From the NCBI GenBank assembly GCA_015066465.1, contig SVOI01000024.1, positions 1-35,719 of the forward strand: 35,719 nt of DNA, read 5' to 3'. The notes beneath the pieces are model-generated. The model searched no databases. It saw nothing but the letters and a program-made list of their open reading frames with translations, and was not told the DNA's origin. Made by a program: the position numbers and the translations under genes. This document shows, piece by piece, positions 1 to 35,719 of the stretch; within the stretch, counting starts at the first letter, position 1; each line of letters starts with the position of its first letter. This DNA is from Oscillospiraceae bacterium (GTDB lineage: Bacteria > Bacillota > Clostridia > Oscillospirales > Acutalibacteraceae).

Positions 1-34
1 TTATATTTCTTTTCGTTTTTCGTTAGCATATAGG

Positions 35-63
35 ATAATAACAGATATATTTCGTGTTGTCAA
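35..63 (-). promoter_or_regulatory. Strong sigma-A type promoter reading out of the left edge
   Basis: On the minus strand there is TTGACA (58-63), a 17-bp spacer and TATTAT (35-40). It drives a gene starting beyond the left edge. A 14-bp palindrome matching the NrdR box lies 9 bp upstream of the -35. The off-window gene is inferred, not seen, to be a ribonucleotide reductase gene. Confidence 0.75.
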
Positions 64-72
64 TAGAAAAAT

Positions 73-129
73 CACAATATATTGTGGTTAAAATCAACTT
101 TTTTTAGGTCAAAATCACAAGATATTGAT
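73..129. promoter_or_regulatory. NrdR-box-like operators (one perfect, one degenerate)
   Basis: Positions 73-86 are the perfect palindrome CACAATATATTGTG. With its flanks it fits the published NrdR consensus (acaCwAtATaTwGtgt). A weaker relative, CACAAGATATTGAT, lies at 116-129, 43 bp away (about four helical turns). NrdR is the repressor of ribonucleotide reductase genes. The site sits just upstream of the outward promoter at 35-63, and an NrdG-type activase gene lies 1 kb away. The identity of the regulated gene is inferred. Confidence 0.65.
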
Positions 130-210
130 TTTTATATGCAATATGCACATATATTACAGTTTTCTTTTGGTCATTTTACGACAAATTTCGCAAAAACGAT
201 TTTTTAAAGA

Positions 211-238
211 AAAAACCGAACACAATATATTGTGCTCA
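211..238 (-). terminator. Palindrome after sirtuin gene: terminator and/or second exact NrdR box
   Basis: The same 14-bp palindrome CACAATATATTGTG recurs exactly at 221-234, immediately 3' of the sirtuin stop codon. On the minus strand the palindrome, extended by wobble pairs, is followed by GGTTTTTTCTTT, so it could end the sirtuin transcript. The exact repeat of the operator at 73-86 also allows a role as a distal NrdR site. The two roles cannot be separated from sequence. Confidence 0.45.
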
Positions 239-964
239 GTTCTCTAATTTCTCTATTACATTCACAATATCGTCATATATAACAATATCTGCTCTTTTAT
301 CAAAATCCGTCTTATCTTTATTAATAAGTGCTATTTTTCCACCCTTAAAATAAGAAACAAACGAAGCCGCAGGGTAAACCGCAAGCGATGTTCCTATTAT
401 AATAAGGAGCTCTGCTTCTCTTATTGCATCGATTGCTCCCTCAACTGTTTTCTGGTTCAGACCTTCCTCATAAAGAACAACGTCAGGTTTTACAATACCA
501 CCACATTTTTTACAATGAGGAACACCATCACACTCTAAAATATACTTCTCATCATAAAACTCTTTACAACAAATACAATAGTTTCTTTTTACACTGCCAT
601 GTATCTCAAAAACATTGGTACTTCCAGCTAACGTATGTAAGGAATCAATATTTTGTGTAACTACACTCACTCTTTTATATTGCTTTTCAAGATTTGCAAA
701 GAAAATATGTGCTTTATTTGGCTTTGCAGCTTCATAAATCATTTTTGATTTATAAAAATCATAAAATAATTTTGTATTATTAACAAAAAACGTGTGCGAA
801 ATCATCTCTTCAGGTGAATATTCATAATCGCCCTTTTCATTATATAAGCCATCTGCACTTCTGAAATCAGGTATGCCTGATGGACAGCTTATCCCAGCAC
901 CTGTGAATACACAAATTTTTTGTGCCTTCTCAATTTCATTTTTTAATTCTAAAACCTTCTCCAA
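236..964 (-). CDS. cobB: Sir2-family NAD-dependent protein deacylase
   Basis: A 242-residue class U/III bacterial sirtuin that removes acyl groups from protein lysines using NAD+, giving nicotinamide and O-acyl-ADP-ribose in the cytoplasm. Visible motifs are the NAD-binding GAGIS (22-26) with PDFR (32-35), TQNID (103-107), the catalytic His in IHG (122), and a zinc ribbon with CxxC pairs at 130/133 and 151/154. The length is normal for the family. Translation starts at TTG (962-964), supported by AGGGG eight bases upstream; no in-frame ATG lies near. It is on the same strand as the nrdG-like gene and separated from it by a repeat fragment. The downstream gene is off-window and preceded by NrdR-like boxes. 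The family is near certain; the substrates are unknown. Confidence 0.93.
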   Translation of the reverse strand: MEKVLELKNEIEKAQKICVFTGAGISCPSGIPDFRSADGLYNEKGDYEYSPEEMISHTFFVNNTKLFYDFYKSKMIYEAAKPNKAHIFFANLEKQYKRVSVVTQNIDSLHTLAGSTNVFEIHGSVKRNYCICCKEFYDEKYILECDGVPHCKKCGGIVKPDVVLYEEGLNQKTVEGAIDAIREAELLIIIGTSLAVYPAASFVSYFKGGKIALINKDKTDFDKRADIVIYDDIVNVIEKLEN

Positions 965-984
965 TTTCTAATCCCCTATACTAT

Positions 985-1046
985 ATATAATAGCGTCGCA
1001 GACCATTCAATTCCGAATTACGCATTACGAATTCTGAATTACAATC
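985..1046. repeat. Partial copy of heptamer repeat element
   Basis: From about 1012 the sequence is a run of 7-bp units (attccga, attacgc, attacga, attctga, attacaa), preceded by TATAATAGCGTCGCAGACC. The same arrangement, TATAATAGTGTCACAGACC then heptamers, forms the right end of the element at 16304-16521. Here the hairpin core and left arm are missing. The array overlaps the stop codon of the nrdG-like gene. Confidence 0.6.
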
Positions 1047-1728
1047 CCCTAATTTCCGCCGTTGGCACATACTTTTTAATCACTTCAAGCATTTCGTACA
1101 TTTCAGTCTTAGAAACACCCTCTACGTTACAGTCAATAAGATTCCCAGAATCAACAAAATTCTGAAGATAATATTTTTCTACGCCTTTTATCCACTCGCC
1201 GATTTTTTCTATATCTTCTATTGTATGAAAATTCTTTGTTACTGTTGTGCGGAATTCAAAATCAACATCAGAATTCATAAGAATTTCTACACTTTTTTCC
1301 ATTAAAGATATATCAAATTTATTAATACCTATTGTTTCATTATAGCGCTCTTTTGAATTTTTAATATCCATCGCTACGTAATCACAAAGACCTCTGTCTA
1401 TTATACTTTTCAGCTTATCTGGGAAACTACCATTTGTGTCGAGTTTTATTGAATAACCTAATTCCTTTATTTTTTGTAAAAACTCTTCAATATCCCCCTG
1501 TAATAATGGTTCACCACCACTTATTGCGACACCATCCAATATTCCCTGACGTTTCTCCAGATGTCCAAAAACTTCACTTTCAGGAATAATTTCTGTATCC
1601 AATTTAGTAACCAACCCAGCATTATGACAGAACGGGCAACGATAATTGCATCCGCCTGTAAATACTGTGCAGGCAGTTTTGCCCGGATAATCTAACAGAG
1701 TCAGCTTTTGAAAACCTTTAATTAACAA
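1039..1728 (-). CDS. nrdG: Anaerobic ribonucleoside-triphosphate reductase activating protein (radical SAM)
   Basis: A 229-residue radical SAM enzyme of the NrdG2 type, expected to install the glycyl radical on the class III ribonucleotide reductase NrdD. The N-terminus has the family signature (KLTLLDYPGK, 8-17) and the 4Fe-4S/SAM motif CxxxCxxC with Cys27, Cys31 and Cys34. GGEPLL in the middle is the SAM-binding motif. Initiation is at TTG (1726-1728), with AGAGG about nine bases upstream and no upstream ATG. A promoter TTGACT-N18-TATAAT precedes it. The partner nrdD is not in the window, but NrdR-like operators at the left edge suggest it lies just outside. Another glycyl-radical activase remains possible. 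Confidence 0.85.
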   Translation of the reverse strand: MLIKGFQKLTLLDYPGKTACTVFTGGCNYRCPFCHNAGLVTKLDTEIIPESEVFGHLEKRQGILDGVAISGGEPLLQGDIEEFLQKIKELGYSIKLDTNGSFPDKLKSIIDRGLCDYVAMDIKNSKERYNETIGINKFDISLMEKSVEILMNSDVDFEFRTTVTKNFHTIEDIEKIGEWIKGVEKYYLQNFVDSGNLIDCNVEGVSKTEMYEMLEVIKKYVPTAEIRGL

Positions 1729-1772
1729 ATTTTTTCGCCTCTTTATGTTAGAATTTTATTAAATTTTTCTTG

Positions 1773-1802
1773 ATTATATCATTGTTTCAGGGCTTTAGTC
1801 AA
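1773..1802 (-). promoter_or_regulatory. Promoter of the nrdG-like gene
   Basis: TTGACT (1797-1802), an 18-bp spacer and TATAAT (1773-1778) on the minus strand, about 45 bp before the TTG start. Confidence 0.65.
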
Positions 1803-1875
1803 CTAAAATAGCCCGATTTTCATCTAAAATAGCATATTTAGTGAAAATTTAATTCAATATACTTTATTTTGTATC

Positions 1876-1904
1876 TTTACATTTAGAAAAAAGTATGTTA
1901 TAAT
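1876..1904 (+). promoter_or_regulatory. Promoter of the secreted paralogue pair
   Basis: TTTACA (1876-1881), a 17-bp spacer and TATAAT (1899-1904), 37 bp before the first ATG. It is divergent from the nrdG promoter; about 70 bp separate the two -35 elements. Confidence 0.7.
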
Positions 1905-1941
1905 GCAGTAGTAAAAAAATAACATTTTGGAGGAATTTGTT

Positions 1942-2580
1942 ATGAAAACCCGTAAAATTCTTGCTCTTGTTATGGCAATAGCTCTCTTCGCTGTTTCTAT
2001 GACTGTAGTAGCATCTGCAGAAGAAGCTGCAGAAAGACCAACTTCTGTTTACACAATTTCAGTTATACCAACAAAACCAACACCAGATGATCCATATACT
2101 GATGCTGATTTCTTCGATGCTACTGGTCTTGTTATAAGCGATGGTACAACAAACATTTCTTATGATACTGATTATCAGTATTTCACATTCAGTGCAGGTC
2201 AGGATGCTCCACTTACAGTTTATATAACTGAAGTTGAAGTTTTCTACAAAGGTGAATCTTGTGGTGTCGTTCCAGTTACTGTTTCTCACGCTGGTGGTGA
2301 AATTGTTCCTGTTAATAATCATACACACGGTCAGATTTGTTCAGCTTGTGGCGTTATCTGCAAAAACGAAAGCCATGACGTTCCTTATTGGGTTCCTAAC
2401 GGTGATGCATCTCTTGTAAGAGGCGAATCAGAAACAGGCACTTGCACAGTATGTGGCGATACAGTAAGCCAGATCATTCCTGGTACAGCTACATATACAA
2501 CAATTTTTGCTGATATCGATATTCTCCAGACTATTTTAGGCCTTGTTGCAATGATAGTTGAAGGCTTCGCTTTAATCTAA
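1942..2580 (+). CDS. Secreted protein with Ig-like segment and paired CxxC motifs (paralogue 1)
   Basis: A 212-residue protein of unknown function. The ATG at 1942 is chosen because GGAGG lies nine bases upstream and a classic signal peptide follows (KTRK, then a hydrophobic run, then VASAEE). The mature part begins with a beta-rich segment, then VPVTVSH, then a Cys-rich portion with CSAC and CTVC that could bind a metal. It ends in a hydrophobic tail of about 20 residues after FADIDI. It shares this architecture with the next gene, so the pair is probably a tandem duplication and one transcript. No catalytic motif is seen. A cell-envelope or surface role is inferred only from the signal peptide. 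Confidence 0.75.
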   Translation: MKTRKILALVMAIALFAVSMTVVASAEEAAERPTSVYTISVIPTKPTPDDPYTDADFFDATGLVISDGTTNISYDTDYQYFTFSAGQDAPLTVYITEVEVFYKGESCGVVPVTVSHAGGEIVPVNNHTHGQICSACGVICKNESHDVPYWVPNGDASLVRGESETGTCTVCGDTVSQIIPGTATYTTIFADIDILQTILGLVAMIVEGFALI

Positions 2581-2599
2581 ACTGCGGAGGGTAATTTGA

Positions 2600-3283
2600 A
2601 TGAAAATTAAAAGATTTTTAGCAACAGTTCTTTCTGTGCTTACGCTTCTTTCAGTATTTTCAGTAATCGCTTTTGCTGCAGAGGAAACAACAACACCAGT
2701 GGCTAAATACACTTTTGAGTTAACCTCTGGTCCATCTAAAACTGAGTATTACGATTACGAAAAATTCGAGCCAGATGGAATTACTGTTTCAATTAAAGAT
2801 TCAACAGGTTCTGTTGTAGAAACTGTTTATTACTCCAGTGATATTTCTTACCGCTTCAAATTCTCACCAAAAGCTTCAAACATCCTTTCAGTTGATGTTA
2901 AAGAAGTAAGTGTTACACTTGATGGTCAGTTCGTAGCAAACGTTCCTGTTACTGTTAACCACAGACTTGAAGAAAATTCAAGTCTTGGTAGCACAAAACA
3001 CGGCACAAAATGCTTCGGTTGCGGTTATGTTGTTCCTGATTCAATGGAAGACCATATCTGGAAATATTCTGATGACGAAGAATGGGAAAGAAACGACGAC
3101 TCTACATTCACAAGAGATGAAACAGAATCAAATTTCTGCACAAAATGCAACCACGAAATCAAAAGAGATATTGATGGCACTGCTGGTTATGATGTAGAAT
3201 TCTTTGAATACCAATTCCTTCGTGATTTAATGTCTTACATAGAAATACTTCTTGACCTTATTTATGGTTCAATCAAAAGATAA
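2600..3283 (+). CDS. Secreted protein with Ig-like segment and paired CxxC motifs (paralogue 2)
   Basis: A 227-residue protein, 19 bp downstream of its paralogue with its own GGAGG site. It has a signal peptide (basic MKIKR, hydrophobic core, cleavage near AFAAEE). Its Ig-like segment, with SKTEYYDYEKFEPDGITV, resembles the PTKTxYxxGExFDxxGLxV pattern of bacterial Big_3-type domains. VPVTVNH, CFGC and CTKC occur in the same order as in paralogue 1, although overall identity is low. The C-terminal end (LRDLMSYIEILLDLIYGSIKR region) is amphipathic and hydrophobic. Function is unknown; an extracytoplasmic structural or binding role is a guess. Confidence 0.75.
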   Translation: MKIKRFLATVLSVLTLLSVFSVIAFAAEETTTPVAKYTFELTSGPSKTEYYDYEKFEPDGITVSIKDSTGSVVETVYYSSDISYRFKFSPKASNILSVDVKEVSVTLDGQFVANVPVTVNHRLEENSSLGSTKHGTKCFGCGYVVPDSMEDHIWKYSDDEEWERNDDSTFTRDETESNFCTKCNHEIKRDIDGTAGYDVEFFEYQFLRDLMSYIEILLDLIYGSIKR

Positions 3284-3293
3284 ACTATACTAC

Positions 3294-3331
3294 AAACCAC
3301 TACTTAGTTTTTTCTAAGTGGTGGTTTTAAT
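3294..3331 (+). terminator. Intrinsic terminator after the secreted pair
   Basis: A stem of 14 bp with one G-U pair (3294-3307 with 3314-3327), a T-rich loop, and TTTTAATTTT following on the plus strand. It starts 11 bases after the stop codon. Confidence 0.8.
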
Positions 3332-3333
3332 TT

Positions 3334-3380
3334 TGTGACGAAAAAGGTGTTAGCAGAAAACTAACACCTTTTTCGTCACA
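3334..3380. terminator. Bidirectional terminator, perfect 20-bp inverted repeat
   Basis: Positions 3334-3353 and 3361-3380 are perfect reverse complements with a 7-base loop. It lies between convergent genes and follows directly on the previous hairpin. The stem contains an internal A/T run, so it can work in both directions; on the minus strand it ends the HPt transcript, whose stop codon is eight bases away. Confidence 0.8.
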
Positions 3381-3388
3381 TTTATTAT

Positions 3389-3739
3389 TCATTTCATTGC
3401 TTTTTTTATTCCTTCGGTAACAATTACATATTCCTTTTCAAGCTCAATATAAAGCTTCTGTGCCTCGAGCACATTCTCACTTCTCAACGCTTCTACAAGC
3501 GGTGAAACAACTTCATAAAGTGGTTTTATACTCAAATTACCAAAGTTACCTTTTAAAGTGTGTGCTACTCTGAAAGCGTTTATTATATCACCATCAGTCA
3601 ATGCCTTCTGTAATGATGCAATAACATTCATTGTAGCCATTTCTTCAAGGAATTTTTCAAACAACTCAGTTGAACCAGAAAAACGTTCTTCTGCTTCAGC
3701 ATAGTCAATTCCCACTGACTCTAAAATTTCTCTATCCAT
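3389..3739 (-). CDS. Histidine phosphotransfer (HPt) domain protein
   Basis: A 116-residue, single-domain HPt protein that would carry a phosphoryl group between receiver domains. The signature AHTLKGNFGNL is present, with the acceptor at His60, in an all-helical sequence of typical length. There is no signal peptide or membrane segment. It is last in a same-strand cluster after the EAL regulator, a hybrid kinase and Spo0A. The hybrid kinase ends in a receiver domain and lacks its own HPt, so this protein is the natural candidate to pass phosphate onward. A hairpin at 3772-3808 separates it from the preceding gene and may set its relative expression. Partners are inferred from position. Confidence 0.9.
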   Translation of the reverse strand: MDREILESVGIDYAEAEERFSGSTELFEKFLEEMATMNVIASLQKALTDGDIINAFRVAHTLKGNFGNLSIKPLYEVVSPLVEALRSENVLEAQKLYIELEKEYVIVTEGIKKAMK

Positions 3740-3771
3740 AAAACTTTTTCTCTTCCCTGCTCAAGTTAGGA

Positions 3772-3808
3772 TGAGTGTATTAAACCATATCTGGTTCAAA
3801 TACACTCA
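3772..3808 (-). other. Intercistronic hairpin between regulator and HPt genes
   Basis: TGAGTGTATT (3772-3781) pairs with AATACACTCA (3799-3808), and the inner AACC/GGTT pair as well. No T-run follows on the minus strand, so it is unlikely to be a full terminator. It could stabilise or process the mRNA, or reduce read-through into the HPt gene. Confidence 0.55.
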
Positions 3809-3822
3809 CTCCACAAATCAAA

Positions 3823-6396
3823 TTAATCTTTTGACATATTCTGATATTCTTTAACCATTTTTCTGAAGCGCTCGTTATAATCTATAACGTTCTTAACACG
3901 ACGTGCAATTACCTCAGCAACAAATGGCTTTGTAATATAGTCATTAACGCCCATCTGAAGCATATCAACCTGAAGCCCTTCATCATTTTCACTCGATATA
4001 ACTATTACTGGAATGTCTACTGTATCTTCATCAGCATTCTTGTGTGTCAAGAATTCTTTACCATCCATAATAGGCATAACCATATCAAGTAAAACAACTG
4101 CAACTTCGTTTTTATATTCTCTTAAAAGGTTAAGACCTTCTAAGCCGTTCTTTGCAAGCATAACTTCGTAGCTATTATCAAAAATATCTTTGATAATTCT
4201 GCTGCTAAGCTCTGAGTCATCAACAACAAGAAGCTTTTTAGGTTTGTCTTTGTTACCGCTGTTCATAACCTTTTTAAGCTTTTTGAGTTCTGTTTCAACT
4301 TCTTTTTGAACTGTAATATCTGTAAGATTAGCAACAAAAATAGATTTTTCTTCGCCAACTTTACCAATATACTGAAGTTTCTTTGAAACCCAGAGAGCGT
4401 TACCCTGTTGCACACGACGTTTATATTGACACTCTGTAATTTCATCATTTTTAATAGCATTGGTGAATGCCTCAAGAACGTCATTTTTGTATTCGTAGAA
4501 GATATAATCCATAGGATTACCTTCTGAAACGCCATCAGCACCAAATAGCTCTTTATATGCATTATTGGTTCTTAAATATGTAAATTTACTTCCATCAAAT
4601 TCACAAATTGCACTTGGTTGAGCAGAATTTGAGAAAAGAATTTCCATTTCAGGTGCAGATGACCACAACTTATCCATTGTAAGTGCACCCGTTAAATCAA
4701 CATTTTTAGTAACGGTCTTTTCTTTATTCTCTCTGACAAGCTTTTCGTACTCATCAATAGGCATAGGTCTTGCGAAATAGAAGCCCTGAACGTACTCACA
4801 GCCTACACTTCCAAGGAAGTTAACCTGTTCTGCCTTTTCAACACCCTCTGCAACAGCAGGCATACCGAGCCACTTAGCCATACGTACAACAGAAGCAATA
4901 ATGTTCTCACTTCTGCCATCATTAGTTCCAGTACTATCGAAGAAGCGCATATCAATTTTAAGAACGTCAACTTCAATTTCTTTAAGAACACTGAGCGATG
5001 AATAACCACTTCCAAAGTCATCCATCATAACAGTAAAGCCGTTTTCTTTTAAGCCTGAAACAACCTGCTTCATAATATGTGGGTTATCCATATAAGCAGT
5101 TTCTGTAAGCTCAAGCTGGAATAATTCGTGTGGAATACTATATTTATCCACAAGACCTATAATAAATTCAACGATTTGTGGGTTATATAAATCAACACGA
5201 GATATATTTACAGAAATAGGATGAGGTTTAATACCTTCATCAAGCCACTTTCTTAAATATTTACAAATAACTTCCCATACGTAATGGTCAAGTCTTTCAA
5301 TAAAGCCATTCTTTTCAAATACAGGAATGAAAAGACCTGGTGAAATCATACCCTTTTTGGGGTGCATCCATCTTACAAGTGCCTCGGCACCTGCCGGTGC
5401 ATTTGTTTCAAGTGAATATTTTGGCTGGAGATAAACAATAAATTGATCCTCCTGCAAAGCTTGTACCATTTCGTTAACGATTTCCTGTTCTTTTTCAAGC
5501 CTGATACTCATCTCAGGCTTAAACACACCAACAGTATCAATATAATTGCCTTTACACTCTTTTGCAGCAAGTGTCGCTCTGTCTAACATCACTCCAGGGG
5601 AAAGAGTTAAATCATCAACAAAGTAAACACCGAAATTAGGAACAAGGTCAAAGTTTCTGTTGTAGCTTTTGATAATCTCTATATGGTCTTCAATAAGTTT
5701 AAAAACTTCTTCTTCTGTTTCGTATTCACCGCAAAGTGCAAAAACCTCAGCTTCAATTCTACCATAAGTAAGATTTTGCCTTTGATTTGCTAAATTTTCA
5801 AGTCCCATTGCGAGATACTTAATAATTCTATCGCCTTCGCTCGAGCCATAGAATGAATTTACCAATTGGAAACGGTCAATGTCAAAACGGATAAATGCGA
5901 ATTTCTTATCAGGGTTGTTATCAAGCATTATTCTTGTTTTCTTCAAGAATTTATCTTTATTAAAAATACCTGTAAGAACATCGTATTCGGCTATGTATTT
6001 TAATTTTTTGAATGCGAAGAATTCTGTACGCATAATAGCGTTCTGAACTCTCAACTTCACAATTTCCGCATTATATGGTTTAGAGATAAAGTCCCATGCA
6101 CCATCAGCCAAAACCCTAACCTGAGTATCCTCACCCGAATCACTCGTAGCAACGATAACAGGGATTTTTAGACCGCTTTCATTCACTTTCTTTAAAAATT
6201 CATAACCATCCATACCAGGCATATAGACGTCAACTACAACACATTTGACATCTTGCTCATGCCTTGCGAGAAAATCAAAACCTTCTTGCGCATCCTGATA
6301 ATCAACAACATAGAAATCTTTAGAAAGAATATTTTTCAATATTTCTCTGTCAATTCTATCGTCATCAATTACAAGAACTACATCTTTATTAGCCAC
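3823..6396 (-). CDS. Dual-receiver c-di-GMP phosphodiesterase: REC-GGDEF(degenerate)-EAL-PAS-REC
   Basis: An 857-residue cytoplasmic regulator. The chosen start is GTG (6394-6396), with AGGGGG seven bases upstream. An ATG 48 bases further up would leave a leader of only about ten bases after the promoter. The order is REC1 (acidic pocket Asp11/12, phospho-acceptor Asp56, Thr84, Lys106), a GGDEF fold, EAL, PAS, then a second REC near the C-terminus (LLVVDDSE, LLDMVMPIMDG, ITKPF). The GGDEF motif has become RIEAEVF, so cyclase activity is unlikely. The EAL domain keeps EALVRW, NISR, ELTET, DDFGSGYSS, LKID, AEGVE and VQGF, so c-di-GMP hydrolysis is expected. The two receivers could be targets of the neighbouring kinase and HPt protein. 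Domain calls are sure; the signalling partners are inferred. Confidence 0.92.
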   Translation of the reverse strand: MANKDVVLVIDDDRIDREILKNILSKDFYVVDYQDAQEGFDFLARHEQDVKCVVVDVYMPGMDGYEFLKKVNESGLKIPVIVATSDSGEDTQVRVLADGAWDFISKPYNAEIVKLRVQNAIMRTEFFAFKKLKYIAEYDVLTGIFNKDKFLKKTRIMLDNNPDKKFAFIRFDIDRFQLVNSFYGSSEGDRIIKYLAMGLENLANQRQNLTYGRIEAEVFALCGEYETEEEVFKLIEDHIEIIKSYNRNFDLVPNFGVYFVDDLTLSPGVMLDRATLAAKECKGNYIDTVGVFKPEMSIRLEKEQEIVNEMVQALQEDQFIVYLQPKYSLETNAPAGAEALVRWMHPKKGMISPGLFIPVFEKNGFIERLDHYVWEVICKYLRKWLDEGIKPHPISVNISRVDLYNPQIVEFIIGLVDKYSIPHELFQLELTETAYMDNPHIMKQVVSGLKENGFTVMMDDFGSGYSSLSVLKEIEVDVLKIDMRFFDSTGTNDGRSENIIASVVRMAKWLGMPAVAEGVEKAEQVNFLGSVGCEYVQGFYFARPMPIDEYEKLVRENKEKTVTKNVDLTGALTMDKLWSSAPEMEILFSNSAQPSAICEFDGSKFTYLRTNNAYKELFGADGVSEGNPMDYIFYEYKNDVLEAFTNAIKNDEITECQYKRRVQQGNALWVSKKLQYIGKVGEEKSIFVANLTDITVQKEVETELKKLKKVMNSGNKDKPKKLLVVDDSELSSRIIKDIFDNSYEVMLAKNGLEGLNLLREYKNEVAVVLLDMVMPIMDGKEFLTHKNADEDTVDIPVIVISSENDEGLQVDMLQMGVNDYITKPFVAEVIARRVKNVIDYNERFRKMVKEYQNMSKD

Positions 6397-6461
6397 AAAA
6401 AAGCCCCCTAATTTTTTTAAAGATGTGTCACGACATAATAACACATTCTTCTATAAATACC

Positions 6462-6489
6462 ATTATAACACCTAAAAATAAAATTGCAA
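6462..6489 (-). promoter_or_regulatory. Promoter of the REC-GGDEF-EAL regulator
   Basis: TTGCAA (6484-6489), a 16-bp spacer and TATAAT (6462-6467) on the minus strand. The kinase gene upstream has its own terminator, so this regulator and the HPt gene form a separate unit. Confidence 0.6.
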
Positions 6490-6600
6490 GAAAAAGCACA
6501 AAAAATTTTGTTATTGTAGGCAAAAATAGTGTATTTTAACAAAAAAGAGTTGTTTTTTCTTAGTTTTTTTAACCATTATTCTTTTTTGTAATTTTAATTA

Positions 6601-6640
6601 AGAAAAAAGATGGCTTTACCAAACGGTAAAACCATCTTTA
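6601..6640 (-). terminator. Intrinsic terminator of the hybrid kinase gene
   Basis: AGATGGTTTTACC pairs with GGTAAAGCCATCT around a short loop, followed by TTTTTTCTT on the minus strand. It begins a few bases after the kinase stop codon. Confidence 0.88.
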
Positions 6641-6642
6641 AA

Positions 6643-9600
6643 TTATTTGATGTAATCTGCCAATGTTTTATATAAAAGCTGCGGTTCAATAGGCTTTGAA
6701 AGGTGGTCATTCATGCCCGCCGACTTTGAAAGTTGTTTATCTTCAGCAAAAGCATTTGCTGTCATTGCAATAATCGGTACCGATTTCGCATCCTGTCTAT
6801 TTAATGCTCTTATTTTTGTTGTGGCTTCAAGTCCATCCATTATAGGCATCCTTATATCCATAAGAACTGCATTGAACTCATTTTCTTCTGAATTAGCAAA
6901 TGTATCTACACCAATACTACCATTTTCAGCAGTAACAACTGTAATACCAACCTTTTCAAGAAGCTTTGTTGCAACAAGTGTATTAAGTGGATGGTCTTCA
7001 CAAAGCAACACCTTTTTACCATCAAGAATAGTTTTCAAATCTTCGGTTTCCTGAGAAGCACTTATAACAGAATTAACCTGTTTACAATCTCTGACTAATT
7101 CAATAGTAAATGTTGTTCCGATACCGATTTTACTGGTAACTGAAATGGTACCACCCATTTTTTCAACTATACTTTTTGCTATTGCAAGGCCCAGACCTGT
7201 TCCCTGACGCGCATTGACAAGACTATTTTGCTCCTGGGCAAACGGCTCAAAAATTCGCTCTAAAAAGCTTTCACTCATACCGCAACCAGTGTCGCTGATA
7301 TTAATAACAAATTTCGCTTTGTTTTCTCCGAGCATTTCACAGTTTATATCCCAATCAATCTTACCACCAGGCTCTGTGAATTTAACAGCATTATTAAGAA
7401 TGTTGATATAAACCTGTTGTGCCCGAAGCTTATCGAGATGAAGCCATTGTGGTATCTGACCAAATCTGTTAATGTTAAAGTTAATATTTTTCGCTTCTGC
7501 TAAAGGTCTTATAACAACCTCTATCGAACGAATCATTTCTTCTGCTTCTTCGTACTTATTGACTATATCCATCTTGCCCTGCTCTATACGGCTCATATCT
7601 AAAATATCGTTAATAAGACCTAAAAGATAATTACCAGAAGCATTAATATCTTTAAAATATTCAACAACTGAATCATCCTGTGTTGCCTCTTCACCAAGTC
7701 TTGACATACCTAAAATAGCATTCATAGGTGTACGGATTTCGTGGCTCATTCGTGACAAGAAATCAGTTTTTGATTTATTTGCAAGAACAGCCGCATCAAG
7801 CGCTTTTGCAAGTTCTTCTGAACGCTTTATTTCTTGCTGGTAAACATCTGTAATATCAGTTACAAGCAAAAGAATCTTTGTTTTGGTTTTATCAAACCAG
7901 AGATATGTGAAAAGCTTACGCTCTTTTCTCGTTGTTTCATTAACGTTAAACGGATAGGCAAATTCATCTCTGTCACTTAATTCAAACAATACATTTGAAA
8001 GACAACAGTTATCAAAATTAGTTTCCGCATCCTGAAGCGACGTTAAGCGAGCAAAGTTTTCCATTAAGGAGCGGTCAAAAGCATCACCTGTTTTGAAATA
8101 ATAGTTTTCGTTGGCATTACCTAACGCAAGCTCAACCTTTCTACTCTTAACGTTAATAACGCTTATATGCTCATAGCCATCTTCAATAACTTTATCAATG
8201 ATATCTCTTGTTATATGAATATCATTAATATCGTAGCAGTACATAAAGCACATTACTTTTCGTGTTACAGGATGTCTGTAAATACGAATTGAACTGTTAA
8301 TCCAGCAGTTAGCACTGTCTAAGGTTTCAATCTGATAATCAAATGAAAGTGATTTTTCGCCATCCTCAAAGCTCTGAAGAAGCTTTGCCACGCTATGCTG
8401 CTTTATTATTTCATTTTTCTGTGATTTTGAAACCGCATGCTCTGCAATCATATAAATTGCATCACTGTATTTATCCCCTGCCTTTATAGGAAGCCTTGTT
8501 TCAGGCTTACTGCTATAGCTTTCAACACAGTCATCTGTAAGATTAATTCTCATTGTAGAAAGAACATCTTGCCTTTGTGTTGCCGTTTCAAGGTTTTCTA
8601 TTTCTTCATCAAGACGTCTTTGTTCTAATTTAAGTTCGTTTATATTCTGTGCAAGACCTAAAAGACTCACAGGTTTATTTTCATCATCACGAATGATATC
8701 GTAAGTGATTCTGTACCATTCGCTCTTTTCTTCACTCTGACCTACTCGAATGTCAAAGTTGACGTGCGACTCTTTACCGGATGCTGCAATACTTGTCATA
8801 ACTTTAAAGTATTCAAGGTCATAAGGAATAATAAAGTCTGTACCAAAGCCTTCGTTTTTAAAATTGAGACTTGGTGAATTTTCACCGGCAAATGAAGCGG
8901 TTACCTCACCGGTCTCAAGTTCAATTTCCCAATAGAAAAGGTCTGCTCGTTTTGAAACAGCGTTAAGTCTATCCTGATTTTCCTGCAATTTAACAAGTGA
9001 TTCTTTTAATTCCTTTGTATTAAGAACCAGTTTTTCTTCCATTTCCTTCTGTTTTGTAATATCAACAAAACCTGCATACATAAGAATACTGCCGTCATCC
9101 TGCTTAATACTCTTGAAATTAACTGTAACCCATGTTTTCTTACCGTCATTTTTATCAACTATTCTGAAATCAAGAGCAACCTCTTGATTTTCTTCCTTTG
9201 ATTTTTCAAAAGCATTGAATATTCTCAGTAAATCTTCACGAGTGAAGTCAAACGGCAGGCGTAAATCACTGAACGCCCCATACGTTACTTTTTCTTTTTC
9301 AATCTTTATAATATTACAAATACTGTCATTACAATGCTCAACCATAAGCTCATCATCTGCGCTCAATCTGAACACAACTATACCCAGAGGAATATTACTT
9401 ACGATTTCTTCTAATTTATCCTTATCATCCTGAAGCTCTGCCCGTGCACTCCACGAATCAGTAATATCTGTAAAGAAATATGCAACTGAATCTCTGTCAT
9501 TCCACACAAGCTTTTCAACGGTAACATTATAACACCTGTCACCAATAACTATTTCTTCTACCTTACCATTACTTAATTCTTTTTCTATTTCTTCACAATT

Positions 9601-10905
9601 AATAAGTTTTTCTTTCATTGCCTCATGGTAATTTTTACCTATTAATTGTTTTTCATTTATACCTAAAAATAACCCAGCCGCTTTATTTGCATAAAGAATT
9701 TCGTTACTGGTTATATCTCTGACCATTGTTACGGTATCGATATTATCAAGAAGTGTCTGGTAAAGAATTTCACTCTTTGCCATCGCATGAAAAACGGCAT
9801 GTGCCATAGGTCTTCCATCTTTTTCACCAATAACACGAACAAGGCAGGTAACCCACACAAGACTTCCATCCTTATGAATAAGTCTGTATGTAAATTCAGT
9901 TGATTTTAATGTTTTTATACACTCCACTATACTTTTCTGAACAATAGGGAAGTCGGCATAATAAATATTATCTTTCCAGTTATTGTCGAAATCTCTTTCG
10001 TATTCTTCCTGAGTTTTACCAACAAGCTCTGCCATACCAGGCGAACTGTAAAGACGTTTTAACGTACCCTGTTCTGTTAAAACATACTTTGAAATACCAC
10101 CTGGAATAGATGCAATCATATTATCCATTTCAGCATTAACGTAAGCTAATTTATTTGAAAGTCTTATATGCTTATCAACGTCACTATAAAGACCGTAAAG
10201 CGTAAGCTTACCATCATTTCTGCCCATTACTGTAGTAGTGAGATTCACGTATTTATAATTACCATTTTTGGTTTTGGCTCTGAAAGTTAAAGTATCACCA
10301 TTTTTACCAAGAAGACATTCTTCTACACTGTCTTTTAAAACGTTAACGTCTTCCGGATGAATGCCCGAATTTTCATCATCCTTATTAATCTTTTCAAATT
10401 CTTCTCTGGTGTAACCTAAATTGTTATAGTACCACTCATTACAGTGGAAGAAATGAATAGTATCTGTAACCTCTATAATTACAACGCCACCAGGAATTTT
10501 ATTAACCAATTGCTCGTTATGAGAACGAAGCTGGTCAACACTTGAAATACCTACTAAATTTATTAAAACTACGCCATTACTCACCTGAGAATAGTGCATA
10601 GATACACTAAGACTCACTTCATTCCAATATTCCTGAGAAGTACCTACACCACCATTAAAGCCAACCTCACTGAGATTTTTAAGAGTTGTTTTAGATGGAT
10701 ATTTTTTATAAAGTGCAGAATATTTTTTACCTATAATATCTGATGCTTTAATACCATCAATATCCGCCATTGCCTGATTTGTGTATTCATAAACAAAATC
10801 ATTTACCTCGCCATTTTTATTTTTAAGCAAGGTAACAACTGCAACCGCCATAGAATTTTTGTCATATATTCTCTTGTATGCTGAAATATCTAATCTTGTT
10901 AACAT
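6643..10905 (-). CDS. Soluble multi-PAS hybrid histidine kinase with C-terminal receiver
   Basis: A 1420-residue cytoplasmic sensor kinase with no membrane segment or signal peptide. Roughly six to eight PAS or PAS-like modules fill residues 1-1030, several recognisable by DITD/DITK-type ends (for example FFTDITDSW, FVDITKQKE). They are followed by HisKA (MSHEIRTPMN, His near 1075), an HATPase domain (N box NILNNAVKF; DTGCGMS; GTGLGLAIAK) and a receiver (LLCEDHPLN, LMDIRMPIMDG, MTANAF, LSKPI). The start ATG has GGAG nine bases upstream. It should autophosphorylate in response to cytosolic cues and pass phosphate His to Asp within itself. It lacks an HPt domain; a separate HPt gene and spo0A flank it. 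It may be the entry point of a sporulation phosphorelay, but that is inference. Confidence 0.93.
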   Translation of the reverse strand: MLTRLDISAYKRIYDKNSMAVAVVTLLKNKNGEVNDFVYEYTNQAMADIDGIKASDIIGKKYSALYKKYPSKTTLKNLSEVGFNGGVGTSQEYWNEVSLSVSMHYSQVSNGVVLINLVGISSVDQLRSHNEQLVNKIPGGVVIIEVTDTIHFFHCNEWYYNNLGYTREEFEKINKDDENSGIHPEDVNVLKDSVEECLLGKNGDTLTFRAKTKNGNYKYVNLTTTVMGRNDGKLTLYGLYSDVDKHIRLSNKLAYVNAEMDNMIASIPGGISKYVLTEQGTLKRLYSSPGMAELVGKTQEEYERDFDNNWKDNIYYADFPIVQKSIVECIKTLKSTEFTYRLIHKDGSLVWVTCLVRVIGEKDGRPMAHAVFHAMAKSEILYQTLLDNIDTVTMVRDITSNEILYANKAAGLFLGINEKQLIGKNYHEAMKEKLINCEEIEKELSNGKVEEIVIGDRCYNVTVEKLVWNDRDSVAYFFTDITDSWSARAELQDDKDKLEEIVSNIPLGIVVFRLSADDELMVEHCNDSICNIIKIEKEKVTYGAFSDLRLPFDFTREDLLRIFNAFEKSKEENQEVALDFRIVDKNDGKKTWVTVNFKSIKQDDGSILMYAGFVDITKQKEMEEKLVLNTKELKESLVKLQENQDRLNAVSKRADLFYWEIELETGEVTASFAGENSPSLNFKNEGFGTDFIIPYDLEYFKVMTSIAASGKESHVNFDIRVGQSEEKSEWYRITYDIIRDDENKPVSLLGLAQNINELKLEQRRLDEEIENLETATQRQDVLSTMRINLTDDCVESYSSKPETRLPIKAGDKYSDAIYMIAEHAVSKSQKNEIIKQHSVAKLLQSFEDGEKSLSFDYQIETLDSANCWINSSIRIYRHPVTRKVMCFMYCYDINDIHITRDIIDKVIEDGYEHISVINVKSRKVELALGNANENYYFKTGDAFDRSLMENFARLTSLQDAETNFDNCCLSNVLFELSDRDEFAYPFNVNETTRKERKLFTYLWFDKTKTKILLLVTDITDVYQQEIKRSEELAKALDAAVLANKSKTDFLSRMSHEIRTPMNAILGMSRLGEEATQDDSVVEYFKDINASGNYLLGLINDILDMSRIEQGKMDIVNKYEEAEEMIRSIEVVIRPLAEAKNINFNINRFGQIPQWLHLDKLRAQQVYINILNNAVKFTEPGGKIDWDINCEMLGENKAKFVINISDTGCGMSESFLERIFEPFAQEQNSLVNARQGTGLGLAIAKSIVEKMGGTISVTSKIGIGTTFTIELVRDCKQVNSVISASQETEDLKTILDGKKVLLCEDHPLNTLVATKLLEKVGITVVTAENGSIGVDTFANSEENEFNAVLMDIRMPIMDGLEATTKIRALNRQDAKSVPIIAMTANAFAEDKQLSKSAGMNDHLSKPIEPQLLYKTLADYIK

Positions 10906-10950
10906 TAAAATCAGCTCCGTTCAGACATATTTTTCCGCATTATTAATTTG

Positions 10951-10979
10951 ATGTTATCACACTTTAAAAAACTTTTCAA
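10951..10979 (-). promoter_or_regulatory. Possible promoter of the hybrid kinase
   Basis: TTGAAA (10974-10979), a 17-bp spacer and TAACAT (10951-10956) on the minus strand. It is a weak -10 but well placed, about 45 bp before the ATG and downstream of the spo0A terminator. Confidence 0.4.
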
Positions 10980-10995
10980 CAAAAAAGAAGAATTA

Positions 10996-11051
10996 TAAAA
11001 AATAAAAAACATAATGCACAACAAACAACTCTTTCAATTGTCTGTTGTGCA
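10996..11051 (-). terminator. Intrinsic terminator of spo0A
   Basis: Fourteen-bp arms (11015-11028 and 11038-11051, one G-U pair) are followed on the minus strand by TTATGTTTTTTATTTTTT. The hairpin lies seven bases after the spo0A stop codon, so spo0A and the kinase are separate transcripts. Confidence 0.85.
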
Positions 11052-11057
11052 CATAGA

Positions 11058-11822
11058 TTACGACACATTATACTTTATTCTTATTTCATCCGAGATTCTT
11101 GCAATAAACTCTGCATTGGTCGGTCTTTTCTTTCGAACCTGAGAATTATAACCAAAATATTTTGAGAATGCTTCTGGGTTACCTCTGTCCCACGCAAGTT
11201 GAATTGCAGTTCTTATTGACCTTTCAACACTTTCGCTTGAGACCTCATAATTTTCTGCTACTAACGGATAAAGCACTGTTGTCATAGCGTTTACAAGCTT
11301 TGTGTTTTCAATACTTGATTTTATTGCTACTCTTAAATATTTATAACCTTTAAGATGGGCTGGAATGCAAAGCTCCTGAATAACCTTAGTAATTATTGCT
11401 TCACTATCAATATAATAAGTAAGAGCATTTGAAGGGAGACGGTTTGCTTCACGGATTTTCTTTATTTCCATAATTTTAGAAATAATTACTGATGGTCTTA
11501 CAGGCTTATTAAGATAAAACGTGGCACCTTTTTTAATTACTTCATTTTTTATTGTAGTGTTATCTATACCAGAAAGAACAATTACTGCGGGTGTTTTGAG
11601 AGGATTCAAAGTCTCAAATCTTTCTAAAACACCTAAAGCGTCAATGCCTTTCATAAAGAAATCTATCACAATAACGTCTACGGGTTTCTTCATCAATTCT
11701 TCTAATACTACATTACCATCTTTTTCGCACGTTCTATAAGTAAACTCAAGCTTTGAAAATCCCGAAAGATTTTGCTTTACATTCTCATAATCATCTGCAA
11801 ACAATACAGATAATTCACTCAT
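11058..11822 (-). CDS. spo0A: Sporulation response regulator Spo0A (REC + Spo0A C-terminal DNA-binding domain)
   Basis: A 254-residue orthologue of Spo0A, the master transcription factor of entry into sporulation. The N-terminal receiver has Asp10/Asp11, the phospho-acceptor Asp54, Ser84 and Lys106. The effector domain from about residue 137 has the hallmark segments PAHLKGYKYLR, VERSIRTAIQLAWDRGN and PTNAEFIARISD, almost as in Bacillus. The ATG has GGGGG eight bases upstream. Its promoter carries an exact 0A box next to the -35, which suggests autoregulation. In most Firmicutes spo0A follows spoIVB; here the upstream gene is GDPD and the neighbours are a hybrid kinase and an HPt gene. The receiver is divergent in places (IDFFMKGID instead of LDIIMP), so it could be a second Spo0A-like paralogue. 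Confidence 0.92.
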   Translation of the reverse strand: MSELSVLFADDYENVKQNLSGFSKLEFTYRTCEKDGNVVLEELMKKPVDVIVIDFFMKGIDALGVLERFETLNPLKTPAVIVLSGIDNTTIKNEVIKKGATFYLNKPVRPSVIISKIMEIKKIREANRLPSNALTYYIDSEAIITKVIQELCIPAHLKGYKYLRVAIKSSIENTKLVNAMTTVLYPLVAENYEVSSESVERSIRTAIQLAWDRGNPEAFSKYFGYNSQVRKKRPTNAEFIARISDEIRIKYNVS

Positions 11823-11860
11823 TCAGAAACCCCCAACCATCAGATTTTAACAACTATATA

Positions 11861-11899
11861 ATTATACTACCAAATTAGCATAAGTCAATGATTTCGACA
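11861..11899 (-). promoter_or_regulatory. spo0A promoter with 0A box
   Basis: TTGACT (11883-11888), a 16-bp spacer and TATAAT (11861-11866) on the minus strand, with TGTCGAA (the 0A-box core bound by Spo0A) at 11893-11899, four bases upstream of the -35. Known Spo0A-controlled promoters carry such boxes around the -35 region. Confidence 0.72.
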
Positions 11900-11925
11900 C
11901 AATAGATTTAAATTTCTATAAAAAT

Positions 11926-11982
11926 GAAAAAAGAGCGAATATTCAATGTCGAAAACAACAACAAACGGATAAATATTCACTC
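11926..11982 (-). terminator. Terminator of the GH51-GDPD operon, with a 0A box in its loop
   Basis: GAGTGAATATT (11972-11982) pairs with AATATTCGCTC (11933-11943), followed by TTTTTTCATTTT on the minus strand. The loop is long (28 bases) and holds a second exact TGTCGAA on the plus strand (11947-11953), so the element may double as a Spo0A site. Confidence 0.6.
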
Positions 11983-11991
11983 ATTTTATCA

Positions 11992-12828
11992 TTATCTGTA
12001 ATATTTATTAGTCTTTTTAAGGTAATCAATAAGCATCATAGGCCAATCTGTCTGAATAAAATCGAAGCCTTTGTCAGAAAGCCATCCCCAGCCTTTTTCC
12101 ATTGATTCTGTAAGTGCGGTGTCATCAGAGTGACCAGCCGCTAATTGCTCACGATAATTATAAATAATAGCATTTACCCATACCAATTTATCATCTTTAT
12201 GCATCATATTTATAAATTCATCGCTTGCAACTTCGCTATTTTCAGAAGTGAAAAGAACTTCTGCACCAATGTAATTAAGATTTTTTGATTTTAAAATCTC
12301 GTGGTATTTATGCTCTTCACTTACAATAGGCATAAACTGTAGATGTGGTGCAACCTCTTCTAATACTCTGAAAACCTCGTCGGAAGGCGCAGATTTTACA
12401 ATAACCTGACTATCCATATTATGCCTGTGAATTGCATCATAAATTTCTTGTGGATGCTCCCAGAATTTATCTACGTTTATAAAGCAACGGTCCTTGAAAT
12501 TCTCTAAAAAATCGTCGAATTTAAGCACCCCAAATTGTGTGGGACATCTTTCACCAGCATTAACGTAACGATAACGGCTTATATCATCCCACGTAGCATT
12601 TTCGAAGCTTTCTGCAATTGAAAGGTGCTCGAATTCTCTACCCGGGTGAAACACTACAAGCTCCCCATCGGCACTCATATCAACATCCATTTCAATAACA
12701 TCTGCACCCTGTTTTAATGCAATTTCGTAAGCAGGTAAGGTGTTGCAAGGAATATTCCCTGCGCTTACACCTCTGTGTGCAACAATTAAAATATTCTTTT
12801 TTGCGGCTTCTCTGTAATCAAAGTTCAT
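11992..12828 (-). CDS. Glycerophosphodiester phosphodiesterase family protein
   Basis: A 278-residue GDPD-family TIM barrel without signal peptide, expected to cleave glycerophosphodiesters to glycerol-3-phosphate and an alcohol. The N-terminal AHRG and the metal ligands Glu and Asp in VIEMDVD are present, as is the second His in VVFHPG. In classic GDPDs that His is followed by Asp (HD); here it is HP, so activity or substrate may differ. The gene starts 3 bp after the GH51 stop and is probably co-translated with it; the RBS (GGAAAA) lies in the GH51 end. The pairing with an arabinofuranosidase is not explained by known phospholipid metabolism. Family certain, substrate open. Confidence 0.85.
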   Translation of the reverse strand: MNFDYREAAKKNILIVAHRGVSAGNIPCNTLPAYEIALKQGADVIEMDVDMSADGELVVFHPGREFEHLSIAESFENATWDDISRYRYVNAGERCPTQFGVLKFDDFLENFKDRCFINVDKFWEHPQEIYDAIHRHNMDSQVIVKSAPSDEVFRVLEEVAPHLQFMPIVSEEHKYHEILKSKNLNYIGAEVLFTSENSEVASDEFINMMHKDDKLVWVNAIIYNYREQLAAGHSDDTALTESMEKGWGWLSDKGFDFIQTDWPMMLIDYLKKTNKYYR

Positions 12829-12831
12829 AAA

Positions 12832-14361
<1,530 letters not shown>

Positions 14362-14369
14362 TTACATTT

Positions 14370-14398
14370 ATATTACCATTTAATACACTCATTTGCAA
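14370..14398 (-). promoter_or_regulatory. Promoter of the GH51-GDPD operon
   Basis: TTGCAA (14393-14398), a 17-bp spacer and TAATAT (14370-14375) on the minus strand. The left arm of a heptamer repeat element abuts the -35. Confidence 0.55.
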
Positions 14399-14400
14399 CA

Positions 14401-14670
14401 AAAAAATGCAGAATTCACAATGCACAATGCATAATTGTGGTAAACACAATTTATCTTTTCATTTATACAATTACAAATAATAAAAATTCTATCATTTAAA
14501 GTTATCGTAAACCAAAAATGATAGAATTTTGTTATTTTTATTCACTAATAATTATAATCAAAACACATAGCGTTTCCGAAATTCTGCATTTTGCATTCTG
14601 AATTCTGCATTCATACAATGTGCCAACGCAGTTCCGAAACTATTCTCTATTCGCTATTATCTCTTATCTT
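14401..14670. repeat. Heptamer-bounded repeat element, copy A
   Basis: The left arm is a run of 7-bp units of the AATGCAG type (from 14405). The core holds the hairpin CTATCATTT...AAATGATAG. The right arm from about 14580 is the reverse-complement type (ATTCTGC, ATTTTGC, ATTCTGA, ATTCTGC). A second heptamer run (AGAATAG, CGAATAG, ATAATAG-like, read on the minus strand) fills the space to the gdhA stop. No gene is seen in the 350 bases between the GH51 and gdhA genes. Confidence 0.65.
14477..14530 (-). terminator. Hairpin core of copy A; likely gdhA terminator
   Basis: AAAATTCTATCATTT (14483-14497) and its perfect complement (14516-14530), followed by TTTTTATTATT on the minus strand. The plus-strand side is also T-rich, so it may work both ways. 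Confidence 0.65.
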
Positions 14671-14682
14671 GAGCGAAGCGAA

Positions 14683-16026
14683 TTAGATAATACCCTGTGC
14701 CATCATAGCATCTGCAACTTTTACGAAGCCTGCAATGTTTGCACCTGCAACGAGGTCATAGCCAAGACCATATTTTTCAGCTGCTGCTGCAGAATGGTCG
14801 TGAATATCTTTCATAATCTGTTGAAGTCTTGCGTCAACTTCTTCAGCAGTCCAGTTGTATCTCATTGAGTTCTGACCCATTTCGAGAGCAGAAACTGCAA
14901 CACCACCAGCGTTAACAGCCTTTGATGGAGCAACAACCTTAACGTTTTCTTTAAGATATTCAAGAGCATCGTTTGTTGTTGGCATATTAGCAACTTCAAT
15001 GTAATATTGAACGCCATTTGCAACTAATTTCTTTGCTTCATCCATATTGATTTCGTTCTGAGTAGCGCAAGGCATTGCAACGTCAACCTTTACGCCCCAA
15101 GGTTTTTCACCTGGGAAGAACTGACAACCGAATTTGTCTGCATAATCCTGAACCTTGTCACGACCTGATGCACGCATTTCAAGCATATACTCAATTTTTT
15201 CATCTGTTGAAATACCATCTGGATCATAAACGTAACCATCAGGACCAGAAATTGTAAGAACCTTACCGCCAAGCTCAGAAATTTTCTTTGCTGCACCCCA
15301 AGCAACGTTACCGAAGCCTGAAAGAGCGAAAGTCTTACCTTTAATATCTTCGCCGAAGTGTTTGAAAACTTCAACTGCATAATAAGTAGCACCAAAGCCT
15401 GTAGCTTCTGGTCTAACTAAAGAACCACCGTAAGAAAGACCTTTACCTGTAAGAACGCCGTTTTTGAACGCACCCTTAATTCTTCTGTATTGACCGTAAA
15501 GGTAACCGATTTCACGAGCACCAACGCCAATGTCACCAGCAGGAACGTCAACGTCAGGACCAATGTGTCTGTAAAGCTCTGTCATAAAGCTCTGGCAGAA
15601 ACGGAGAATATCCATATCGCTCTTGCCACGTGGGTCAAAGTCAGAACCACCTTTACCGCCACCGATTGGGAGACCTGTTAAGCTGTTTTTGAATGTCTGC
15701 TCGAAAGCTAAGAACTTCATAATACCAGAATAAACTGATGGGTGGAAACGAAGACCGCCTTTGTAAGGACCGATAGCACCGTTAAACTGAACACGATAAC
15801 CTGTGTTTACGTGAACCTTACCCTTGTCATCTGTCCAAGTAACTCTGAAAGTGATTTGTCTTTCAGGTTCAACAATTCTTTCAAGTAATGAATACTTTTC
15901 ATACTCAGGATTTTGTTCGATAACTGGTTCTAATGATGTTAAAACCTCTGTAACTGTCTGAACGAACTCAGGCTCGTTAGCGTGTTTTTTTGCTACATCA
16001 TCAATTACTCTTTGAACATAACTCAT
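14683..16026 (-). CDS. gdhA: NADP-type glutamate dehydrogenase
   Basis: A 447-residue hexameric glutamate dehydrogenase that interconverts 2-oxoglutarate plus ammonium and glutamate; this subfamily usually works in ammonium assimilation with NADPH. It has the substrate-binding NGAIGPYKGGLRFHP, KNSLTGLPIGGGKGGSD with the catalytic lysine, VPAGDIGVGAREIGYL, and the Rossmann glycine motif SGFGNVAWGAA. Length and all blocks are normal. The ATG at 16026 has AAGGGG about nine bases upstream and a promoter before it. It is monocistronic: terminators and repeat elements lie on both sides. Cofactor choice (NADPH) is from family resemblance, not proven here. Confidence 0.96.
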   Translation of the reverse strand: MSYVQRVIDDVAKKHANEPEFVQTVTEVLTSLEPVIEQNPEYEKYSLLERIVEPERQITFRVTWTDDKGKVHVNTGYRVQFNGAIGPYKGGLRFHPSVYSGIMKFLAFEQTFKNSLTGLPIGGGKGGSDFDPRGKSDMDILRFCQSFMTELYRHIGPDVDVPAGDIGVGAREIGYLYGQYRRIKGAFKNGVLTGKGLSYGGSLVRPEATGFGATYYAVEVFKHFGEDIKGKTFALSGFGNVAWGAAKKISELGGKVLTISGPDGYVYDPDGISTDEKIEYMLEMRASGRDKVQDYADKFGCQFFPGEKPWGVKVDVAMPCATQNEINMDEAKKLVANGVQYYIEVANMPTTNDALEYLKENVKVVAPSKAVNAGGVAVSALEMGQNSMRYNWTAEEVDARLQQIMKDIHDHSAAAAEKYGLGYDLVAGANIAGFVKVADAMMAQGII

Positions 16027-16070
16027 GTAAAATTACCCCTTAAAAATAGAATTAATTTTTTTACTCAGTT

Positions 16071-16099
16071 ATTTTATACCCGTTTTAGTCAAAATGCAA
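16071..16099 (-). promoter_or_regulatory. gdhA promoter
   Basis: TTGCAT (16094-16099), a 17-bp spacer and TAAAAT (16071-16076) on the minus strand, 45 bp before the start codon. Confidence 0.5.
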
Positions 16100-16206
16100 C
16101 AAATTTCTTTTTGCTTTTTGTAATATTGTAACATTGAATAAAAATAAGCGAGAATAAAACGCACTTTTTTTGCAAAATACAGGCAAAATCTTACAATTTT
16201 CGACCT

Positions 16207-16235
16207 GAAAAAGTGAATTATTATTCACTTTTTTC
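16207..16235. terminator. Hairpin with T-runs on both sides
   Basis: GAAAAAGTGAA (16207-16217) pairs with TTCACTTTTTTC (16224-16235), and T-runs occur in both directions. It lies between the cytidylate-kinase-like gene and the gdhA promoter and could end transcription from upstream. The rest of 16100-16300 shows nothing else except a short TTGGTGT/ACACCAA hairpin near 16286. Confidence 0.5.
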
Positions 16236-16303
16236 ATTGAAACAACCTTTTTTATGCACAGTTTATTATATGTAAAGGTTTTGATTTGGTGTGAAACACC
16301 AAA

Positions 16304-16521
16304 AAAATGCAGAATTCAGAATGCATAATGCAGAATTTTGGAAGTCCTTCGGACTTGATTATAATTACATTTCAAAAAAATTTAGTGCATTCTATCATTT
16401 GCAGTTAATGTTAAAACCAACTCGAAATGATAGAACACACTTTTTTTATAACATTATAATAGTGTCACAGACCCACAATTCTGCATTCTGAATTCTGCAT
16501 TCTGAATTCTGCATTCTGCAT
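16304..16521. repeat. Heptamer-bounded repeat element, copy B (most complete)
   Basis: The left arm is AATGCAG AATTCAG AATGCAT AATGCAG AATTTTG (from 16306). The right arm from about 16473 has six units in reverse-complement orientation (ATTCTGC, ATTCTGA, ATTCTGC, ATTCTGA, ATTCTGC, ATTCTGC). The core holds a small AAGTCC/GGACTT hairpin (16342-16356), the conserved CTATCATTT hairpin, and TATAATAGTGTCACAGACC just before the right arm. There is no coding capacity. Confidence 0.72.
16374..16441 (-). terminator. Hairpin core of copy B; likely terminator
   Basis: Arms 16384-16400 and 16425-16441 pair with few mismatches around a loop containing AGTTAATGT, followed by TTTTTTT on the minus strand. 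Confidence 0.6.
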
Positions 16522-16548
16522 TTCAATGAAGCTTACGCTTCATTGAAA
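16521..16548. other. 12-bp inverted repeat with a stop codon in its loop
   Basis: TTTCAATGAAGC (16521-16532) and its perfect complement (16537-16548) flank TTAC. The minus-strand TAA stop of the cytidylate-kinase-like gene lies in the loop, so the last codons of the gene are repeated in inverse immediately after it. It joins directly to the right arm of copy B. Confidence 0.7.
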
Positions 16549-17150
16549 TACACTTTCGTATACGCTGCAAGACCTGGTACCAATGACTTAATTTCTTTAC
16601 CTGAAGTATTCACCATAAGGTGATAACCCGCTTTGTCACCCCAGGCTGTATCTGCGAGCATTTTTCTGAGGTCAGCTCTGCTTTTATCAATTTCTTTCAT
16701 TTTCTTTTCAATATCTTTTTCAGAAAGATTTTCGCCATCCTTTGCTCTTTCAAGGCAACGCTTGATTTTTGACTCTTTATCTGCATAGACAAAGATATTT
16801 AAAAGCTCCTCATTATTAAGGAGAACATCAGCACATCTGCCAACAATTACACAGTCACCTTTACTTGCCAACTCTCTTATAACCTTTGTCTGCTCAGTAA
16901 AAAGCTCAACTGACTGGTTAATAAAGAATGTTGAAGCAGAAAATCTTACGCCTATAGTTGTAGGGTAAAATGCTCTTATATCTCTTTCAGAAGCATTTTC
17001 AACATAATCTTTATCAAGACCTTGTTTTTCTGCTACCATTTCAATTATCTGGTAATCGTAGCAAGGCACACCTAAGGCTTCTGCAAGGCGTTTACCTAAC
17101 TCTCTGCCACCAGAACCGAATTCACGACTAATAGTAATAATCTTTGACAT
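16533..17150 (-). CDS. Cytidylate kinase-like family protein
   Basis: A 205-residue P-loop protein of the cytidylate-kinase-like family common in Clostridia; the true substrate is not established. It begins with TISREFGSGGRELGKRLA, in which GSGGRELGK is the P-loop. CVIVGRCAD, the NMP-kinase-like RCLERAKDGE and a C-terminal helical part follow. Canonical Cmk is slightly longer and carries different CMP-binding residues, so a housekeeping CMP kinase role should not be assumed. The ATG at 17150 has a perfect AAAGGAGG. A promoter overlapping the end of the MoxR gene precedes it. It is probably expressed alone. Confidence 0.85.
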   Translation of the reverse strand: MSKIITISREFGSGGRELGKRLAEALGVPCYDYQIIEMVAEKQGLDKDYVENASERDIRAFYPTTIGVRFSASTFFINQSVELFTEQTKVIRELASKGDCVIVGRCADVLLNNEELLNIFVYADKESKIKRCLERAKDGENLSEKDIEKKMKEIDKSRADLRKMLADTAWGDKAGYHLMVNTSGKEIKSLVPGLAAYTKVYFNEA

Positions 17151-17202
17151 ACTAATACCTCCTTTGGAAGTTTTTCTGAAAAGATTTTTCTTTTCTGTAA
17201 TT

Positions 17203-17231
17203 ATTATATCATATTTTTTGAAAAATTACAA
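17203..17231 (-). promoter_or_regulatory. Promoter of the cytidylate-kinase-like gene inside the MoxR 3' end
   Basis: TTGTAA (17226-17231), a 17-bp spacer and TATAAT (17203-17208) on the minus strand. The -35 uses the last two codons of the MoxR gene, including its TAA stop. Confidence 0.6.
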
Positions 17232-18632
17232 TATTTTATCGAGTTCACTCAGAAGCTCTTTGTTGCTCTTGCCGGTTTTCGTTATTTCTGAAAACTCGTC
17301 ACAACCAAATCCTATTAAGAACCCGGCAGATAAATCGTTTCTTGTAATATCTGAAACAAATATTTTAAGCTCAGGTGACTCGCCTAATGCTTCATAAATA
17401 AAACTGCTACCATTAGTGAGCATATTCTGTGCCTCAGAAACCGCAGATTTTAAATCTTCTACCTGCTTTCTGAGTTCTCTTTCTGCAACCTCTTTTACCG
17501 TTGTGTTATCCTTTTCTATTGCATCAGTTATTTTTACAATTATACTATTTAAGGCACAATTCTTTAAAGTAGCAAGCGCTTCTTCCTCGGGTAATGAAAA
17601 AATATTATTATCCTTTAAAAACTTAACTGCCTCTTTAATAGCTATATTTTTCTCAACACATTCCCCAAGAGCTTCATTAATATTGCTTGTTAAGAGATTT
17701 ATAAACCCAAGCTTTTCTTCAACGCCAGAATTTTTAAATTTTTCTTTAAAATTCTCATCAAAAGAACCTTCTAAAACATTCTTTGGTGAACACATTTCTC
17801 TCATATTTTTAAACGTTTTATAAAGTGAAGCAAAATCACCTGCTACTGCAGGTACCTGAATATACTGAGAAATGAATTCAACGTCAATTTCAATATTATT
17901 TTTCTCAAAAGAATACATAAGGCGTGATAAATCTTCCCAACCTCTTGCAGTTACAAACTCTTTTCCATCAGGCGTATTTTCAACAATATAAAAATCAGTT
18001 GGCTTTGAGTCAAGATATGTAATAATAGAAGGGTGAATTTTTTCGTTTATTGCGTAATCTCTCCACACGCCGTAATCTGCTGTAACGTCAATTTTCTGAA
18101 TTCTGTCGAGAGTTGCAATATCATATTCTTTTACCGATTTGTTGTATTCTGGTGGGTTACCTGCTGCAACAATTACCCAGCCATCTGGCACAGGGTGTGA
18201 GCCGAAGGTTTTATATTGCAAAAATCTTAACATTGATGGTGCAAGTGTTTCTGAAACACAGTTAATTTCATCTAAAAATAAAATACCGTTTTTATAGCCA
18301 GTTTTCTCAATATATGAATAAACGTCTGAAAGAATTTCACTCATTGTGAATTCTGAAACGTCATACTCTACATCGCCGAAGGTCTTTGTTTTAATAAATG
18401 GCAAACCCAATGCACTCTGACGTGTATGGTGAGTCATAGAGTAAGAAACAATGCCAATTTTAAGTTCCTTTGCAATCTGCTCCATAACAGCCGTTTTACC
18501 TATACCAGGAGGGCCATAAAGGAACACTGGTCTTTGCTTATTAACCGGTATAACAAAATCGCCATTTTCATCTTTCTCAAGATAAGCGGTAATTGTATTT
18601 TTAATGTGTTTTGTTGCATCTTTAATATTCAT
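17226..18632 (-). CDS. MoxR-type AAA+ ATPase
   Basis: A 468-residue AAA+ ATPase. It has Walker A GPPGIGKTA (about 40-48), Walker B GILFLDEIN, sensor 1 VIVAAGNPPEYN and a following arginine region, as in the MoxR/AAA_5 group. About 170 extra helical, coiled-coil-rich residues follow the core. It is the last gene of a three-gene unit: VWA protein, LRR protein, MoxR, with a 9-bp gap to the LRR gene. MoxR ATPases usually pair with VWA proteins as chaperone-like remodellers that assemble or activate target proteins. Here the target is unknown, and the embedded LRR protein is a possible third subunit. No membrane segment is seen. Confidence 0.9.
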   Translation of the reverse strand: MNIKDATKHIKNTITAYLEKDENGDFVIPVNKQRPVFLYGPPGIGKTAVMEQIAKELKIGIVSYSMTHHTRQSALGLPFIKTKTFGDVEYDVSEFTMSEILSDVYSYIEKTGYKNGILFLDEINCVSETLAPSMLRFLQYKTFGSHPVPDGWVIVAAGNPPEYNKSVKEYDIATLDRIQKIDVTADYGVWRDYAINEKIHPSIITYLDSKPTDFYIVENTPDGKEFVTARGWEDLSRLMYSFEKNNIEIDVEFISQYIQVPAVAGDFASLYKTFKNMREMCSPKNVLEGSFDENFKEKFKNSGVEEKLGFINLLTSNINEALGECVEKNIAIKEAVKFLKDNNIFSLPEEEALATLKNCALNSIIVKITDAIEKDNTTVKEVAERELRKQVEDLKSAVSEAQNMLTNGSSFIYEALGESPELKIFVSDITRNDLSAGFLIGFGCDEFSEITKTGKSNKELLSELDKIL

Positions 18633-18641
18633 ATTATACCC

Positions 18642-19901
18642 TCACACTAAAAGTAAATCATTTAATAAATCTTCTGTTTCTGAAATTGCAGTTTTTGAAG
18701 TCTTTAACGAAACTAACTCTGCCAAATTGTTATAACCCTTTTTAGTACAAAGACTATAAAGTGTAGCCGAAAATTCTGTTGTGAATGAAAAATTCTCTAA
18801 TAAGTATGATAACACATTTTCATCATTAACTTCAACTGCAAATATTGCAACATCTTTTTCGTAACCAGCTATTAGCTTAGAATATTCCGTTTCTTTTAAT
18901 TCGCTTAAATCTTTTGGATATGAAAGTCTGAAAGCAGAAACAAATGCCTTTTCTAATTCTTCTGCCTTTTCTAACTGATTGTCATACTTTGAAAAATTGA
19001 ATTTACCATTTTCTATAATGTAGTCGCTATCATCCTTATAGGAATAATAATTGCTACTCATAAACACCTTAATCTGCTCTTTTTCTACTGCTAAAACGTG
19101 GTTCGGGCAGGTTTTATTTCTGTTTCGATAAGCAAATGGTAAAACTCCCTCAAATCCAAGTGAAAGAAAATCTATTGTTTCAGGAATATTTATAGTAATA
19201 CAATTTTCCAATTCATTTTTTGAAGTAAATGAAGAGCAGAACGCCGTGCCCTTTATTTTATATTCATCGTAAAATTTGTTATAAAAAACAGATTTACCAA
19301 GATATTCTAAATCGCTGTTGAACTTTACAATTTTTAAGTTTTTATCATCTTCAAATGCTTTGTGACCGAGTTTTTTAAGAGTCTCAGGGAAAATAACACT
19401 TTCTAAAGCAAAACAGCGCTTAAAAGCATAATCACCTATTTCTTTAAGATTATTACTGAATGTAATAGTTTTTAAATTTTTACAACCATAAAAACAGCCT
19501 TCTTCTATAATTTCGACTGTATCAGGAATTATTATTTCTTCTAAAGAAACACAACCCTTAAAAAGATTTTTTGGCAACACCCTTAATGGTGGCAAAATTA
19601 CTTTTTTAAGCTTGCGGCAATCCATAAAAGCGCCTTCACTAAGCTTTGCACCAACAGGAATTATTGCTTCTTCTAAAGAAACACAGTTATAAAACGCTTC
19701 ATAACCAATTTCTTTAAGATTATCATTAAATTTTATAATTTTCAGATTTCTGCAACCAGCAAAAGTCATTCGAGAAATTTCTTTAACTCTTTTTGTCAAT
19801 TCCAGTTGCAAAACCTGGTCATTGTAGTTATATTCATTTATTTTAGTTTTCTTTTTCTTATAAACTAAAACACCATTTTTTATTTTCAATTTATCACCCA
19901 A
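18642..19901 (-). CDS. Cytosolic LRR_5 (BspA-type) leucine-rich-repeat protein
   Basis: A 419-residue protein with about eight BspA/Treponema-type leucine-rich repeats in residues 35-225 (for example AFAGC-like MTFAGCRNLKIIKF, AFYNCVSLEEAIIP, LFKGCVSLEEIIIP, AFKRCFALESVIFP). An alpha-rich C-terminal part of about 160 residues has no recognised domain. Unlike most BspA-type proteins it has no signal peptide or surface anchor. Its TTG start (19899-19901) overlaps the stop of the VWA gene by 8 bp (TTGGGTGA), with AGGA six bases upstream, which points to translational coupling. Position between VWA and MoxR genes suggests a complex with them, as a recognition or scaffold subunit. This is inference. 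Confidence 0.85.
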   Translation of the reverse strand: MGDKLKIKNGVLVYKKKKTKINEYNYNDQVLQLELTKRVKEISRMTFAGCRNLKIIKFNDNLKEIGYEAFYNCVSLEEAIIPVGAKLSEGAFMDCRKLKKVILPPLRVLPKNLFKGCVSLEEIIIPDTVEIIEEGCFYGCKNLKTITFSNNLKEIGDYAFKRCFALESVIFPETLKKLGHKAFEDDKNLKIVKFNSDLEYLGKSVFYNKFYDEYKIKGTAFCSSFTSKNELENCITINIPETIDFLSLGFEGVLPFAYRNRNKTCPNHVLAVEKEQIKVFMSSNYYSYKDDSDYIIENGKFNFSKYDNQLEKAEELEKAFVSAFRLSYPKDLSELKETEYSKLIAGYEKDVAIFAVEVNDENVLSYLLENFSFTTEFSATLYSLCTKKGYNNLAELVSLKTSKTAISETEDLLNDLLLV

Positions 19902-21300
19902 TTAAATCCTGACTATCTAAAAACAAAGAGATTGCCCACAAAGGCATTTTTGATTTATCAAAACAACTGTCATTAATTACAAACAGGGACTTGAATTTTG
20001 GCATTTGCTTCGGGTAAATACCATCACCATCTGTAAAATAAATCAATCCATTAACTTCGTTTTTTTGTGAAGAAGTAAATATTTCATCTACATACTTAAA
20101 TACTGGTCTGAAATCTGTTCCACCAAAGCCCTTTAATGAAATATTTTTAATATATTCTTCTATCTCCTGAGAGCTTTTAAGAATTTTAATTTCTTTAATC
20201 TCTGAATCACATTGAATAATATGAACCTCTGTACTCTTACCGAAAAAGTCGGTTGACTTTAATATATTATAAGTCTTTTCTATAAATTTCTCAACCTGTT
20301 CACCTTTAACTGAGCCAGAAGTATCTATTGCAATAAAAAGCTTTTTTACCTTTGCATTTTCGGCATATTCAAGTGGTTCAATTATAGGCATATTCTTATA
20401 AGTATTAAGCCCATAAGTATAAAATATGTAATCAAATTCATCATCATTTATCTCTATTGTCTCATCAATAGAAATAAGTTTTTTAAGAAACTTGCTATAA
20501 TCATATTTATCTCTTGAAACGCCTTTTAAAACCGCTGTTTCAACGCCTGACATAAGTCCCTGATTTTTCAGTGCTTCAATATCACTCTCAACTGTCGGGG
20601 TAATTTTTCGCCAAAGCTCTTTTTCTTCTTCGGCACTACCATTTATAGCGTCATACATTATTTTGTCATTTGATTCATTAGAAAGACCTTTTCTATTATC
20701 CGCCTTTTTATAAATCGACCTTGCTTCAACAGTTTCTTCGTCATCATCAAATTCAAAAAAAGCAAAGTTTTTATTTTTATACCAGATTTTGTGAACATCA
20801 TCCGAGAACAAGTCGCTATAATATTTAATTGTTTCCTGTGAAAGCTCTGAGCCTTTTAAATAATAATAAATATTTTCTGCAGATAAATTCTTTACGCTCT
20901 TTGAAATGTCATTTATAACCATACTCTGTGCTGCTTCTTTATGACTCTTAGTGCTATTAAGATTCCAGTTATTAATTATATTTTCAACACAAATATCTGC
21001 TGAAAGATTCCAGAGAGTTGTATCTTTAAAATCAATATTAAACGGGTGAAGAAGCATACAGTGAAGAATTGAGTGAAGTAAAACTCTGTTTACAGAAGAC
21101 GTATCCTCTTTAAACCTTAAAAGAATAAATTGGGGGTTATAATAGAAGCTTTTAGCATCTGTAAAAACATCTTCTTCGTTAGTAGGAACAAACTGTAATG
21201 CATTTATTGCCCTTATAAGAGAGTGAATATTGCCTGTTAATTCTGTTTTAGCTTTAAGTAAAATTTCTTCTGCTAAAATTTCAGTTTTAGTTTTTTCCAT
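19894..21300 (-). CDS. VWA-like protein with N-terminal putative metallopeptidase domain (DUF2201 type)
   Basis: A 468-residue protein. The N-terminal part contains LLHSILHCMLLHPF and WNLSADICVE, typical of the putative metallopeptidase domain found with DUF2201 VWA-like proteins; there is no HExxH, so protease activity is doubtful. The C-terminal part is a VWA-like fold with an intact-looking MIDAS (AIDTSGSV), GFGGTDFRPVF and YFTDGDGIYP. The start is set at ATG 21300, because GAAAGGAGTG lies just upstream, rather than at a codon 36 bases earlier. It is first in the operon with LRR_5 and MoxR genes; the promoter and a leader hairpin lie at 21350-21410. VWA-MoxR pairs are known remodelling modules; the substrate is unknown. 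Confidence 0.87.
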   Translation of the reverse strand: MEKTKTEILAEEILLKAKTELTGNIHSLIRAINALQFVPTNEEDVFTDAKSFYYNPQFILLRFKEDTSSVNRVLLHSILHCMLLHPFNIDFKDTTLWNLSADICVENIINNWNLNSTKSHKEAAQSMVINDISKSVKNLSAENIYYYLKGSELSQETIKYYSDLFSDDVHKIWYKNKNFAFFEFDDDEETVEARSIYKKADNRKGLSNESNDKIMYDAINGSAEEEKELWRKITPTVESDIEALKNQGLMSGVETAVLKGVSRDKYDYSKFLKKLISIDETIEINDDEFDYIFYTYGLNTYKNMPIIEPLEYAENAKVKKLFIAIDTSGSVKGEQVEKFIEKTYNILKSTDFFGKSTEVHIIQCDSEIKEIKILKSSQEIEEYIKNISLKGFGGTDFRPVFKYVDEIFTSSQKNEVNGLIYFTDGDGIYPKQMPKFKSLFVINDSCFDKSKMPLWAISLFLDSQDLIG

Positions 21301-21339
21301 TATATATTCACTCCTTTCAAAAATTTTAAAAAACACAAA

Positions 21340-21410
21340 AAAAGCAAAAAAGGTCGGTTTTTTTAACCGACTACCCTTTTAGAATAACATAAAAAAATAT
21401 TAGTTGTCAA
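21340..21410 (-). promoter_or_regulatory. Promoter and immediate terminator-like leader hairpin of the VWA-LRR-MoxR operon
   Basis: TTGACA (21405-21410), an 18-bp spacer and TATTCT (21381-21386) on the minus strand. The predicted start (about 21374) is followed at once by GTCGGTT/AACCGAC (21353-21371) and then CTTTTTTGCTTTTTTTG, which has the shape of an intrinsic terminator. It may attenuate the operon, protect the 5' end, or stop read-through from the right. Confidence 0.55.
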
Positions 21411-21496
21411 TAACTTTTAAAAAAGTCGTTCTGGTGAATGATTATTCTCTCCGTTTTCTACATTTTGAAACTTTTAACTTTGTGAAACATTGCGAA

Positions 21497-21525
21497 TTGC
21501 AAAGCGCTTTTTTGTGTGCTACTAT
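21497..21525 (+). promoter_or_regulatory. Plus-strand promoter of a candidate RNA gene
   Basis: TTGCAA (21497-21502), a 17-bp spacer and TACTAT (21520-21525). A transcript would start near 21532. It is divergent from the VWA operon promoter. Confidence 0.5.
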
Positions 21526-21535
21526 ATAGACAAAG

Positions 21536-21702
21536 GAAGGGTGAGTCCGATGCCACAGTAAAACACAAAATCTAAAAAGAAAGTGTGGTTCCGATGTACT
21601 AAAAAACCAAAAAACTAAAATCAAAAAAATTTGAAAGTGTGGTTCCGATGTATTAAGAAACTATAATTCAAATTAAATTTGAAAGTGTGGTTACAATGTA
21701 CA
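21536..21702 (+). repeat. Four degenerate direct repeats, core GTGTGGTTCCGATGTA
   Basis: Units lie at 21579-21598, 21633-21652 and 21681-21700 (GAAAGTGTGG, then TTCCGATGTA, or TTACAATGTA in the last), with a shorter first relative (GGTGAGTCCGATG) at 21540-21552. Spacings are 44, 54 and 48 bases. Between units the sequence is A-rich. Each ATG is followed within one to three codons by a stop. Confidence 0.75.
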
Positions 21703-21870
21703 AGTAAACATCAATCCTTGGCTTTGTTAAAAAAGCCGATGGCGATTTCAGAGAAAAACAAAATTTAAAATTTCAGGTTAATTAACCGTTTACATATATG
21801 TAGAAATCGCCTGAAAGAATCTGTAGAAAGAAGAGGTAACAGAAAACGATGTTAGATATCAAAAGTGAAC

Positions 21871-21928
21871 AGTAACACCCCTTAGTTCGGATGTTTTTAA
21901 ACATGAGCTAAGGGGTGTTACTATTTTA
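21871..21928 (+). terminator. Strong terminator, 15-bp perfect stem
   Basis: AGTAACACCCCTTAG (21871-21885) and its perfect complement (21908-21922), with an inner ATGTTT/AAACAT pair, followed on the plus strand by ATTTTATATT. The minus-strand side has no T-run, so its polarity fits the plus-strand transcript, although it could also help end the GH28 gene. Confidence 0.72.
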
Positions 21929-23257
21929 TATTGCATCTGTTCCAGTAAATCTAATCATTTCTAACCCTGGGCAATTTTCATAATCTATTCTTTTATTATA
22001 ATCGTCACAAATGTTACCCCAGTTAACTGAACATTTTTCAATTAAAACGTTTTCTGCATTTCTTAAATAGAAAGCAGAATTTTTTATTTTTTCAACACCA
22101 TAATCTAAGCATGGTCTTAAATCATAAAGTCCACTTTCCCACTTAGTTGTTTTAGAAAGCGTTACGTTAACATTCTCAAACGTAACATTTTCAATCATAT
22201 TTTCTTTCGTTCCGTGAACTAAAACACCATTTTCACCTTTACAGGTAATATTGAAAAATCTTACGTTTTTGATTTTACCAGACTTTGTATTTTCATCACG
22301 ATTGAATGTAGTAATTACAATTGGCTCAGCAGTTCCCCACCAGTCAGGACAAAAACGACGGGTTTCAATAATGCAGTTTGAATATGTAACATTTTCAACA
22401 TTACCACCATCACGAATCTGAATAGAAAGACCACGATTACTTCTTGTGATAATACAGTTATTTACAATAACGTTTCTGAAATCGCCAACACCCTCTGTAC
22501 CAATTTTAATTGCTGCAGAAGTAGAAACGAGTGTGCAATCTGAAATTACAATATTTTCACAAGGACCATATTCTGCATTACCCTTTGATGCTTTAAGACA
22601 AATACAATCGTCTGCACATTCAATATGACAACCTAAAATTCTCACATTGCTACAATGGTCTGGGTCAATACCATCTGAGTTTGCAACGTCTAAATCGTTG
22701 AGAATTCTTATCTGTGATATTAAAACATCGTCACAACCCGCTGGATGAAGTGTCCAGAAAGGCGCATCTGTAACTGTAAAATCTTTAAATGAAATATTAT
22801 TACTTTTTTCAATATAAATTACAGTTGGTCTTGGGTAGAAATCGCCTGTTACGTAATATTTATCTTTTCTTTTTACAAAGCTATGACCATTGGCATCAAT
22901 AATACCCTCACCTGTAATAGAGCATTTATCTGCTTCAAAACCGTAAATAAACACAAATGACGGCTTGCCTGTAACAGGGTTACCTATGAGTGCAGTTTTA
23001 GGGTCGTTTATCATATTACAAGGGCGGATATATCCGTCAATATTATCTGTTGCTTTAAGTCGTGAGCCTTTCTGCAAATGTAATTCAACATTCTTTTTCA
23101 TCCTTATTGAATCTGAAAAATATGTTTTGCCACTCAAAAGAACTACTACACCACCGCCATTTTCTTCCGCTTTATCAATAGCAGTCTGTATTGCTTTAAC
23201 GTCATTCGCTTTACCATCACCTAATGCACCATAATCTTCTGGGTAAAAATATTTCAT
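21926..23257 (-). CDS. GH28-like right-handed beta-helix glycosidase (polygalacturonase family)
   Basis: A 443-residue parallel beta-helix protein. The N-terminal pectate-lyase-superfamily motif YGALGDGKANDVKAIQ is followed by beta-helix repeats, with the GH28 aspartates in NSDGID (193-198) and ADDC (215-218). The usual GHG histidine segment is replaced by SAAIKIGTEG (247-256), and the RIK-type motif is SIQIR (278-282). Pectin-type glycosidase activity is therefore likely but the exact substrate is open. There is no signal peptide, so it is cytoplasmic and would act on imported oligosaccharides. It has its own promoter and the RBS AAAGGTG. It lies downstream of the oligopeptide transporter and YjbR genes, probably as a separate unit. 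Confidence 0.85.
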   Translation of the reverse strand: MKYFYPEDYGALGDGKANDVKAIQTAIDKAEENGGGVVVLLSGKTYFSDSIRMKKNVELHLQKGSRLKATDNIDGYIRPCNMINDPKTALIGNPVTGKPSFVFIYGFEADKCSITGEGIIDANGHSFVKRKDKYYVTGDFYPRPTVIYIEKSNNISFKDFTVTDAPFWTLHPAGCDDVLISQIRILNDLDVANSDGIDPDHCSNVRILGCHIECADDCICLKASKGNAEYGPCENIVISDCTLVSTSAAIKIGTEGVGDFRNVIVNNCIITRSNRGLSIQIRDGGNVENVTYSNCIIETRRFCPDWWGTAEPIVITTFNRDENTKSGKIKNVRFFNITCKGENGVLVHGTKENMIENVTFENVNVTLSKTTKWESGLYDLRPCLDYGVEKIKNSAFYLRNAENVLIEKCSVNWGNICDDYNKRIDYENCPGLEMIRFTGTDAI

Positions 23258-23286
23258 ATGTCGTCACCTTTTTTTAAGATAGAATT

Positions 23287-23316
23287 AGTATAACATATTC
23301 AGTAAGAGATGTGCAA
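23287..23316 (-). promoter_or_regulatory. Promoter of the GH28-like gene
   Basis: TTGCAC (23311-23316), an 18-bp spacer and TATACT (23287-23292) on the minus strand, 30 bp before the start codon. Confidence 0.55.
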
Positions 23317-23336
23317 GGGGTGTAGTTGTCAGTAAC

Positions 23337-23702
23337 TCACTTGCAACTTTTTTTAACGTTCGTCAAATCAAAACTCAAGTCTAAAAGCCATTCTATTTTT
23401 TCTTTTTCAACAGTTCCATCAAGTGCTACTGAAATCCAATGAGTTTTACTCATATGGTATGCAGGAAAAATACCTTTTTCTGTTGTTACATTCATAAGTG
23501 GGTCACATTTTAAATTGACAATATCAATGCTTTCAGTTGAGTCAAAACCCAGCTTGTCTTTTGTTATTGTCATAATAACTGCAAACCACTTTTTGTTGTT
23601 ACTGTGACGAAACACTGCAAATGAGGGTGCGCTTTGCCATGGGTATTCAGGCTCTACGGCATATTTTTCTGTTATTAGTTGTTCTAATTTCTGTCTATCC
23701 AT
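23337..23702 (-). CDS. MmcQ/YjbR family protein
   Basis: A 121-residue small protein of the MmcQ/YjbR (CyaY-like fold) family, often annotated as DNA-binding but without a proven function. Typical features are the N-terminal short helix, PWQSAPSFAVFRH, KWFAVIM, NLKCDP and the hallmark YHMSKTHWISV near residue 83. Length is normal. The gene lies 61 bp after the oligopeptide-binding protein gene, with a strong hairpin between; the ribosome site is weak (AGGGGAT within the hairpin, about 15 bases away), so translation may be low or depend on the hairpin. Confidence 0.88.
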   Translation of the reverse strand: MDRQKLEQLITEKYAVEPEYPWQSAPSFAVFRHSNNKKWFAVIMTITKDKLGFDSTESIDIVNLKCDPLMNVTTEKGIFPAYHMSKTHWISVALDGTVEKEKIEWLLDLSFDLTNVKKSCK

Positions 23703-23714
23703 TTTATATATTTT

Positions 23715-23750
23715 TTTATCCCCTTGCCGATTTCTCGGTAAGGGGATAAA
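23715..23750 (-). other. Strong hairpin after the binding-protein gene
   Basis: TTTATCCCCTTACCGA pairs over 16 bp with TCGGCAAGGGGATAAA around a GAAA tetraloop (minus strand). A-residues, not T, follow, so it is not a classic terminator. It may stabilise the binding-protein mRNA 3' end, and its right arm contains the only RBS-like sequence of the YjbR gene. Confidence 0.7.
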
Positions 23751-23763
23751 TTATCAAGATTTC

Positions 23764-25548
23764 TTAAGCTGTGATGTTTGAATAGTACTTTTTGAGTACT
23801 TCAACAGCCTTCTGGCAGTTTGCTGCATATGAATCTTCTGAAATGTCATAATAACCATCGAAGTCTTCGCTTGGACCAGCATTCTTGTAGAATTCTGAAC
23901 CGTCAGCATCTGTCATACCCATAGCAACGAATGAAGAAGCAGGAAGTTCACCGCCCTGTGCAATATCGTTAACGATATATGAACGGTCGAAGAGAAGAGC
24001 AATAGCATTTCTGATTTCTTGTTGTGCTTTTTCTTTTTCTACACCTGTAAGCTCGCTACCTGGAAGAAGGTCTTCGTTGATGTTCCAGCATACATAGTAA
24101 GTACCGATTTGACCAGCAACAACGAATTCATTTGCATAATCCTTTTTGAGAGTTGCAATTTCGTTTGTTGGAACGTCATCGATAAGGAGCCAAGAACCAT
24201 TTTTGAAGTTTGAAAGCATGTTGTTAGCGTCATCTGAAAGGAACATTTTGATTTCTTCCATCTTAACGTCAGCAGCTGCAAAGTAGTTAGGGTTCTTCTT
24301 AAGTGTGATTACACTGTTGTGATCCCAAGAAGCCATTGTGTATGGACCGTTGCAGATATAAGTAGAAGGATCTGTAGCCCAAGCTTCGTTACCGAATGCT
24401 GAAGAGTGTACTGGGTAGTATGTTGGGAAAGCAAGAAGCTCATTCCAGTAGTTTACAGCATTTTCAATTGTAATTGTGATTGTGCCAGCAGCATCATCAG
24501 CAATTGCATTGAGTTTCTTTGTTGCATCTTCTTGCATTTCTGCATAGCCGTCAACGATTTCGAACATGTAACCATAGTCAGCTGCAAGTTCTGTTGAAGC
24601 TGCACGGTTCCATGAGTTAACGAAGTCAGAAGCTTTAACTTCATCACCGTTTGACCATTTCATGCCTGAACGGAGTTTATATGTGTAAGTAACTGTACCA
24701 TCTTCGTTAACTACACCTTCTGGAAGTGCTTCGGCTGCGTCTGGAGCAATAACAAGTTTACCTTCTGCATCCTGAGCCCATTTTGCAAGACCTGAGAAGA
24801 GGTGAGCAACTGTTGTTGCACCGTCAACTGCACTGTTGAGTGCTGGGTCAAGTGTTTGTGGTTCTGATGCAAGACAAACTGAGATAGAATCTGTTTTACC
24901 AGCTACGTCTGTATTCATGAAATACTTGTAACCGAGTGGGTTTGAATAGAAACCGTTAACTGATTCATCAATCATATAAAGGTCTGTGTAGTAGTAAAGA
25001 GGAACGATACAGCCTGTTTCCATAAGCATATCTTCTGCAAGGTGCATCATTGCATAACGAGCTTCTGAGTCTGTACAAGCTTTGATTCTCTGAATGAGAA
25101 CGTCATATGTTTCTGCCCATGTGCCGTTTTCAACCTTATCTTCTAAGCCGTAAGCTGTGAGGTCAAGGTTATACATTTTAAGGTCAGCGTGAGCGCCTTT
25201 ACCGTATTGAACGTCGTTGTTACCTGAACCTGAAGTCCACATATCAAGGAAGCTGATTGGGTCATTGTAGTCAGCGAGCCAACCGTTTCTTGCTACTGAG
25301 TATTCGCCGTTCTTACGTGTTTCAAGGAATGTGTTCCATTCTTGGTTCTGAAGATTCATTGTGATACCTGCAGTCTGAAGAGCGCTCTGAAGATATTCAC
25401 CAATAGCCTTATGGCTATCACTTGTGTTATAAAGGTATGTGAGTGTAGGAGCTTCAACTTGCTTAACGTCTTTGCCACCATTACCGCCACAAGCAGCGAG
25501 AGAAAGTAACATAGTTAAAACAAGAATTACTGCGAGTAACTTTTTCAT
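23764..25548 (-). CDS. Oligopeptide-binding lipoprotein (SBP_bac_5) with circularly permuted domain order
   Basis: A 594-residue solute-binding lipoprotein of an Opp-type importer. The lipoprotein signal ends in LSLAAC with Cys20. Residues 33-213 (LTYLYNTSDSHKAIGEYLQ, NQEWNTFLETRKNG, ARNGWLADYNDPISFLDMW, VPLYYYTDLY) match what is normally the C-terminal third of OppA; E. coli OppA has LLYNTSD, NQEWKTFLDTR and ARAGWCADYNEPTSFL near its end. From residue 220 the normal N-terminal part begins (SISVCLASEPQTLDPALNS, MKWSNGDEVKASDFV, NGPYTM) and runs to LKKYYSN, the point just before the first block in normal proteins. Length equals a normal OppA. The reading frame is intact, with a good RBS (GGTGG). 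The gene follows oppBCDF. A real permutation or an assembly fault are the alternatives. Confidence 0.9.
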   Translation of the reverse strand: MKKLLAVILVLTMLLSLAACGGNGGKDVKQVEAPTLTYLYNTSDSHKAIGEYLQSALQTAGITMNLQNQEWNTFLETRKNGEYSVARNGWLADYNDPISFLDMWTSGSGNNDVQYGKGAHADLKMYNLDLTAYGLEDKVENGTWAETYDVLIQRIKACTDSEARYAMMHLAEDMLMETGCIVPLYYYTDLYMIDESVNGFYSNPLGYKYFMNTDVAGKTDSISVCLASEPQTLDPALNSAVDGATTVAHLFSGLAKWAQDAEGKLVIAPDAAEALPEGVVNEDGTVTYTYKLRSGMKWSNGDEVKASDFVNSWNRAASTELAADYGYMFEIVDGYAEMQEDATKKLNAIADDAAGTITITIENAVNYWNELLAFPTYYPVHSSAFGNEAWATDPSTYICNGPYTMASWDHNSVITLKKNPNYFAAADVKMEEIKMFLSDDANNMLSNFKNGSWLLIDDVPTNEIATLKKDYANEFVVAGQIGTYYVCWNINEDLLPGSELTGVEKEKAQQEIRNAIALLFDRSYIVNDIAQGGELPASSFVAMGMTDADGSEFYKNAGPSEDFDGYYDISEDSYAANCQKAVEVLKKYYSNITA

Positions 25549-25659
25549 TGTTATCTACCACCTTTTCTTACTTTTGTTTTTAAAATTTTATTTATATAAA
25601 TACTTTAATGGATGCACGCCATAAAGCATAAATATACTGATGAATTGAGAAAAAACAAA

Positions 25660-26649
25660 TCAGCCGTTAATTTCTTCAACTCTGTGGCAAGCCACAAAAT
25701 GACCTTTTGAAATTTCCCTGAATTCTGGTACTTCTTCGGCACATCTCTCACAAGCATATTCGCATCTTGTTCTGAAAGGACAGCCTGATGGAGCGTTAAG
25801 AGGTGAAGGAATATCACCAGAAAGTGGAATACGGTTATTAAGTCTTGCAATCTTAGGGTCTGGCATTGGAACTGCCGACATAAGTGCTTTTGAATATGGG
25901 TGTAATGGTCTTTCATAGATTTCGTTTGCATCTGTGAGTTCAACCATTTTACCTAAGTACATAACCGCAATTCTGTTACTGATATGACGAACAACTAAAA
26001 GGTCGTGAGCAATAAAGAGATAGGTAAGACCTAATTCTTCTTGTAATTCGCCAAACATATTAACAACCTGTGCCTGAATTGACACGTCAAGTGCAGAAAC
26101 AGGTTCGTCACAAACAATAAACTCAGGGTTAACTGCAAGAGCACGGGCAATACCGATTCTCTGGCGTTGACCACCTGAAAATTCGTGAGCATAACGAGAA
26201 GCGTGTTCACTGTTAAGACCAACTCTTGACATAAGCTGAAGAACTCGCTCTCTACGCTCTTCTTCAGTTTTATATAACTTATGAATATCTAAAGGCTCTG
26301 CAATAATATCAGAAACAGTCATTCTTGGGTTGAGTGAAGAATAAGGGTCCTGAAAAACCATTGTACTCTTTTTACGATATTCGTTTATATCTGCTTTAGT
26401 TTTTAACGGCTTACCATCATAAATGATTTCACCAGAAGTTGGTTTATATAAGTGAAGAAGTGTTCTACCAACAGTAGTTTTACCACAACCAGATTCACCA
26501 ACTAAACCTAAAGTTTCACCTTTATTGATTGAGAATGAAACATCGTCAACAGCCTTTAATGGTTTTGAAGAAAACACACCTGTGCTTATATCAAAATACA
26601 TTTTAAGGTTTTTGACCTCTATAAGTGGAGAGTTATTTTTATCACTCAT
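25660..26649 (-). CDS. oppF: Oligopeptide ABC transporter ATP-binding protein OppF
   Basis: A 329-residue ABC ATPase, one of two that power peptide import. Walker [13 protein letters not shown], signature [15 protein letters not shown], Walker [13 protein letters not shown] and the switch IAHD are intact. The C-terminal oligopeptide-transporter domain has [17 protein letters not shown], a cysteine set known in Dpp/Opp ATPases. The start overlaps the oppD stop by 8 bp (ATGAGTGA), indicating translational coupling. A gap of 111 bases separates it from the binding-protein gene. Confidence 0.95.
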
Positions 26650-27670
26650 CTTTTGCTACCTCCCCATCTTTTTTGTCTTCAATTTCTATTGTGCCGTCTT
26701 CAATTCCTTTTTTAACGTTCATCCAGCAAGCAGCTGCATGGTCGTCATTAATGAGCATTCTCTCAGCATTCTGTTTAATACAGATTTTCATTGCCGCATC
26801 ACATCTTGGAGCAAATGGGCAACCCTTTGGCATATTGAGAAGGTCAATAGGAGTACCAGTAATTGGCTTTAACTTCTGACCGAATGTATTTGTTGTAGGA
26901 ATAGAACGAAGAAGACCTTTTGTATATTCATGACGTGGGTTATAGAAAATTTCGTCTGCTGTACCCTGTTCACAGATAGAACCAGCATACATAACGATAA
27001 CTTCGTCACACATCTGTGCAACAACGCCAAGGTCGTGAGTAATCATAATAATAGCCATACCTAATTCCTTCTGTAAAGAAGTCATAAGGTCTAAAATCTG
27101 AGCCTGAATAGTAACGTCAAGCGCTGTTGTAGGCTCGTCAGCAATAAGAATGTCTGGCTCGCAAGCAAGAGCCATAGCAATAACAACTCTCTGGCGCATA
27201 CCACCTGAAAGCTCGTGTGGATATTGCTTCATTCTCTTTTCAGGTTCATTGATATTTACAAGACGGAGCATTTCAACTGCTCTTTCTTTTGCCTGTTTTT
27301 TATTTCTGCCAGTATGAAGCAAAATCGCCTCTGTTAACTGGTGACCGATAGTGTGAGTAGGGTTAAGAGAAGTCATAGGATCCTGGAAGATTATAGAAAT
27401 CTTGTTGCCCCTTACTTTTCTCATTTTCTTTTCGCCTGCATCAACTAATTCTTCACCGTCAAGCTTTATAGAGCCACCTACAATTTTACCTGTAGATGCT
27501 AATATCTGCATTATAGAATATGCTGTAACCGATTTACCCGAGCCAGATTCACCAACAATACCGAGAACCTTGCCCCTGTCTAACTGGAATGATATACCAT
27601 TAACTGCTTTTACTTCGCCAGCATCAGTAAAAAATGATGTGCGAAGGTCATTCACTTCAAGCAATACCAT
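26642..27670 (-). CDS. oppD: Oligopeptide ABC transporter ATP-binding protein OppD
   Basis: A 342-residue ABC ATPase, partner of OppF. Walker [10 protein letters not shown], signature LSGGMRQRV, Walker [13 protein letters not shown] and ITHD are intact. The C-terminal cysteine segment [17 protein letters not shown] matches the peptide-transporter family. The highly charged C-terminus ([14 protein letters not shown]) is a short extension. The RBS is weak (AGGT, about 16 bases away), so translation may depend on the upstream oppC. Confidence 0.95.
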
Positions 27671-27702
27671 AATTTATAAAATCCGTACCTTTCAAATAAT
27701 TC

Positions 27703-28761
27703 TTAGTCATTGAGTTTTGGGTCGAAAGCATCTCTTAAGCCGTCACCTAAAAGGTTAAGTGACAAAACTATAAGAGAAATAACGATTGCCGGAATAACAA
27801 GTCTTGATGGATATGAGTTTATTCCGTTCAATGCATCAGATGCGAGAGAACCTAATGATGGCATTGGTGCATTAACGCCAAGACCCAAGAATGAAAGATA
27901 ACTCTCTGTGAAAATAGCACTTGGAATCTGAAGTGCTGTTGAAATAATAATAACGCTTATACAGTTTGGCATAAGGTGTTTAAAGATAACCCATTTACCA
28001 CGAGCACCTGCAGCACGGGCTGCAAGAACGTATTCTTGTTCTCTCAATGAAAGAATCTGGCCACGGATAAGACGTGACATTGAAACCCAGTAAAGAACAC
28101 CGAAAACTATAAACAAGCTTATAATATTGGCACCAATCTGCTCTAATGCCGTGCCTTTTATTATTTCATCTAAATTAGTCTGCTTTAACGCAGAAGCAAG
28201 TAAAATAATAAGAAGCATATCTGGTAAAGAGTATATGATATCAACTATTCTCATTATAACAAGGTCAACCTTGCCACCACAGTAACCCGCAATAGAACCA
28301 ACGGTCATACCTATAATAAGAACAATAATACTTGCAAAGAAACCAACTGCAAGTGAAATTCTTGCACCATAAACAACACGAATAAAGTAGTCACGACCTT
28401 GGGAGTCAGTACCGAAAATATGTGGGAATATTTTTTCGCCTGCTTCCATTCTTTCGAGTTCGGTTGCACCGTATTCAAATGGTGCTAAGTTGTTATAAGA
28501 AGCGTCAACTGGTTTACCTAACTGAACACCTAACATCTGGTCGTATGAATAAGGTATAAAAAGTGGAAGTAAAATACTACTGAGTACAACAAGTACAACA
28601 ATAATAAGACTAACAAGTGCCACTTTGTTTTTTACAAATCTTTTAACACCATCACGGAAGAAGGTTGTTGATGGTCTCATTTGTACCATATATGCTTTTT
28701 CTTCTTCAGTAGCTGGTAAAAATGCATCAACGTTAAGATGCATACTGAAAAGCTTTTTCAT
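27703..28761 (-). CDS. oppC: Oligopeptide ABC transporter permease OppC
   Basis: A 352-residue integral membrane permease. One transmembrane helix lies near residues 45-70 (VALVSLIIVVLVVLSSILL), then an extracytoplasmic stretch with the family's FGTDSQGRDYF, then about five further helices. The EAA loop contacting the ATPases is QEYVLAARAAGARGKWVIFKHLMPN. It ends GDGLRDAFDPKL, typical for OppC/DppC. The RBS AAGGAA is well placed. It forms the channel with OppB. Confidence 0.95.
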   Translation of the reverse strand: MKKLFSMHLNVDAFLPATEEEKAYMVQMRPSTTFFRDGVKRFVKNKVALVSLIIVVLVVLSSILLPLFIPYSYDQMLGVQLGKPVDASYNNLAPFEYGATELERMEAGEKIFPHIFGTDSQGRDYFIRVVYGARISLAVGFFASIIVLIIGMTVGSIAGYCGGKVDLVIMRIVDIIYSLPDMLLIILLASALKQTNLDEIIKGTALEQIGANIISLFIVFGVLYWVSMSRLIRGQILSLREQEYVLAARAAGARGKWVIFKHLMPNCISVIIISTALQIPSAIFTESYLSFLGLGVNAPMPSLGSLASDALNGINSYPSRLVIPAIVISLIVLSLNLLGDGLRDAFDPKLND

Positions 28762-28805
28762 TTATAAATTCCTTTCTTATTGAGTTTCCTTTTAGCTTTA
28801 TTCTA

Positions 28806-29735
28806 TCACTCTAACTTAATACGTGGGTCAATAATCTTGTAAAGAATATCACTGATAAGGTTCATAACTACAATAAGAATAGCAAGAACAATAGTAGTAC
28901 CCATAATAAGTGTATAGTCACGGTTAATAATACTGCTTACGAATGCTCTGCCTATACCAGGAACTGCAAAAATCTGCTCAACAACAAGTGAACCTGTAAC
29001 GATATATGCAAGCATAGGACCAAAATATGTTACAACTGGAATAAGTGCATTTTTAAGAGCGTGACCAAAAATAATTTTTGTTCCAGAAACGCCCTTTGCT
29101 TTTGCGGTACGGATATAATCCTGACCTAAAACATCGAGCATTGAAGACCTTGTAAGTCTCGTAATATTTGCCATTGGTGACAATGAAAGTGTTATAATTG
29201 GTAACACAAGACCACCAGCCTCAGAACCGTTAGCAGGGAACAACGCCAACTGAACTGTGAAGAAGAGTAACAAGAAAGTACCCATAATGAATGATGGCAT
29301 TGAAACGAATGCTGTTGTCATAACCATTATAACTCTATCTATAAACTTATTTCTTCTGAGTGCTGCAACTGAGCCTAAAACAGTACCACTGATGAGAGCA
29401 ATTACCGCAGCAACTGCACCGAGCTTTGCAGATGTTTTCATACCATCAGCAATAATATCTATAACGTCACGGCCCCTTTGTTTAATAGATGGGCCGAAAT
29501 CAAAGCCTGTTATAATATCTTTAAGATATGTAATATATTGTTCAAATAATGGTTTATCAAGACCATATTTAGCTTCAAGAGCCGCTTTAGCTGCTTCTGA
29601 AATAGCCTTTTCACCAAGGAATGGACCACCAGGAACGGCGTGCATTACAAAGAATGTAATTGTAATAACAATTAACACAGTTAAAAGCGACAAGCCTATT
29701 CTTTTTAATATGTACCATAAAGTTTTTGTGTTCAT
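28806..29735 (-). CDS. oppB: Oligopeptide ABC transporter permease OppB
   Basis: A 309-residue permease with an N-terminal helix (LKRIGLSLLTVLIVITITFFVMHAVPGGPF, abbreviated family start RxxxxLLTV...PGGP), the YGLDKPLFEQY segment, five further helices and the EAA loop QDYIRTAKAKGVSGTKIIFGHALKN. It ends with DPRIKLE as in OppB/DppB. It is first in the operon oppB-C-D-F-binding protein, with a promoter about 75 bases upstream. Confidence 0.95.
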   Translation of the reverse strand: MNTKTLWYILKRIGLSLLTVLIVITITFFVMHAVPGGPFLGEKAISEAAKAALEAKYGLDKPLFEQYITYLKDIITGFDFGPSIKQRGRDVIDIIADGMKTSAKLGAVAAVIALISGTVLGSVAALRRNKFIDRVIMVMTTAFVSMPSFIMGTFLLLFFTVQLALFPANGSEAGGLVLPIITLSLSPMANITRLTRSSMLDVLGQDYIRTAKAKGVSGTKIIFGHALKNALIPVVTYFGPMLAYIVTGSLVVEQIFAVPGIGRAFVSSIINRDYTLIMGTTIVLAILIVVMNLISDILYKIIDPRIKLE

Positions 29736-29812
29736 CTTTTTACCTTGACTTTCTCTTTGGATTTACTTCTTTATACTTAAAAAACACTTTCGCATTTTTA
29801 GATATATTGCTT

Positions 29813-29841
29813 ATAATACCATAAACACACATATTTTGCAA
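29813..29841 (-). promoter_or_regulatory. Promoter of the opp operon
   Basis: TTGCAA (29836-29841), a 17-bp spacer and TATTAT (29813-29818) on the minus strand. Confidence 0.65.
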
Positions 29842-29879
29842 GATATATTTTATTGCTTTATCATAAAAAAGTGTGTTTA

Positions 29880-30011
29880 GTTGTCAGTGGTCAGTGAGTC
29901 AGTAGTTAGTACTAATAAAGGAAAAATTATCCTATCATTTTTAGTTAATGTAAAAATGATAGGATAAACTATTTGTTATTCACTTGTAATTATGCATTGT
30001 GCATTCTGCAT
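29880..30011. repeat. Heptamer-bounded repeat element, copy C (different left arm)
   Basis: The right arm (from 29988) is ATTATGC ATTGTGC ATTCTGC directly after the oxidoreductase stop codon. The core is the conserved hairpin with loop AGTTAATGT. The left arm is a different heptamer family, GTTGTCA GTGGTCA GTGAGTCA GTAGTTA (29880-29911). No gene is seen. Confidence 0.65.
29921..29967 (-). terminator. Hairpin core of copy C; textbook intrinsic terminator
   Basis: TTATCCTATCATTTTT and AAAAATGATAGGATAA form a perfect 16-bp stem (29927-29942 with 29952-29967) around a 9-base loop, followed by TTTTTCCTTT on the minus strand. It lies 45 bases after the oxidoreductase stop codon. Confidence 0.85.
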
Positions 30012-31271
30012 TTATTTATTCGCTCTATATGCAGCAATTGCATCATCATAAGCTTTCATAGATTCCTCTGTAGGAATGTATTCTTTTCTTTCAGTATTAG
30101 CAATTGTTGGTGGGTTACCCTTCGAATCGTAGCAAGGTGTTAAGAAGTCATTTTCCCATTTCTTTCTGTCTTCTTCTTTTCTGAAGTCAGGAATGTCGTA
30201 AGGAACACCATACTCTAAAGCACTTCTGTGACCTAAAATTGCAACTGAAGCCATTGTTGTTGCAAAATATTCATCAAACATTGGCTTTCTGTTTTCACGG
30301 ATACTGTTGAAGAATTCACGAACTATGAAGAAGTCGCCGCCACCGTGACCAGCTTTTTCTGCTGCTTCTTTTGCTTCTGGCTCAAAGTCTGCTTCGTAAG
30401 TAGTTACTCTTTCCATACCCTCTGGAATATGCTCTTCATTAAATGAAAGAAGAACTTTTCCATCTTCTGCACGAAGATTTTCAATCTGACCTAATTCACC
30501 GCAAACTCTGTATGTATTAGCGTGACCGCCGAAGTGTGACCAACCAGTTACTCTGAATACAGAATCATCGTCATTAAGGCAAGTAACAACAGCACTTCTG
30601 TCTGGTAATCGCCAATAAAGGCTACCGCCACCATTTTCTTCGTTAAGAGGTCCAAAAATTGGCATACCTGTAACTCTTTTTGGGAATGCACCTGTGATAT
30701 ACATAAGTGGGCCTAAAGAGTGAGTAATATAATAAATTCTTGGAATATGATATCTCCAGTGTTTTGAAGATGGGCAATATTTATTAATATCTTCTTGTTT
30801 AAGAATTGGGTGGTTATATTCACCCTCAGCAAATAAAGCCTTACCAAGAACGCCTGACTGGTAAACCTTGCGCATTTCCTGATTGAACTTCATAAATGGA
30901 TAGTTTTCAGCAATCATATAATAAGCGTTGCTTTTTTCAACTGCTCTGACTAAAGCTACACCCTCACCCATTGAGATATTTGAAGTACATTCACTTAAAA
31001 CGTGAATATTCTTTTCTAATGCTTTAATAGCGTATGGTGTATGCTCGTGGAAATAGTTGCAAAGGAAAACTGCTTCTAATCCCTCGTGATTTATAAATTC
31101 ATCAAAGTCTGTATATGTAGCAATACCCTCGTGGTCTTCACGTGCTTTTTTGAGTTTTTCTTCATCAAAATCGCAAACCGCAACAACCTCACCATTGTTA
31201 GCCTTTACGCCGTCATAAAAGCCACTGCCACGGCCTAAGCCGAATATACCGAACTTAATTGTTTTTTCCAT
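30012..31271 (-). CDS. Gfo/Idh/MocA family sugar oxidoreductase
   Basis: A 419-residue NAD(P)-dependent oxidoreductase or glycoside-modifying enzyme. The Rossmann segment is FGIFGLGRGSGFYDG (7-21), with the acidic residue CDFDE in the cofactor-binding region and the family helix HTPYAIKALEKNIHVLSE, where many relatives have an EKP motif. The C-terminal alpha/beta domain is normal, ending at GVPYDIPDF. The substrate cannot be read from sequence; sugar-acid, inositol or deoxysugar compounds are usual. The RBS GGAGG is perfect. It has a promoter in the 111-bp gap after the NimA gene, so it is probably a separate unit in a sugar-use region. Confidence 0.88.
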   Translation of the reverse strand: MEKTIKFGIFGLGRGSGFYDGVKANNGEVVAVCDFDEEKLKKAREDHEGIATYTDFDEFINHEGLEAVFLCNYFHEHTPYAIKALEKNIHVLSECTSNISMGEGVALVRAVEKSNAYYMIAENYPFMKFNQEMRKVYQSGVLGKALFAEGEYNHPILKQEDINKYCPSSKHWRYHIPRIYYITHSLGPLMYITGAFPKRVTGMPIFGPLNEENGGGSLYWRLPDRSAVVTCLNDDDSVFRVTGWSHFGGHANTYRVCGELGQIENLRAEDGKVLLSFNEEHIPEGMERVTTYEADFEPEAKEAAEKAGHGGGDFFIVREFFNSIRENRKPMFDEYFATTMASVAILGHRSALEYGVPYDIPDFRKEEDRKKWENDFLTPCYDSKGNPPTIANTERKEYIPTEESMKAYDDAIAAYRANK

Positions 31272-31308
31272 AGTAATACCTCCGTCAGTAACAAAAATAT
31301 ACAGTTCT

Positions 31309-31336
31309 ATTTTATCACATACATTTAATTTGTAAA
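31309..31336 (-). promoter_or_regulatory. Promoter of the Gfo/Idh/MocA gene
   Basis: TTTACA (31331-31336), a 16-bp spacer and TAAAAT (31309-31314) on the minus strand. Confidence 0.5.
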
Positions 31337-31382
31337 TAGAAATCTTCTATAAAAATATATAAAATAGTTAGAAATCTTGCTG

Positions 31383-31871
31383 TTATTTACTTGGTAAAGG
31401 TCTGTGCTTCGCAGTAAATTCTGACACTTCAATTTTAATTATTCCTACAACAGATGCTAATTTTTCATTGAACTGAAAATCTTTATTAACCTGTGTTTTC
31501 ATAAGAAGCGAAAGTGCTTTTTGTTTTTCTTCAGAATCTTCAATAATTGTGGCAATACCTTTACCCATAAGTGAAGAATAACTTAAGCCATATTTACAGG
31601 CAACGTCACCCTCAAATGGAACTAAATCACATTCCATCTCGAAAAACACTTTTGGATTTTTTCTTATAATATCAAGTTTTCTGCCAGTTGTTGCTCCGTG
31701 AAGCCATATAGTAAGCTTTTCATTCTCGTAAGTGTAGCCATAATTCATTGGCACAACGTAAGGCTCGTCACCATCAACCATTCCAATATGTATAACTTTT
31801 GATTTATCGAGTATTTCTAATATTTTATCAATATCAAAAATCTGACGTTCTCTGCGTGTCATTCCGTTCAT
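31383..31871 (-). CDS. NimA-like pyridoxamine 5'-phosphate oxidase-family flavoprotein
   Basis: A 162-residue split-beta-barrel flavoprotein, close to the NimA (5-nitroimidazole resistance-like) group common in anaerobes. Typical segments are KVIHIGMVDGDEPYVVPMNYGY, LTIWLHGATTGRKLDIIRKNPKVFFEM and YSSLMGKGIATIIED. The true reaction in the cell is unclear; nitroreduction should not be assumed. Its ATG overlaps the stop of the sialidase-fold gene by 4 bp (ATGA), so it is translationally coupled to an exported glycosidase, which is an odd partner. Confidence 0.85.
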   Translation of the reverse strand: MNGMTRRERQIFDIDKILEILDKSKVIHIGMVDGDEPYVVPMNYGYTYENEKLTIWLHGATTGRKLDIIRKNPKVFFEMECDLVPFEGDVACKYGLSYSSLMGKGIATIIEDSEEKQKALSLLMKTQVNKDFQFNEKLASVVGIIKIEVSEFTAKHRPLPSK

Positions 31872-33214
31872 TTTTTCTTATTCCTTTTCTTTTTAACAAT
31901 CAATATTAATATAATGATTACTATCGCACTAAAAGTAACCCCTCCTGAAACAAGAACAACAGGCATAATAGCAGTATTTCTTATTCCTTCAATATTAAAT
32001 AGTTGTAGACTACTTTCAAAATCAACTGTAATAAAAAGCATCCTTGACTTTCCACGATTATCAGGGTTTTGCGGATTATTAATCAAATACATATCCTTGC
32101 CATCTTCAGAGAAAGCAAAAGAATTACTGTATCCTGCATTGTTTGTTGCCGTATACGAAATCATATGTGGTATAGCAACAAAACTTCTGCCATTATCATC
32201 ACTTATGAATAAATCGCTACCTGTATTGCTTTCACCAGTTCTCATAAAGGTACCACCCACTATAAGTGTTCCATTTTCACCACCCACAGGAGTCCATGCA
32301 CAAAAAGGAGCTGAACCGAGAGCTTTTTTACCACCATAATAACTTACTACTTCTTTACCGATATATTTCGGATTACCCCAATCAAGACCATCGTCTGAAT
32401 ATCTCGAATAAATCGGATTACCACTAACACCTTTTTTATCAACAACTTCGTAAACCATAAAATATCTGCCGTCGCCAAGTCTCGTTACAACAGGCATACC
32501 CGGTCGTTCATCAAAATTCCTACTTGCTACAACGTCCGTTGTACCACTCCAATTTTCTGCATCATCTGAAGTTTTGTAAACTATTTTCTGTGAATGCTCT
32601 TTGCCAGAATCATCTGAATAATAACAAACAAGTCTGCCATCATCAAGTTGCAATAAAAATGGTTCCCATACACCTTCTTCAAGACCTCCACCACTTGCTA
32701 CCACAACACCTTGTTCAAAAGTAGAACCACCGTCTGTACTGAAATACAGTCTTATGTACGACTCTTTTTTATGTTCCGGGTCAATTGAACAACCAGCTAA
32801 AATAACAGTCCCTTTTTTATACTTACCACAATCTTTTTCTAATTCAAAAAGAAAAGGATTCCACTCAGAATTCGCTCCGGTAAGAGTATCAGTAACATAA
32901 GTTATAACATCCCAATTTTTACCATTATCTGTACTTTTATAAATCGGATATCTTGGATTATACTCTTCGAGTCCTGCATTAAGTTCACAATGTGTTGCAA
33001 GAATTGCACCATCATCTGAATTGCCTTGATTTTTGAGCACAAGTAATCTTCCGTACTGCACCCCAGCGCCCCACCAATCAGGTTCGGAACTTGTGAGAAC
33101 AGCGCACTCTTTAAGCACAAAACCTTCGTTTGCAAAAGCATTTACAGTAAAAGAAAATAAAATCAACAACAATAAAATTGCAGAAAAAATGCATTTCTTG
33201 TAGTTCTTCACCAT
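31868..33214 (-). CDS. Membrane-anchored sialidase-fold hydrolase (BNR repeats; possibly GH93-like)
   Basis: An exported protein of 448 residues. The signal peptide is NYKKCIFSAILLLL... up to NAFANEG. The beta-propeller has Asp-box-like repeats STDNGKNWD, STDGGSTFE, SDDGLDWG and SDDNGRSF, and conserved VWEPFLLQLDDGRL and RPGMPVVTRLGDGRYFMVYE. A C-terminal transmembrane helix (VVLVSGGVTFSAIVIIILIL) and a KKKRNKKK tail anchor it to the membrane with the enzyme outside. Start ATG 33214 is preferred over the GTG six bases upstream because of AGGGG spacing. Sialidase activity is uncertain; pectin or arabinan genes nearby favour a GH93-like exo-arabinanase. Confidence 0.8.
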   Translation of the reverse strand: MVKNYKKCIFSAILLLLILFSFTVNAFANEGFVLKECAVLTSSEPDWWGAGVQYGRLLVLKNQGNSDDGAILATHCELNAGLEEYNPRYPIYKSTDNGKNWDVITYVTDTLTGANSEWNPFLFELEKDCGKYKKGTVILAGCSIDPEHKKESYIRLYFSTDGGSTFEQGVVVASGGGLEEGVWEPFLLQLDDGRLVCYYSDDSGKEHSQKIVYKTSDDAENWSGTTDVVASRNFDERPGMPVVTRLGDGRYFMVYEVVDKKGVSGNPIYSRYSDDGLDWGNPKYIGKEVVSYYGGKKALGSAPFCAWTPVGGENGTLIVGGTFMRTGESNTGSDLFISDDNGRSFVAIPHMISYTATNNAGYSNSFAFSEDGKDMYLINNPQNPDNRGKSRMLFITVDFESSLQLFNIEGIRNTAIMPVVLVSGGVTFSAIVIIILILIVKKKRNKKK

Positions 33215-33229
33215 CTCCACCCCTATTTA

Positions 33230-34855
33230 TTAATCAAATGCGTTTATTATACTTGAAATAAGATTATTAATAAGACTCATTATCGCTCTGAGCATTACAC
33301 TTTCAGCACTTTCTGGTATATACTCAGCATCTGTACCAGTACCACCATAGCAACCAATGTTGTTACTAACTATTTCGTTACCGAAAAAGTCAGTTGTTAT
33401 GCCGTCATCAATTTTAACGCCACCACCAATAAGCGGTGAATCTTTTGAAAGAGTAAAACTGTTTATATCAGAAGATTTCCCACCGGTAAAGCCAGGAAGA
33501 ATATTTCTTGACCTTATATCTACAAGCGGAGATAATGCATTGTAGTAACAGTTGTTTTCATAAACATTTTTTCTTGTAGGGTCAAAATCGTATGCAAAAT
33601 GTTCACCATCTGCAAGAACAATTATGTTGTTTGCAACGTATGAATTATACATATTTTTAAGCTGGAATTCGCCACAATTTATAATTGTATTATTATAGAA
33701 ACTGAACTCGTGCTCACCACAACTACCAACTGCAGTTGTTGAACGTCCGACATTATCGTTTACAGAAAGACAGTAACGGACTGTGTTCCCGTGATGACCA
33801 CTGTAATTCGGGTTATTACACATAAAACGAATGTTGTCGTGAGAATAAATATACTGATAAGTGCAGTTGTTTGTGTGAGAGTCAAAGTCGACTGCCATAC
33901 CATCGCCAAAGTTTTTCTGACCTGCTATTTCACAGTATTGAATAGTACTGTTTTCGCTACCCCAGAACCACATTGCCGCAGTAAAATACTCAATTTCACC
34001 ATTTTCGTCAACGCCCTCACCCTGACAGCAATTAATTGCACGGCAATTTGTAACCAAAGCACCATCGCACATACCAACTATAACTGCTTCAGCATCCATC
34101 TCGTGAAAATAGCAATTTTCAATGAGTAAGCCCTCGTTATAAACAGGGTCAATTTCTTCTTCAGTTTCACACCAAGGGAGTTGCTGGTCATTCCACGAAC
34201 CCCAAATCATAAAACCGTTAGCACAGTTATATACTTCGCAGTTTCTTATTGTAAGGTTATTCACAGCATATCTTGACCTTGCAGGAAGACCCTTAACCAT
34301 AACTGCCGCTCTACCAACTGCCGCACCGTTTGTGTTATCGTCACGGCTGTGCACTTTATAGTTTTGCATATCTTCAAAATAAACATTATCAATAATAATG
34401 CCCTCTGAAGTCTGGTTTAATGTATCAATCCAGATACCACCACCATTTGGTGCTTTTATATGTAAATTTGAAATTGTTACATAAGAGCAATCAAAAAGAC
34501 GGAATACTTCTGTTTTTTCATCTGTTTTTAAAATCGCTCTTTCCCCTTCACCATAAGAAGAAATAACAACTGGATTTTCTTTTGTACCACTACAAGTAAG
34601 CAAAACTGCACACTCATATTCGCCACCATTTTTAAATAAAAAATGAGTACCTGGTCCTATATTAAGTTCTTTAAGACCATCAATAGTCTTTATTGGGTGG
34701 TCAATATCTGTACCACTATTTCTATCATCACCATTTATTGCATCAAAATAGTAATAATTTTTAGAGTTTTCTAAAGCAAAAGCAGAAACGCTCACACAAC
34801 TGAAAATAACTGTAAGTGCAATAATTAAAGATAGAATTTTAATTGATTTTTTCAT
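33230..34855 (-). CDS. Secreted right-handed parallel beta-helix protein
   Basis: A 541-residue protein with a signal peptide (MKKSIKILSLIIALT, cleavage near SAFALE). The N-terminal YYFDAINGDDRNSGTDIDHPIKTI is typical of beta-helix polysaccharide-active proteins. Ladder-like repeats follow (for example ISNLHIKAPNGGGIWID, IIDNVYFEDM, LTIRNCEVYNC, LIENCYFHEMDAEAVIVG), about residues 60-430. The last 25 residues (AESVMLRAIMSLINNLISSIINAFD, shown here as ESVMLRAIMSLIN...) form an amphipathic tail. Pectate-lyase-like or polysaccharide-binding activity is likely, but no catalytic site was identified. It lies between the aldo/keto reductase and the sialidase-fold gene, gaps 14 and 15 bp, so one operon. 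Confidence 0.82.
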   Translation of the reverse strand: MKKSIKILSLIIALTVIFSCVSVSAFALENSKNYYYFDAINGDDRNSGTDIDHPIKTIDGLKELNIGPGTHFLFKNGGEYECAVLLTCSGTKENPVVISSYGEGERAILKTDEKTEVFRLFDCSYVTISNLHIKAPNGGGIWIDTLNQTSEGIIIDNVYFEDMQNYKVHSRDDNTNGAAVGRAAVMVKGLPARSRYAVNNLTIRNCEVYNCANGFMIWGSWNDQQLPWCETEEEIDPVYNEGLLIENCYFHEMDAEAVIVGMCDGALVTNCRAINCCQGEGVDENGEIEYFTAAMWFWGSENSTIQYCEIAGQKNFGDGMAVDFDSHTNNCTYQYIYSHDNIRFMCNNPNYSGHHGNTVRYCLSVNDNVGRSTTAVGSCGEHEFSFYNNTIINCGEFQLKNMYNSYVANNIIVLADGEHFAYDFDPTRKNVYENNCYYNALSPLVDIRSRNILPGFTGGKSSDINSFTLSKDSPLIGGGVKIDDGITTDFFGNEIVSNNIGCYGGTGTDAEYIPESAESVMLRAIMSLINNLISSIINAFD

Positions 34856-34869
34856 AATATACTATCCCC

Positions 34870-35719
34870 TTATGGTAAAATATTTCCTGCCGAACGATAA
34901 ATTTCATACCATTCTTCACGGGTGATTTCTATTTCGCTTGCCCTTAAGCAATCTTTAAGTCTCTCTAAATTTGTAGTGCCTGTAACAGGTTGCATTTTTG
35001 CAGGGTGACGAAGAATCCAACTGAAAGCTATTGTAGTTTTTGAAGCACCATATTTTTCTCCGATTTTTTGAAGTGTCTCATTAAGTTTCGGAAATTTTTC
35101 ATTATCTATAAAGCAACCTTTGAAAAATCCGTGTTGCATCGGTGACCATGGTTGAATTGTAATATTATTAAGTCTGCAATATTCTATATTACCAGCATCT
35201 CTGTTTACACCCGCTGTGTTTTGCATATTAACATTAACACCAAAATCTATCATCGGTGTATGCATAACACCAAATTGCAACTGATTTGCGCAAATCGGAA
35301 CGTTTAAAGAATTCTGTAAAAGAGCCATCTGATGAGGATTCTGATTAGAAACGCCAAAATAACGGACTTTGCCTGAAGTTTTTAAATACTCAAATGCCTT
35401 TGCTACTTCTTCTGGCTCCATAAGAGCATCTGGTCTATGAAGAAGTAAAACATCTATATAATCTGTACCAAGTCTTTTAAGACTGCCATCAACAGAATTT
35501 ACAATGTGGTCATAAGAAAAATCGAAAAAACCTTTACATATGCCACATTTTGTCTGAATTAAAAGTTTTTCTCTGTCTATTGAAGCAATTGCTTTACCAA
35601 AAACCTCTTCACTTTTACCACCGCCATAAATATCGGCATGGTCAAAAAAGTTTGCACCGTTACTCAAAGCGGTATCTACAAACTCAGAAATCTCTTTTTC
35701 AGTCTTATCGCTTATTCTC
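34870..35719 (-). CDS. Aldo/keto reductase, N-terminus beyond window
   Basis: A partial gene: 283 residues can be read to the right edge, still in frame (…RISDKTEKEISEFVDTAL…), so about 30-40 N-terminal residues are missing. Motifs of the family are FFDHADIYGGGKSEE (catalytic Asp and Tyr), IQTKCGI (Lys) and DVLLLHRPD (His). FGVSNQNPHQM, NQLQFG and the C-terminal GTTNLERL cofactor segment are present. NADPH-dependent reduction of an aldehyde, ketone or sugar is expected; the substrate is unknown. It is the first visible gene of the operon with the beta-helix and sialidase-fold genes. Confidence 0.88.
   Translation of the reverse strand, partial: RISDKTEKEISEFVDTALSNGANFFDHADIYGGGKSEEVFGKAIASIDREKLLIQTKCGICKGFFDFSYDHIVNSVDGSLKRLGTDYIDVLLLHRPDALMEPEEVAKAFEYLKTSGKVRYFGVSNQNPHQMALLQNSLNVPICANQLQFGVMHTPMIDFGVNVNMQNTAGVNRDAGNIEYCRLNNITIQPWSPMQHGFFKGCFIDNEKFPKLNETLQKIGEKYGASKTTIAFSWILRHPAKMQPVTGTTNLERLKDCLRASEIEITREEWYEIYRSAGNILP

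Follow-up and report, generated by a model that had tools for sequence, protein, structure and literature searches.

Circular permutation of an SBP_bac_5 oligopeptide-binding lipoprotein in an Oscillospiraceae genome, and three chain rotations among its relatives

Introduction

Circular permutation is usually treated either as a rare event of the distant past or as an engineering device, and the DNA methyltransferase classes show that several orders can exist within one superfamily. The stretch of DNA analysed here (the window, 35,719 nucleotides, corresponding to positions 1-35719 of a contig of an Oscillospiraceae bacterium) includes a gene for an OppA-type oligopeptide-binding lipoprotein whose parts do not follow the usual order. 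Is this order real, does the gene still work, and how did it come about? The source assembly is a draft genome of 2.53 Mb in 92 contigs, 80.6% complete. Our reading, of which we are rather confident, is that the gene encodes a working peptide receptor of the adjacent B-C-D-F importer and is a natural circular permutant of an SBP_bac_5 lipoprotein.

Block order of the window gene

The ORF at 23764-25548 on the minus strand comprises 594 codons in an open frame from an ATG start codon, and runs from a signal peptide to a C block, N1 and N2, the usual OppA-type order being N1-N2-C. In phmmer searches against PDB sequences, window residues 228-558 align with chain residues 30-339 of DppE of B. subtilis (8ay0), while residues 25-112 and 144-207 align with 357-445 and 448-512. 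With OppA (1b05), residues 227-542 correspond to chain residues 20-319, and residues 35-119 and 148-212 to 360-445 and 446-511. The swapped order is visible in three printed alignments, those to DppE 8ay0, B. subtilis OppA 8are and OppA 1b05. The chain opens just before the strand LTYLYNTSD and stops where the C block would normally come next. Pfam SBP_bac_5 (PF00496) matches the protein in two stretches (3.6e-60, 204.4 bits; gathering score 32.4); the NCBIfam matches are all below cut-off. An earlier note on this DNA had claimed the permuted block order and the open frame, and both are real; the block limits that it gave, 33-213 and 218-594, are correct within a few residues, block HMMs placing the linker at 213-219. 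A six-frame scan of window positions 19001-35719 showed no second copy of any block. The parts of the gene are the following:

23764..25548, minus strand: whole gene, coding for a type I (C-N1-N2) circular permutant of an oligopeptide-binding lipoprotein, 594 aa (Pfam, phmmer, relatives)
25492..25548, minus strand: signal peptide, residues 1-19, with the lipobox Cys20 next (L-A-A-C; from the sequence, Cys20 position checked)
25453..25491, minus strand: predicted lipidated Cys20 and short tether, residues 20-32 (from the sequence)
24913..25452, minus strand: C block (C1+C2), residues 33-212, equivalent to OppA ~360-511 and normally C-terminal (phmmer, block HMMs)
25270..25290, minus strand: R87-x-G89-W90-x-x-D93 motif, putative site for the peptide amino terminus (position checked, conservation)
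24892..24912, minus strand: new linker, residues 213-219 (TDVAGKT), from the native C end to the native N end (block HMMs)
24061..24891, minus strand: N1 block, residues 220-496, equivalent to the OppA N-terminus to ~283 (phmmer, block HMMs)
23767..24060, minus strand: N2 block, residues 497-594, equivalent to OppA ~287-357 (phmmer, block HMMs)

Three rotations among relatives

The search for related loci yielded 66, and 68 proteins were examined: that of the window, two distant relatives and those of 65 of the 66 loci (L095 was left out, as it gave no ORF). All blocks were present in 64 of the 68, distributed as 38 canonical (N1-N2-C), 16 type I (the order of the window protein, which is included) and 10 type II (N2-C-N1); the remaining four were partial. 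Thus 15 of the 66 related loci, all of them from metagenome-assembled genomes (MAGs), hold full-length genes ordered as in the window and 70-83% identical to it over the aligned blocks; two of these, L040 and L041, are identical to each other. The search was widened to the family (300 genomes) and the class (391 genomes). Eight loci hold a third rotation, type III (C2-N1-N2-C1), to which the query aligns unbroken from approximately residue 138-147 on, and whose chain is opened midway through the C block, following S-G-N-N-D-x-Q. The three rotations were confirmed by a block-HMM scan of all ORFs of 216 loci, which also found L213, a type I gene merely 39% identical to that of the window.

Counted over the loci up to L256, re-fetched copies included, the order is cyclic in 220 of 220 four-block ORFs (152 canonical, 31 type I, 24 type III and 13 type II) and non-cyclic in none. 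Once identical cores and canonical ORFs with scores below 300 had been taken out, a deduplicated set of 152 genes was left, comprising 114 canonical, 18 type I, 11 type II and 9 type III. In the family sample, 13 of the 31 genomes matching at 1e-60 or better carry a permuted form: six type I (the window's own genome among them), one type II and six type III. Within that sample G105 is cut by contig ends and G298 has no locus. Over the aligned blocks, the nearest canonical sequence is 64-78% identical for types I and II, 52% for L213 and 49-53% for type III. The earlier note had read the gene as a natural permutation, which agrees with the presence of the same order in divergent relatives and of the usual order in orthologues at the same operon place.

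The type II and type III proteins tested in Pfam also match SBP_bac_5, and for two type III proteins the match is a single unbroken one; profile annotation can therefore overlook such a permutation. In the type III genes (L119-L124, L137, L139, L216) the last ~20 positions of the C1 model are unmatched, and the C1-C2 loop (approximately residues 118-140 of the window protein) seems to have been lost where the chain opens. Among 21 congeners of the window's genome (G001-G021) no close orthologue was found, the best E-value being 4.7e-15, and hence the binding-protein gene is patchy within the genus.

Predicted fold, cut sites and anchor

AlphaFold models were obtained for two types, with a pLDDT of 91 for type I and 90 for type II, values which depend in part on assuming a shared fold, as the AF2 alignments included canonical fragments. 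The mean pLDDT of the window linker region (residues 211-220) is 98. The permuted chain is predicted with high confidence to fold, probably in the three-domain, two-lobed form. As the fold search follows sequence order, only N1-N2 (type I) or N1 (type II) was compared with the PDB; the part aligned corresponds to family 5 proteins. Since the usual N1-N2-C order is absent, membership of SBP_bac_5 (cluster C) is claimed by descent and predicted fold only, as a permuted variant.

Domain I of OppA comprises residues 1-44, 189-269 and 487-517, domain II residues 45-188 and domain III residues 270-486 (PMC6305025, in part); both termini hence belong to one domain, as the earlier note had held. Lobe 2 of the Ami binding proteins consists of domain III (PMC11192437, in part). 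In OppA numbering, the alignments place the cuts at ~283-287 (type II), 357-360 (type I) and 445/446 (type III). Judged by these alignments, all three cut sites are in domain III and both native ends in domain I, so that an N-terminal tether would shift from lobe 1 to lobe 2. We infer that this is the main physical change, the lipidated Cys tethering lobe 2, not lobe 1. The type II cut is located just past the hinge crossing, and the two lobes would therefore follow one another almost consecutively along the chain.

In the mechanism that we propose, the linker of ~7 residues would bridge the native C end and the native N end within domain I, and the chain would be reopened in a loop of domain III. 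The folded protein would be a two-lobed peptide trap of the usual kind, the peptide amino terminus would be held by the R-x-G-W-x-x-D motif in lobe 2, and the ligand would be delivered to the same kind of transporter that canonical orthologues serve.

Origin of the rotations

Accepted routes to permutation are duplication with trimming and fission with fusion (PMC3320104, in part). Within the subfamily, rotations at three cut sites would have arisen repeatedly. The probable route is an in-frame tandem duplication that was then trimmed, as the earlier note had suggested; we prefer it since every product is cleanly rotated and its bridge is short and in frame. The linker measures 5-8 residues in 38 of 38 distinct permuted genes, and exactly 7 in 26 of them. 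Neither a fused tandem nor a half-trimmed dimer was present in the six-frame scan of the permuted loci or as repeated blocks within ORFs; likewise, no leftover pieces of a substrate-binding protein (SBP) lie near the permuted genes, apart from a distant canonical SBP in L054 and L087 and a weak N2 hit in L217.

The alternative that survives best is that separate half genes were fused in differing orders. Such fission and fusion is a recognised route (PMC3320104, in part), and the cuts are at loops where split halves might assemble; we nevertheless regard it as unlikely, as the partial ORFs are mostly distant relatives or cut by contig ends, the split gene in L141 has canonical order and resembles a frameshift, and all blocks of the tested type I and II genes resemble one subfamily. 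On this same ground, that each block of these genes resembles the same subfamily, a chimera of distant paralogues was rejected. In type III genes and L213, different blocks have different nearest canonical matches, at 48-65% identity, which speaks neither for nor against a chimera.

Two unusual ORFs may be mentioned at this point. L141 is a canonical-order relative in two overlapping frames, the first with N1, N2 and the start of C1 and the second with the rest of C1 and C2, which looks like a frameshift or an assembly error. A dimly related ORF in L096 (6007-6822) has N2 and C blocks after ~580 residues without a recognised N1 block, and is possibly a damaged gene or an unusual fusion.

The earlier note had described a single permuted protein. 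The window gene is indeed permuted, but it represents only one rotation; there are three, and together they are not a single clade. A single ancient permutation that gave all permuted forms, the canonical genes between them being reversals, is quite improbable. The C-to-N1 linkers alike in many type I and type II genes (T-x-V-x-G-K-x-D) speak for it, as do the AU tests in which one clade of types I and II is not rejected (p 0.73, 0.17 and 0.22), and L191/L225 may be a reversal. One AU-tested set comprised 46 rows, picked by hand from the 152 genes (five type I plus L213, five type II, eight type III and 27 canonical). There, however, one clade for types I, II and III is rejected (p 1e-50), and so is one clade of all permuted genes with L213 (4e-63); with a single permutation, several reversals would consequently be required. 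One clade of L213 and five other type I genes is rejected as well (4.5e-23). The trees separate type III and L213 on starred branches, L213 being among canonical genes. On the 46-row set the AU test does not reject a clade made up of type III genes alone (p 0.32).

Returning to repeated rotation, the AU rejections point to at least three origins (I/II, III and L213) unless canonical order was regained; as types I and II differ in rotation, the least count, with the same proviso, would be four rotation events. One clade each for types I and II is not rejected in the operon set (p 0.385 and 0.315; 69 rows, 14 of 83 being left out) or in the SBP set (p 0.61 and 0.77). The operon tree, from which the permuted gene was excluded, included 83 of the 220 four-block SBP loci, those with enough partner sequence and distinct F; the window's full operon is not a row. 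On this tree type I requires three changes and type II two, which would imply either more events or an exchange of SBP genes between operons.

As to the backbone joining types I and II, constrained trees of 73 rows scored above the quick free tree. These rows were those scoring 800 or more plus L114 and L117, with 11 rows left out, including the type II L090. Quick and careful versions of the close SBP tree (the latter leaving out L003, L004, L092, L097, L088 and L094) disagree on strays such as L042, L045, L046 and L090. A count of origins from the close SBP tree alone was rejected, as the I/II backbone is weak and the quick and careful trees conflict. The canonical-order gene of G091 (L191/L225/L257) is nested in the type III clade in both the SBP and the operon trees, and may reflect a return to canonical order or a mixing of genes.

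Signs of function

Judging from the sequences, the reordering seems to have occurred several times in nature with signs of function retained. The R-x-G-W-x-x-D motif is retained in 38 of 38 distinct permuted genes. By analogy with W500/D503 of AliB (PMC11192437, in part) and D436 of DppA (PMC12136057, in part), which we equate with it, this lobe 2 motif would bind the peptide amino terminus. The lipobox pattern is found in 18 of 18 type I, 11 of 11 type II, 6 of 9 type III and 90 of 114 canonical genes; the three type III genes without it show a near-match (L119), a plain signal peptide (L137) and a dockerin-like segment (L216). The median distance from the Cys to the first block in type I genes is 9.5.

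Comparison of the window gene with L032 gave a dN/dS of 0.128/1.41. For one type II pair the values were 0.116/0.76, and for two canonical pairs 0.064/0.76 and 0.023/0.19. A non-functional remnant or pseudogene left by the rearrangement is very hard to reconcile with these genes. The highest dN/dS, 0.183/0.29 in the type II pair L052/L054, is a raised ratio that would fit it; against this, in seven other permuted pairs, from types I and II, dN is well below dS, the frames of the 17 other type I genes are open (16 at 65-83% identity to the window gene, L213 at 39%), signal peptide and motif are retained, and no other close SBP was found in the genome of the window.

Permuted genes span the MAG series RGIG, SIG, RUG, horse faeces and TPA, with RGIG, SIG and horse faeces among the sources of type I. 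That normal oppA pieces were joined in wrong order in a metagenome assembly is scarcely credible. The named records with permuted genes are all MAGs, but 18 deduplicated type I genes share these joints in frame, and to them come 20 genes of types II and III, RUG and TPA assemblies being among their sources. Apart from the far end of L213, the ends and the linker coincide to within a few residues, and the window gene lies well within its contig. Such conservation of the joints across many assemblies refutes misassembly for the whole family.

Dockerin-type segments (PF00404) precede the SBP in L085 (5225-7228, above cut-off), L086 (4866-6860, at it) and L216 (548-2422, just under it), which suggests attachment to a scaffold instead of a lipid anchor. 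The type II genes L052, L054 and L087, from MAGs labelled Coriobacteriaceae, begin with a twin-arginine-like signal (TRRNFL) plus lipobox, unlike the Clostridia copies, and may reflect a transfer across phyla followed by a signal swap.

Comparison with known permuted proteins

Among the literature matches listed (titles and abstract beginnings), we found neither a permuted family 5 binding protein nor three cut sites in one cluster C subfamily. The nearest precedent among those matches, TpMglB-2 (Tp0684), belongs to another cluster: it is a Type Ic / Cluster Bc glucose-binding lipoprotein with a natural circular permutation (PMC4990184, in part). Like the window family, it is a permuted and tethered substrate-binding protein of an ABC transporter, and Gram-positive gut bacteria have relatives of it; it differs from the window family in being a cluster B sugar binder of other fold, with one permutation that affects the N lobe (PMC4990184, in part). 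The window family, by its sequences, would be a cluster C peptide binder, with three cut sites, no single clade, and canonical orthologues up to 78% identical at the same operon place. The cluster B sugar-binding fold of TpMglB-2-like Type Ic proteins is not that of the window protein, whose sequence and aligned fold matches are to family 5.

The authors of the TpMglB-2 study likewise raise membrane anchoring as a possible reason (PMC4990184, in part). We put forward as a tentative idea, and a doubtful one, that relocation of the anchor was selected, gut bacteria with this importer having repeatedly moved the lipid tether from lobe 1 to lobe 2 by permutation, on every occasion with a cut in domain III and a bridge of ~7 residues between the native ends; were it true, a transporter receptor would have switched its topology repeatedly in nature.

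With OppA/DppE/AliB-type proteins (SBP_bac_5) the permuted forms have in common the blocks, the predicted fold, the ligand motif, the lipobox and the BCDF operon; the differences are the chain order and the termini, located in lobe 1 in the former and, by alignment, in lobe 2 in the latter. PIBO, a permuted imelysin-like protein of Bacteroides, also shows permuted and canonical relatives (45% identical) in gut bacteria, with one permutation and an unrelated helical fold (PMC3143127, in part). DNA methyltransferases and saposin/swaposin are textbook permutations by duplication (PMC3320104, in part); they are other proteins, whereas here all orders occur in one subfamily and nearly always at one operon position. 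As operon-matched canonical and permuted orthologues exist for three cut sites, natural proteins can be used to study how chain order affects folding, secretion, tethering and transport, and their joints can guide the design of permuted peptide-binding sensors.

Operon and neighbouring genes

The importer set of the window is encoded on the minus strand in the order permeases B and C, ATPases D and F, and then the SBP:

28806..29735, minus strand: DppB/OppB-type permease (Pfam; synteny)
27703..28761, minus strand: DppC/OppC-type permease with OppC_N (Pfam; synteny)
26642..27670, minus strand: DppD/OppD-type oligopeptide ABC transporter ATPase (Pfam; synteny)
25660..26649, minus strand: DppF/OppF-type oligopeptide ABC transporter ATPase (Pfam ABC_tran and oligo_HPY; synteny)

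Directly after F of a B-C-D-F operon is where 35 of the 38 distinct permuted genes are found, and canonical orthologues sit likewise; in L035, L036 and L040 the preceding gene, labelled D36, is F (82-88% identical). The exceptions are L046 and L216, in whose stretch there is no partner gene, and L213, which is on the opposite strand ~2.3 kb from a BCDF set 46-58% identical to that of the window. Partner proteins of types I and II are otherwise 68-92% identical to those of the window, except where C is split into pieces (56-64%). Under a single genus code, G091 has a canonical gene and G209 and G286 have type III genes, all behind the same BCDF genes, the partners being 64-78% identical.

In L231 (G678), which offers another view of L213, the BCDF set spans 322-4318 on the plus strand and the SBP 6582-8276 on the minus strand, so that the gene faces the set and does not end it. 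In L054 (7786-9574) and L087 (7786-9583) a second, distant SBP of canonical order directly follows, together with another BCDF set, 34-52% identical to that of the window. No tRNA genes were found within the window. Elsewhere in it, positions 3823-6444, 6643-10905 and 11058-11822 form a gene cluster and encode a receiver-GGDEF-EAL protein, a 1420-aa multi-PAS hybrid histidine kinase and a Spo0A-type regulator, respectively.
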